DNA from: Massospora cicadina
Taxonomy: Eukaryota; Entomophthoromycota; Entomophthoromycetes; Entomophthorales; Entomophthoraceae
Direction of reading: 5' to 3'
DNA: 64,000 nucleotides
Assembly (NCBI GenBank): GCA_022478985.1
Contig: JAKSZP010009286.1
Coordinates: 124,001 to 188,000 of the forward strand
The notes under the pieces were generated by a model. It ran no database searches and was not told where the DNA came from. It worked only from the letters and a program-made list of their open reading frames with translations. The position numbers were made by a program, and so were the translations under genes. Of this stretch, positions 1-64,000 are shown in pieces. Each line of letters begins with the position of its first letter. The first letter of the stretch is position 1.

Positions 1-540
1 AGGTCATAGGATTTTAATGAAAATGAACCTTGGAAATGGCATTCTGATGAATCAGATGCCAACAAATTGAATAAACTTCAGAGAAGAGGTGGCATGGGCC
101 AACGTAAATGGCAAGCAGTCTAATCAAAGGCCACAAACTGAAATCCACCAAAATGAGAAATAATTAGGATTATGGCAAAGGGCAGCCCAGAGAATCAGAG
201 GCTGCCAAGCCAGATTATGCCAAAATTGGTAACATTGAAAACCACAGCAATAGGCAGCTCAGCAAATCAGGAACTGCCAAGCTGAATCCACCGCTAATCA
301 AGAATATCAAGAGCAATGGTGAAGGGCAGCCCAGAGAATCAGGGGCTGCCAAGCTGAATTATGCCAAATTTGGAAGTAATGAGAGTTGAGGTGAGCAGTA
401 GCCAAGCGAATCAGAAATCATCAGAAAACTTTTGAAGAATTTTATTCTAAAAGTTTGTGATAAGAGTGACACAGAAATGCCAAGCTCTGAATCATCCTCA
501 ACAAATGAAATTAAATGTGGAAATGATTTTGTAACGCCTT
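1..540 (+). pseudogene. Degraded reading frame with internal repeats, family unknown
   Basis: Frame 1 reads as a protein-like stretch from about base 10, interrupted by stops near 121 and later. It opens with acidic and Trp-rich residues (ENEPWKWHSDES) and then enters a tandem repeat of 24 codons, annotated separately. I do not recognise the family. Given the surroundings it is probably a retrotransposon remnant such as a gag linker, but nothing in the sequence proves that. It runs off the left edge of the window, so its start is unknown. Confidence 0.3.
175..435 (+). repeat. 72-bp tandem repeat, 3 full units and one partial
   Basis: Units begin at 175, 247, 319 and 391, exactly 72 bases apart, in the same frame as the surrounding remnant. 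Each encodes a diverged 24-residue unit whose start reads KGSPENQ.LPS or a variant. The core DNA gggcagcccagagaatcag is nearly identical in units 1 and 3. Conserved period with diverged sequence means an old in-frame expansion. The fourth unit fades after about 45 bases. Confidence 0.8.
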
Positions 541-1440
541 GGGTACCTAACGAATGGTCTATAATAGGCTAGACAGGAATATTGGGGGTCAAGATTCTCA
601 AAATAGGCTTGCAGAGCCCACCACCAGCGGACTCCATGGGATCAATTTCCCACATATCCCCTATTCCCTAACTTAAATATGACCAGACAAAGGTATTTAT
701 GACAACTTCGTCTTCTAATATTTTAAATACTAATCTTAAAAATCAGAAATAAAATTTTAAAATCTTGAAATCATTTATTCAGATTTTGGAGAAAAACCCC
801 AGATTTTGAGCGACAAATGGACCATTCCTCAGACTATGATGGAGCAGTCGCCTCTCTGAACGCTCACTCAGGTAGACAGACTGTTCTTCAGTGTTAAAAT
901 TTCCTAACTATATTTCAAGGATATATCAATAATTGCTCATTAAGCCAACGAACAAAGGGCCTGACCACAGCTGCGCTCTCATATTTGTGGGCCCTCAGTT
1001 GAGCCCTCTTGCCCAACTTTTTGTTGCAATGTGGAAGGACCCCGTTCATCACAGCTATGACCTCAGCGGAGTTTGACTCTGTCCAAACTCAATGATTTTA
1101 TGCTCTGCTCAGCTTGATGATTTCTTATCTCTTGATTGCTACCCGCTGCCACCTCTTCTTGAGTGAGGCTCCCCCAACATCATGCTGCACCAGTCCCATC
1201 TCCGCATCATTGCTAAAAGATAAACTGGTCCACCTGTACAAACCCCAGGACGGGTTCCCAATGGCATCTTGCCATTCAACCTGTGCCAACCCCAGGACGG
1301 GTCTCAACATCTTGTTAATAGGGACTATTCCGGTGGATCTAGTTTCAGCCCATCCTGATCCTGCCAACGCTCAGAACTTGTGCCTGTTATTGTCTTTCCC
1401 TTCCTCCACGCTTGGTAGGTGGGGATATCACCAGTTGCAT
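541..1440. other. No gene recognised
   Basis: No family match and no LTR or coding signal that I can defend. The open stretches at 1114-1449 (plus) and 1125-1367 (minus) overlap one another and show no recognisable motif. A 15-bp direct repeat, aaccccaggacgggt, occurs near 1242 and 1288. Confidence 0.4.
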
Positions 1441-1444
1441 CACC

Positions 1445-2060
1445 ACTAGAATAATAAAAATTAATTTCTTATATTTTTTATGTTTTTTTTATTTTTATGC
1501 ATCTTTCTATTTTTATTTTTTTTCATATTTATCTTTTTTTCTTAAGTCCAATACTTTAAGTATTTTGTGTGAAATCTTAACTATGCGACCATATTTGATA
1601 TTCATGATTGTATAGGCATCATTCATCAACTCAGTGATAATTTTTAATGGTCCCACCCATAGGCATACAACTCATTTTGCTTTTTAAAATTTTTCTTTGT
1701 CATTATTTGTTGACGAACATGCAGATTAATTGTGCCAATAGATATGTAAATGATCCCATATGTGCATGGATTAGTTTAAACGTTTAGTCTATCTAAATTC
1801 GTCAGGATCTGATAATATTTATCAACAGAGGATAAATTTAATAAATTTTTCTCTATCCAAATTTTCTGAATCTGATCCTATTTTTAAGCATTATTTGCCA
1901 ACTTGACTGTTTATATTATTTGCTAATAGATCTGGAAATGATCCACTACTTGTATGGATTAATTTGTTACTGGTTTTCTTTATCAGCTTCATCTGGATCT
2001 GATCATATTTTTTGGCAATCCTTGCTTACTCATTAATTGACATAATTTAGTATTGAATGA
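1445..2060. repeat. AT-rich tract with a diverged tandem duplication of about 190 bp
   Basis: Bases 1445-1545 are nearly pure T/A. After that, 1696-1830 and 1885-2015 are diverged copies of one unit. Both carry a cattatttg... start, an aatagat.tg.aaatgatc block, a tgtatggatta-like block and a gatctgat.atatt block in the same order. The tract lies downstream (3' on the minus strand) of the gag remnant at 2298-3525, so it may be the 3' part of that element. Confidence 0.45.
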
Positions 2061-2081
2061 CTTCATCCACTACTCTCTAGA

Positions 2082-3525
2082 TTAATAGCCTTTTATTTCA
2101 ATATCATCAAACGCCTCAGGACTTCTTATGGCAGACCCAGTTGCAACCCAAACTGGTCCTGCCAATGAATTTATTCCAAGTAGATGTCTGAAAGGATAGG
2201 TTCTATTGCAGTGCCAAATCTTTCCACATCTAGACTGCAAGGCCTTTCCCCAAATATTAGGTAGTTTCATCCTCCTCTTAAGGAATCACAACATTCACTA
2301 ATTATCGTGATTTCTTCTCCCAATTTTGGGTGGAAAATTGTCCCATGGTTCCACTTTTCCAATAGTAGCTAGTTGATTTATCCTTCCACTTGGATCCATT
2401 GGGGTTTTTCCCCAATACAACTTGATTCTGCTATACTTCGACTTTTTAATGCTCTCTAAAACGTCATCTTTTAAATCCACAATAGTTTGAATGTCCTCAG
2501 TTGGAATTTTTTCAAAGAATTGATTAGGCGCATTACAACTTGCTCCAAACATCTTCTGATGGTTCACCATCTGTGAGGTCGTTATTTCAATTACTAGTGC
2601 TGCTGCCATAATCCAGTGCAATTTGTGGTAGGGCTGAAGCGCTGCCTGCATGGCTATGCATGCATTAAAGTCAGTAAGTACTTTTTCCCCTTCCAAGTTT
2701 TGGGATTCTTGGTAAAAACGATCAGTAAAACTAGCTAGGGTCTCATCCTTGCGGAATTGTATACCCAGAAATTTTTGTTTTCATTTGTCGTATGAGTAGG
2801 ACTTCCAAACTCCAACATGATCTCTGCTTTTGCTTCAATGTATGACCATTTGTCCCTATTGAAGTGAGGTAGCATCAGATTCTGGCAATCAGTGCTAAGG
2901 CAGGGATTATGAATACTGCTTTCTGATGGTCTGCATATCCAAACATGGTCATCTCAAAAAGGTGGGAAAAAGCTGGAGCGTTATCATGGTGGAAGGTAAG
3001 CAACTTTGGTATATTTCAAAATTTATTGGTCACTCCACTCATAAAAGATTCTTTTCCAACAACTTGGCTAGCCATAAATGGCTTCAGGAGTCATTTCTAA
3101 AACACCAACAAATGATTTAGGCATAATTTTGAGCAGATATTCTTCCCAATTGGAGCTTTGCATATATTTTGTCAGCCTTGAAGCCTCAAATTGTTCACAA
3201 TCACATTTGTGATTTTCCACTCCTCTTTGTGATTCATCATTTTTCACATATCCTCATGAAACTGCCAGATGAATATTTGGTTCACTTCTGTTTCAGTCAT
3301 TTGGAATAAAACTTCCTTAATAAGTTCGCCCTCTTTCCACTTCAAAGAGGCAACTTTTCCACACAGGTCGTTATTCATAGTTCTGACTTGTTTGAGCATC
3401 TAATCTACCTTGATTACACGCTCCTCCAAGGTACTAACATTAGCTTTAGATGCTGAGATGAGCACATTTTGATTGATGGCCTGTAACTTTATCCATAACT
3501 TCCAAAGATCATTCTTATAAGACAT
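2082..3525 (-). pseudogene. Gag remnant of a minus-strand LTR retrotransposon
   Basis: Reading leftwards from an ATG at 3525, the first 90 codons are Lys/Glu/Leu-rich and coiled-coil-like. A capsid region follows: LTFHHDNAPAFSHLFEMTMF at about 3000-2943, then HFNRDKWSYIEAK, FRKDETLASFTDRFYQESQ and a 132-codon open piece ending at 2298. The 'F..DETL..F..RFY...Q' pattern is typical of retrotransposon Gag. Several frameshifts (near 2760 and 2875) and stops break it. A further 62-codon piece at 2082-2270 may be the nucleocapsid end but lacks a clear CCHC box. The ATG lies 54 bases inside the LTR/primer-binding junction at 3579, the expected gag position. No pol follows, so the element is truncated or non-autonomous. 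Confidence 0.65.
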
Positions 3526-3565
3526 TGTGGTTTAAATGGCTTTTGACAATTCAACTATCCCCTGT

Positions 3566-3578
3566 AGTGAGCACCAAT
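3566..3578 (-). other. Primer-binding site of the LTR5 element
   Basis: On the minus strand the bases right after the LTR end read ATTGGTGCTCACT, beginning the TGG that pairs with a tRNA 3' CCA. The same TGGTGCTCACT block follows the NA1 LTR (15261-15272), and gypsy2 has TGGTACTCACT. This fixes the element orientation as minus. Confidence 0.6.
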
Positions 3579-4116
3579 TGTTAAAATCTGGGCTGCTAGA
3601 TGGTAGCTCGCTTCTGCGCCCTGAATTCAACTGTACAGTTTCTTTGTAGTTGCGATGAGTGATTGAAAATAAGTAAACTGGAGTAATAGTAGTATGAAGA
3701 CTATTATTATGGTTGATTGCCTAAAGCCACGTTGAATGAAAAGTACAACGCTTGACAGGCGCTTCTTTGTCTTGAGGCTATTTTGGTACTGGTAGGGAAC
3801 ACGTTACCTATTATCTTCTCACAGAGCCAAGCGGAGGCTTGATAGAAAACATAAGGATATCTGATCCTTGCACTCTTATCCCAAGAGTAATTTTATACAA
3901 CCAATGTAAAACAACTAAGTAACTATCAAGTTTGAATCTAATTTTATTAGGTAATTAAGGGTCTTTATAGTAAAAATTTACATACAACTTTTTCAGCTGT
4001 CCTCTGGGAATTATTTGCTCTCTTATACTAGTTTGACCCTCAAGTTTTAGCATTGAATCTCGTCAGGTATCTTTGACATGATTTTCTCAGGTAGCATAAT
4101 CATCAGCTGTTTGACA
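3579..4116 (-). repeat. LTR5, 5' LTR of the minus-strand element
   Basis: The 538-bp segment begins TGTTAAA and ends TTTGACA, a near-perfect terminal inverted repeat ending TG...CA, directly next to a primer-binding site. It reads as the 5' LTR of an element whose gag lies to its left. I could not find the partner 3' LTR in the first 2 kb, and therefore no TSD, so the right boundary rests only on the inverted ends. Confidence 0.6.
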
Positions 4117-4305
4117 ACAAATTTATTAATTTTAGAAACTTGAATTCAATTGTGTTGGCTGATGATAATTCTACCATTTACCACAAGCATTAGAACGCTT
4201 AGGTAGTTTCCTGAGGCTCCTCATCTATCTGCTCTAAACGATTCCCCATAATTCAACTATTGTGTGTTGCTCCAGCATCAAATTTTTTTCTCTTTTTTTG
4301 TCAGG

Positions 4306-4500
4306 GATGATTCCCAACAAGAATATCTTTGGTCAGCGACCATTGCCGAGATATTAAATTGTTCCTTGCAATAATTTGACTATTAGTTATTGATTCTTTA
4401 ATCAGATTTGTGCAAATATCATTATGGATGCTTCCTGACAATAATTTTTCTAGTTGGTGACCCTTGCCAAGTATACAATTGTAACTAATAGTCAAACTCA
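4306..4500. repeat. Diverged tandem duplication of about 120 bp
   Basis: Bases 4320-4366 (aatatctttggtcagcgacc...) and 4440-4483 (aatttttctagttggtgacc...) are two diverged copies with matching flanks, about 120 bases apart. They lie in a minus-strand open stretch (4301-4582, 93 codons) that I do not recognise. The flanking parts of 4117-4740 show nothing else. Confidence 0.45.
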
Positions 4501-4739
4501 TTAATTGGTCAATAGGTTGGATACTGTGGTCATTTGAAATTCCAACAAAACTCTGTTTTCTATGCACCATGGCATAGATCAATGACGTCCTAGTTCAATC
4601 TCCAACACTCAAACAACATAAACAAGTTTTTGGTAGCAGGGGAGCCACACTACAGAGAAAATACCCTGCATGCATATCCCTCAAAAGAGAATTTTTAAGT
4701 ACTAAATTCAATTTCTCAAAAACCTCATGCTCAACTATA

Positions 4740-5755
4740 GACATGCTATCACCCCCAGAAAACTAGAAGCAATAAGGCTATGGTTAAAACCCTACCATCA
4801 GAAGCAACTCCGCAGTTCTTAAGATAATCACATTCTTGATAAAAATTCACCCCAGTGATCATGGAACTGGCTGTTCAGATTTTTAAATGGGCAAAAACGC
4901 GTCTTTCATCTGGTCAGAAGAATTCCAAGGTGTTTTACACCATCATTGAGGTCTTTACCACTGCACTAGTCCTGCGCCATGCCAACAAAGATAAACCATT
5001 CATTGTAGCATTTGATGTCACCAGAATGGCCATATAGGCCATTCTACGGCATTGCATGATGGAAAAAAGCACTCAAAGCTTACTACTCCAGTAATTTCAC
5101 CGGTGCAAACTCTTGTGAGCAATCTATGATAGAGAACTGGCTGTTGTCATTTGGTCAATGATGCGCCTGGCGATTTTTGCTACAAGGAAATAAATACATG
5201 TTTTTATTGTGCATAGACCTCAATTCACTGATGTACTACCACAAAACACAGAAGCTGGTACACTGGTAAACTAGAATACATTTCACCATCTTTAGTTTTA
5301 GCTTTAAAATATGAGTTCATTTGAGGGTTGACGCATATACTTCAAATATTCTGAGCAGAAGACCTTCAGCTAGACCCAATTTAATGGAAGACACTGGACT
5401 GGTCACGAAGATACCCCTAGAGCAAGTCATGGTAGAACCTAATAGATTGATTGGCATTGCCGCTATTACCCCACTTCAAGCTGAGAAAACACCCATCTAG
5501 CACAAACATGAACTAAATGCTAATTCCACAGCCTCACCCTAACAAATACAACAAAAACCCCTAATAATTTACATTGATACCTTTCTCTTAGATACCATAC
5601 TAGAAACCCAAGCTGGAACCCTGGAAGGACAAGCCATAAGAGATAAGATACTAGCAGAAAGAAAGCCCCTCTGGATGGTACTCCAAAAAGGATAGGCTAA
5701 TTTATTTCTATGACCGAGTATTGGTACCCAAAATTCTACTCTCACAGATCATAAG
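4740..5755 (+). pseudogene. Gypsy6: RT end, RNase H and start of integrase, broken
   Basis: The order matches a Ty3/gypsy pol. An RT-connection piece around 4800-4930 leads into FTTALVLRHANKDKPFIVAF, the usual start of gypsy RNase H. AIYDRELAVVIWSM at about 5126-5167 matches the 'YD.ELLAVV' block. A spacer with SRRPSARPNLMED follows, then FYDRVLVPK near 5708-5735, the 'Y..R..VP' entry to the integrase zinc region. Many stops and shifts. The coding ends abruptly at 5755, where the compact LTR element begins, and no matching continuation follows that element at 7503. Confidence 0.7.
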
Positions 5756-6422
5756 TGTAACGATCAAAAACATCCCAGTTTTCAATCGCCATCTTGCCTT
5801 GGCGATGGGCACCAAATGTTTGTCTATTATGAGGTTACTTGAGGTAAAGGCTTTATTTATCATATTTACCAATTCAACATTGGATTTTGGGAAATTTGAA
5901 AAACAAGAAAAGATGACACAGGTAAGCGAGGATCCGACCCCAAAATTAGCCTTCTTTTATTTATTATAAAAAATAAACTCAAGGGTAAATTCAATCCCAA
6001 TGACTTAGAGCACCACAAATGAGACATAAAAAACCAGGGTGTTTGGCGGAATCTAGGTTCTCGACGCCAAATTCCATTATTTTTTATGGATACAAATATT
6101 TATCTCTTCGTGGGATACCAGGTAAGACAAGGCAAGGGCAGCCTCAAGGCCACCAGAGAACCCCATGCGAGAGCGGGAAATGAGTAAAAATTCTGAACTG
6201 AGTTCAGAATCGCGCGGGCTCAACCTTTTAAGGTCGCCCTTCCAGAGCCCCTCCTGCACTATTCTTAGGCTCTTAGGGGCCTAAGAATAGTGCAGGAGGG
6301 GCACAGGCCAGTGCTGGATCCCGCATAAACCTCAATAAAACCTCGAAAAGTGTTTTGACTTGAGATCCAGAAATCTGAATCTCATGTCAAAATATAATGA
6401 TCGGTTTAACCTGACCATTACA
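5756..6422 (-). repeat. Compact element, left LTR
   Basis: 667 bp, closely similar along its length to 6831-7502. It contains a perfect 24-bp hairpin at 6247-6302. The similarity shows as blocks such as the shared opening tgtaacgatcaaaaacatcc and the shared gataccaggtaagacaaggc. Confidence 0.85.
6247..6302. repeat. Perfect 24-bp inverted repeat (hairpin) within the LTR
   Basis: The 24 bases at 6247-6270 (starting gcccctcctgcact) are the exact reverse complement of 6279-6302, with an 8-base loop. The matching place in the right LTR, about 7325-7381, keeps the arms but with several mismatches. It could act in the transcript (terminator- or packaging-like structure) or be an inserted inverted repeat. 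The sequence does not tell which. Confidence 0.9.
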
Positions 6423-6830
6423 TCACCCCCCTAAGAAGGAGCCCCCCCACAAGAGGGTGCCTCATAGCAGGAGGCAGCCACCATGAGGGCTTCCTCAGTA
6501 ACGTGGAGCCCAAACTGGACTGTAAAACCAGTCCACCTGGAGAGGGGAAACCCACTTAACGTGTGGCTGGGCAGTTATCCCCCCAAAGTGGGCTGACCTT
6601 GGGGTGAGGGGCCCTGCTGGGCCAGGTCCCTTGGTGCCAGCCAGATCCCTGGTGAGGGGGAAGCCCCACCAGGATTTTGGACCAATGATCGCTTCAGGTC
6701 CAGGGTTGGCCATCAGTCACTGAATCCCCCAGTGCTGGTTACTTGACAACCGGGACCTGATGTGACCACTGAGTTTGGGCCAAACTGGGGATCTGGTGGC
6801 ATGCTAATCAGCACAGAGAGTTCAGAATAA
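6423..6830 (-). other. Internal segment of the compact element
   Basis: 408 bp, clearly richer in G+C than its neighbours and with no gag or pol motif. The 72-codon minus-strand opening at 6495-6713 is Pro/Gly/Trp-rich and unrecognised. Confidence 0.5.
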
Positions 6831-7502
6831 TGTAACGATCAAAAACATCCCAGTTTTTGATTGCTATCTTGCCTTGGCGATGGGCGCCAAATTTTTGTCT
6901 AATATGAGGTTCCCTTGAGGTAAGTGCTTTATTCGTCATATTTGCCAATTCAACATTGGATTTTGGGAAATTAAAAAAATGAGAAAAGATGACACAGGTA
7001 AGTGAGGATCCGACCCCAAAATTAACCTTGTTTTATTTATTATCAAAAATAAACTCGAGGGCAAATTCAATCCTGATGACTTAGAGCACCACAAACGAGA
7101 CATAAAAACCAGGGTATTTGGCAGAATCTAGGCTCTCGATGCCAAATCCCATTATATTGTTATGGATACAAATATTTATCTCTTCGCGGGATACCAGGTA
7201 AGACAAGGCAAGGGCAGCCCCGAGGCCACCAGAGAACCCCACGTGAGAGTGGGAAATGAGGAAAATTTCTGAACTGAGTTCAGAATCATGTGGGCTCGAC
7301 TTTTTAAGGTTGCCCTTCCAGGGAGCCCCTCCTGCACTGTTCTTTAGGCCCTTAAAAGCCTAAGAATAGTGTGGGAGGGGCACAGCCCAGTGCTGGACCC
7401 CACATAAACCTCAAAAAACCTCAAAAAGTGTTTCAACTCTAGAGTTTTGGAAATCTGAATCTCGAGTCAAAATGTAATGATCAGTTTAACCTGACCGTTA
7501 CA
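6831..7502 (-). repeat. Compact element, right LTR
   Basis: 672-bp partner of 5756-6422, starting tgtaacgatcaaaaacatcc and ending ctgaccgttaca. Many of the differences from the left copy are C/T or G/A exchanges. Confidence 0.85.
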
Positions 7503-10039
7503 GGTGCAGTAGGAGATGCTTAACCATAGAGGTGTCTCTTTATGAGATATGTCACAATGGGAAATGTTGCAATTCCCATATGCAACAGCAACTAAATGAG
7601 ATTTTTGAAAACATTAACCCCTCAGACAGCTGGCACTTGGCGCACTAGCAAGTTACCGCTGGGGCTGCTAAACAGTGGATTGACACCCAAATCCCGATCT
7701 TTTTAGTGATAATGTTTAACTTGTTGCACATATACACTGAGGAAGCCCTTGAGTGGATGAAGCTGCTAGTGGAGAACTGTGTGATGGAAGCAGCGGTTCA
7801 GGAGAACCTTAAAACTGCTGATGCCAAGGCATGGCTGAACTCAGGCATTGACCGCTTTGATGCAATGTAGTTCAATAAAGCGGATATTCCTTCAAAGTTG
7901 GCATCCTTGGTGAAAAGCTTGAGTCTCTCAATAATGGAATTGAATGGTTATATCAAAGTGTTCCTCAAAACTGCCATTGTGATAGATTGGGCGCACCATG
8001 CTCTTTCTGCTGAAGTTGCCTTCAGTGAAATAATACCACCTTTTACCTGAGGAGGTGCTGCCTCAGATTATGTCATGGCTTTCAGGATACCAAAGACTTA
8101 CACTGATCATACACGCACATCCATCCTGTTATGGCCTCTGACTTTCTGCAAGCGGGTTGGATAAAATAAAAAGCTGTTAAATGGGGGCCCTTCTGGGAGT
8201 GGTCATCAAAAGTTGCAATTATCTGGAGCGCTAATGGTTTTACCCTCTGGGAAATGAAGTACTGGCTCTGGGCTAACACCACGATTGATCATGTCAGGGA
8301 CTGGGCGAGTTTGGGGATGACGAAAATATTCACAAAACCCTGCATGGCCACTCCTTTTTTGCTGGCCAAATGGAAGCTCTGGAGAGACCATGCCCCCTGG
8401 CCGCTGCTGCAGATTGAGATGCAGCAGGGTTCACATCTGTGCTTCTCATGCTGATCAAATAGAAATCTCACATCAAGCAGCGGCAGCCATGCATGGGGTT
8501 AAAACTCCCCAAACTCTGTTGGGATTAGCTCTAAATGGGCATTAGGGTTGAAACTATTATAACTGGAAACAGTCATTTACTGAGACCTCACTGGCTAACC
8601 ACTATGCTGCAGAAATTTTTTACCCATCTGAATCATTCCAGTTGAGTGATGCAGACGTCCCTGAAGAAGCAGCCTGCCTGTTTATCAACGCTGAGTGGAA
8701 CAGTGTTGCAGTGCGTGATTGGTGTCAGAGGAGCGCTAATTCTCTTGATAAACAACCTCAATAAATGAGGCTTGTGGTCCCAAAGCCTCATTAGGTTAGT
8801 TTTTTTGGCTTCTCTCCTGCGGATGCAGAGGACTGAAAAGCCCTCAGAATTAGCACTGCTATCAACTGCATTGATAATAAATGAATCATTATCTGCTTCA
8901 GGTACATGTGTTCTTGTCCCGCAGCTTTGGCCTTGATGAGGCCATCAACTGGATCTTGAAAGTAAACATACTGCAGAAGCCCCAACACCCTGTTTTAAAA
9001 AAATTGTATTTCACAGTGACTGCCCCTCACAACAATAGGTCATGGAATGGCGCTGGGTCACATATTGATTTTATACGCTCATTTTTAAGTGGCGGGTTTT
9101 ATGACCGCAATGTCCCCAAGACTTATCTTCAGGATGAAATCCATATCCACCTCCAATTGATCAGGGAGGAGGAGTGGTTGGACCTGATTGTTGCAATTGA
9201 GCAGGAGCTAAATAATGTACTGGTTGGCGGCAATTTTGACCATCATTGGGTACCAGAGCATGTGTACATCAGTATTTCAATCCCTATTGAACTCAACCCT
9301 AAGCACCTTATGGAAGTGGGCATTCAGTACAAGGATTCTTACCTGTTCACAAACCCACCCATTACGCAAATCAGACCACAAATAGGTGAGCTTTATATAA
9401 TTCTGTAATATAATGCGCATGTGAATGGGTTCATGTGGCAATTTATACTGGCCTATTCTATTATGGGGAGGTCCACGTTTTTCAGCAAGCCAGCAGGGAT
9501 TATATTGCTTAATGACTTTACCACTGTATAGTGGAAGCCTTGTATGATCCTGAGCCCTGGATAAATACTAACAAAATTGTTTTTTCACAGTTTATCTCTA
9601 TTCCAGGTCTCCAACGGGTGATTTACATGGAACAAGAGGACACCAAACATGTTTGTCACTCTTATTTCTAAAATAGGTCACAATATGGCACAATGTCATC
9701 ATAAGAAAGGCAAATACCCCAGAAATATTGGTATGAACAGATTAGTGGAATCACCAAGATTGGGGCCAAAGATTCCTCTGTCCTACAGCTAAAGTGGTTG
9801 CCAAATAACTTATTGTAAGTTAATAACATGAAACGTCAGCAGAAGGAGCTGGACGCGGCCCATAAAGAAGCGTGGGCGCAGGAACTGACCAAGTGGCCAA
9901 TGGCAGTGGATGACCCATTTATCAATCCAACACCAGAATTGTATCACATCAATGAAGAACCCTATTCTGGGTCACCCCAAACCCATCCTACTAAGGTAGA
10001 GTGGGCGGAGAAGGATGTAATCTATTGGCAGAAGGTAGG
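7503..10039 (+). pseudogene. Presumed LINE3 5' portion (ORF1-like), family uncertain
   Basis: This tract precedes gypsy1, whose 5-bp TSD (gtagg/gtggg) joins it to 24967-25714, which is in turn joined across gypsy2 to a LINE RT at 46160-46720. By position it should be the ORF1 side of that LINE. Direct evidence is weak. Long open pieces read like protein (EEALEWMKLLVENC at about 7740; the 175-codon piece 8881-9408; the 168-codon piece from 9828). A half zinc knuckle, GHNMAQC at 9676-9696, keeps the His and last Cys while the first two Cys are gone. The part before about 8880 could belong to something else. Confidence 0.4.
8881..9408 (+). pseudogene. 175-codon open segment, function unknown
   Basis: The longest open segment in the first 15 kb, ATG to TAA. 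It contains VPKTYLQDEIHIHLQLIREE, an aromatic/Ile-rich middle (EHVYISISIPIELNPKHL) and no known catalytic motif. It sits upstream of a half zinc knuckle at 9676 in the same strand, so it could be the RNA-binding part of a LINE ORF1 or a gag. I do not recognise it. In a region otherwise full of stops, its openness is notable. Confidence 0.35.
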
Positions 10040-11154
10040 TGTAAGTCCAGGGGAACATCCCCTATGTGTAGATTGGTCACTCTTCCCGTTTCCAAGCAAA
10101 AAGGGGCCAAAGAGGGCGGCTATATTTCTCGTCACCCAGGGCGACCTCGCCCACATGGTAGATGAGCGCTGGGTAATGGCCTTCCCTCTTTGGAACCCTC
10201 CCCCGTTACCTTCACTCACCTCAGCCGAACTTGTTAGCCAGATTAAGGAAATCTGTGCTGAGATCACTGAATTAAAGTTGATTGGTCCAAAAGTGATGGA
10301 AATAAAGCCTGGCAATTGGAATCTGCATAGTTAAATGGATGAAAGTTTATTATTGGCTGGAATTGCCAACAGTTTTGATTCTCTCAGCAGTATGATCATC
10401 AAAATTAACCCCCTCTCGAAATTGTTGGGGATGATCCCCAACGTGCAGCTCCCATCTGGAAAATTGGGAGTTGTGGCTGATGCAGCGCTTTTGACTGAAC
10501 AAATGGCCCAGTGACTGAGCACGGGCAGGTTGGGCATCCCAAACCTGTTCCCAACCAATTGGGACCACCCCTACATGGGGTGGCCCTGGGGATTCCTGTT
10601 GCTCATCAGGCCAGACGCCATCATGCCAACCGCTGGAAATGCAGTCAAGTCTTGGGGCAGGCATTCGGGTCAGCCTGACTGTGACTCAGCCTGATGCCAA
10701 ATCCTTCGATGTCAGTTCCTATTGAGCTTATCTGCCCCCATCTCTGAATAATTCGCTGGTTAGGTCAAACTTGAGGGACCTGATCCCTGCTTATTCCTGC
10801 ATCAATCAACCACTATTTATCAGTTGCATTACACTGAGGAAATTGTTGGTCAATTTTCTTTCTTTATTTTCCATTAAAAATCCTTTCCCCAAATTTAGTT
10901 TTTTTTATGTTGAAAAATAAACCGCCCTCTCTGATGGCACTCACATACCCCTTGGGGTTAATGGCCATATTTCTCTGGTACATATTATGTGCCTGTACAA
11001 GATTCTGGATCATCAGCAGATATTGACAAAACTCCTCTCTAGTTTCATATCTGTCATACCAGAAGCAGTGCCTTTGGCATTCTGGTTTGTCGTTCAGGTG
11101 CTCCAGCACCTAGGCTGGCAGACTGGTCTAATTCTAACTTCTTTTTGCCTGAAA
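10040..11154 (+). repeat. Gypsy1 left (5') LTR
   Basis: 1115 bp, homologous along its length to 23843-24966. The 168-codon opening at 9828-10334 and others inside the LTR run across its left boundary and are not genes. Many differences from the right copy are CpG to TpG or CpA, for example gattggtcac at 10071 against gatcggtcgc at 23874. Confidence 0.9.
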
Positions 11155-11499
11155 TAATCGACCAACCATTATTCCTAACCATTTCCGCCTTTCTCATATA
11201 TATTGGCATTACAATGGTCCCTTCTTTTCAGCTGAATTAGATTGTGAAGAAAATTTTCTATGGCTTGATAGCCTAGTTCCACTCAAAATGTATAATCCAC
11301 ACCCCATAGTTGCTGCAGCTATTGTGCTCATGTCAGTAGGTTCTGACAATATGACTTGAGACGGTCTTACTCCCCCTATGATACTAGCAGTTTCCCCTGA
11401 CTCCACTACCATCTCTTGGTATCACTGGATTAACCATAACTACCAATAAAGAGAACTTCGCTTACTTCTTACTACCCATGAAGATTAGTGTTGGGGTCC

Positions 11500-11620
11500 C
11501 ACCACATTTACTTTAAGGCTTTGGTGGATACCGGAGCTGCGGGAATTTTATGAGTGTTGAACTAGCCTAACAATTGGAACTTGACCTGTATTTAGGACCT
11601 TTGGTGATGGTTGCTTCTTC
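11500..11620 (+). pseudogene. Gypsy1 protease remnant
   Basis: LVDTGA is encoded at 11521-11538, with the active-site triad DTGA intact at 11527-11538. A frameshift follows at once, after which GNFMSVELA and QLELDL continue the retropepsin pattern. About 350 bp separate this from the LTR, leaving no room for a capsid. Confidence 0.75.
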
Positions 11621-12029
11621 AGCCTCCCAGACCTCATACCTAGTTTGCCAGCAAGTCTCATTTTCAATAATTCAGTTCAGCTTTTGCGATTGATTTCAGC
11701 AATGCCAAACTTGGTGTTTCTGGTTATCTTAGGGGTTAAATGGTGGTGCCAGCAACATGTTAAGATTTGTCTAGAGTCAAATATGTTGTCATTTGCCAAT
11801 GTTTAAAAGGAGGGAGAATTTCCCTTAGTTATTACCCTTAAGAAAACCCAAGGTCGCAGCTCCATTACTTCCCTCATTTACCCTTCAGGCCTTCCATCCA
11901 ATTTTCTTGAAGAATTGATGCACTATCAGAGTATCTCAAATCCGAGAAGGCGATCCATCTTCCCCTCACACTAAATTTGACTTAGGATTCTGAACAATGG
12001 TACAGTTGGTGAGCATCAGCAGCCCTTTG

Positions 12030-12864
12030 TATCCGCACATGGCAGAAGAGGAGGTTGCTCTTAACACCTGGCTAGACGATATGCTCAAGAAAGGTTGGTT
12101 GTTTAAAGAGACATCACCAATTGTCTCCCCCATCGTTTTTGCCAAGAAAGCCAATGGTTCTCTCCGCCCCTGAATGGATTATGGCCACCTAAATAAAATT
12201 ACAGTGAGCGATCCCTACCCTTTACCCCTTTAACAGACCATCATTCAAGCAATTGTAAAGTCTCACGTGTTTTCCAAACTTGATCTCATCAATGCCTCTA
12301 AACAAATATGGGTACTGGAAGATCAAGAATGGCTTAATGAGATTTGTATCAAATGAGGTATCTTCCAGTTCCGCGTAATTCCCTTTGGGATGAAGAATGC
12401 ACCAGCCACCTTTCATTGAATGAAAAATAGTGTGCTGGGTGACCTCTAACTCACATGCGCGATCTCATACATTGATGCCATTCTGGTTCATTCCCCAACT
12501 CCCAAACAACATGCTAAAGACTTAGAAGCAGTCGTGGCTGCTTTGCACAAAGTGGACCTGTTTGTCAAGCATTCAAAATGAAAGTTCTATAAGGATGAAG
12601 TTACTTTTCTCAGGAACCTGGTCTTAAAAGATGGGTACGTGATCCCGCCCAACAAGTTAGATGCCATCTGCAAGTGGCTGACTACAACAACCCAAAACAA
12701 TTATAGAGTTTCTTGGGTACTATTATTTTCCAAAAAAATTTTCCCCAGCCCTTTCCCAGTTAGCTGCTCCACTCCACTTCCCACAGGTAAGAATGTGTCT
12801 TTTTTCTGGACTTCCAAGTGCCAGCAGGCGTTTGAGTCAATTAAAGACATATTCTTATCACCCC
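12030..12864 (+). pseudogene. Gypsy1 reverse transcriptase remnant
   Basis: SPIVFAKKANGSLRP near 12125, KLDLINASKQI near 12277, FRVIPFGMKNAPATFH near 12370-12416, and SYIDAILVHSP near 12467-12500 follow the order of gypsy RT. The catalytic YxDD box reads YIDA, so the second aspartate is lost. Stops and shifts are frequent. The RNase H junction (FESIKDIFLSP) is cut at 12864 by NA1 and rejoins at 21702 as PILKHLDPTKPYIITCDAL. Confidence 0.85.
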
Positions 12865-14046
12865 TGTCAAAATCCAAGGATTGCTCGCTTGAAAAATGTT
12901 ATCATGCATGTCTATTAAGGCTAAAGTTCTGATGGTTGATACTCTATAGTGCTTGTAGTTTATGGTATTCAGACTGTTTAACAAATCACTAGGCCTATTA
13001 AATTTGCCTTAACTCTTTTGGCCAATTTTGGGCAAAATTTTCACTTTGGGTTTAAATTTCTTCTGAAGTAGCAAAGTTGCAAGCTGTAGATCCTGAGATC
13101 CCAGCTTGCCAACACTCTCCAAAAGTGACTTTAGATACAGATTAAATGAAGATAAAAATAAAATAGACTTTTATTAGATTAAATTATTTGATAATAATTC
13201 ATTAGGCCAGGCGCCAATATTTATACCTCTAGGGCATCTCCTGGCCGCATTCCAGCACAAAATTTCAACAGCTATTTTACTACCTCAGTTCGGCTTATGA
13301 CTGAAACCTTTTCTTAGGTTCATTGGTGGCAAAATACTCTCAAAATTGGGAGGATTTCAGGTACAAAATTGTGATAAAAGCATGCAAAATTGTCTTAAGA
13401 TCTTCTGAATTTCAGTTTTATCATACTGCTTACAAAACACACTTTCTGTGAAATTCTGGTTTCAATTGAAGTAAATGACACACAAATAATAGGGACGTCA
13501 GCAGGCCTCTTCCTCAATAACACTAGGTAACCCCTTTTGCGCGGTCCATGCAAGTGCTATCATGCCAATTACGCAGATCAACATATGAATTTTCGCCCTA
13601 GAGCAGAAAATTGATTACGTTGTTCATTTGTTTAATTGTCCATGGGACTTTTAAATGTAATTTTGGGCCATCCCCAAATAGTTTTGTATGTAAATTTTTT
13701 AATATTGATCCCAATTAATTGGGACTAGTTGCTGAGGATTGGGGAAGATATAATTGGCCCAACTATGCGAATGTATTGGCCCAAGCTGCTGATAGAATAA
13801 TTAATTAAATTGACGTTGAGTTGATCAACCCAGCCAAATAGTTGCAGAGAAAGTTATCTTAAATGTGCGGGGATATTTGGCACAAGCTTTAGTAATATAA
13901 TCAAATTCACGTAGCAATAATTGGCCTGAGCCATGTTATTATACTAGGTTTTAATTAGATTGTTAGTTCAAGCATTAAGTGGGAAAATCGGCCTAAACTG
14001 TAGGTTGTTGAAGGGTTTATTTTTGAGTCAACCACAGAATAGAACA
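12865..14046 (-). repeat. NA1 left (3') LTR
   Basis: 1182 bp, uninterrupted. At about 13271-13286 it carries tattttactacctcag, the unoccupied version of the LINE1 target in the right LTR. Related to NA2 at 55267-63520. Confidence 0.9.
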
Positions 14047-14697
14047 TATCCCCCCACTTGATTTGAACATAAGCCATATGATTCCCAATTAACCTTCACT
14101 GATCATCATAGCTAATTTTGGCCCAACCAGTGACAAATCTCAAGTTGAATTCACATTATTGTAAATTTCAGCCCAACTGGCTGACAAATCTTGAGTTAAA
14201 TCCTTTTTTGGACTGAACAGCTGATGACTCTGGAGTGAAATCCTTTTATTGTTAATTTCAGCCTGAACTGCTGATAAATCTGGAATTGAATCCTCTCCCC
14301 ACCCCAGGTTCAGACTAAAGTAGTTATTAGGTATTATATTTTTTAGTTTTATACTTTTTTATTTATTTTTTTCTTTTATTTTTTTACTTTGTATGAATTG
14401 CTAATATTTTATATGTTATAATTTTTTATTCTTTTCTCTTCTTTTCCTCTTTTTTATGTTTTTTACTTTTTGATTGGCCATCTTATTAAGTCTTCTTAGT
14501 AATAGACTTGGGCCAGTTAGGTTTTTGAATTTGCAGGAACAGCTTCTTGAACAGTTTGATGTATCATTGTTCATAATCAGCCCTCTTTCCCGTTGTGAGG
14601 TATCTGGAGTAAGGATTGCCGCCAGTACTCTAGGCATAGAACAGATGTTCAAAATATTAGTTTCTGCATTGGTGTCAATTATGATGATTCAGTTTAT

Positions 14698-15236
14698 ATA
14701 ATATTGCCCTGAACTACTGGATTCCAATGCCTGAATCTGCCCTTAGTTTTTCCAACCTGCTTTTCGGCTGAATGGACAGAGCTTTTTCCTACTTTTCTTT
14801 TGTCAAAGATGGGTGAGCATCAGCTGCTTTGTTTTTTGAGTTTGTCAGGCTTTTCTTTAAATAAAGTTTGATTAGATGCTATGCTTTTAATGTATTTGCC
14901 CATACTATCTAATTGGGAATTTGAAGTTGATAATTGCATTATAAGTTCTCAAAATTCCTGAGTAATTTCAGTGTTTCTAGCCTGCAATCTCGACACAGCC
15001 ATCCAAATTATAGAAAATTCTTTGTTGTTCAAGGCATCATCCTCATCCCTATTCAGGATGATTGGTTTTGCTGCATGAGCTCCCCCCACTTTGACAAGAT
15101 TACAAGTTTAGGAGATACCAGTTGCAGAGCCTTGTTGACTGAGAAAATAATCTGAGATGGCCTCAACTCTAGTTTCCATCTCAATATCGCTGGTATGTCT
15201 GGCCAAATCTGCCAGGTCAAGGTTACTGGAATCCAT
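14698..15236 (-). pseudogene. NA1 gag-leader-like remnant
   Basis: From an ATG at 15236, just inside the primer site, a frame runs leftwards for about 180 codons with four stops: MDSSNLDLADLARHTSDIEM, then FSIIWMAVSRLQARNTEI, then SNSQLDSMGKYIKSIASNQ. It is charged and helix/coiled-coil-like. The placement right after the primer site is that of gag, but there is no capsid major-homology pattern or zinc knuckle. The rest of the interior (14061-14697) is T/A-rich in its left half, with no coding signal. Confidence 0.45.
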
Positions 15237-15260
15237 TTTGGAGAGTGTCACCGGTTTTGA

Positions 15261-15272
15261 GTGAGCACCAGT
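15261..15272 (-). other. NA1 primer-binding site
   Basis: Minus strand ACTGGTGCTCAC follows the LTR end TTTTGACA directly. It shares TGGTGCTCACT with the LTR5 element. Confidence 0.6.
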
Positions 15273-15697
15273 TGTCAAAATCTGAGGATCGCTTGCTTGT
15301 GAATTGTTATCCTGCACATCTATTCAGGCCAAGGTTCTGATGGTTGATCCTCTATAGCACCTGTAGTTTATGGTATTTGGACCATTTAAAAACTCACTTG
15401 GCTTATTAAATTCGCCTCAATTTTCTCTGGCCAATTTTGGGTGTAATTTTCACTTTGGGTTCAAGAACTTGTTCCAAGGCAGCAAAGTTGCAAGTGTAGA
15501 TCCTGAGATCCCAGCTTGCCAACACTCTAAAAAAGCGACTTTAGTTACAAATTAAATAAAGATAAGATAAAATAGACTTTTATTAGACTAAACAATTTGA
15601 TAAAAATCCATTAGGCCAGGAGCCAGTATTTATACCTCTAGGGCATCTCCTGGCCACATTCCAGCACAAAATTTCAACAGCTATTTTACCACCTCAG
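15273..15697 (-). repeat. NA1 right (5') LTR, first part
   Basis: 425 bp matching the start of 12865-14046. It is cut at 15697 by LINE1 and resumes at 20946. Confidence 0.9.
15682..15697 (+). other. LINE1 target-site duplication, left copy
   Basis: tattttaccacctcag, repeated exactly at 20930-20945. The uninterrupted sister LTR has the single-copy site near 13271. Confidence 0.95.
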
Positions 15698-15781
15698 GGG
15701 CTTTTCTTTCTCGTAACAATCACTTTAGTTACTTATTATTTGATTCAAACAGCAAATTTTGGATAACCACACACAGGAAAA

Positions 15782-17160
15782 ATGGGCGACTTTAATAACA
15801 AAAATAATACAACATGGGCGAGCGTCGCGGCAAGTGGTGCGCTTAATGGTGCAACTAAGGGCAAGAAACGCCCTGGAGGGGGACCAGGAACCCAATCTGC
15901 AAAGAAATCGCAAACTCAGACACTATCTGGGTTTATGGTATTTACTGTAAAGCACGCGCAATACATGTACATTCAATTCAACCAACCTTTGTCAAAGGTG
16001 GAACACGGGATCATACTCTTCCTTGGGGATGAGTCACCAACCCTGTGGGAGAAAACATTTGAGGCACAGCCCTCACTTTTCCCTCACGCGGTGTACGTAG
16101 CCACCAACAACATGGGCTGCAGCTGGATTGATATTGGTTTTGAAACAGCCGATGAAGCTGATGCCGCAGCAAAAATCTGCGTGGAAATTGCCCTCCCTGA
16201 GGGCAAAAATTGTGCGCACCGCGCGCACCAGATGGAACAAAGCAAAAACTTTGTTCATCTCCTTTGACTCGCTCCCCACCAACCTTCCTCATAAGGTAAT
16301 CGAGGAGGAGCTCTGCAAAGGTCTTGTGGCCTACAGAGAAATCCAACAACTTGAATTGCAGCTATTTCGCTTAATACCCGACCTGTGCACGGGCAAAGCT
16401 ATCGCTGTAATCAACCCCTTCCCAGAAGTTGAAGAGGATTTATCCAGAATTCCCTGCGCAGCAGAATTTCACTTTGCAGATGGGGGCCAGTCGGCTGCAT
16501 TCCAAGTTACACTGGAACGCGCACCACCCATTTGCAACCACTGTGGCTCACTGGGCCACAAGTAACATGCATGCCCTGTAAAAGAGGGCTTAATGGAAAA
16601 TGATTTTTATGAAGAAGCTATGGACGAAGATAATGAAAACTTCGCCAAAATGACTGATGGCCACCACCCATTCCGCTGAGGTGAAGATGGACTATACTCC
16701 ATCGTGGACCCAGTTACAAGTAAACAGCGTAAAGCAGCACAAAAAGCCCGCAAGAGAGCAGCGGCTGAAGCGGCGGCACACGCGGAATCCGCCATTATAC
16801 GGACAAATTCAGGAGGATATCTCAGATAATTACCAAACCAACCAATCAGAACAATATGCCCAGGTCGAAAATTTTCACAGTAACCGGACTGAGCCACAAA
16901 GCGTCATCAGTCATGCACATACTGAGGAACAATGCAACCACAATTTGGGTGAAAATGCGGTGCACAATGCAACAAAGTTGAACCTCAAAAATATAAAATC
17001 CAATCAACAACCTGCATCAAATCAAAATGAGACCTGTGTAGGAAAAGTTGATGCAAATGCAAAAACCGAAATTCCCAATAATCATTGGGTCAGATCAAGG
17101 GAACCAACAATGGCAGTGAAAGAGTTGGAGTACAGACGCGGAGCATGGCCAAAATGAGCC
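15782..17160 (+). pseudogene. LINE1 ORF1 (RNA-binding, zinc knuckle)
   Basis: ATG at 15782 begins MGDFNNKNNTTWASVAASGA, followed by a basic linker and a folded region with GCSWIDIGFETADEADAAA (about 16111-16167), which has a counterpart in LINE2 (RGWLDLGFKNKEAADKAA). The frame shifts near 16250 and continues to a knuckle at 16533-16574 with spacing CX2CX4HX4C, where one spacer codon is now TAA. A Lys/Arg/Ala-rich tail follows to about 17157. ORF1 proteins of this type bind their own RNA in the ribonucleoprotein particle. Confidence 0.85.
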
Positions 17161-17221
17161 ATGGTGGGATAGGACCAGAGGGTCCTCCCAACCGCTCCTA
17201 AGGCGCCACAGGCACCTCAGT

Positions 17222-17960
17222 TCAATAGGGACATTAAATATCGCGGGAGCCAGGGCTCATAAGTCCCAAGCCAAAAAGCTGGCATTCCTGCGAAAACCTC
17301 TTGTAGACATCTTAGCCATCCAAGAAACCCACTGCCTACAAGGGGAAGAAGAATACTGGTCAACCAGGGTCGCACCATCACAATCAGTATGGACATCTCA
17401 CTGTGGGGTGATAGTCCAAAACAACAAAAGATTTAAAATTACAATTTCATCATCACACTTGCATGGTTGAGTCCTGGTAGCAACAATCACATGCCAAGAT
17501 GAAATAATTTCGCTAGCATGTATCTACGCACTGTGCACTGCAACTGAGAGAAAAAAAATTTGAAAAATTTTCTACCCTCACCCTCCCACCAGATATCATC
17601 ATATTAGGCGATTTCAACTGCTGGGATAACCCCAATACAGATTGATGGCCTAATCCTAAGGGATACCCACCTGGTCACATTGAATATCGCACAATGAAGG
17701 CATCTCTTGGCTTACAGGATGCTTTTCCTCCCAATTCACCAATCCTTCCCCATATGACAAGACCCAACATACGTGAGGGACTGCTCATATCAATGAGTCA
17801 TATTGACCACATCCTCATCCCACAATCCCACCACTCAAGAATCTCTAAATTTACAACAAAAAAGATCAATTTTTTGATCACCAATTAGTTATGGTGTAGT
17901 TAGTGCCAACTAATTCCCACACACAGGTGTCGCCTTGGAGAAAGCTTCACCCAGAAAATA
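17222..17960 (+). pseudogene. LINE1 ORF2, endonuclease domain
   Basis: Begins TLNIAGARAHKSQAKKLAFL and continues DILAIQETH (the 'QE' metal-binding motif, about 17308-17334). Further on come ILGDFNCWDN (about 17600), SHIDHILIP (about 17790) and FDHQLVMV (about 17874), in the order of the exonuclease-endonuclease-phosphatase fold that nicks target DNA. These key residues are all still readable but are spread over several frames, with stops at 17470, 17560 and 17645. Confidence 0.85.
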
Positions 17961-18138
17961 TAAGATTGACTGAAATATCTGACTGGGTTGAAAACAAGGC
18001 TACAAACCCAGATAAACAGCCCCATTCACTTCAGATCCCATCATAACATGGGAAAATTTCAAAAAAGATATAATCAACAAAACCTGACATATTGCATCAT
18101 GCAAGTAGACCGCGGACACAGCCACAATCAAGCGTACC

Positions 18139-19818
18139 TTGGAAGAACTAGACCACCTGGAAATAAATACTCTGAGATCTGGCTATAGCCCTAATTGGGG
18201 ATGCAAATGGGCAGAAATTTCAGCCCGACTTAACAATCTCATCTTTGAACACCAACACAGAATCAAAGTATTGAACAAAGGTAAGTTCATAAAGGAAGGC
18301 GAAACCTGTTTGACATACTTTTTCCGCCAATTCCACTCCCGCAGAAACCAGCCCATGTGCACACAGGTCCGCAAGACCAATGGCACTGTGGCAACTAACC
18401 CTGAGGAGGTCAAGGCAGAAGTACACCGCTATTACACCGAATTATATCGCGATATGCCAACAGATCCACAAAAAATTAAAGAATATATTCAAACTTCCAA
18501 GATACAAAGTACACCACCAAATTACAATATACTATCCCTTATCACACAGGAGGAGCTTTGGGAAACAATTCGCGGTGCACCACGTAGGAAATGCCCAGGG
18601 CCTGATGGGATACCCTACGAATTTTACAAAAAATATTTTTTAACAAATCGCCCCCCCTCCTATTGGCGTCAATGAACCAAAGTTTGTTGGAAACACGCCT
18701 ATTACCATGGAGGCCATTAATCCTACGTTATAACCTTGTATAAAAAGGGTGACAAGTTGGACCTGGCCAACTGGCGCCCAATTGCAATCTCCAACACTGA
18801 CACAAAAATTCTAACAAAAATTCTAGCAGCTAAATTAGGCGCAATTGCAACTGACGCCTATCACCCAACCAGTTTGGGTTTATACCAGGGGCGTTCAATT
18901 TGGAATAACATTCACCCTGTTGCAAATATTTGCCAATCCAAAGCAACTGGTGCCCTGGTCTTCTTGGATCTGGAAAAGGCGTATGACCGTGTTAGCTGGC
19001 CATACCTCAAAGAATGTCTACATGCCTTCAAACTCCCACCAAGATTCATAAAATGGGCGATGCTCTAACAGAATCTGCAACCATGGCTGTATGCGGCCCT
19101 GGATTCCTAACAAACAAGATTAAACCACACAGAGGGCTCAAACAAGGGGTTACCTCATCCCACTGCTATACAATTTCAGCTTTGACCCGCTCTTCTGAGT
19201 AACTGACTCACGTTTAATGGGGATAACCCACAAGGACAACCAACAGTCAAGATACTGGCCTTTGCATATGACTGCGTAGCAGGTATAGCAAACAATGAAG
19301 ATGACCAACAGCTGGATCACACTCTAGAGGAATACTCCAAGGTGAGCAATGCATCGCTCAACAAAAGGAAGACAGAAATCATCCTCTTAGGCAAATACAC
19401 AAACAATTGGGCCACAACATCAGAACCTCACACCAACACTCGAAGAAAAAGCCCAATTATATTACCCTTTGCAACACCTCCCACCACCTCTCCTGTCCAA
19501 CACCTTGGAATCTGGCTAGAATCAGGGGGATATGCTAATGAGACAATGGAAAGTAACCTGTTACAACGGGTATCCAAAGGCGTCGCCTCCCTCAAGGGAA
19601 GAACCCCAGGATTAACAGGACGAGTTACAGTTGCTAACTCGCTCATCCTCCCAATACTGTGGTACCAGGCCCATGCGATAGCCTTCTCACTTACCTTTAT
19701 AACCTCAATTCACGCGCTTATCCAGGGCTGGCTGTGGCCTGGCTCTCACCCTCCTATACGGATGGAAACACTATTTGGCCCACGCTCAAGCGGAGGCATG
19801 GGACTAATAGATTTCTGA
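18139..19818 (+). pseudogene. LINE1 ORF2, reverse transcriptase domain
   Basis: RT blocks in order: RKCPGPDGIPYEFYKK (about 18586), YKKGDKLDLANWRPIAISN (about 18736), VFLDLEKAYDRVSW (about 18958), HRGLKQG (about 19129), then the catalytic box at 19261-19272. That box reads FAYD instead of FADD, so one catalytic aspartate is replaced. The thumb-like part continues through HLGIWLESGGYAN (19501) and the frame closes at 19818. Stops and shifts occur near 18675, 19068 and 19198. Confidence 0.9.
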
Positions 19819-20800
19819 GAGCCATGCCAATCACATCTAGGTACCTGGATAAAGGGAAATCCTTGCTCCAGACCTCCCGCAACAACATTGGTCCAGAGCA
19901 GCAAGGACTAACTTTGCACAGGCGCTCAAATTAACCAACCCACATAGTCCACCCAGACTACTTTCATACCTTACCAAGCACCCTACTGCAACGGGTCCAC
20001 ATGGAACCTCCCCTCATTTAAAACATATCCTCCGAACTATCCACCGTATGGGATGGACCATAGAGAACATGGGTACTATACAGGGAAGGGGACGACCCAG
20101 CCCCCAATTCAAATTAAGAAACCCGAAAACCACCCCCAGAGGGATATGCTCGCAACAACCCCAAGCATAGCTAGGATAGAATACCTAGATATGCTGGACA
20201 TTCCCTATGATTTAACCACACAGAAAGCAATGTGGAAAATGACACACCACCCACTCCTACAACCAAGGATAAGAGCAAACGCCTGGCGCTGTTTGAGAAG
20301 GACCTATAGGATGGCGGATCGCTCCAACTCCATCCACAAACATGTGCAGTATGTGGAGGGGAGGGATCCCTACATCACCGCCTAGAAACATGCCCCCCAA
20401 CCAAAGCTATATGGCAGGAAGTCGCACGCCTGCTCAAGATTCAAAACGAACAGGAATTCTCGATATAAAAGAATATCTTCACACTCCAGATCGAGTCACC
20501 AATCCCATCTACACTCCGCTCCCTAATAATACCCATTGCAATGTGGACAATACACACAATTGCATTAGATGTGTTTAAGGGCACAGTCCAACCATTCATG
20601 AGATTATTAACAGATTTCATGTCCACTTACTAGAGCACTTCCAAGCCTGGCTCTATGGATATATGAGACCAAGACAAAAAGCGCTCATAGAATCATGGTT
20701 CCCACTCTGGTTCCTCCACACAGACCCTTTCCTTCACACCTGCTCCATAGCAGGGGAAACCCCCTTGGAGTAGTGCACCAACCCCCCCATACCTGGCAGT
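19819..20800 (+). pseudogene. LINE1 ORF2, C-terminal region
   Basis: Out-of-frame fragments matching the LINE2 C-terminus: RIEYLDMLDIPYD (20172), RANAWRCLRRTYRMADRSN (20275), then the zinc-type C..C...H..C region now scattered over two frames around 20340-20410, and ESWFPLWFLHTDPFLH (20690). Homologous LINE2 segments are at 61130-61700. Confidence 0.8.
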
Positions 20801-20886
20801 CCCGCTGGCAACAGGGGTAACTTGAGTACCCCGGGGTAACCAATTTTTATATTTCTTAGTTATTCTCTTAGTTTCACATATATTCG

Positions 20887-20929
20887 GTAATGTCTGTCCC
20901 CTGGTCAGCTTATCTCGGTTAAATACAAA
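20887..20929 (+). other. LINE1 3' tail shared with the H elements
   Basis: The block gtaatgtctgtcccctggtc at 20887-20906 recurs, sometimes with a few changes, in LINE2 (61837-61852) and, on the minus strand, in H1 (48727-48748), H2 (56128-56146) and H3 (52755-52776). The end is an AT-rich ttaaata-type tail rather than poly(A). A conserved 3' end is what a LINE RT recognises. Confidence 0.8.
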
Positions 20930-20945
20930 TATTTTACCACCTCAG

Positions 20946-21701
20946 TTTGGCATACGACTGAAACCTTTTTTTAGATTCATTGGTGGCAAAATACTCTCAA
21001 AATTGGGAGGATTTCAGATATAAAATTGCGATAAAAGCATGCAAAATTGTTCTAAGATCTTCTGGATTTTAGTTTCTTCATACTGCTGACAAAACACACC
21101 TTCTGTGAAATTTTGGCTTAATTGAAGTAAATTACACACCCCTAATAGGGACGTCAGCAGGCCTCTTCCTCAATAGCATTATGCAACCCCTTTTGCGCGG
21201 TCCATGCAAGTGCTATCATGCCAATTACATGGATTGACATACAAATTTTCACCCTAAAGCAGAAAATTTATTACGCTGTTTGTTCATTTGATTGTCCATG
21301 GGACTTTTAAACATAACTTTGGGTCGTCCCCAAATTGTTTTGTATGCAAATTTCTTAATATTGATCCCAATTAATTGGGACTAGTTGCTGAGGATTGGGG
21401 CAGATATAATTGGCCCAACTATGCGAATGTATTTGGCCCAACCTGCTGATAGAATAATCAATTAAATTGACTTTAGTTGATCAACCTGGCCGAGAAGTTG
21501 CAGAGAGGGTTAACTTAAATGTGTGGGGATATTCAGCATGAGCTTTAGTATTATAATTAAATCCACGTAGCAATAATTGGCCCAAGCCAAGTATTCATAC
21601 TAGGTTTCATTTAATTATTAGTTCAAACATTAGGTGGGAAAATCGGCCTAATCTGTAGGATGTTGAAGGGTTTAGTTTTGAGTCAACCACAGAATTTGAC
21701 A
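20946..21701 (-). repeat. NA1 right (5') LTR, second part
   Basis: 756 bp continuing 15273-15697 after LINE1 and ending aatttgaca at 21701. Together the two parts equal the 1182-bp left LTR. Confidence 0.9.
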
Positions 21702-22070
21702 ACCTCCTATCTTAAAACATTTGGACCCCACTAAACCATATATCATCACTTGTGATGCTTTAGCAGTAGCAATTGGGAAGTTCTTCTCCAGGAGCATGAT
21801 GGGTTAGAACATCTGGCTGCTTACATTTCCCAGAAATTTACTTCAACTGAGCAATTATGGGCCATTTATGACTTGGAATTGGCAGCCGTAGCATGGGCAT
21901 TAACTCATTGGTGGTACCTGTTACAGGGAGCCCAGTATGAGTTAACTGTGCATATGGACCACCAAACCCTTTTATTTTTTGGAAACCTCAAAAATTGGCA
22001 CATAGACAGGATCATACTTATTGGGATTTATGTAGCTTCAATTTTAAATATAAATTTAGGAAAGTCGCAT
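21702..22070 (+). pseudogene. Gypsy1 RNase H remnant
   Basis: PILKHLDPTKPYIITCDAL continues the frame broken at 12864. Then come FVQFTSTEQLWAIYDLELAA-like pieces and, in the open piece 21873-22073, MDHQTLLFFGNLKNWHIDR, the 'DH..L..F..LK...R' block of gypsy RNase H. Confidence 0.85.
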
Positions 22071-22319
22071 TAATTTGCTTCCCAACTTTCTTAGCCATAA
22101 CCTGGCTCATTACCTATGGACTTGGAGGAAGTGGACTTGGTTACCGTGATCCCCACCACCCAAATCCTATCTATTGTCCTGCTTTGGTCACCTAAGTAGT
22201 GTTAGCTCAAGATGCTCTGCTTATAGCATGGGTTTTTGCAGCACAGATGTCCTGCCCCAAAGGAGTGGAGTTATTCAATCAATTATCCCTTTAAACCCAC
22301 AAATATCCCCTGAATTCCT

Positions 22320-23180
22320 CAGTGAGGGGTCTCATTTATTTTAGTTCGCGGGTTTGGGTTCCTCCTTCCCTTAGAACCAAGGTATTTTGTGCGCATCATG
22401 ACCCTCCCATGATCAGCCATCCGGGTAATAAGAAATGCATCAAATTGATCAAGTGGATTTATCACTGGGTGGGTTTAACTAAGGAAGTCCCAGCTTGGAT
22501 CGCCATTTGTATTGTTTGTGCTTGAGCCAAATTGGATTGCTCAGGCAGAAATGGTCTCCTACATCCCTTACAACAGGCAGAGGGTCCATGGACATTGGTG
22601 TCTGTGGATTTTATTGTCAAAACCCCTGTCAAAGGGGTTTACAGCAGTGATGGTTGTGGTTGATCACTTCAGCAAAATTTCCCTATTTATTCCCTGTGCT
22701 TCCATGATCATATCAGAAGAAACCGCTCGCCTCTTCATACGCCATGTGTTCTCTATGTTTGGTCTTCCTCAAGAGATCATCAGTGATTGTGGACCCCAAT
22801 TTACAGCGCAGTTTTTAATGAGCCTTTAACTATTTTAAAAATCACCCCATGCCAATCCACCGCATACCATCCCCAGTCTGATGGACAAACCAAGTGGGTT
22901 AACCAAATTTTGGAACAGTATTTGCATTGTTATGCATTGGCTGCATAAGATACCTGGGCCAATGACCTCCCTCTCGCCCAATTTGCCAATAATGACAGTA
23001 TTCACGCTTCTACAGGGCTTTCTCCCTATGAAAAAACGTTGGGTTAAAACCCCTCTTTCTCAGTCAGTCCCTGCCTATGTCCAGAGGTCCCTGCTGACAC
23101 AAATAACGTTGAGCATATTTGGTCTACCCAGTCCTTGGTGTGAGAGCATCTCACAAGGCTATCAATGATTATAAACAGTT
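22320..23180 (+). pseudogene. Gypsy1 integrase remnant
   Basis: ISHPGNKKCIKLIKWIYHW at about 22410 is the zinc-binding end. The three catalytic acids are still readable: SVDFIVKTPVKG (about 22600), [14 protein letters not shown] (about 22770) and [20 protein letters not shown] (about 22873), the DD-35-E pattern. They lie in different frames, with stops between. Confidence 0.88.
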
Positions 23181-23298
23181 AGAGGAATGTAAATAACTTC
23201 CTGGCCACAATATCTTGGTGGGCTCGCATGTTATGTTAGATACTTGCCATCTGCGCATGCAGGTGCCTTCCAAAAAGTTTGCAAGCAAGCGCTCGGGT

Positions 23299-23494
23299 CC
23301 CCATTGGGTGGTAGAAGACTTGAGGAATAGTTCTTTCTGGTTAGAAACTGCCAGCTCATTGGAAACAACACCCCATCTTCCACGTGTCCCAGTTGTCCCC
23401 ATTGGGTGGTAGAAGACTTGAGGAATAGTTCTTTCTGGTTAGAAACTGCCAGCTCATTGGAAACAACACCCCATCTTCCACGTGTCCCAGTTGT
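23299..23494. repeat. Perfect 98-bp tandem duplication in the gypsy1 pol end
   Basis: Bases 23299-23396 and 23397-23494 read identically (each begins ccccattgggtggtagaaga). The unit is not a multiple of 3, so it shifts the frame between integrase and chromodomain. In DNA this decayed, two identical copies indicate a recent event or an assembly artefact. Confidence 0.9.
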
Positions 23495-23544
23495 CCCCAT
23501 TCAAGGGGATCATTCCCACTAACCTGAACCGATTGTGATAAAGG

Positions 23545-23735
23545 ATGCAGAGGAAGCTGAGGTGGAAAACATCTTGATATTCCGCAAATCATGATGGTCA
23601 GTTCAGTATCTTGTTGCGTGGAAGGGGTATCTGGCTTATGATAACAGTTGGGTCAAGGCTCAGGATTGCGCTAATTGCATGGAACTGGTCAAAGCATTTC
23701 ATGAGTCCCATCTCAACGCTCACAGTCCCCCCAAA
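23545..23735 (+). pseudogene. Gypsy1 chromodomain
   Basis: EVENILIFRKS, then WSVQYLVAWKGYLAYDNSWV and LVKAFHESH form the chromodomain core (aromatic residues Y, W and W). Chromodomains at this place mark chromoviruses and steer integration to marked chromatin. A stop replaces one codon in the first strand. Confidence 0.85.
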
Positions 23736-23842
23736 AAAGTTGCAACGGTAATGGCGATCAAACTTCCCAAGGCTCATAAAAATGTGGCCCTTGTGCAGTT
23801 TCCCAGTGTTGGTGCCCTTCCTTTGCAAAAAGGAGAGGGTAA

Positions 23843-24966
23843 TGTAAGTTCAGGGGAACGCTCCCTGTGCATAGATCGGTCGCTCTTCCTGTTTCTGAGC
23901 AAAAAAGGGACGAAGAGGGCGGCTACACCCCTCATCACCCAGGGTGACCTTACCCACATGGTAGATGAGCGCTGGGTAATGGCCTTCCCTCTTTATACCC
24001 CTCCCCTGTTACCTTCACTCACCCTGGCCAAACTTGTTAGCTAGATTAAGGAAATCTGTGCCAAGAGTGCCAAAACTAAAGTAGACTGGTCCAAAACCAA
24101 TGAAAATCAAGCCCAACAATCGGAATCCACATAGTCAAAAAGGGATGAAGATTGATTTATTGGCCGGAATCACCAACGGTTTTGATTTTCTCAGCAGTGC
24201 AATTGTCAAAACTAACCCCACTCGAAATTGTCAGGGAAGATCCCTGACGTACAGCTCCCATCTGGCAAATTTGGAGTTGTGGCTGATGCAGCGCTTTTTG
24301 ACTGTACAAATGGCCCAGCGACTGAGCACAGGCAGGTTGGGCATCCTGAACCCATTCCCAACCAATTGGGACCACCCTACGTGGGGTGGCCCTGGGAATT
24401 CCCATTGCTCGTCAGGCCAGATGCCGTCATGCCAACCACCTAAAATGCAGTCAGGTCTCAGTTTGGGCGTTCAAGGTTAAACCAACAGTGACTCGGCCTG
24501 CCACCAGATCCATTAAATGTTGTTTCCTATTGAGCTTATCTGCCCCCATCCCCAAATAATTCGCTGTTTAGGTCAAACTTGATGGACCCAATTCCTGCTT
24601 GTTCCCACATCAATCGACCACTATTTAATCATTTGCATTGCACTGAGAAAATTGTTGGTCGATTATCTTCCTTTGTTTTCCATTAAAAAATCCTTTCCCC
24701 CAGATTTTGTTTTTTTATGTTGAAAAATAAACCGCCCTCTCTGACGGCACTCATACACCCCTAGGGGTTAATGGCCATATTCATCTGGAATTTCTTTATG
24801 TGCCTGTACAAGATTTTGGCTCATCGGCAGATATTGGTGAATCTCCTCTCTAGTTTAATATCCATTGTACCAGCAGCAGTGCCTTAGGCATTCTGGTTTG
24901 CCATTCAGGCGCTCCGGCACCTAGGCTGGCAGGCTGGTCTGATTCTAACTTGCTGTTTGCCTGACA
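23843..24966 (+). repeat. Gypsy1 right (3') LTR
   Basis: 1124 bp, starting tgtaagttcagggg after the purine tract and ending cctgaca. Followed by gtggg, the TSD partner. Confidence 0.9.
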
Positions 24967-25714
24967 GTGGGGACCAAAAACCTTTGCCAAGTCATAAGGA
25001 TAAAAGAACTTAGATATTACCTCATCAGGCTGAGCACCTATCTTGTTGCACAGCTGATACGGCAGCTTCTTGTAAAAAGGGTACAAACCCCGCCCCTTGG
25101 GCTAAACTGGGGCCTTGAGGTGAGTCAGCACCTGCTGCGAATCCTAAGAGTCAGTTTGGGGCTCATCCTGCTTCTGCCAATCACCAACCATCACCACAGC
25201 ATAAATCCCAGTTTGTGCTCAAGCCATCTCAAATCTTGATTGACAAAGATACTGGGATGGTGACGGAGTACCCTATGCATGCTATGCCTAGCAACAAGAT
25301 CCCAGATTTGGTTAACAGCACTCGCTTTTCATCCATAGCTTGCCACTCAGTGGTGTCCCCAAACACCATTAAATACCCAACTTCAGTTTACAATTCAATG
25401 CACGCTCCTGAAAAACCTCATACCTGTGGGTCAGGTGACTGTCAATGATCATTGCAACCTCTAATTCTAGGGGGATGGCTAACATGTAAATCAGGACAAG
25501 AAAAATATAAAATCAAAAACTAATAATTATATTGACTTAATTTACTATCCAAAAATTGGGCCCACACCCATCACAAAATGGTTTCTGGTTCAAACAGAGA
25601 CCCCAAGCATCACCCATGGTCCCTTCAGATTTAGTGTCAGGCGCTATGTTCAGACCATGTGGCGATCATAGAGCTGAACAAAAATAGTAATTTGGAAATT
25701 GTAAAAAAACACAT
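24967..25714 (+). pseudogene. LINE3 middle portion between gypsy1 and gypsy2
   Basis: Coding-like but broken. Pieces include QFVLKPSQILIDKDTGMVTE (about 25205) and a Ser/Pro/Thr-rich stretch to about 25440, possibly the ORF1 end. Further on is a piece ending IELNKNSNLEIVKKHI at 25714, which runs across the gypsy2 TSD (cacat) into 44774. The flanks are one interrupted sequence by the two TSDs. The exact ORF1/ORF2 border is not visible. Confidence 0.5.
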
Positions 25715-26266
25715 TGCTGAGATTCTGATATGACTGAAGGATAAGCCCTGAAGAGCTATGGTGAAATATTGAGATTCCGCTGACTAGGATGTTTATTTAT
25801 GAGTATTTGAGCACCTTGAGATGAGGTGATATTGGTATATAATGGATTATTATTGGATCTCCTACAAGTAAGGTGATAAGGCAATGTTGACATCTGAAAA
25901 AAATAATTTAGATTTCCTTGAACTAAGAAGATAGAGAATTGAAGAATACCATCCAAAAATCAATGAGAATTGGCGGAATAGAATAATCTAAGCTAAGAGA
26001 ATGGTATCATCTGAAGTCGCTGATATATAAGCGAGAGGGGGGCGATTGAAAGAGTAGTTGTTTATAGTATTGAGAGAGTGGAACAGCAGAGAGTCGCTGT
26101 ATATATTAAATAGATAAAGTGTCATCAGGCAATTGCTCCTATTTTAATATATTTTCAATTGTGTTCAGGAGATCAACGATCCCCATATCATCTGTCCATT
26201 TTTCAGTGGGTTCAACCTGTGCAAACCTTATGGCATATCCCAATGGTATCGCTTAAAATTATAACA
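25715..26266 (+). repeat. Gypsy2 left (5') LTR
   Basis: 552 bp, matching 44220-44768 closely. A TATA-like gatatataag lies at about 26021 and again in the right copy at about 44527, a likely promoter. Confidence 0.93.
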
Positions 26267-26284
26267 GTGGTACTCACTGAAGAG
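26267..26284 (+). other. Gypsy2 primer-binding site
   Basis: gTGGTACTCACTGAAGAG directly after the LTR end ATAACA. One base different from the NA1/LTR5 site over TGGTGCTCACT. Confidence 0.65.
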
Positions 26285-26327
26285 GTCCAGAAATCAACAA
26301 CTAAATAAAAAGCTCCAGTCACCGGCC

Positions 26328-27570
26328 ATGTCTCATAAGGCCTGCTTTGCTAAGGAATCTTCACAAAGCACTGAACCAGTTGAATATGAGGAACTTGGAC
26401 TTGCTTATGATGTAGTGCTCAAAAAACAGGAATAACTTCTTCAAGAGAAGAATGTTGTTATTCATCAGCTTGACAGCACATTTAGCCAAATGCAAATTCT
26501 GGGACAACAAAACAAGAAGCTCACTAATTGATTAGATGACACCACCAAACGACTGCATTGTGTGGAGCAGAAATTGACTGGTACTGATAAGCCCCCTCAT
26601 TGGGAAGAGGAATAATGACAGGTAGTGGCTCGCAAAGAATGATATGAGGAGAAATATGACGCCAGAAGGAGTTACTGCACCCAGAAAGGAAGCTCTGGAT
26701 ATGGTTATGAATCAGAAAGCCACTCCCTCAAGTGATAGTAGTGCTACCACAGAGGGCCATGCTACCTCCAAAGCAGCAGATATCCTGACCTCCACTGGAC
26801 CAGCTCTTCATTGAGAGACTAGTTATGGGTCTCAACCCATACCTCAGTATGCCACAAAAAGTTTCATCTATTAGTGGGAGTAGGAGGTCAATATCAAAAA
26901 TCTTCCTCCGTTTGATCATAATGGGAATATCCATGACTTCTTTAAATGTTTCGAGTTTGCAGCGGAAGGCGCCTCAAATCGGCATAAAGCTAAACTGTTG
27001 ATATCTTCCTTGGATGTCAGGAGTACCAGCCAAGTTACCTGTACCTTCCAAACAGCTCCATTACCTAACAAGAAGTGAAGAATACTGTGCTACAACTGTT
27101 TGGGGTACCTCAAAAGTGTAACAGCGAAAGGCAGAGTTCTTAAAATTGGTCCCATCATAACAAGACCCTCACAGAGTTCGCTGACCAATTTAAAGTGTAA
27201 GCTCACATGCTGATTGGGGAAGGCTATTTAGTGAAAGCTGATATGTACATTGAAATGACCTCCACGGTAAAGCCATACCGTGAGCTTCACAATGTCATTT
27301 CTCCAATTTTGGATGATGACGCTCCCCTTCTCAAGATTTGCAGTTCTTGCACATATATCTACTAACTTCCCTATTCCCAGTATGGAGCGGAAACATACTG
27401 CCACCACTGGATCCTCTTATTTGGGTGAATACACTTGTCCTTCCCACATTCCGCCTAGCAACCCCTGGCCTTACTATAATTCCATGCCTCACCCTCAGCT
27501 GAATTACTCCCAACCGTTAAACTTCCGCCATGGACCCATTTACAAAAATTGTCAGCAACCCAACTGCTGA
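26328..27570 (+). pseudogene. Gypsy2 gag remnant
   Basis: ATG at 26328 gives MSHKACFAKESSQSTEPVEY, followed by a charged coiled-coil-like stretch (QILGQQNKKL). A capsid-like part follows around 27160-27350 with NKTLTEFADQFKV and LIGEGYLVKADMYIEM, the 'L..F...F' Gag pattern. A Pro/Tyr-rich end follows (27420-27570). No intact zinc knuckle is visible. Stops at about 26433, 26528 and 26614, among others. Confidence 0.7.
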
Positions 27571-28810
27571 CCTGGACCTATTTAAGCTGAATGTCAGCAA
27601 TTGTTGTGGGATCCGCCGTCAGATGCCACAAATATTTCTCAAAATATATAAAACTTACTTTAAAATAAAAATAAAAGTAATAATAAACGCCTTTTTTTAA
27701 AAGTTTTTTATTCTCTTATTATTTTTGTGGACAAGCCAGAAAAAGATCCCCTCTTTGATACTAGTATTTCATATTTAAACTAGTTCAAATATTGGGGCCA
27801 TGGGAATTTAGGGCTATAGTATCAAAAAGCTTAGTCATCTGAATTAGGAAAGATAGGCTTTGGCCTATCAGAACGAGGGAAAATATTATGAGGCAAAACA
27901 AACCCGTGTGGTAGTGATTTGATAAATTGCACCCAATCACTGGCAGGTAAAATATTCTCAACTCAGGAACTCTGCCACGCGTAAACAAGGGAGGGGTCCC
28001 CACTTAGGAAGTGGTATGGAATGAGACGCAGCTGAGGGGGAACTATGTGATGGACACCCCAAATTCGGCTGAGGAGTCAGAGCTATCCAATTATCAGTTT
28101 TACCTTAATAAGCTGATTTTGATTATAAAACATGTTTTCCCAATGGGTAGGGTTCCACCAAGAATGCACCAGGGTCTTTTGGCCGATGGTACTTATATCC
28201 TCATTAACAATAGTATTGTTAGAAGATCGGACATGTAATTGGCTGATCATAGTGTTGGATTTGGGGACATTTTTACCTCCAACATTCTTTTTTGAAAGGT
28301 GAGAAGGAGAATGTTTGACAATCGTCAAACTGACCTGGCCATGGTTACGCCAAACGCCAACAAACTATTGACCTGGACCCTCTTATGAAAACCAAGGACG
28401 CAGCTCTTAAGGAGTTAATTTTAATGAGTGTGGTTGCCCTGGCCACCTGGCATGGAGTTGCCCTAGCTGCAATGTCCAGTCTGTGCAACAGGATCAATAC
28501 TATCAGGGAAGAGATGGAGCAGAGTAGAGATGGAACTCTCTACCTCTGCTATCCCAACCCCAAAGATTCCTGAATCAATAGTAGCATATCCGCAGAAGTC
28601 CCTCAATATGTTGAAGAGATTTTATACCAGAAATCAGTTCAAGGAGTGAATGTACTGACACAAGCACAAGCCAAGGACATGGCAAATGAAGGACCTCAGG
28701 AATAACTAGAGTCGTACGCCTGCCAAATGTTTGATCAAGTTTCCTCAGACAAGATGGATCCAGCCGCAGATGCGCCAACTCAGAAAGGACTAAACGTCGC
28801 CCTTCTAGTA
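27571..28810 (+). other. Gag-protease interval of gypsy2, mostly unreadable
   Basis: Includes an A/T-rich stretch at 27640-27780 and short open pieces (28011-28238, 28385-28573) with no motif that I can name. By position it is the gag end and pre-protease linker. Confidence 0.4.
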
Positions 28811-28817
28811 TACGCCA

Positions 28818-29200
28818 TTGTTAAAGAATACCCCAAAGTTGGTAAAGGGATTATTAGTTTTTGAAAAGAGATCCCATAAATGTCATGTATTAAACAAACA
28901 ATATTCTTCTATATCTGAGTGTACATATTGTGATATTTTTGCAGCAAAAAATAGAGTTCGCACTATAAATTATGCAGGCGCTCCAGTCAACATAGTTTCT
29001 ACTATGTTGATGGAAAAGTTGACAATAAAGCCTGTTGTGGACCATCAAATGGTGTATAATACCTCTGAAGCGGAAATCACGGTCTCTGTAGGATTGTACA
29101 GTGAGATACCTTTGCAGTTTGGGTCCATTATTGTTGTAGCTCTGGCCTTAGTGCTACCCAACAGTAACTACGACCTGCTAATTAGAACTTTTTTCCTGTG
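28818..29200 (+). pseudogene. Gypsy2 protease remnant
   Basis: A 127-codon open piece includes INYAGAPVNIVSTMLMEKL at about 28965-29021 and ends with a hydrophobic LPNSNYDLLI block, the shape of a retropepsin. The catalytic Asp of DTGA is gone (YAGA at 28971-28982), so the enzyme would be dead. Confidence 0.65.
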
Positions 29201-29879
29201 ACATTTTGGGGGCTGTTATTGATATGACGGAGGAGACCTTTGAAATTTTGGGTAGTGGACCCTATTTACTTTACCTCTAGCGGAGTGCCAAAGGATCTGG
29301 TGCACATGGGCCATATCAATCTTGCATATAGTGACGGAGTGATTCCAGTCCGCAATCATTGGCTAAAGAGCAAGATTCAGCACCTTTTTCATCAGATATA
29401 CAAATACTAAGGGCTACCTCTCCGAACTGCTGGGCCTATATCTATTCCTTCTGGACACCAAGTCATAGTGAACACAGAGTTAGAGATGGAAGTGCCAGCT
29501 GGGCTTTATGGGGAGGTCATTGGGTCCTATCAGCAAACGTGGCTTGAGCCTCACGTGGCTCCAAGGATTATACTCCCAGGCCATGTAGAGATCAAGGTTT
29601 TTTTAGTGAATATCCAGAATGAACCAATGCAAATCTGCCAGCACCAAATGGTGGCATATTTACACTTGACCCCAATCAAGAAGGTCCTTCAGGTTCACAA
29701 GTTTCAATTCATTGGAAGAATTTGGTCTAACCATCAAGTCGCAGCTTGGCATAATGACAGTGGTATTGCAGGAGAATTTAATAGGGTTATTGGAAGAACA
29801 AACATATCAAGCAATAGCTTTATTTCAGAAGTATAGGGAATTTTTGCTGTCAATGGCCAGATTTTAATGTGCTCAGTGG

Positions 29880-30699
29880 GTGGTCCCAAAATTGGACACT
29901 TGGGATCATCCTCACATCAGGTCTTAGCCAATCCGCTGATTGAGGGAAGCTGAAGATGTTGTCACCAAGGAAATTGATAAGTTGCTGAAGCAAGGGATGC
30001 TCAAACCATCTAAGAGTCTGTGGGATTCGCCCAGTTCTGATTGTAAAAAAGAAGGATGGTACCAACAGGGTAGTGATAGACTACTGGAAGCTCAACAGCA
30101 TTACCAAGAATGATATATATCACTTGCCTTATATTGACGATTTGTTGGATCAGTTAGGAGGAGTTCGCTACTTCTCAGCAATGGATTTGATATCCAGTTA
30201 TTAGCAAATTGAGTTGCTCACAGCGGAACAGGAGAAATGTGCCATAATCACATCCAAAGGCCTTTTCTAATCAACTCATATGCCACAAGGGCTGTGTAAT
30301 GCCCCAGCTACGTTCCAACGTGCCATGAGCACTATCCCTGGAGACCTGAAGCTGTTGTGTGTCCTTGTATGCCTCAATGATATCAAAGTTTTCTTAAAAT
30401 TTTCCTGAGCACCTTGATCACTAGAAGCAGTATTCTGTCAGCTCGCTGAGACAAACATCAAGATAAAGCCTCAAAAATTTAACTTCTTCAAGGACTAGTT
30501 GGAATACCTGGGTTTTGTGGTAGACTCTAGGGGATGAAACCACAGCTGGTCAAGGTGGAGACCATCCAAAAACTGACTACACCTAATAGTAAGTGTGACA
30601 TACAGGTATTTTTAGAAATGGTTAGCTACTACCGGCGCTTCATCTTTAACTTCAGCTGCATTGGAGGGCCACTATTTGAGTTGTTTAAAAAGGATGTCA
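29880..30699 (+). pseudogene. Gypsy2 reverse transcriptase remnant
   Basis: REAEDVVTKEIDKLLKQGML, then YFSAMDLISSY-like and THMPQGLCNAPATFQRAMS-like blocks, then VCLNDIKVF at 30366-30392, where the YxDD box is CLND. The connection piece VFLEMVSYYRRFIFNF (30607) leads to LFELFKKD, cut by gypsy3 at 30699. After removing gypsy3 and one TSD the frame continues as KWMECHQYAFYTLLTAL at 42504. Confidence 0.88.
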
Positions 30700-31159
30700 T
30701 GTTTCAGGATTCCAACCTGAATGATCAATTTGTATGTGTTGGATAACAGGAATCGATCCTGAACCAACAAAAAAGCCCAAACTTCAGTTGGGATTCAAAC
30801 CCACACGATGAGACAAGCTCAATCAAATTGACCAGGATAATTGGGCTATTTTGAATCCCATGATTGGTTTACATGATTAGATCTAGGCTTGAGCGGCTTA
30901 CATCTGCCCCCAAAACACTTCCCCGCTTTCCCGTTTATGATTGAGATTATGCAAATAAACTTTACATTTTTTTCTCCCTTTTCACAATTTACAGAAAAAT
31001 TGTATTTAATTAAAATTTGCCTCACCAGAATCAAAATTTGGATCAATAAGACTTTTGCCATAATAATCAATTAAGGTAAGTTTCCAACACCCTCAGGCTT
31101 TGGGTCAAATGGACCTCAAAACAACAAAGGATCTGAGATAACAACCTGAGATCCTGACA
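30700..31159 (+). repeat. Gypsy3 left (5') LTR
   Basis: 460 bp starting tgtttcaggattc and ending gatcctgaca. It contains a tRNA-like feature at 30774-30847 and a CAAATAAAC block near 30953 that may be a polyadenylation signal. Confidence 0.9.
30774..30847 (-). other. tRNA-like segment inside the LTR
   Basis: On the minus strand, AGCCCAA and TTGGGCT bracket 74 bases and could pair as a 7-bp acceptor-like stem. Inside is GGGTTTGAATCCC, close to the tRNA T-arm/B box GGTTCGAATCC. A normal anticodon arm cannot be fitted and extra bases separate the T-arm from the stem, so this is not a functional tRNA gene. The right LTR keeps most of it (about 42104-42187). Confidence 0.35.
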
Positions 31160-31183
31160 AATCTGGTGCCCCCTGCCAGGCTA
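31160..31183 (+). other. Gypsy3 primer-binding site
   Basis: The sequence after the left LTR reads aatcTGGTGCCCCCTGCC, a TGG-initiated primer site different from that of gypsy2, NA1 and LTR5. Confidence 0.6.
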
Positions 31184-31233
31184 CACCCTGAGTTCTTGGT
31201 GAATAACTATAAACATAAACAACAAAAGCCTAT

Positions 31234-31788
31234 ATGGATAAAAAAGATATGTTTCGAAAAAAATCCTTAGATCATGAAGCCGCCCATCTTAGTGACTGGG
31301 CAACCCTATCTGCTTTATTACGTGGGTTGGAGCAAAGAGTGCTCACCTCCAAAAAACATCAACTTGACCTCCAAACCTCTAATACTGCCTTAAAAATGAA
31401 GTATGTTGATTAAACCAACTCATCGCCATAAAGTGGCTTTCAGTGCTGCTCATGAATGAGTAGATTTAATAGCTGATGATCTTAAAGATCTGCGGCTACA
31501 GGTAGATGCGCTTCAACCTCAAGCATATTTCAGAGATAACGCCTCTACATCAGAGGAAAGCGCTGTCCCCATATTAATTCATGTCATTTGTCCTCTAACC
31601 ACCCAGGTGGTACATTTAAGCCTTCGTTCAAAGAAAATCATGTCTCTGAGGAGGGAAGTATCTTCTCTTTCTTATAAATCTATGAAAGCTCTATGGAGGA
31701 AGCGACTGATCATCAACGACTTAAGCATCTGACTAACGGTCTTAGCCATATGGCTCAAGACATTATGGCCCCCCATCTGATGCATTTC
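31234..31788 (+). pseudogene. Gypsy3 gag, N-terminal part
   Basis: ATG at 31234 opens a 60-codon stretch with HLSDWATLSALLRGLEQRVL and a Lys/Gln-rich helix. Broken by stops from about 31411. The gag is interrupted at 31788 by gypsy4, whose TSD is atttc, and resumes at 37716. Confidence 0.65.
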
Positions 31789-32637
31789 TGTTATGTTCAA
31801 ATGACATCATAGTGGGGACCAACCCTAAGGATAAAGCTGGGCACCAGGAGGCCCAGAAGGTGAAGCTGCAGGCCCTCCCTGACCTCAGGCATACACTAGA
31901 CCAACATTGGGTACAGGCTAAATATGCCCAGGTTGATACTAGCGAGGTAGCAAATGAACAGCCCCTTACGTCGGCCCAGGCATTAAATGGATGGTTTACC
32001 AAATAAACGTTGATGGTTCCATTTGGTTAGTCGAGGAATGGGGTTTCAAAACCTGTGCCATTCACAAAACAATGCATTCAGGTATAATCCAACTTCAATC
32101 AATTACTTAAGTGAAGTCAGATTCAGCATATTTGATCAATTTGGATGGAAGTGTCTGCCTATTGATGGGTCAGTGCTTGGGCCCACTTCAGCATACCCTT
32201 TATTCCCCCCATAGTTTAATTATGTTTCCCATAACCAACACTCCTTGTTGGTCGACTTCCCAATAAAATTTACCCCGTTTTCCCATTTTATTAACATGCT
32301 ATTCTAAATGATCCTGTGCGTGGACCCTTTCAAGGAGGTCTTGCACTACCTTAACAACCATATTATATATACAATTAGACTTTCACCTAGTGCACCATTT
32401 GTTAGCCTAGGTTCCCTCCAACCTGGTAAGCTTACCATTTCTTCCTTAGTGCACCGCGTCATTTTTGGTTGGATTCTAACTTTAATAATTGCTCGCTTTT
32501 GCTTGAGTTATTATTGTTCCAGCACCCTCTGCTGGGCAATAGTAACTTTTATTATAACGGCTGTTTTCCTTGCGTTGGCTCTGTGCACCAAGCACCACCA
32601 TTCTGATAACAGGAGAGATACAGACACTCTCCTTACA
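31789..32637 (+). repeat. Gypsy4 left (5') LTR
   Basis: 849 bp, highly similar to 36873-37715. It keeps CpGs that the right copy has lost and vice versa (for example tagcgagg at 31940 against tagtgagg at 37024). Confidence 0.93.
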
Positions 32638-33320
32638 TTAGTCGACCAAACTCTTAAATCTATGTTCACAAACTTTTTCCATGTGCAACTTTTCTGAAGT
32701 GGAAACAGGGGGCGCTGGCTGTGGGCTTTGGCTGTTGTTAGCTGCACTGCTGTTTCCTCTTTTTCCCAAGATTGGAGCAACTCGTCATTATTATGGTTGC
32801 CTCCAACTGGAAAGTATCCACCATTCATGCTCGTACCTGGTAGATATGGATGCTTCAAGGTCTGACAGTCGGGATTCCCCTACTTTCCTCCAAAATTATC
32901 AATTCCAAATTAAATAGATGAGTTTTTTTTACTGCGCGTTCAGCCAATGCTGGCGAATTGGCGCAGATGGGCCTGGGGGTGTTGGCCTTGGATAACATTG
33001 GGCATTCCGTTGCTGTTCAAGGGTAGGGTCATTCACGTCTAAAAATGTATCTTTAATGAAAACCTGGTCTCTACCTCTGAACCCTTTATTAGCTCATATG
33101 GCCTGGATGAGGACCCTATTCCGGTATATCAGATTACTCTAAAAACCCAAGTTTGACTCCTACCATGATCCGGGGCACTCAGGAAGTGGAAAAGGAACTT
33201 TGTCTTAAATATAATCATGTATATGCACCTGCAGAAGGTGTTGTAGGATATGTGGCCTCAGTAGTAAGAGTGGCCCCCTATCCCTCCCCATTCTAGGATT
33301 CCAAAACATACCCTTATGGT
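32638..33320 (+). other. Gypsy4 leader, no gag visible
   Basis: Short open pieces only (32681-32917; a piece near 32930 reading ANAGELAQMGLGVLALDN). No capsid pattern and no zinc knuckle, though this is where gag should be. Confidence 0.5.
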
Positions 33321-33540
33321 TTGCTCAAGCCAGAAGAATTTTTTTGTGAGGTGGTGGCGTTGTCTGCTTTTAATAAATCCCATTCTGGATACTTCTTATT
33401 GACCGCTATTCTCACATCTCCTTTGACGAAGATCAGCACAACTGTTTTAGTGGATACTGGGGCCTCTAATAATTTTATTGAACAATACCTTGCTGACTAC
33501 CTTGGAGTTGAGTTACTCGCCAGGTGGTATGGTTAGAGGT
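33321..33540 (+). pseudogene. Gypsy4 protease remnant
   Basis: Open piece with ISTTVLVDTGASNNFIEQYL at 33432-33491. DTGA is intact at 33453-33464. The C-terminal half is shifted and continues to about 33660. Confidence 0.85.
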
Positions 33541-33959
33541 AGCTTCTAAGGTATCCCTGCGCTGAACGTCATGGGGTTGGTGGACTACCAGGTGGGCGCC
33601 TATCTTCTGTCCGACCATTTTCAAGCTATCAGGAACCTCTTGTTCCCCAGTTATTTTGGGTGTAGAGTGGTGAAAAAAGTTTGACGTCAGGAATAATTTA
33701 AAAAAGAAGACACTCTATCCTTGTCTTTGTCCAATGGTCACAACTTGATTGTTTCTTTGTCATAGGATAACGTCCAGGGCAAATTACCTCATTGGCCCAA
33801 TATTACCTCTCATAATCTTGCCCCTTTGCTGAAGCCCTCTGTGGAGGTTCCCCTACCGTCCTGTTTGGAGGGGTTGGAATCTTCTTTTGATGCAGCATCC
33901 GCTATCACACTACCCAATTATTCCGAGTTTGATTGTGAGTTCAAGCTCACTGTGGATCT

Positions 33960-34700
33960 GGTGCATATATCTTTACCAATTACCCATTGACTGTTATGGA
34001 GGAAGAAGCATTATATATGCGGGTTAGGAGCAGTTAGCCAAAGGTGCGAGTTTTCAGCGTACCTCCCCTGTTTGCTCCACACTTCTCTTTGTTGAGAAGG
34101 CTGATGGTACTCTACGCCCCTGCGTAGACTATGGGAACCTCAATTACGTTACTGTAACAGACCTCCATCCCATAACTTTGTATTTTCATATTGCACGCTA
34201 TGTTAGAAGGCGAAGGTCTTCTTCAAGCTGGATTGTCTCAATGCGTTCAATATGATCTGGATTAAAAAGGGACAAGAGTAGTTAACCGCATTCCATACCA
34301 GAAAAGGGATCTTCCAGTTTCGGGTTATGCCCTTTGGGCTTAAGAATGCCCCTGCTATCTTTCAACGCCGCATTGATGCAGTGTTGGGGGACTTGATGGG
34401 GTATGCGCTGTTGCCTATATGGATGATATCCTGGTGTTTTCCCCTGATCAGGAGTCCCATACATTAGACCTTCAGCAAGTGAGAAGAGGTTAAGGGCAGT
34501 CAGCCTTAAGCTAAAGATTACCAAGTGTAAATTTTTCAATTCCTAGGTCACTTTTTCTGGGCAACGTCATGTTTGACCAAGGACATATGTTAACTCCAGA
34601 CAAGGAGAAGTCAATTCTTGAGTGTCCCGCCCCTACCCCAGTTAAGGAATTGAGGAGCTTTTTGGGGACATGTACGTTCCTCAAGAAGTTCACGCCCAAT
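33960..34700 (+). pseudogene. Gypsy4 reverse transcriptase remnant
   Basis: KLDCLNAFNMIWI (34227), FRVMPFGLKNAPAIFQRRI (about 34319) and VAYMDDILVFSPDQESH (34410 onwards) with an intact YMDD box at 34416-34427, then FLGTCTFLKKFTP (about 34663). This is the only gypsy copy here with an undamaged YxDD. Several frameshifts (near 34395 and 34460) still break it. Confidence 0.9.
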
Positions 34701-35260
34701 CTGTCTTAGGTGGCGGCTCCCTTATACAAGGGTAGCGGTGCTAAGGTGCTTCAGTGGTCCCTCATTTTGGAGGATGCTTGCCAAGCTTTGAAGTGCACCC
34801 TGTTGTCCATGTCAGTTCTTCGCCATGTCGACCCTAAAAAGGAGTTCATTGTGTCTACTGATGCATCCAACTTCGCCTATCGGCTGACTTGTTACAAGTA
34901 GGCAAAGATGGGATTAAGATCCGGTTGGATATTTTTCTAAAAATTGTTTTTGACAGAGTTGGATTACGCCGTTTATGACAAGGAGTTACTAGAAGTGGTG
35001 GAGGCGTTGACTTATTGGCGTCACCACTAGCATGGCTCATCCCAACCTTTCTAGATATGTACAGACCACCATGCCTTACTATACTACCGCGCTCCCTCAT
35101 GTCTCTTCACCCCACGGCAGACCCGTTGGAATGAGACCCTTGCCCAATTTACATTACGTTTGAGTTCACCAAGGGTAAGGATAATGGATTGGCGGATGCT
35201 TTGAGCCGCAACCCTGCTTTAGCACTTGATCCCAAGGAGGTAGAAGTTCACAACACACAG
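34701..35260 (+). pseudogene. Gypsy4 RNase H remnant
   Basis: LSMSVLRHVDPKKEFIVSTD and ASNFAY (34803-34881), the 'D.YDKELL.VVE' block near 34966-35000, a histidine-rich LEMYRPPCLTILPR-like piece and GKDNGLADALSRNP near 35172-35215, the usual end of gypsy RNase H. Confidence 0.85.
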
Positions 35261-35434
35261 GTGATGATTCCTACATAAAAAATTCTGTCGCAACTTCCCT
35301 CTACCCTGGCCAACGGGCCAGCGCTTGTAACTCTAGAAAACGCGGAGGAATATGGTATGTTCAGAAATGTTTTCCTTTCTCAGCCGCTGTCAGCTGAATA
35401 TACTATGGTACTTGCAAAGAGCGCTTTAAATTAA

Positions 35435-36370
35435 GTGGATCTATCCAGGGGTTATCATGTAAAGGATGAGATGGTGTGGTTTCAGGGGCGCCTTTGGGTA
35501 CCTGCTGGACCAATGCGCCTGAAATCATCTGGGACCATCATGATGGAATCACCATTGGTCATTTTGGGGAAAGCAAAGAGCTTGGAGTTGATACGTCACA
35601 CCTACAATTGGAAGGGCTTGCCTGCTCAGGTGGGGCGGTATTGTAAGGAGTGCCTGGTATGCAACAAGATGAAACCCAATCGTCAACCTTTAGCGGGGTT
35701 GTTGGTACCAGTCCAAAAGGCTGATGGGCCCTGGACTTCCCTCTCGGTTGATTTCATTGTGGAACTACCTGTCTCTGATGGGTATGATGCCATCATGGTG
35801 GTGGACCGTTTTACAAAAGTTCGCCCACTTCATTCCTTACAGAACTATAATAACCGCGGCGGAGATGGATATGCTCTTCTTCATGCATGTGTTTGCGCTC
35901 CATGGGGTTCCCCAAGAGATTATCAGTGACCGGGGACCCCAATTTACCTCCATCTCTTATAAAGAGTTGTGTAAGACTCTTCAGATTCGCCCCTGCCGTT
36001 TGACTGCCTATCAACCTTAATTAGATGGGCAGACTAAACTAGTGAACCAGTGCTTGGAACAGTTCCTGCGGTGTTACATCGCCGCGGATCATTCAGATTG
36101 GGCTTCTCATCTTCCTATGGCCCAATTTAGTTACAGCACGTTACATTCCTCTATTGGTTGTTTCCTCTTTTTGCCAGCTATGGCTTTAACTCCGCCTTTA
36201 ACATGGAGCCCAGCTGTGGTATAAGGTTGAAGCGGTGGTGGACTTTGCAAAGACAATCAAGAAGGTCCTCCAAGGAGTTTTCACAAGCTTGGAGGCGGCA
36301 ATGTAAGTTTATAAGGAAAACGCTGATGGGAAGCACCAAGTGGGTCCTGCGTACAAGGAAGGGGATCTCG
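35435..36370 (+). pseudogene. Gypsy4 integrase remnant
   Basis: A 164-codon open piece starts with MVWFQGRLWVPAGPMRL, then the zinc region ending CKECLVCNKMK. The catalytic acids are present: SVDFIVELP (35746), ISDRGPQFTS (about 35920) and NQCLEQFLRCY (about 36048). Frame changes occur near 35530, 35815 and 35960. A GPY/F-like RIGPYRVV block at 36432 follows. Confidence 0.92.
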
Positions 36371-36589
36371 TGATGCTTGATGCCCATAACATCCATATCA
36401 AGCAGCCATGCAAGAAGCTGGGACCAAAGAGGATTGGCCCTTACCGCGTTGTTAAAAAGGTGGGCCATGCCTCCTACCATCTAAATCTTCCCTCTTCATT
36501 TCAGATCTTCTCTATCTTCCAAGAAAATTGACATTGTTTGAGTGCCACCCACCAGAGACTCCTGAGGCCTATATTGTGGATGGGGCGCC

Positions 36590-36750
36590 AGAGTCGGAGG
36601 TGGAAGAAATAGTTGCCTCCCGCCACATTAAAAGAAGGCTTGAGTACCTGGTATCCTGAAGGGGTTTAATGCTGCAGAGAACAGTTGGGTTCAAGTGCAC
36701 AACTGTGTTCATGCCCAAGATCTGATCGAAGCCTTCCATGAGTGTTTCCC
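36590..36750 (+). pseudogene. Gypsy4 chromodomain
   Basis: SEVEEIVASRHIKRRLEYLV, then a stop where Trp is expected, then GFNAAENSWVQV and LIEAFHE. Matches the gypsy1 and gypsy7 copies. Confidence 0.85.
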
Positions 36751-36872
36751 AGGCTGCTGGATTTCAACCCAAACCAACCGTTGCCTCCATGAAGTTAGCC
36801 CCCAACCACCAAGAACCTTTACTTTGCGCAAGCCCCTGGAGGTGGTTGAGCCCCATCGGGAGGAGAGGGTAA

Positions 36873-37715
36873 TGTCATGTTCAAATGACATCATAGTTGG
36901 GACCAACCCAAGGATAAGTCTGGGCACCAGGAGGCCCAGAAGGTGAAGCTGCAGACCCTCCCTGACCTCAGGCATACACTAGACCAACGTTGGGTACAGG
37001 CTAGAAATGCCCAGGTTGGTACTAGTGAGGTGCCAAATGCCCAGCCCCTTACATCAGCCCAGGATTTAAAATGGATGGTTTATCAAATAAACGTTGATGG
37101 TTCCATTTGGTTAGTCGAGGAATGTGGTTTTAAACCCATTCCATCTACAAAACAATGCATTTGGGTCAGAATCAACTTCTTTAATTACTCAAGTGAAGTC
37201 AGTTTCAGCATATTTGACCAATTAGGATGGAAGTATCTGCCTATTGGTGCCAGTGCTTGGGACCACTTCAGCATACCCCGTATTCCCCGCCATAGTTTGA
37301 TTATGTTTCCCATGACCAACACTCCTTGTGGTCGACTTCCCAATAAAATTTACCTCATTTCTCGTTTACTAACATATTATTCCAAATGATCCTGTGAGCG
37401 GACCCTTTTGAGGAGGTCTTGCATCACCTTAACAACTATATTATATATACAATTAGGCTTTCACCTAGTGCACCATTTGTTAGCCTAGGTTCCCTCCAAC
37501 CTGGTAAGCTTACCATTTCTTCCTTAGTGCACCGCGTCATTTTTGATTGGATTCTAACTTTAATAATTGCTAGCTTTTGCTTGAGTTATTATTGTTCCAG
37601 CACCCTCTGCTGGGCAATAGTGACTTTTATTCTAAAGGCTGTTTTCCTTGCATTAGCTCTGTGCACCGAGCACCACCACTCTGGAAATAGGAGAGTTACA
37701 GACACTCTCCTTACA
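36873..37715 (+). repeat. Gypsy4 right (3') LTR
   Basis: 843 bp. It contains a 148-codon opening (36943-37389) that is broken in the left LTR at the matching place. Followed by the TSD atttc. Confidence 0.93.
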
Positions 37716-38200
37716 ATTTCCATACTTGGAATGATGCCAAGACTGCCTTGCTTTGGAATTTGGGAGTGACTTAACCTTAACCAACCAAAAACAGACCTTT
37801 ATGGGTTTATGCCTTGATCAGGGGGAAACTAAAAGCGAATTAACTCACCGTTTTTACCTCAAAGCACAAACACTGGCTGCAGAGGGCTATCATACATTAG
37901 ATGATGCCATCACCGCTGCGTTGTTGGCATATAAAATATGCCTAATATCTTACTTTTTCTTAAAGCAGTGGAATCTAACTTAACATTCATTCTCCATATT
38001 AAAGTGGCTATAATGGAAATTCTGGCTGATACAATAAAATCCGTTGGGCCACCTCGTTTTAACATTGATAAGCCCCAATCCCAAGTATTGGCCAATACAC
38101 TCCTCAACTCACCTACACCTGAATTATAATGCACTCATTGCAGAATAAACAACCACACTATAGCAGACTGCCGCATCCTTCAACGTAAGTCAGCAAAAGA
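37716..38200 (+). pseudogene. Gypsy3 gag, C-terminal part with zinc knuckle
   Basis: QTFMGLCLDQGETKSELTHR and FYLKAQTLAAEGYHTLDDAI (about 37793-37911) are Gag capsid-like. An intact CX2CX4HX4C knuckle, CTHCRINNHTIADC, is at 38130-38171. A frameshift lies near 37940. This continues the gag left at 31788. Confidence 0.85.
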
Positions 38201-38589
38201 TCAGTCAGTATATGGCAAGAGGCTCCCTATGCTGACGGAAATCCAGTGCGTCAAGACCCTTGTACCATCTCTAGCTCTATGTCCAGCACTCCAGGTTGTT
38301 TTGTGTTAGCTGCTCCTGCAGAAGTTGACATACCCTTTTCTATCCAAGGAATTGAACTTCCTGCTTTTGTACTTTTATGTTGGCCAGTTACCCCAACAAC
38401 TTTTGATAGTCAACTCTTCTAAGGAAAGTCAAGCGCTGGAAGACACAACGTCTAAATGAATTGAACAGCCCTGAGCTTTTTCTCAGCAGAATCCTCCACT
38501 TGCTTCATTGCAAATCCCTACAACAGTCTACTAGCTGTTAATTCCCAGTTTAAATCTTCACTGGTTTGAGGCGAGGTAGTCATACATAA

Positions 38590-38940
38590 GGTTAAAGTCT
38601 TTCCAATAATTGATACTGACTCACTGGTTAACGTTATTTCCTCCCAAGTCATGTAAAAGTTAAAGATAGTTCCAGACTTGATCCACAAGGCTGAATATGG
38701 AACATCAGGAAGTCAGTATAATAAGGCGATTGGAGCAAATTTTGACTTACCCCTTCGATTCAGGAAACTCTTAATTACTGCCCCCGCCATCACATTATAA
38801 CATATTACTTATGAGTTGCTTATTGGATTCCAATTGATGCAGGAGTTTAACTGCATCATCAACCATAAGGAAAAGTACCTATCCCTCCTACAATATCAGA
38901 TTCCGTTAATATTAAACTCCCGTCAAAAGTAAAGAAGCCC
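38590..38940 (+). pseudogene. Gypsy3 protease remnant
   Basis: VFPIIDTDSLVNVIS at about 38600, with DTDS (38612-38623) in place of DTGA, then ITYELLIGFQLMQEFN, a typical retropepsin end. Stops are present. Confidence 0.65.
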
Positions 38941-39405
38941 TAAAAAACGGACATGTCTCATCAAATACCCATCCTCCATTTGCAAAGTTGAATACCGAGT
39001 TGTAGGGGGTAAATCAAGTTACCCCCAGAGGCTGTGGATGCCAAAGATGGAATCCCTCTGTATGCCCCCCATCCTATCACAATACCCTCTGGATCACAAG
39101 TTATTGTGGATATGGGGATTTGGATTCTTACCCCTCCTGATCACATCTTGTAGCTTAGGGGACACCCAAACCCTTCTATCAATGAAGCGTTGACCTGCCC
39201 TGGGGTTTTGGATCCTGCCTACGGGAAATATATCTCTATATTACTAGGGAACTTAACAAAATATACCATCCAAGTCCCTTGACATGTCCCTATTGCTTAC
39301 ATAAAACTATGTCCTATTGAGAATATTGCCAGTGCGAGTTGTTTTGGATCATATAAAATGTAAGATTCGATTCCCCACTGAACATAGCTCTGGTTGGCAG
39401 TCTAA

Positions 39406-40240
39406 TTGGGTAAAATATCACCCCTAATAAACGCAAAACCGTCAAAGTACTCCATTGAAGAGTATGGCTATATCTATTACTCAGAACCAAGTGACTATGG
39501 AAAAATGTCCGGGGTAATTCACAAGATTGAGACTGAGGCTCACCCTCCATTCAAATCTCGGCTATACCAAAAATCCAAAGTGGAAGAAGCACAAGTGGCT
39601 GTAGAGTTACAGAAACTTCTGGACGCTGGGTTACTTGGGCCTTCTAAAAGCCCGTGGGCTTCCCCTTCTATTAATTGAGAATAAGGATGGTGGCCAACAT
39701 CTTGTTATGGATTATTGCCGCCTTAATTCAATCACCTGAAAAGGTAGCTACCCATTACCGCGTATAGATTATTCCTTATGCTTGATGTTGGGGTCTCACT
39801 ATTTCTCAGCAATGGATCTCGCCAGTGGGTAATGGCAAGTAGATTTATTCACAGAAGACTTTGAAAAATACACTCTCATCACAATTGAAGGACTATTCGA
39901 GACCATTCAAATGCCACAGGGGTTGTGTAACGCCCCTGCTACCTTCTGGCGCGCCATAGATGGACTACTAGGCGATTTAAAACGCTCCTGAATGCTAGTT
40001 TATCTCAATGGTATTACTGGATTCTTGAGAACTTTTACTGAACACCTAGATCACCTAAGGCAAGTATTCCATCAGTTATGGCAATCATCATTACAACTAA
40101 AGCCATCAAAATGCTCTTTCTTTCAGAATGAAATTGATTTCTTTGGCTAAATGTAGGTAAAGCTGAAATATCCCCAATGGACAACAAGGTCCTGGCCATT
40201 TCCAACATGTCCTCTTTAAATCCCTACGAGATAAACAATT
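39406..40240 (+). pseudogene. Gypsy3 reverse transcriptase remnant
   Basis: AHPPFKSRLYQKSKVEEAQV and LQKLLDAGLLGPSKSPWASP (39541-39668) are the standard RT entry. FSAMDLASG, then MPQGLCNAPATFWRAI follow, and the YxDD box reads YLNG (about 40004), so both aspartates are lost. The connection piece is near 40240. Confidence 0.88.
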
Positions 40241-40830
40241 TTTCTTAGGGATAGTAGGATATTATTACCAGTTCATCCCCCCACACTGCCAACACCTCCG
40301 AGCCTCTTGTATATTTATTGAAAAAAGGGATATCCTTCTAGTGTAAAGAATAGCAACAGCAGGCCTTTGAACTATTACGCGTCTCTCTCTCCCACTCTCC
40401 AGTACTTATACATCCATAATTTGATAGACCATTTCTCCTTTTAACTGATGCTAGTGATATAGCCATTGGAGCCATCCTATTGCAGCTTGACAAAAGCTTG
40501 GTAGACCATCCTATCGCCTACTATAGCAAAACTATAACCAGAGCTGAACGCAAATATAGTAATATGGAATATGAATGCTTAGTGGTATTATTGGCTATAA
40601 AGCATTTCTGACCTTTTCTATATGAAAAACATTTCACTATAACTACTGACCATGCTTCCTTATGATGGCTACAGCAAATGAAGGACCTAATGGGAGGTTA
40701 TCCCAGAGGGCATTAAAACTTCAAAACTACAGCGTTTCCATATTCTATTGACAAGGGCACATACACCAAAATGCAGATTGCCTATCCCAGATGCCCATAT
40801 TAACTATGACTGTCCCTTAGGAGGATCGAC
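40241..40830 (+). pseudogene. Gypsy3 RNase H remnant
   Basis: LLLTDASDIAIGAILLQL (about 40437), HPIAYYSKTITRAERKYSNM (40508-40567), then ITTDHASL (about 40638) and QNADCLSQMPI (about 40769), in RNase H order. Most of this reads in one frame, with few stops. Confidence 0.88.
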
Positions 40831-41960
40831 TTTATGACCTCCTAACACAACTGGACTTATGGAAAGACGAATCCCCTACCTTTCAAAAAGAATTAGCAAA
40901 TAAAGTCGGTGGGTCTTTTAAGTCAAAAATGGCCAACTATGAAAACTTGTGTCCCAAAAATGGGTTCCCTATGTATGATCTTCAAAGTGAACTGATGTCG
41001 CATTGGAGGGACATCAGCAAGTTGGCCATGGAGGAGTTTGGAAAACCTACCAGTGGCTCAAGACTCAATGTTGGAAGGAATGATTGTTACAATCTAAGAT
41101 GTATTGGAGTCCTGCTTGGTATGCTAAAGTCAAGACAGACCTAATCCCCGGTCCCAACATCCAGTGGTTCCACCCTGTAAACCCTTCCATACCATTAGCA
41201 TTGATGTTGTGGGACCTCTCCCTCGAGCCTCTAATGGTCACTGATTCCCTTCTGGCCTAAATCATTTAACTTGGTGTATTGAAGCTGTATCACTACCATC
41301 CTCAGTAAAAGCTACCTCCACCTTATTATATAATCGGATTATCACCCAGCATGGGTGCCCTCACATAATACTCTACAATAATGGCAAAATTTGTGATAAT
41401 CACTAGTGATTGATTTAGCCAAGCTGATGGGATCCACTCAGGTATTTTTCACTTCCTACCATCCTGACACCAATGTAATGATAGAGCGGGCATATGGTAC
41501 CCTAACAGCCACCATTTGCAAAATGGCCTTGACCAACCCTCTGCACTGTCCCCAATATCTGCCTAGTACAAGTCTGGCCTATCAAATAAGCTACCACTAA
41601 ATTATTAAGATGTCGTCCTTCCAGGCTTTGTATGGACGAAATCCTCAGTTGCCCTCCAGAGTGCAGGCCATGTTGGATTAAGCTTCTCCTTATGCCCTTG
41701 AAGTTACTATGCGAAGCATTGTTAATGAAATTATCTAATTTCAGGCTCTATCTTCTAATAACTTATCAGCTACCACCAGTAGAGAAACTAACCAATTTAA
41801 TGATAAGCACAACCCCCTACACACCTCCAACCAGGTGAACTCATTCTATTATACCATCACTGGCCTGGAGGTCACAATTACAAACTGGGCACTATTTGGT
41901 CAGGGCCTTATTGAGCCATATATAGACGGGGCAATGAACACTCAATCATAGAGGTTGTTC
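40831..41960 (+). pseudogene. Gypsy3 integrase remnant
   Basis: Contains ISIDVVGPLP (about 41188) with the first catalytic Asp, ILYNNGKICDN (about 41370) where the second Asp is Asn, and FFTSYHPDTNVMIERAYGTL (41448-41507) with the catalytic Glu. SSFQALYGRNPQLPSRVQ follows (41611). Two open pieces, 41406-41600 and 41632-41838, are in different frames. No chromodomain is seen before the right LTR. Confidence 0.85.
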
Positions 41961-42037
41961 AAAGCACAGTTGTAAACTGAGTGCATAGACACTTTCTCTG
42001 TCCTTTCTCCCCCTGCACCAAGATTTAGAGGGGGTAT

Positions 42038-42497
42038 TGTCAGTATTCTGACCTGAATGACCGATTCAGATGCGTCAGCTAATGGGAATCAATCCTGAAC
42101 TGATGAAAAAGCCCATACTTCAGTTGGGATTCAAACCCACGCGATTAGACAAGCTCAATCAAATTGATCAGAATAATTGGGCTATTTCGAATCCCAATAT
42201 TGGTTTACATTATTAGATGTAGGCTTAAGCGGCTTAGATTTGCCCCTAAAACACTTCCCCACTTTCCCATTTATATCTGGGATTACGCAAATAAACCTTA
42301 AGTTTTTCCTCCCTTTTCACAATTTTAAGTAAAAATTGTATTTAATCAAAATTTGCCTCACCAGAATTAATATCTGAATCAACAAGACTTCTTGACCAAG
42401 AGAAGCAATTAGAGTAAGTTTCCAGCACCCTCAGGCTTTGGGTCAACTGGCCCTCGAAACAACAAAGGATTTGAGGTAACAACCTGAGATCCCAACA
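42038..42497 (+). repeat. Gypsy3 right (3') LTR
   Basis: 460 bp, starts tgtcagtattctgacc after the purine tract and ends gatcccaaca. Left partner 30700-31159. Confidence 0.93.
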
Positions 42498-42505
42498 CCT
42501 TGTCA

Positions 42506-43010
42506 AATGGATGGAGTGCCATCAATACGCCTTTTACACACTTTTAACGGCGCTAATTAGTGCATTGGTGCTATGCTATCTGAACTTCAATAAGGAGTTT
42601 GTTGTTCAAATGGATGTTTTCCTTTCTGCTGTTGGGGCGGTCCTTTCCCAGAAAGATGACGAAGTAGAGGAGCATCCCATTGCATACTGCAGTCAAAGCC
42701 TGAACTACCTTGAGCGTAATTATACCATGACTGAATGGGAGTGCTTAGCGGTGATCTATGCATATAAGCAATTTAGGGTCTACTTGCATGTGGTAAAGTT
42801 TAAAGTTCTAACAGATCATGCGCATTACGTTGGTTGTAGAACCTCAAGGAGCCTGAAGGGCGTCTAGCCCTATTGGACCTCGAAACTGCAGGCTTATGAC
42901 TTTGAGATCCTCCACTGACCAGGAACAAAACATCATAATGTTGTTTGCTTATCTAGATTTTCAACCATTACAGTTACTGAGAATCTCAGAGATATGATGT
43001 ATGATAAGAT
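42506..43010 (+). pseudogene. Gypsy2 RNase H
   Basis: 118 open codons: LLTALISALVLCYLNFNKEF, VVQMDVFLSAVGAVLSQKDD, HPIAYCSQSLNYLERNYTMT, ECLAVIYAYKQFRVYL and KVLTDHAHY. The RNase H fold is complete to that point, then a frameshift leads to YDFEILHxPGTKHHNVVCLS. The first catalytic Asp is read in VVQMD. Confidence 0.9.
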
Positions 43011-43099
43011 TCTCAGTGGAAAATAACGACGAAGAACTGCCCTAAGTATTAAATGCATTAAATGAGATGCAAACAAATACTTTCCAACTGAATGGGGAA

Positions 43100-44200
43100 C
43101 TGTACAAGCGGATTGACAATTTTGCAGTGAACTTTACGCGACCCTCAAACCTTACCTAGTATCATTATGAGTGTACATAAGGCAGTCAGACATGGTGGCG
43201 TGCGCAAGATAATGGAACTGTTGCACCCTCGGTATTACTGAGAAAGCATGAACTTTGACGTGCTTGAAACCATTTCCTGTTGCCACCAGTGTCAAGTGGA
43301 AAAGCTGTTCCACACAAAGACCTTGTACCAATTATTGAAACCACATTTTGCTTGGCATACAGTTTCCCTTAATGTTGTTGGTCCTCTGCCAACGGGAGAC
43401 AACTGGTATAAGTACATTCTGGTGGCCATCAACCACTTGACCAGGTGTGTTGAAGCGCGGGCAATACTGGATTTGGGGGCAGTCAAGGTTAGGTTCATAA
43501 TGGAATGTGTTATCCATTGACATGGCTGCCCTCAGTTCATCTTTACCAATAAAAGACCAACTTCACCTCACACATCCTTCCCAAATTGAACAAGATTATG
43601 GGAATAAACAGGATTTTGATGACCTCATAATAACCTAAGTCCAACGGAAGCATTAAATGGGTTAATGGGATCCTGGTGAACAACCTTAGGATGTTGGTAA
43701 CCAATAGAACCTCTGATTGGAGTTCCATCCTGTCTACCGCCATCTTTGCTTACAATATCAGCTATTATTCCGCCATGGGGTAGAGCCCCTGACAACTATT
43801 GTACGGATGACACCCTGCTCTTCCAGCATTGCTTTATTTATGCATAGAAGATACTGGCGGAATGGATCCCCATTGGTACTTGATGAGTTTAGCCAACACG
43901 TTGATTAAGTTACAAACGGAGTTTACTCATTCAGATTGGCCAAAAAGATTAAGAATCAGGCTGCCAATCAGGTAAAGCATAGCGGGTTAGCTCAGTTTCA
44001 AGAAGGTGAGATGGTTTTGTTCCACAACCAGCACGGGTCTGGGCGGAAACACAAGCTGGCTAACATCTGAATTGGTCAATTAAAATAATAAAGAAAATGA
44101 GTGTTGATGACTACACCATCAAATACCCAGTAAGTGTTAAAATTACTAATCATGTGCATGCGAAGTTTCTCTGAGAATATAAACAATAGAAGACTTATCG
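43100..44200 (+). pseudogene. Gypsy2 integrase remnant
   Basis: ISCCHQCQVEK is the zinc end (about 43270). AWHTVSLNVVGPLPTGDNWY (43351-43410) has Asn where the first catalytic Asp belongs. A weak CPQFIFTN (about 43530) stands for the second. The rest to 44200 is fragmentary. No chromodomain is seen. Confidence 0.8.
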
Positions 44201-44219
44201 TTCAGTAAAAAGGGGGTAA

Positions 44220-44768
44220 TGTCAAGATTCTGATATGACTGGACAATAAGACCTGAAGAGCTACAGTGGAATGTCAAGATTTCGCTGACTAGGATGTTTA
44301 TTTATGAGTATTTGAGCACCTTGAGATGAGGTGATGTTGGGATATAATGGATTATTATTGGATCGCCTACAAGTAAGGTGATAAGGCAATGTTGACATTT
44401 GACAAATATAATTTAGATTGCTTTGAACTAAGGCGATAGAGAATTGAAGAAAACCATCCAAAAACCAATAAGAATTGGCGGAATAGAATAATTTAAGCTA
44501 AGAGAATGGTATCATCTGAAGTCGCTGATATATAAGTGAGATGAAGCGATTGAAAGAGTAGGTTTATATAGTATTAAGAGAGCAGAACAGCAAAGAATCT
44601 CTATCTCTTAATATATAAAGTTTCATCAGGGTAATTGCTCCTATTTTAATATATTTTCAATTGTGTTCAGGAGATCAACGATCCCCATATCATCTGTCCA
44701 TTTTTCAGTGGGTGCAACATGTTCAAACTTACTGGCATATCCCAACGGCATTGCCCAAAATTATAACA
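44220..44768 (+). repeat. Gypsy2 right (3') LTR
   Basis: 549 bp, starts tgtcaagattctgatatgac and ends attataaca. Followed by cacat. Confidence 0.95.
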
Positions 44769-46100
44769 CACATTCTAGAAGAATTGTTTTGTCCATGGTC
44801 CATTACAAGCATACTGGTAAAGCTCTCCGGGTGATTGTGGTATACGCACCACCCAACCTCCAACAAAACTGCCAATTCTAGCAAATCCTCTCAGAAGTGC
44901 AAACTGAAGATACAACAGGTATCACAGGTGGCCTATACTGTTGGATGAATGAAAGCAGGAATACGTTCCTTACCTGCAGGCATCTTTATAATATGGTTTA
45001 TAATATGATTGCATACCTGGTGGCATCAGGGATGTGCCTTATGATTGGTGAAGAGGATGATGTCCCCATTAATCTTAAGATATGTGAGTATAATACCCAC
45101 GATTAGTCATTACGCGGTTCCTGGCTGTATTATATTTTAGTCTCATCTGACCTCAGAGCGTTTACTTCAAACAGGAGATCTCTACTATTCCAGAAAGTGA
45201 CCATATGACATTCCAGGTGGCCATCGATTTAGGCAACATCCAACTGTGGCAGGAGTGGAAGATCTCTCCTTCAACATTGAGGGACTTCAACTGGCGCCAA
45301 ACTGCTGGAAGTGGTTTGATTGGGTGGTAGAGCACCCAAATCAGCAGCCTGCACATGATCCCCTCACCCAATGGATTAACATTTAGGATAAGCTCATGAA
45401 TGATAGTGCCAAGTATGATAAAACCAAGACCTATAAGCGTACAGCTTCTGCACACCAGATGAAGGAGGCTCTGGCGCGACTGAAGTATGGGCGTCAGGAC
45501 ATTAAGGCATGGTGGTGTGAGTATTGGACAACCCATAAACAGTAACAAGCGCTCCTTTGCAAACAGGACACTGAATGCTAGCAGAATGCAACCTTCCGTC
45601 ACCAAAGCCTTCTGGGAACAATAACTAAGAAGAACCTGACCAGTCTCAAATAAATCTGGACCTGGACAAGCTCCTCAGGGTAGAAAGTCCTGATGGCGTT
45701 ATTTCTAGTGATCCTGTCGCTATCAAGCATGAAGTGAAGAGGTACTATGGCGATCTCTTCCTCATGGGTGAACTTAAAATAATGGTTATGGAAACCCTTC
45801 TGGACATGGCTAAGCCAGTGCTCCAAGGGTGCTTACCAGTTGACAAGCACGAGCTGTTGGCTGAAATAAACAGAGGCGGATGTGAGCTGAGCTCTTAAAA
45901 TATGCACCAAAAGGTAAGGCATCCGCCCTTAAAACATGTGGGTTGAGATGCTGAATGCACTCTGCAAATGAGTAGCACCAGAACTGGCCCAATTGTTTAA
46001 TCATTGATTGACGCATAAGTGTCAAATCCGAGGTGGCCATGAGACTCAAAAATAGTGCTTTTGTAAAGTTAGGTCCTCAGTGGCTTCTTTGAAACTGGCA
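44769..46100 (+). pseudogene. LINE3 ORF2: endonuclease to RT linker remnant
   Basis: Resumes LINE3 after gypsy2. ALRVIVVYAPPNLQQNCQF (44822-44878) matches the central strand of LINE endonucleases ('VIVVYAP'). The rest is short pieces with stops: DVPINLKI at 45060, DFNWRQTAGSG near 45283, then ALARLKYGRQDIKAWW-like helices, typical of the EN-RT linker. Minus-strand openings of 75-147 codons here are shadows. Confidence 0.65.
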
Positions 46101-46960
46101 CCTGATTGCACTTTCAAACGCTGATTATAAGCTCCTTACATACTAATATCAAACTGCCTGATGTGTACTACCTTATGGACTATCCATACATCTCAAAATG
46201 GTTTCATCAAGGGGCGCAATATCTTGGTTAGTATAAGCTCAGTCCAAAATGTTCTGCAGGACATGCGTGGGGAGGAGAATGGCCATCTAATGTTTTTGGA
46301 CACGGAGAAGGCTTATGATTGGGTAGCATTCATTCCTATGGGCAGTAATGGATGTCTTTGGGATCCCACCCACTTTTATCACCTGATTCACATGCTGTAA
46401 ACATGCCTTATGACTAGTATTATTGTACCTGATGGTTTAATGAATCCTATTATAATTGGACAGGGTTTCCACCAAGGCGATCCATGCACCCAATTTAATT
46501 TTGCATCAAATATCATGTTAGCCATAGTGGAAGAACAGTTGAAGGGCATAAGTAACCCAGTAAGGCCCCATTTTGGATGAAAGCATTGAAGATGACACAG
46601 CGGTGGGGATCAGCTATGAGAATGACCTTCAGGGCGTCAAGCAACTCCTTACCTTATACCAACAGGATTTAAACGCAAAAGTTAATACTGACAAAACTGG
46701 AATAATATTGGGCTAGCCTCACTTCTCTCCGCCATATGGTCTCACTCCCTTGCTCCCACCCAAACATTTGGGTATTTGGTTATTCTTTTTTCTAAATCAG
46801 GACCAGCAGTGGAAGTGATGGAACAAGCAGTTCCTTCCACTATGATGTCCTAAATAGTCTATTGAGAAATTTTCGCTTGAACATAGAGGGGAAGGTGTAA
46901 GCGCTTAATGTTTTTATACTTTCAAAACTCTGGTATGTGGCCCACATTCTCCCACTGAGT
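46101..46960 (+). pseudogene. LINE3 reverse transcriptase remnant
   Basis: The open piece at 46161-46400 carries NGFIKGRNILVSISSVQNVL and HLMFLDTEKAYDWV, RT blocks 2a and A. Then GQGFHQGDPCTQFNF (about 46460), IEDDTAVGISYENDLQGVKQ (about 46585), where the usual Tyr-Ala before DD is Ile-Glu, and NVNTDKTGIILG-like (about 46684). Distinct from LINE1 and LINE2 in wording, so a different family. It lies in pieces with stops. Confidence 0.85.
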
Positions 46961-48300
46961 CACTTCTTGATAGGTAAAATCTACTTTCTCCTCTTTATTT
47001 TCCTGAGGTTTAAAGCCAGTGCAGCTCCTAACCAATTAAACATTCTGTTCAAACCCAAGCGAGAGTTGGAAATGGGTTTATTTAACTTTGAAGTTCATGA
47101 GCACTGGATCTGGGTATTTTTTTAGATGTAACAGTCACGCATGTGCTGCTCAGAGCTCATGCGGGGCATTGACTGGGCCCAAATACAAGGGCTCTCAGAC
47201 CTTATCAAGTCCCACTCTATGGGTGTGGATGTTGCTTAAACCATGGCTGCGGTCCTGGAATCACAGCCCTTATTATTAGCGCCTATGTAACTGGGCCATG
47301 CAGTTGGATGGCTGGTCAGTCGCAAAGGTGCTGTGGGAGGAAGTGCAAATACAATGGGATTCTAAAGCCCTAAGTTTTAGTTATATACGGCTACAATGTG
47401 TGATGAATGGAATCGGTTTAATAATGACTTTGCTGAAAGGGCTATCTGTATCCTGTATAGCAGCACCCCAATTGCCGTTGGAAACGGCCCAAATTTACCC
47501 CCAAAACCACTGACTTGTCCCCAAATCCTCAACGATTTGGCGGTGGAGAACCATGCACTAACTACAATCTCAAAGGGTTAGTTGTGGTTCTCAACTGCAA
47601 ATTGGTAACCTCCAACCAGCGCTTGACCACATGGCGGATTTTACCATGCAATACAAAAAGGCAAATACTGTGACCTAGGGTATCCTTATAAGGAATTCCC
47701 AGTGTGTGCCGATCCTGGAGGCAGATATTTCCAAATGCTATTTCAAGTGCATTGTGTTCAACAGGTATTGGTCTATTATAAAGTTAGTTCTATCAGGTGA
47801 GCTGCCATAGCTGGACATACATCCATCTTAAAAGATATTCTTTGTGAAGAAGCTTAAGAATCAACCGCTCAGGCTCCAGGATTTCCTTTAACATTATTAT
47901 AAATAGGTTGTACACTTGGCAATTGTGTCTAAGCAATTGAGCCATGAGAGACCCCATAACATGTTAATTTTAAGGAATAATTTGAATGTTCTCTGACAAG
48001 CTTGAGCATATCTTAAAATTTTCCCACTTTGTACCCAGATGTTTTGATGCCTAACAATTGGCTTTTACTCCAGGGTCGCTTGTCAAATGTGACGTGGCAT
48101 CATCTAGACTGAAGATTTGATGGCGTGTAAGCCGGCCGTTTCTAGAACTGTGACTAGCAATGGCGATTGCTGACCAGAAAAGGTTAGGGGTGCTACCAGC
48201 TAGTGTCATCCAATCCCAGTTTTTTGTTCCACTGGCTAAAGTCCCATTCCTCCACCCCTCTTGCCTTAAATCATTTTTTTAATTAAATTCAATAAAGGTA
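46961..48300 (+). pseudogene. LINE3 C-terminal region, decayed
   Basis: Short open pieces (46937-47125, 47396-47581) with ERAICILYSSTPIAVGNGPN and NDLAVENHALTTIS, not matched to a known domain. The LINE3 3' end is not clear. An ataaagg-type AT-rich stretch near 48275-48300 could be its tail, but no TSD partner is found. Confidence 0.4.
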
Positions 48301-48707
48301 TGAAGGTTTTTTAGAAGGGTTAACCTTGCAGGGCAATTCCTGCTTCCACTCTAGTGCAGGTTTTTCTTGATACAGTTTTGAAACCAGTACTGGCTAGAAA
48401 AATCGCAGTGTGATAATATGTTTCAAGGTCAACCTGCCTTGAATACTGTATAATAAGAACATTGGTAAGAGGGATGGCGAAATGGGAATTTCAACCAAAT
48501 TAAAAACAGCCAGGATTAAATGCCATTAATTGTTTAGCATCACAAATCAGGAATTGTGAGGTCTGTGTTTATAACTCACCAAGAAATGACTATTAAAAGG
48601 TTAGAAAATCAGTTTTTGTGCGGGGTCAACGCCTTCAAGTTTATATTAAGCCCAGAATACTTCTATAAGGAGGTAAACCGTGGGGTGATAAAAGGTATCA
48701 TATAGTT
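48301..48707. other. Unassigned flank of H1
   Basis: No gene. It is contiguous, through the H1 TSD (48692-48707), with 50662-51155, so it may be the rest of the gypsy7 3' LTR. I cannot place the outer LTR end. Confidence 0.35.
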
Positions 48708-48849
48708 CTATTAAATGAGGTAAGCCAACCAAGAGGACTGACATTACCAAACTAAAATTAAAACAAAAATTAACTTTACTAATTGAATCAAAAAAACGCC
48801 CAAATGAGCGGATTAAATGAAACACACCAACCAAACAACCAGCCAGGTG

Positions 48850-49481
48850 GGGAGCGAATACTGCTATCTCTCCATGGTGGAAGGGGAGGGGGGATCAGGG
48901 GGCTTATCTTTGGCAGCAGCTTCCTCATCCCAGAGTAGGTATGTGTTAAGGCAGATAGCAAGGGCTTTGGGGAATTGGCGACATGTGGTTTGATATCTCT
49001 TAGATGGTACTTATAAGAAATTGTCAACTTTGAAAATGGCAGTGATATATTTGGCTAAAGCTTTTTTGGCTTTAATGCAGGCGTCTGGTAGTTTAACAAA
49101 CGTGGCAGTAATGGTTCAGCTAATCTTAGCTTTCTGATTCCGTGCTACAGTTACCACGTTCTGGATAGTGTCATTGACAATTTTGTGCAATTGATTAATA
49201 TCAATCCTACTTTTTTTAGTAAGATTTACGGGGATAACAGGAGGTAGAATTCCTCCTGTGAGTATCGCCACTAATTTGGTGGCAGCTTTGCGAAGGAGAT
49301 GACAATCTGATTTGGCAGCTGCTTCTACTGCAAGCTGGTGGTTGCTGTAGAATGATTCAGCATTTGGCTGTGGGGCATATAAACAAGGGGGGAATTCTTC
49401 ATCCCATTCTACACTAAAGAACTGGTTGACTTGCAGAGATGGCTCTTCAATGTAATTACCTGATTTTTTAATTTCATCCAA
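48850..49481 (-). pseudogene. H1 C-terminal domain, unrecognised
   Basis: 121 open codons (49116-49481) followed after a stop by more coding-like sequence to about 48850. It contains FYSNHQLAVEAAAKSDCHLL, RKAATKLVAILTGGILPPVI and INQLHKIVNDTIQNVVTVAR, an alanine/leucine-rich helical pattern. The end reads PPWRDSSIRSPPGWL. H2 (56185-56460 and 61892-62170) and H3 (52860-53400) preserve both blocks. No RT, endonuclease or protease motif. The function is unknown. Confidence 0.6.
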
Positions 49482-49559
49482 TAACTCCCATGGGTTCTGG
49501 TTGAATTGAATTGGGGAATTGGCTTATGGTTGAGGATTGGTTGATTCTTTGGAGGATGC

Positions 49560-50583
49560 ACGGGATCAAACTAGGGCCCCATCCTGTGCTTGATTGGGTG
49601 GAGCTTTTGTGGCACTTGGGCGAGGAGGAGGCTGATTGGTGGCTGCAGGTGCAGCTGCAGCAACAGGCTTTGGGGGAGGGGGAGGTAGGATCGTACCCCA
49701 TGCCAGAACTGGTGCAGGGTGGGTGGTAGATTGGGGGTCAGCGGGCGAAAAATCCAATCCGTTGGAAGTAACTATGGAGGAGTACTTGCATTTTGAGTGG
49801 TCCAACTCAAAACAGGATGGGCAGATCGTCTGTAAACCCTCGACGTGGGCCCAAAATGGATGGTCAGGGGCAGGTGGAATGATGAAGTGAGGGGGAATCA
49901 AAGCAGCAATTTTACTAAATTCAGGGCTGATTGTGGCATATGCCCGAGGCCAGCGAGGCGTGTGGCCCCATTTGGGACCACAAATTGCAAGATGGGGTTG
50001 GAGCCATAGGCTGCTAAACTGTCCATCAGCTCCTGGTGGAGCACCACAGGGGGGAGGTGGGTGGGCAAACCATAAACTGGACCATCAAAGTGGTGTCTTC
50101 TGGGAGCCAAGTCTGAATTGTGGGAAGAGGGGTATTCTGGAATACCAGGGCACAGTTGCCGCAATGGCGGCGTTGGCTTCACAGGTGAAGCCAAGGTCAA
50201 AATACCCCTTTATATGGGCGGAAATCAGTAAAACTGGTGGGAATTATCACCACCTGTGTCATTTCAATAATGGCTTGGTCATGGTATGGGAAGAGTTTCT
50301 ATAGTTGACCCTTAAGCTGTAGCACATGTTGCTCTGGGGGAGCACCATAGGCAGCGAAGTACTACTTGGATATGAGCAAGGTGGGCATCGAGATCCTTGG
50401 GAAGCACAAATCATCCCAGGGGTTTGGTATGACTGTGCGAGCCAGTCTGAGCACGTTTTCCTGCCAGACAGAAAATGGTGAGGGGTTTTTGCCGCTGCCC
50501 CATACTGGAGCAGCCATCAGAGAATCCGAGGGCATTGGAGTGAAACTACAGCGGGTGATTGAAATTACTTTCTTGTTTTCCAT
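49560..50583 (-). pseudogene. H1 ORF1-like frame with zinc knuckle
   Basis: Minus strand from an ATG at 50583. An N-terminal basic part (frames shift near 50360) is followed by FRPYKGYFDLGFTCEANAAI (about 50213-50154), resembling the RGWLDLGF/CSWIDIGF segment of the LINE ORF1s. Next come Pro-rich linkers and a knuckle-like CPSCFELDHSKC at 49788-49823 (CX2CX4HX2C; the last spacing is two residues shorter than usual). A Pro/Ala-rich linker follows (PPPPPKPVAAAAPAATNQPP). H2 carries the same order of parts. Confidence 0.7.
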
Positions 50584-50677
50584 ATAAGTTGCTCATAAAG
50601 TTACACCGATTGTAAAGAGGTTTTAATAGCAATCACACTTGTTTAACAGAGTATAAACGCTAAGGTATCATACATTT

Positions 50678-51155
50678 AGACAAGATACTATTAGTGTTAT
50701 TACAATAAGGAAGACAACCAACAGAGAGATTGGTCAAACAAAAATTGCTATTAAGGAATTTGGGGAACTATACAAATTTAAGCCAAATAAATGAAAAACT
50801 ACCATCAAAGGTAGTCCATACCATGAGCAGGTAGAAACCTGAGACTTAAAATTGAGATGAATATTACCTGTATTATTAATATGCTATCTTAGAAACAAAC
50901 AAACGATCATTACTGATAAAATGTAATGAACTATCCCCATCTACAACATATAGTGTGATTCTTTATGACATTGATGTAATGGCGCAAACCTCTTCACGTG
51001 ACTTCTTAGAACCAACCTGGGCCTGCCAGGTCTGCACCTAGCGTAGATCTAAGGTATAAAAGAGATCAGCAAGGGCAGCCAACTAGTTCCTTTGGCTTTT
51101 TCACGTCCTCCCTGTTTCTTCAATTTACTCCACAATCAGGTCATGAGTCGTGACA
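50678..51155 (-). repeat. Gypsy7 3' LTR, part next to the purine tract
   Basis: On the minus strand the gypsy7 coding ends in a purine tract CCAGAGGGTAA (51156-51166) followed by TGTCACGACTC, the LTR start at 51155. A TATA-like TTTTATACC lies near 51055. The far end of the LTR is uncertain because H1 is inserted close by and no 5' partner is in the window. Confidence 0.6.
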
Positions 51156-51289
51156 TTACCCTCTGGATTTTGAGGAACCTTCCTCCTCCAATGAACTCAG
51201 CAAGAAAAAGTTTTATAAGCCAGATGTAACTTCATGGCAACAATGGTTGGATTATTCTTAGGACCAGAAGCCACAGGGAACTTCCTATG

Positions 51290-51430
51290 GAATGCGTTAA
51301 TCAAGTCTTAGGCATGGCTGAAATTGTGAGCTGGAACACAGCTTTTTTCTGCGCATCAAACCCCTTTCTATGTATCAGGTATTCCAGATTTTTATCTAAA
51401 CGCCTAGAGGCCACAATACTCTCAACTTCT
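51290..51430 (-). pseudogene. Gypsy7 chromodomain
   Basis: VESIVASRRLDKNLEYLIHR and KGFDAQKKAVFQL on the minus strand match the gypsy4 chromodomain. The usual Trp after YLV is replaced, so the aromatic cage is damaged. Confidence 0.75.
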
Positions 51431-51599
51431 CACCCTGGTTACCCATTCATAAAGTATAACTCTGGGTTTACTAGAAGGGGTCCCTCAAATTGGTCAATTT
51501 ACTCTCATGGAATGTAGAAAAGATGGGAACTTTGATGGCAAATCCTCCTAGTAAGAAGCATGACCAACCTTTTTTAAATATGTGATAAGGACCTATTCT

Positions 51600-52440
51600 C
51601 TTTGGCCTCAGTTCCCTTCATTTTTTATGGGGCTATTCCTGGAATCAAGAATCGCCAGAACTCCTCCTTACACTCTGGCTCAAACCTTCTCTTACCATCA
51701 GCTTTCTCCTTATAAGTCTTCATAGATGCTTCCAAATTGGTATTTACCTCTTGATTTTCGAAAGGAACTTAAAAAGCCCACCTCATCTTTTACCTTAAAT
51801 CCACACCTGGGTTCCAGGTTAAATATGGATTATAACCATAATTGGCAAAGAAAGGAGAACACCCAATAGATAGATGTTGGGCGTTGTTATAGCTAAATTC
51901 TTCTAAAAGCAGGTGGGAAGCCCAATCTGAGTAGTCAGAAGCTTTGTAGCACCTTAAGAACAGTCTAAGGCATTAGTTCAATCATTTTGTTGCTCATCAA
52001 ATTGAGCATGAAAGGCACTTGAATTGCAAGGGCTTATCTGGTTAGTCTTTCACAACTCTTCCAAAAATAGAGATATGAACTTGGGTCCACAGTCACTAAT
52101 AATCTCCTGGGGAACCCCAAGAGCTGAGAAAGCGTGGGAACAAAATGTTTAGCCATCTGGGCCGCCGTAATTGTGGTATGACATGGGATGAAGTGGCTGA
52201 ACTTGTTGAAAAGTTCCAAAACCACATTAATAGCATCATGTCCCTTAGATAAGTGTAACTCCACAATAACATCCATGATAGGGAAGTCCAGGACCCTTAT
52301 GCTTTCTGGACAGGTACCAATAAGCATTAGGGGCTGACGATCTGGTTTCATCCTGTTGCAAACAAGGCACTCCTTTCCATAATGTGAAACCTATGCAGAA
52401 ATTCCTTCCAGTTGTATGTACAGCATTTAGGCTCTATGTT
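51600..52440 (-). pseudogene. Gypsy7 integrase remnant
   Basis: The minus-strand open piece 52034-52351 begins KPDRQPLMLIGTCPE and continues with GLPYHGCYCGVTLI-like sequence (frame shift) and NKFSHFIPCHTTITAAQMAK, nearly the same wording as gypsy4. Further left, pieces such as the DSWASHL-like block continue to about 51600. Catalytic residues are damaged: the second block reads TVDPSSYLYF instead of SDRGPQF. Confidence 0.8.
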
Positions 52441-52472
52441 TTCGCCTTCCCAGAATAGTTATGGTTGTTCCG

Positions 52473-52723
52473 TCATGACGCTCCTTGATTATCTCCTGGC
52501 AAAGAGGTCCAGCGGGAACCCATATGTGTCTCTGGAACCATACCATATCGATTCTTAAATGTTATCCCTTCATAAAGTCTTCCTGGTTCAAGTTTCCCTT
52601 CATAAAAATTGTTATGTATTCTAAAGACAAAGACTGACAAAAAGACATGTATGAACGTAATATACTCTTCCAGGTTCTCCAAGGAAGTGAGACCAGCAGC
52701 AGCAAGGTTTATAGGTTGCTTAT
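52473..52723 (-). pseudogene. Gypsy7 RNase H-integrase linker
   Basis: SNKQPINLAAAGLTSLENLE, then FYEGKLEPGRLYEG and MVPETHM, the 'Y..G...VP' entry to integrase. It joins across H3 to KIMS at 53730, which restores one reading frame. Confidence 0.75.
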
Positions 52724-52733
52724 TTGACATAAT

Positions 52734-53719
52734 AGTATATTTTTTGATATACGCTGATCAGGGGATGGACATTACCAATAGTCAATGAGCAAAAGAACCA
52801 AACAAATGAATGAACAGAACAAAAAATAAAGCAAAATTTCCAACCAGATGGGGAGCGGAATACCACTAACCCAACATGACAGAGGTTGAAGAGGGGTTGG
52901 GCGTCTCTTCTACAGGAATATTGTTCATGACAGAATCATTATGGTTGTAGAAGCGGACAAAAGCAGAGACAGGGCGTTGAGGCATCAGCATGGTGGGGGT
53001 GAATGGCTGTGAAAAATGGGTTTTTTCTTTAAGATCAGCTTGGAAAACAGCTTCAACTAATTCTGCTAGATTGTGTTCAGCTTGTAGGTGGGTATCGGGG
53101 ATTTAGTCAACTTGGTTATGTTCTGCTGTGTGATTTTAGCAGATGGGTCAAAATCTGCTAGTTTCACAACATGCATGACATCATTTTTGGAATCATAAAA
53201 CAATTTGGTCATTTTTCCCTGTGCTACTTCAGGGAAATCAGGGGGAAGATGAGTGTGGTCAGCCTTTTATAAAATTGAGCCATAGATTAGGCCACTGCTT
53301 TGCGGAGGACTGAGCAATGGGGTGAGGCCACCACTGGTAAGGCGAGCTGGTAGTCACTTTCTGTAGGGGACGGCATTGGATTTAGGAGTGAATCTTTTGG
53401 GGGATAGGGTTTTGTCAAAATCAGAATTGTAAAATTTGGCTATTTATAATCCATCATGTTGAGGGGTTCACTGGGTTTCTTATTCGTGATAAAATTATCT
53501 GATTCGTCAACCTTAGCCCATAGGTCCCAAGGATTCTAGTCACAAGAATAGTGGATGTAGAATTGTGGTGGGTAGTAGTTAAATGGGTTTCTTGGGCGAA
53601 AATGGTGGTCTAAGCCTGACTCTGATTGGCAGAGTTGAATTTGGGTGGTTTAATGTGGGTGGACGATTTGGTGGGGGCTGATTTATCATTCTGGCCCATT
53701 GAGTAAGAATGTTGGGTAA
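52734..53719 (-). mobile_element. H3, 5'-truncated ORF1-only retroposon
   Basis: 986 bp between copies of ttgacataat (52724-52733 and 53720-53729), extendable to 12 of 14. Minus orientation, with the LINE tail block at 52755-52776. It keeps the C-terminal domain of the H family (SDYQLALPVVASPHCSVLRK against the H1 block) and ends RSPSGWKF-like. The zinc-knuckle half is missing, as expected from 5' truncation. Gypsy7 reads straight through once it is removed. Confidence 0.8.
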
Positions 53720-53729
53720 TTGACATAAT

Positions 53730-54330
53730 CTTAAAATGAAGAATTACCAATTGCATGTTAGGGAGCTCCACATCTTTGGGGTCAGTATCCAATATTGCAT
53801 TTTGACTTATGGCATCGCCAACCCATTCTCCTTGCCTTTTGTAAACTCATAAGAAAACACAAATTTTGCAAGGTTCTCATACCACTGAGCTTGGCGTGGA
53901 GTCAGGACATGATGGGCGTGGTATAAAAACAATGCGCAATGATCTATATGAACATATAATGCTGTGAAGAGCTATGTAAATGATGGCGCTAATAAGGTAA
54001 TGATCTCACTACTACCAGTAATATCTTAAATAGAATGTATAGTTTAACTCTAATAGTAACTTTTTTCAGGAGAAATATTTGATGGATGTTACACTGCATC
54101 TTTGTACACTTGCAATAGAGCTGCAGCAATAGTTAAATTGGAGATATCACTGAACCCTATAAGCTACTTGCTTGAGTCCACACGGTGAAGTACAGGGGTA
54201 GAAAGCAGCGTTCACTTCACAGCTTTAAATGCATCTTTCAAAGTGGATGACCACTGAAGGGATTTAGCACCACTGATCTTATACAATGGTGTATCAACCT
54301 CTGACAAACTAGGTGTAAACTTATTAAGAT
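53730..54330 (-). pseudogene. Gypsy7 RNase H remnant
   Basis: On the minus strand: LKDAFKAVK near 54245, PVLHRVDSSK near 54195, then HCALFLYHAHHVLTPRQAQW, YENLAKFVF and KGKENGLADAISQNAILDTD, the typical end of gypsy RNase H. Several stops lie in the first half. Confidence 0.85.
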
Positions 54331-55020
54331 AGTGTATGTTCCAAAAAAACTACATAAAAACTTTTACTGAGGTAGGCGTGAGCCAATTGTAAATAGCTTT
54401 CTCCTTGTCTGGAATTATCATATGACCCTGGTTAAACACAATTTTACCAGGGAAGGTGACCTAGACTTAATAATTCACATTTTCTGAGCTTCAGCATCAG
54501 CCTAGCCGCTCCTAAATGCTCTATTACTTGCTGCAAATGAACCTCATGAGATGCTTGATCAGGGTAAATAACAGTATGTCTTACATTAGGTTACAGCGCA
54601 TACACCCAACTCTTTCAATGCTGCATCAATATGACGTTAAAAAGGTGCATTTTTTAGCCCAAAAGGCATAACTGGAAATGGAAAATCCCCTTTTTGGTAA
54701 AAGAATACAGTGAGCCATTCCTGAACCTTTCTGATGCAAATCTGGTTAAAAGCGTTCAAACAATCCAATTTGGAGAAAACTTTAGCTTTATATACAAAAA
54801 ATTTGTGCCTCCACCAAAATAGGATGTAGATCAGGTATGGTGACATTATTCAGGATATTATAATCTACATAAGGTTGTAGATTACCATCTGCTTTTTCCA
54901 CAACAATAAGTTGTGACCATACAGGAGAGCTATGCTGAAATATAATCACTTTTATAGCTTCTCTATAATCCAAACATCTAAAGCTGCCTCTTATCATAAA
55001 GTCAAAGGGTATATTGGAGA
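54331..55020 (-). pseudogene. Gypsy7 reverse transcriptase remnant
   Basis: Minus strand: QLIVVEKADGNLQPYVDYN (about 54915-54860), then KVFSKLDCLNAFNQICIRKV and FPFPVMPFGLKNAPF (54640-54780). The YxDD box downstream is unreadable (stop in VCAVT*CKTYC), so the active site is lost. Confidence 0.88.
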
Positions 55021-55266
55021 ATAAATGTGAACAAGGTCAACTGTGAGTTTAAAATCTCAGTCAAATTTGGAATGATCTAGTAAGACACTTTACAAGCCAC
55101 ATCAAATAACTATCTATCCCTTCCAGATAAGAAGACAAGGCACTTCTGAAGTTGGCTTCAGCAGTGTTGCATGACTGAGTTTGTTACATTTTTCCATTGA
55201 AAATTTTCTTTGATGGATGACTTCAGACAAGAGGATCACAAATACTGCCCACTCTATGAGAACAAC
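55021..55266 (-). pseudogene. Gypsy7 protease-RT spacer, right-hand cut at NA2
   Basis: Reads LSHATLLKPTSEVPC and DFKLTVDLVHIYSPIYPLT. Gypsy4 has LAPLLKPSVEVP and EFKLTVDLVHISLPIT at the same place (33827-33990). The continuation is at 63526-63690. Confidence 0.75.
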
Positions 55267-56085
55267 TTTCAAATTTTTAAGGTTGACTAAAAATTAACCC
55301 AGTTAAAAACCATTAATTTGGGCAATTATTATTAAAATAAACCTGGCAATTATTCCTTAATAACCGTGCTCCAAGCTGACATAATCAAAAAATTGTCCTA
55401 AGATTGATACTTGAAATTCACTCTGAAAATCCCATGGTCTTATAACAACTATAAGATTGCCATCATAATATCACAATCAGGTTTCTTTCCTATTGTAAAT
55501 TTGTATGTCATTTCTCAAAATTGGCACAATAGCACTTGCACATGGACAGCCCAGATGGGAATTATAATTGCTATTAAAATTCCTGATGTCATCCAAATTA
55601 GGGGTACATCATTTACCTTAAATAGATGCCAAATTTCTCAGAAGTCATATTAAGTCAGCTGTATGACAAAAATTAAATTAGGCTGACATGACAATATTGC
55701 ACATTTGAGTTGCAATTTTAGCACTTGGAAACCTTCATAATTTTGAAAGTATTTTGCCACCAATACTCTTAGTAAATGGTCATGGTTGTATCAGTTCTTG
55801 GGCCAAACTGAGGTGAAAAAATAGCTTTTTTAGCACTAGGTGGTCCCAACTTAAAGGGAGGATACACTGATCTCTGAGGTAAAAATAATATCAGAAGAAA
55901 GTTACTTGCTCAAAGTATGGCCAGTAGATGCCCTAGAGGCATGGATACCAGCGCCTGACCAAGTAAAATATTACCAAATACTATATTTTAAATATAAGAT
56001 ATTTTCTTAATTTTATTTTGTTTTATCAAAGTTTTCCTATCAAGAGTGTCAACAAGCTTTTAGGACAGAAATCATCAGCTTGTAT

Positions 56086-56101
56086 TGTTGCCTGCGTTTG
56101 T
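56086..56101. other. H2 target-site duplication, left copy
   Basis: tgttgcctgcgtttgt, repeated exactly at 63307-63322. Confidence 0.95.
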
Positions 56102-56184
56102 TTTTTTCTTTAATTGAGGTAAGCCAACCAGGGGACAGACATTACCAAACTAGAACTAAAAATATAATAAACTAAAATATTGAT

Positions 56185-56611
56185 TCAAATGAAAACCCCA
56201 AAATGGACAGATTTATTGAATTGTACATAACAAAATATCCAACCAGGTGGGCAGCGAATACTGCTATCCCTCCATGGTGGATGAGGAGGGGGGATCGGGG
56301 GCTCATCTTTGGCCACATCCATCTCATTCCAGAGTAGGGTGCGTGTTAAGGCAGATAGTAAGGGTGTGGGGGCATCGGCGGTATGGGGTTTGATATCCTT
56401 GATGACTGGAACTTCCAAATAGTTGCCAGCCATCATTATACCAGCGATGTATTTGCCCAAAGCGTCTTCAGCTTTGAGGTGGACATCTGGGAATTTAACA
56501 AACGTGGCAATGTTGGTTCAGGTTATTTTTGCTTTCAGATTCTGTGCTACTGTTACCACGTTCTGGATTGCTTCAGTGAAGTTTTTGTGTAAAGTTTTCA
56601 TGTTGATCTTA
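56185..56611 (-). pseudogene. H2 C-terminal domain, distal half
   Basis: 91 open codons ending PPWRDSSIRCPPGWIF, with VIKDIKPHTADAPTPLLSAL, near-identical to H1 (SKRYQTTCRQ/HVANSPKPLLSAL). Upstream the frame is cut by LINE2 and resumes at 61892. Confidence 0.7.
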
Positions 56612-56706
56612 AAACTTTTCTCTCTTGTTGCAATCACTTTTGCAACTTATTCAATTCAAGTCTTAATCTAGTTTGATAATCTCACAGAGGAGATTAGTCT
56701 GCGCCC

Positions 56707-57820
56707 ATGTCAGGGAGCAGTTGGGCAAGTAAGGTAAGAGGCACAGGTGGTAGGCCCGCGACCTCCAACATTCGAAAATGCCCCAGAGAAACTGGTGGAA
56801 TAGAAAAAAGTAAAAAACTGGCGGTCACTATTTCCCCAGAAATCCTCACTTGGCAGGCGCGATGTAACCAGTACATCAACACGCCACACTCTCAAACACT
56901 CTTGTCAGTGGAATATGGAGTCTGGGTGTTTCTGGATATCCAACAAACAGCTTTATGGGAAAAGTATTTGTGGGGATGTGCACACTATTTCCTGACCGTG
57001 GTGTACATCGCACCTCACTTCATGTCACGTGGTTGGCTGGACCTTGGTTTCAAAAATAAGGAGGCAGCAGACAAAGCTGCTGTGGTGCGCATAGTGATTG
57101 ACCTCCCCGAAGGGCAACAGGTCGCTGAAGCCAAACGCACCAGATGGACAAAATCCAACCAAATTTTCCTCACATTCAACTTTTTGCCCACTACAGTCAA
57201 GCGTGCCGCTCTGGAGCAGCACCTGAAAGATGGTCTCACCATATACAGTGAAATACAATCCTTTGAGATGCAACGCTTTACACTGATGCCACACCTGTGC
57301 ACCGGCAAAGCCATTGCAGTTCTGACTACAACTGAGGAGATCGCAATGGACCTAACCTAAATCCCACACTCCACTTATATCAATATTGAAGGGCATACCA
57401 CCCACCCTTTCTGGGTAACTGTAGACAGCGCACCCCCCCATCTTCACCCACTGTGACGCGTTTGGCCATAAGGCACATGCATGCCCCACCAAGGAGGGCA
57501 TCACATTCCAAGAGCACCCCTCAGCGGCCATGGCCAGCGAGAGGTGCACTATGAACCAACCACCAGCACCAAAGAGGCTTTCCCATGGGGAGCACAAGGC
57601 TGCTACTCACTAGTAAAGCCTATCTCCCCTCAAGAGCGAAAGAAGGCCAAACAGGCCTGCAGGGCTATAGCCAAGGAAGCGGCCAATGTCGCCTCTGCTA
57701 TCCCACACTCAAATGCCAGGAGGACATCGAAACCTTTGCTTGGAAGCAACTTGGGAATCCCTCAACCAATCAGATTGGGAAGCCCATGCCAATTGGGCCA
57801 CCCAGTCTGAGGATCTGATG
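56707..57820 (+). pseudogene. LINE2 ORF1
   Basis: 217 open codons from ATG 56707 (MSGSSWASKVRGTGGRPATS) contain VEYGVWVFLDIQQTALWEKY and RGWLDLGFKNKEAADKAAVV, and stop at 57360. Past that stop and a one-base shift near 57440, the knuckle reads IFTHCDAFGHKAHAC. Its first Cys is replaced by Phe, the rest fitting CX2CX4HX4C. A Lys/Ala-rich tail (KKAKQACRAIAKEAANVAS) continues to about 57810. The protein would coat LINE RNA. Confidence 0.88.
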
Positions 57821-58129
57821 GGTGACTCGATCTCACCTAATCGTTGCACCCAAGCTCCAGTCTAAACTGACTTGGGACCCATCCTACCTTAATAAAAAAA
57901 TTTTGACCCAAACGTTGGTGCACTGAACTCATCTGCACCACAAAAAATTCGTTCAACGTTAGGGAAACAAAAAAGTGAAGGCAAAAGCCAACGTGAACCT
58001 GTCTGCTAAAATTAACAAAAATACCAATAGCATTGCTGCAAACACCTGTGCTGCCATGAAGGCCCGTGGGGATCCAGAGAAGGCTGGTGGGCCCAGGTGC
58101 CCACCCCCTTGCACCTAAGGTGTGGAGGG

Positions 58130-58830
58130 GAAGCCTTCACTTTAGGGATGTTAAATATCTCCAGACTCAAGGCCTTGCCGTCCTGGGCTAGGAAACTAAG
58201 TTTTTTACAAAAAATTTACCTGTGGACATCCTGGCCATCCAGGAGTCTCACTGTCTGAGAGGTTCTGAGGACACTTGGAAAACCATGCTCCTCCCTTCCC
58301 TATCCTTCTGGTCTGAGCACTGTGGGGTGCTTGTTCAGAAAAACAATTTTCTTAAATTTTTATCATCTGAATCCTTCCTTAATAACTGAGTCCTTGTTGT
58401 CACATTTTTGTGGGCCGACGTGGTGCACGCTATCATCAACATTTATGCCCCAACCTGTGCATTAGAGCGTCAGGAATTTTTTTCAGCAGTCAAATCCATT
58501 ACATTACCCCCTGACCCCTTCATAGTTGGCAAAATGAACTGTTGGCTAAACTCACCCATGGACCGTTGGCCTTCCTCATCCCACGCCCCCCAGGGTCATG
58601 TAGAACTTCGCGTTCTAAAGGCCACCCTTGGGTTATTAGACGCGCTGCCACAGCAAGCCCCACTGCTCAAAAACATGATGTGCCCCCACATCCACAACGC
58701 CAATTAAGGTCCATGACCCGCATCAACCTTATCCTCACACCAGCAAAATTTCAATCTCAAATTTCCCACTTCCAAACAACAAAAATCAAATTCTACAACC
58801 ACCGGCTGGTCTTAATAACCTACCACTTAC
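58130..58830 (+). pseudogene. LINE2 ORF2, endonuclease domain
   Basis: Starts with LGMLNISRLKALPS (58147), shifts near 58205 and continues DILAIQESHCLRGSED. The VVTFLWADVVHAIINIYAPT block (58396-58455) is clear. The catalytic segments have decayed: GDFN is GKMN (about 58527), DHILIP is NLILTP, and YDH is YNH (about 58795). Three metal-ligand or catalytic positions are changed, two of them Asp to Asn. Confidence 0.88.
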
Positions 58831-59700
58831 CTGTCACAGTGGCTAAGGCCCCGCATTGGTGCAAACTCCACCCACCCAAACTTGCGTCTCCAGGATTTTC
58901 CTTTTGGGTGGAATCAGCGACTTTGGTAAAAGAGTTTATTACACCATTTTTTGTGGACCCATTTTCCACATGGTCAGCCTTCAAAGAGGATACCATCCGC
59001 CACACTCGCCACCTCTCCTCCCAACGCTCATGAGCTACATCAGCTGTCATCTTGCGCGCTCTGGCAGAGTTGGCACACCTGGAGTCCAACATCCCAGCCA
59101 CAGGCTACAGCCCTGCTTGGGGCCAGAAGTGGGCAGAAGCAGCTGCCCACCTCAACGCGCTCAAAAGGCAACACAAACATCAGGTTTATGTTCAGTACAG
59201 GGCCAAACATATTACAGAGGGCGGCACGTACACTGCATATTTTTTAAAAAATTCTTCGCACCACGCCAGAGCATGACCTGCACACAGGTGCAGAGATCGG
59301 ATGAATCTGTTGCGGATATGCTGGCCAAAGTGGCAATCAATATACAAAAGTATTACTCCAAGTTGTACCAATCTGATCCAATTCAGCCAGCCAAAGTGGT
59401 GAAATTTCTCGACAGCACTCACATCTGCACCGTTTCCCAATACCCAGAATTAATGGATTTGATTACTCTTAAGGAACTCTGGTCAGCCATCCACGGTGCA
59501 CCAAATCGGAAATTCCTAGGCCCAGATGGCATTCCAAATGAATTCTATATTAAGCACTTCAAATATATATCCTCACTGCTGCTTGCCTCCCTTAACCAGA
59601 GCCTTCTGGAAACGCGCCTTCTTAAGGAGGGCAAGAGGCCTTCACCATCAAAGTCTTCAAGAAAGGGGATAAGCTAGACCTAGCCAACTGGTGCCCCATT
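58831..59700 (+). pseudogene. LINE2 ORF2, linker and RT entry
   Basis: Overlapping frames carry the pre-RT helices. The open piece 58856-59677 ends with YPELMDLITLKELWSAIHGA, PDGIPNEFYIKHFKYISSLL and LNQSLLETRLL, which correspond to LINE1 18530-18720. A shift near 59640 leads to KKGDKLDLANWCPIL. Confidence 0.85.
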
Positions 59701-61271
59701 CTTTAACTAACACGGATACAAAATTTTTTTTCTAAAATCATGGCTAACCGTTTAGCAGTTGTATCATCTGCCACCATCTCCCCAGAACAATTCAGTTTCA
59801 TACCCAGAAGGTCGATTGGGGACAACGTGCACTCTGTGGCTAATGCATGCCAGTCCACAGCCTCTGGGGCACTTGTATTTTTGGACCAACAGAAGGCCTA
59901 TGATAGAGCAAACTGGAAATACCTCAGGGCCTGCCCCATGAGTTCCAATTGCCCCCTTGCTTCATCAACTGGGTAATGCTGCTCAGGGAATCTGCAACAA
60001 TGGCAGTGCGTGGCCCTGGCTTCCTAACGGAAGTAGTCCGCCCTCAAAGGGGTCTACGCCGAGGGGACCCCCTCAGCCCACTCTTATACAACTTCAGCCT
60101 TGACCCACTACTTCGAAACGTGAATGCCCACCTAATTGGGGTACATGTACCAGGCCAAGCCCCAGTCAATATGATGGCGTTTGCAGATGACTGTGTGGTT
60201 GGGGTGTCTAATAATCAAGATGCACGCGCTCTTAAAGCTCTCATCCAGGAGTATTCCTGGGTAAGTAATGTTGCACTGAACGCTTCAAAAACCGAAATCA
60301 CCCTCCTTGGTCGGTATCAAACCTGCTGGGCCCCAGCGACCAATGCCCAGCCTGGCCCATCTTCTCACACATGTGCTCGCCTTCCCTGCTCACCCCACAC
60401 CGCCCCACTGGTGCTCCCCTTCGTGCCACGCCCTACCATAGGGCCTGTCCGCCATCTGGGCGTGTGGGTGGAGGCAGGCGGGTATACCTCAGCAGTAATG
60501 GAAAGTCATATTCTCTATAATGTTACGAATCATATCGCCTCCCTCAGAGCCCACCCTACTTCCCTTACTGGCAGGGTTTTTTTAGCCAACTCTATGCTCC
60601 TCTCCAAAGTCTGGTTTGGAGTCCACGCCATCCCCTTCTTGCCAAGCTTCTTCAAATCCTTGTATGCTCTACGGCAAGGATGGCTTTGGTCAGGCCGCCC
60701 TCCACCAGTACGTCTAGAGGTCATGTTTGGCTTTCATCATCATGGTGGCATGGGTCTGCTCGACTTCAGAGCCCATGCTGCCAAGATCTTGGGTACCTGG
60801 ATTGCGGCTGTCACTGCCCCTACGCTCCCCTCCCAACACTGGTCCCGCTCGGCCTGCTCCAACTTCATCTGCGCCTTATGCCTCAACAATCCATTGAACC
60901 CTCACTCCCTGATGAAGTACCTGGCTTCACACCCATCGGCCACAGGTCCTCACGGGACTAAAGCCCACTACAAACGAATCCTCCTCTCCATTCGGAGTGC
61001 TGAGTGGAGAATTCGTATTAGCAGACACACAGCCCAGAGAGGCCGCCCCTCTCCTCAGTTCACACAGGAGGTACAGGGGTTACCCATTCAAGATGGCGTG
61101 ATCCCCACACGGCCCCATGTCCTATCCAGGGTGGACTACCTGGACATGATGGACATCCCTTATTCCATTGAGACAGAAGACTATTTGAAATTATGCACAC
61201 CATCCTCTGTTGCAGCCTCAAATCCGCTCCCATGTGTGGCGCTGCCTGAGGCGGGTGTACCGTATGGCTGA
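59701..61271 (+). pseudogene. LINE2 ORF2, reverse transcriptase, 440 open codons
   Basis: 59740-59976 carries blocks 2 and A (VFLDQQKAYDRANW, with the first catalytic Asp). After one shift, 59949-61271 is open for 440 codons: RGLRRGDPLSPLLYNFSLDP (60048), FADDCVVGV with the FADD box intact at 60180-60191, SKTEITLLGR, HLGVWVEAGGY, TGRVFLANSMLLSKVWFGVH and GGMGLLDF. The longest open frame in the window. It ends by a shift just before the C-terminal zinc region. Confidence 0.93.
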
Positions 61272-61805
61272 GCGCTCTAATGCTTTACACTCATCCTGTG
61301 TCGTGTGTGGCCAGTATGGAACGCTGTTCCACCGCCTGGAGAAGAGCCCCACCTCTAAAGTGATATGGCGCGAAGTCCAACGTCTGCTTGGCCAGGATCA
61401 AACACATCCCTTCATCCTGTCAAGAGATATGTTTGCTTTATCAATGGCCTCCCCCTTTTAACCTCCCTCCGTGCTCTGGTGGTTGCAATCGCCATGTGGA
61501 CCATCCACACGATTGTCTTAGATGCCATCTCAGGCTCCACCCCCACCCTCCCAGAAGCTGTCCAAAGATTCCAGTCTCAATTGGTGGACCACTTTCAGGC
61601 GTGGATGTTTGGGTACCTCCCACCACGTCACCGTCAGCTGGTCTCCTCCTGGTTCCCAGTCTGGTTCATCAAATCAGACCCCTTCCTCCACACTGTTCAA
61701 TTGTGGCTATGGCCCCTTCACACGTTCCCTCCCCCTCCTCATAAGTGGCGTTCCCGCTGGCAACAAGATATCATCGCTTCTCTGGGGTGCCTTCCCTGTT
61801 ACTAA
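61210..61805 (+). pseudogene. LINE2 ORF2, C-terminal zinc region and end
   Basis: QIRSHVWRCLRRVYRMAERS, then SCVVCGQYGTLFHRLEKSPT (61290-61349), the C..C....H region where the last Cys is Ser, and KVIWREVQRLL. After shifts, IAMWTIHTIVLDAISGSTPT and SSWFPVWFIKSDPFLHT match LINE1 20540-20740. Ends near 61800. Confidence 0.85.
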
Positions 61806-61891
61806 GTTTCATTTCTTTCAGGTCATCATTTGGAAGTGTCCGTCCCCTAGTCGGCCTTCCTCACAATAAATTAAATTTCATGTTGATCTTA

Positions 61892-63230
61892 CTTTGTGGA
61901 GTAAGATTTATGGGGATGACGAGAGGTGGAATTCCTCCTGAAAGCGCAGCAACAGATTTTGTGGCAGCTTTGTGAATCGGACAGCAATCTGGTGTGGTGG
62001 CTGCTTCTAAAGCAAGCTGGTGGTCGCTATAGAATGGTTTGGCGTTAAGTTGTGGGACATATCTTTGAGGTGGGAATTTTGCATCCCATCTGCATTTCAG
62101 AGCCGCTTGAGTTGCAGCATCAGTTCTTTAATGACGTTACCTGATTTGTCAATTTTATCCAAAAAATTCCCATGGATTTTGGTTGAATTGGATTGGGGAA
62201 TCAGCGTACAGTTGAGGTTTGTTCAATTCGTTTGTGGATGCATGGTATCAAACTGGGATCCAATCTGATGTTTGGTTGGATGAATTATTTGTGGCATTGG
62301 GGCAAGGTGGATGCTGATTGGTGGCTGCAGGTGCATCTGCAGCATCAGGCATTGGAGGAGGGGAAGGTAGGATCATACCCCACATCAGAGTTGGTGTGGG
62401 GTGGGTGGCAGATTGGTGGGTGTCAGGCAAACTTTCAGCGTCACAGAAGTTTCTGAGTATGGGCACCTACATTTTGAGTGGTCTAACTCATAAACAGGAT
62501 GGACAAATAGTCCATCTGTCCTCAACGCGGGCCCAGAACAGATGGTTGGGGGCAGATGGGATGGTGGCATGAGGGGTAATTGCTAAAGAAATTTTCTTAA
62601 TTTCAGGGCTGATCATGGTATATGCCTGAGGCCCAGCGAGGCGTGTGGCCCCATTTGGGCCCACAAATTGCAAGATGGGGTTGGCGCCGTAGGCTGCCAA
62701 ACCTTCCATCAGCTCCTGGTGGAGCACTTTGGGGGGAGATGGGTGGGCAAACCAGCGAACTGGACCAACAAGGTGGTGTCTATTAGGAGCTGGGTCTGAG
62801 TTGTTGGGAGGGAAATATTATTAAAAATTAATGGCACTATTGCTGCAGTGGCTGCATCAGCTTCACAGGGGATGCCAAGATCAAAGTACCCCTTATAGGG
62901 GCGGAATTTTATGAAATAGGCTGTTGTCATCACCGCCTGAGCCATTTTAATAATGGCTTGGCCATTGTAGGGGAAGAATTTCCCATATTTGACCCTAAGC
63001 CAAAATGCATGTTGCTCCGGGGGAACACCAGGGGGCAGCGGGGTACCGCTTGGGTTTGGGCAATATGGGCATTGAGATCCTTGGGAGGCATGAATTGCCC
63101 CAAGGGTTTGGAATGACTGGGCGAGCCAGTCCAAGCGCGTTTTCCTGTCAGATGGAAAATGAAGGGGGAGTTTCGCCACTTTCCCTAAGCTAGGACAGTT
63201 GGCGGGGGATCCACCAACATTGGAGCAAGA
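61892..63230 (-). pseudogene. H2 ORF1-like frame and proximal part of the C-terminal domain
   Basis: Minus-strand open piece 62709-63179 (156 codons): TRLDWLAQSFQTLGAIHASQ, CPYCPNPSGTPLPPGVPPEQ and FRPYKGYFDLGIPCEADAAT, the ORF1-like core. After a shift, TICPSC (62488-62727) and ELDHSKC (62385-62570) are two halves of the knuckle split by one frameshift. Pro/Ala linkers follow, then sequence matching the H1 block FYSNHQLAVEAAAKSDCHLL, up to the LINE2 insertion. H1 and H2 share this order exactly. Confidence 0.75.
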
Positions 63231-63525
63231 CTTTGGTGTGCAATTAAGTGTTTGCTTTTAATTTACTGATATTAATTTGCTCGGAAAGTTATAACAAGCA
63301 GAGAGCTGTTGCCTGCGTTTGTAGAAATTCCAAATTTGTAGGAAAAAATGAGCCCAAATTGACCATAAGAGTCATATTATTTTGAAATAGCTTAGTGAGC
63401 CTCTAAACAGTTTATATACTGTAAGACAAAGGCGAAAAATTTGTAAATTTTTAGCCAAACTTCTTGTCAATTTAATATGCAAGATTTTAATAAACAAGCA
63501 AGCAATCCTCAACCTTAACAATAAT

Positions 63526-63690
63526 GTCAGGGTATTGGCCTTCAATTAATTTGATATCAAATCTTTGCCAACACTCTACTCTTAAGATAATTGGGTACAG
63601 GAGGTTTTTCCCTGGCAAGAAGCTATGAGCCAAATGGTAGTTGCTTACTTGATAATAAAACAACCGCTGAACCTTCAGTGTAAGGATACC
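63526..63690 (-). pseudogene. Gypsy7 protease-RT spacer, left-hand part
   Basis: Minus strand: LKVQRLFYYQVSNYHLAHSF, then NLLYPIILRVECWQRFDI, the counterpart of gypsy4 33590-33690. Continues across NA2 at 55266. Its right end abuts an LTR start at 63692. Confidence 0.7.
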
Positions 63691-63691
63691 C

Positions 63692-64000
63692 TGTAAGTCT
63701 GGAGGAGCATCACCTCCATTTGGACCAGGTGGTGTTCCCATTTTCATCAAAAAGGGTCCAAAAAGGCCAGCTGCCCCTCTCGCACACAGGGCAACCTTGC
63801 CCATGTGGTGGACAAGTGATGGGTAACAGCCTACCTTTAAGGATTTTACCACCAATCCCCATATTAACTTCAAATGAATTAATCATTAAATCAAGGGGAT
63901 TTGTGCCAAGCTTTTGGATAATCAGCATTACTTAGGATGAAGGGTTTGAAGAAAATCGAGGGCAATGAGCCTTCAGAATCATAGCCTGAGAGCCTCAAAC
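63692..64000 (+). repeat. Gypsy1-like LTR, cut by the window edge
   Basis: Starts tgtaagtctggaggagcatc, and for at least 150 bases follows the gypsy1 LTR order (tttggaccag, aaaagggtccaaa, cacagggcaaccttgcccat, gatgggtaac), with many changes. Orientation plus. It interrupts gypsy7. Whether it is a solo LTR or a full element lies outside the window. Confidence 0.6.

Follow-up and report, generated by a model that had tools for sequence, protein, structure and literature searches.

We describe here an element of Massospora cicadina, H, which is best read (probability about 0.8, judged from its sequence) as a long-lived ORF1-only non-LTR family of about 1.9 kb that would be mobilised in trans by LINEs carrying the same 3' tail. 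In its protein a half of LINE-ORF1 type, closed by a CX2CX4HX4C knuckle, appears to be joined through a Pro/Ala linker to a C-terminal domain specific to H. The window, a stretch of 64,000 nucleotides (positions 124,001 to 188,000 of contig JAKSZP010009286.1, from the 1.47 Gb assembly GCA_022478985.1), holds three copies, H1 to H3, together with two LINEs (Table 1).

Table 1. Positions of the H elements, the LINEs and their parts within the window.
Feature	Position	Strand	Remarks
LINE1, full-length	15698..20929	+	ORF1 with CCHC, endonuclease-like stretch, RT
LINE1 TSDs	15682-15697 and 20930-20945		
LINE1 3' tail	20886..20918	+	common to H
H1, full-length H element	48703..50661	-	1959 nt between TSDs
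H1 TSD, element's 3' side	48692..48702	.	AAGGTATCATA; 11 nt, exact
H1 TSD, element's 5' side	50662..50672	.	11 nt, exact
H1 ORF remnant	48789..50535	-	N-terminal region, ORF1-like region, knuckle, Pro/Ala linker, C-terminal domain
H1 zinc knuckle	49782..49823	-	counted by hand on H1 frame; family CX2CX4HX4C
H1 3' tail	48716..48749	-	read from sequence; related to LINE1, LINE2, H2 and H3 tails
H3, 5'-truncated, second H family	52734..53719	-	C-terminal domain and tail
H3 TSDs	52724-52733 and 53720-53729		10 nt, exact
H3 3' tail	52744..52776	-	5 mismatches against scan motif
H2, 3' part	56102..56611	-	
H2, 5' part up to nested LINE2	61876..63306	-	
H2 TSD, element's 3' side	56086..56101	.	TGTTGCCTGCGTTTGT; 16 nt, exact
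H2 TSD, element's 5' side	63307..63322	.	16 nt, exact
H2 3' tail	56114..56146	-	tail-motif scan
LINE2, nested in H2	56612..61875	+	ORF1 and RT; RVT_1 E 6.9e-11
LINE2 TSDs	56596-56611 and 61876-61891		16 nt
LINE2 3' tail	61832..61864	+	GGAAG/CTTCC replacing GGTAA/TTACC; 6 mismatches against scan motif

The initial annotation had regarded H1 and H2 as copies of a unit and not as random truncations, with TSDs of 10-16 bp around all three elements, and both statements stand: the element is discrete, at about 1.92 kb, and the TSDs of H1, H2 and H3 are exact, while among 1,977 random window pairs a length of 10 nt was reached by five and 11 nt by one. Once the nested LINE2 is subtracted H2 measures 1,925 nt, and H1 (positions 166-1951 of 1954) is about 76% identical to it at the DNA level. 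H1 is some 40 nt above the usual length because its 5' end is unlike that of other copies, and genome matches to the H1 query (1954) end at or before query position 1917. The knuckle-like motif which had been noted is also real; in H1 a Tyr stands in place of the last Cys, and the CX2CX4HX4C form (CPSCFELDHSKCKC) lies in the open frame of another H1-family copy, L008. The plan said to be common to the three copies needs amending for H3, which within the window consists of the C-terminal domain and tail only; longer H3-family copies elsewhere do carry the whole plan, the CX2CX4HX4C motif having been read by eye from the DNA of two of them.

Across the genome 40 H loci were scored among 12,741 first-look candidates. 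The expectation that more copies would reveal a discrete full-length class was borne out, with lengths of 1909-1935 in 22 of the 26 copies that have a TSD score of at least 9, in a set whose choice favours full length. The TSDs likewise persisted in the larger comparison: in the 30 loci with both ends complete (the other ten had incomplete ends or short flanks and were left out) 20 own-locus pairs scored at least 9, as against 3.1% of 870 cross-locus pairs. Locus L002 scored 17, and H1 only 5 because its atypical 5' end falls outside the compared stretch. TSD lengths range from about 10 to 19 nt, the 3' end is fixed and copies are either full-length or 5'-truncated; in each copy the tail is followed by a few A-rich bases, for example TTAAATAA, and then by the TSD, and no poly(A) tail of the HAL1 kind was seen in the H copies. 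The fixed 3' end, the variable-length TSDs and the occasional 5' truncation are hallmarks of target-primed reverse transcription. Divergence from the majority sequence is 10.2-15.3% (19.6% for H2), and every copy examined is decayed, the longest open stretch being 291 aa. Flank coverage was 5,225 of 74,640 bases (about 7%) in 11 of 93 flanks; these figures omit flank L009_r, dropped because the contig end places part of the seed copy within it, and with it the figures become 5,598 of 75,120 bases and 12 of 94 flanks.

Alignment of 41 H sequences reveals a single long ancestral frame of about 585 codons. Among the majority stops, those at 519, 1062 and 1512 consist of CAG/TGG or TGA/CAA/CGA mixtures, the pattern expected of decayed CpG-bearing Arg codons, and a fourth, at 1614, falls on a mixed site; a reassignment of stop codons was considered and rejected, since three of the four fit this CpG decay. 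Shared non-CpG variants are enriched at third codon positions (29/31/65 of 409/447/407), whereas variants private to one copy have no third-position excess (269/277/259), and dN/dS between subfamily majorities is 0.28-0.51 as against 0.66-1.08 in shifted frames. It should be noted that the controls are not perfectly clean, because dN/dS of copies against their own group majority is below 1 as well (mean 0.53) and because shared variants in the UTR, counted in the same arbitrary frame, are also uneven (5/15/18 of 99/101/101). These patterns indicate that the H protein was under selection while the element multiplied, and the term "passenger" used by the initial annotation thus undersells an element with a selected protein gene.

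The frame had been called ORF1-like, and its homology to LINE ORF1 is real: the N-terminal half of H aligns with LINE1 ORF1 with an hhalign probability of 93.9 (E 1.5e-7, score 60.9), whereas none of 59 column shuffles scored above 22.7 and the reversed control scored 12.8; tblastn matched LINE1 ORF1 directly in 3 of 40 H loci. Pfam returned no family above its cut-off for H, either in a set of nine H, LINE1 and LINE2 proteins or in natural H frames (18 from the N-half and 15 from the C-half). The CCHC knuckle recalls the type I LINE ORF1, in which an RRM precedes the CCHC; no RRM was matched among the 18 N-half frames. A search of PDB sequences with the N-half alignment gave nothing at E <=1. 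Two AlphaFold2 models had mean pLDDT values of 45 and 46, which is too low to justify searching for related folds; beta-alpha-beta pieces are predicted in an H model of mean pLDDT 45.

Four queries, all of them for RT, found no match in any of the 40 H1-family loci, searched over the H locus and flanks of 0.5-1.5 kb (less at contig ends). The claim that H lacks RT is supported by this result, and within those flanks H copies are not the 5' part of longer LINEs. The LINE-type tail is borne out as well: the last ~45 nt of LINE1 match the H tail, and of the 21 LINE1 loci compared, counting that of the window, 20 match the H2 tail over 37-48 nt at 80-91%. Beyond the tail no DNA match between H and the 21 LINE1 loci was found at E 1e-5, and judged against these loci only, H is not recognisable as the derivative of an L1 family. 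A tail-motif scan gave 67 matches in 345 kb selected for H and LINE1 and none after base shuffling; the H1 tail has one extra base and is therefore absent from this list.

The LINE1 family is young, and all 21 loci (L041-L061) are about 5.2 kb long, apparent copy ends at 3389-3811 having proved an artefact of split alignments. Pfam gives the endonuclease of LINE1 a weak score (Exo_endo_phos E 0.14, under the cut-off). The partner LINEs look L1/Tx1-like by sequence: the one named RT match is to "Transposon TX1" of Smittium culicis, and "L1" is the term in passages of a published survey (PMC11105155). Of the earlier label "fungal-type LINE" the relation to LINEs stands, and the type is amended to L1/Tx1-like. 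In 16 hand-chosen tails, that of C1711 being misaligned, stem-loop pairing was 81.4% as against 16-51% in slid controls, with shuffles as high in 185/500; pair changes on both sides numbered 4 against 2.2 (23/500), and the covariation score was equalled by 97/500 shuffles, so that covariation of the stem is not above shuffles. A candidate hairpin common to the 5' ends of LINE1, LINE2 and H was dropped, since many copies do not fold it.

The H lineage is old by the measure of its sequences: the plan persists in families whose proteins are only about 30-51% identical. Three further lineages in this range retain the frame followed by the tail, the frame and knuckle are conserved between lineages, and no RT was found in the divergent copies examined.

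Several known systems resemble H in part. Passages of PMC5753468 and PMC5322556 describe HAL1 as a mammalian non-autonomous L1 relative which encodes ORF1p only, has TSDs, depends on the RT and endonuclease of full LINEs, ends in poly(A) and was derived from L1 several times. H shares the ORF1-type protein as sole product and the TSD-flanked copies, the lack of RT resting on the RT queries and the ORF1 identity on homology. It differs in its LINE-specific tail, in an extra C-terminal domain that was not detected in LINE1 or LINE2, in having no LINE1 DNA beyond the tail where HAL1 is an L1 derivative, and in lineages that have diverged to a protein identity of about 30-51%. HeT-A of Drosophila telomeres resembles H in a Gag-type ORF without RT, by ORF plan and not by Gag sequence; HeT-A joins chromosome ends without a TSD, whereas H inserts with TSDs. 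By analogy HeT-A would be as close as HAL1, and H may work like either while being filed as neither; the likeness to HAL1 proposed initially therefore holds, but not as the sole closest one. The LINE1 and LINE2 elements of Massospora share with H an ORF1 region homologous to its N-terminal half, the CCHC knuckle and the tail, and differ in having RT (and an endonuclease-like stretch). Eel UnaL2 and UnaSINE1 form a LINE/SINE pair with a common tail, and H resembles UnaSINE1 in being non-autonomous with the 3' end of a partner LINE; SINEs have no protein gene and often a head derived from Pol III RNA, whereas H is 1.9 kb long with a selected ORF. Titles and abstract openings in the literature on ORF1-only or Entomophthorales LINEs, among the matches listed, contained no fungal ORF1-only LINE family, and passages of the survey PMC11105155 mention LINEs and "Unknown" repeats and name no H-like family.

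In the cycle that we propose, H RNA would be translated first, and the resulting protein, whose ORF1-type half probably binds RNA, would coat its own RNA. The tail would then be recognised by the endonuclease/reverse transcriptase that a tail-sharing LINE supplies, and the RNA inserted by target-primed reverse transcription. This step would account for the TSDs (~10-19 nt), for the constant 3' end and for the occurrence of both full-length and 5'-truncated copies. More tentatively, and we hold this extension somewhat doubtful, H could be a clade of satellite retrotransposons with a protein gene, old and diversified, and a stable LINE parasite without a polymerase but with its own RNA-coating protein and a LINE tail, whose C-terminal domain may capture the LINE ORF2 protein and which perhaps makes up several percent of the genome.

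The several H lineages might instead be separate deletions from an unseen autonomous LINE lineage with an H-type ORF1 and C-terminal domain, and the selection seen would then belong partly to the parent LINE. HAL1s arose independently several times from L1 according to passages of PMC5753468, and our inspection covers 45 H loci (H1 included), H2 and H3, a part of the genome. We nevertheless consider such repeated deletion unlikely, given that in the divergent lineages the tail follows shortly after the protein match, with a length of ~1.9 kb in the two for which both ends were found. The C-terminal region moreover reached a probability of at most 0.7 in 12 translated frames from the ORF1 and ORF2 regions of LINE1 and LINE2, as against at least 96.9 in four of four divergent H copies, and the protein database matches to the H ORF (4 and 2 at E <=1) come from M. 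cicadina in every case.

It is highly improbable that H copies are retrocopies (processed pseudogenes) of a domesticated LINE-derived host gene made by the LINE machinery. A single ORF under selection without detected RT would suit such a gene, for which L1TD1 offers a mammalian precedent (PMC4161310), but the lineages are strongly diverged, first-look candidates run into the thousands for at least two of them (12,741 and 4,092), and H1, H2, H3, C6642, C1711 and C7940 all keep a LINE tail that a host mRNA does not need. A SINE-like H, in which RNA and tail alone matter and the frame is a dead ORF1 relic, fits the broken frame of every copy examined and is slightly less probable still; it was already disfavoured by the third-position excess, the low dN/dS and the conservation of frame and knuckle between lineages, and there are no tRNA or Rfam matches in 48500-63500. 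LINE copies are often 5' truncated, and yet it is scarcely credible that the H copies are common LINEs, truncated or with internal deletions, that form no unit, in view of the narrow length class and of a DNA match to LINE1, the only family compared, that is confined to the tail.

The question why non-autonomous relatives of LINEs retain ORF1 arises mainly from HAL1 and HeT-A. An ORF1-only H mobilised in trans would be a third such case, this time fungal, which comprises several lineages, bears evidence that its protein was selected and occurs beside young full-length LINEs with the same tail, and it makes testable both the action of the H protein on its own RNA and the recruitment of the partner's enzyme by the tail. 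H may also explain some of the growth of this genome, among the largest in fungi, in which L1 LINEs, in passages of PMC11105155, amount to 6.3%, unique among the Entomophthorales compared there.

The three H copies of the window, ORF1-only non-LTR elements of ~1.9 kb when full-length, all have exact TSDs, and among 1,977 random window pairs used as a control 9 nt was reached by 14, 10 nt by five and 11 nt by one. H1 (166-1951) and H2 share ~76% DNA identity. The assembly comprises 1,469,884,898 bases in 16,968 contigs, a size that fits the M. cicadina genome of ~1.5 Gb. A published account gives more than 500 Mb for this fungus (PMC11105155). Querying the assembly with H1 DNA returned 12,741 first-look candidates; the best 40, picked by score and thus biased toward full length, were 78-86% identical (H1 itself excepted), with a match span of at least ~1.8 kb in 35. 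TSDs were analyzed in all 40 scored loci with their flanks, and own-locus pairs alone scored at least 9 in 26 (H1 included), enclosing 1909-1959 nt and, in 22 of the 26, 1909-1935 nt. In a separate cross-pair comparison of the 30 loci that were complete at either end, a score of at least 9 was reached by 20 own-locus pairs vs 3.1% of the 870 cross-locus pairs; for at least 11 the figures were 14 and 0.23% (2/870). H1 scored just 5 here because its atypical 5' end falls outside the compared stretch. The two cross-locus pairs at this higher threshold are attributed to L002 and L007, which have an identical TSD and lie within an old segmental duplication (one H insertion plus flanks on two contigs, 86.5% identity over 3.4 kb) and are therefore one insertion. 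H copies are retroposition-type insertions with constant ends, and the proposal in the initial annotation that H1 and H2 represent a discrete unit with TSDs holds when more copies are compared.

Locations, TSDs and lengths of H copies, LINEs and other features (C6642, C1711 and C7940 are divergent H lineages; L046 is a LINE1 locus)
Feature	Location	Strand	TSD	Length	Remarks
H1	window	-	11 nt, exact
H2	window	-	16 nt, exact
H3	window	-	10 nt, exact
LINE1	window 15698-20929	+
LINE2	window 56612-61875	+	16 nt, own		inside H2
Third LINE RT, remnant	window 46066-47110	+			distantly related; ~30-56% identity to LINE1 RT, in pieces
Perfect tandem duplication	window 23297-23492			98-nt unit
Tail-ending stretch	L046:7287-8272	-		nearly 1 kb	ends in shared tail
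C6642			19/19 nt	~1.90 kb	tail present
C1711			14/15 nt (score 12)	~1.89 kb	tail with one deletion
C7940			score 8, not convincing		tail present

The majority sequence of 41 aligned copies (the 40 loci, H1 included, and H2) contains a single reading frame from nt 90 to ~1844, 585 codons long and with four majority stops inside. At 1062 and 1512 the copies are mixed between TGA and CAA, 1062 also including some CGA, and at 519 between CAG and TGG; these three stops are what CpG decay within Arg codons would be expected to give. The stop at 1614 is at a mixed site. CpG decay is strong in the 40 loci and H2 (128 dinucleotide TG/CA mixture sites vs 56 CpG left in the majority), which suggests that CpG methylation or a RIP-like process may act on repeats in this fungus. 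No intact H copy was present among those examined, the longest open stretch being 291 aa. At non-CpG sites of nt 90-1650, variants shared by at least eight of the 41 copies numbered 29, 31 and 65 of 409, 447 and 407 sites at codon positions 1, 2 and 3, and singletons 269, 277 and 259; UTR variants, counted in the same arbitrary frame, were also uneven (5, 15 and 18 of 99, 101 and 101). Between three H subfamily majorities and H2, dN/dS was 0.28-0.51, and 0.66-1.08 in two shifted frames; 39 copies compared with their own group majority averaged 0.53, so that this comparison is no clean neutral baseline. Taken together, these patterns place the H frame under purifying selection in the source elements.

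The description of this frame as ORF1-like is borne out by hhalign, in which the H profile matched LINE1 ORF1 with probability 93.9, E 1.5e-7 and score 60.9, against at most 22.7 for 59 column-shuffled decoys. In both proteins a CX2CX4HX4C knuckle comes after the core of the homology, which reads TLVVQFAGLPTHLPPAVLHQELMDGLAAYG in H and TLFISFDSLPTNLPHKVIEEELRKGLVAYG in LINE1; the H profile had no match (0.9, 0.2) in the initial portion of LINE1 ORF1, read in the other frame. The H N-half matched LINE2 ORF1 as well, with a probability of 75.7 and E 2.4e-5. For the C-terminal region (341-570) no value exceeded 0.7 across the 12 frames taken from the ORF1/ORF2 regions of LINE1 and LINE2; all four divergent H copies, as positive controls, gave 96.9-98.8. 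Type I ORF1 is defined by an RRM upstream of CCHC (PMC4120745). Of these two, H shows the knuckle; predicted models had a mean pLDDT of 45 for the H N-half and 46 for the mostly helical C-half. In keeping with the lack of RT in H claimed at the outset, four RT queries gave no match in any of the 40 H loci, flanks included. The L019 flank carries a piece of LINE2-type ORF1.

H2 and the window's LINE1 have 47 nt of their 3' ends in common (83%). LINE1 copies were ~5.2 kb in all 21 loci examined (the window's own included) and 2.6-3.8% from their majority, and judged from these sequences the family is young. The H2 tail was matched over 37-48 nt at 80-91% in 20 of the 21, in agreement with the LINE-type 3' tail first ascribed to H; in the exception, L047, the LINE1 match ends before the tail. 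Outside the tail, H1, H2 and H3 had no DNA match to the LINE1 copies of these loci at E 1e-5, and L042 contains, upstream of the LINE1 copy, an H2-like fragment that stands apart from it. A tail scan of 345 kb, chosen for H and LINE1 and with the window's LINE1 counted twice, found 67 matches, and none after base shuffling. A tail stem is possible (GGTAA/TTACC, or GGAAG/CTTCC in the single copy of LINE2), with 81.4% pairing vs 16-51% for slid partners; shuffles pair as well in 185 of 500, and therefore covariation was dropped and the claim is one of tail conservation. The tail-ending stretch in L046, whose upstream part is without match to H, LINE1 or LINE2, is perhaps another tail-using element. 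At their 5' ends LINE1, LINE2 and H copies begin pyrimidine-rich and continue with ATCACTTT/ATAACTTT. In several copies this is flanked by short complementary arms, different from family to family, and a common 5' hairpin is possible.

Divergent H copies appeared as chance protein matches in the flanks of several loci, and three of them (in L003, L053 and L008) were extended. These align piecewise along almost all of the H protein (1-575, 1-577 and 1-575), their main pieces at ~30-51% identity, and their element stretches gave no RT match; RT matches at C1711 belong to a neighbouring LINE1. As a control for the TSDs of these lineages, 400 random window pairs of matching size gave scores of at least 8, 12 and 19 in 115, six and five cases, the last presumably pairs falling in repeats. 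H3 as genome query gave 4,092 first-look candidates, the best 40 being scored, and two family loci with extra 5' sequence reach the H N-terminus (31-42% identity). Both have the tail and a knuckle, which in translation by eye reads CPLCFEFDHTKKSC in one and CPLCFGFDHSNKFC in the other. The H plan originally assigned to H3 is therefore that of its longer relatives, the window H3 being itself a 5'-truncated copy. Matches to H coding sequence account for 5,225 of 74,640 flank bases and ~4.5 of the window's 64 kb, ~7% in each of two small, biased samples that give no genome estimate (the LINE1 ORF1 stretch 16212-16577 and flank L009_r, with part of a seed copy inside, are left out).

H carries a selected ORF1-type protein, has no RT in the copies seen and shares its tail with full LINEs. 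Its RNA would be trans-mobilised by a LINE1/LINE2-type ORF2 protein via this tail, the H protein acting in cis on its own RNA; the C-terminal domain might, at a guess, serve ORF2 protein contact or multimerisation. HAL1, initially named as the closest analogy, has an arrangement of the same kind (PMC5753468, PMC5322556), as does HeT-A (PMC5537684). H is assigned to neither class: unlike HAL1 it lacks poly(A) and a parent family that can be recognised, and its insertions are TSD-flanked whereas those of HeT-A are terminal. Among the entries listed in a literature search that left most subscription papers outside, we found no ORF1-only LINE family in a fungus; the initial annotation knew of no described equivalent in this lineage. 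In the protein database all four matches of the H frame at E <= 1, and both matches of the C-terminal alignment, were M. cicadina hypothetical proteins. Several such 'hypothetical proteins' (P0001-P0003, P0005, P0006) match H, and the published gene model of P0001 (L0F63_007425) looks, by eye, as if it began with an H N-terminus and went on into LINE2-type ORF1.
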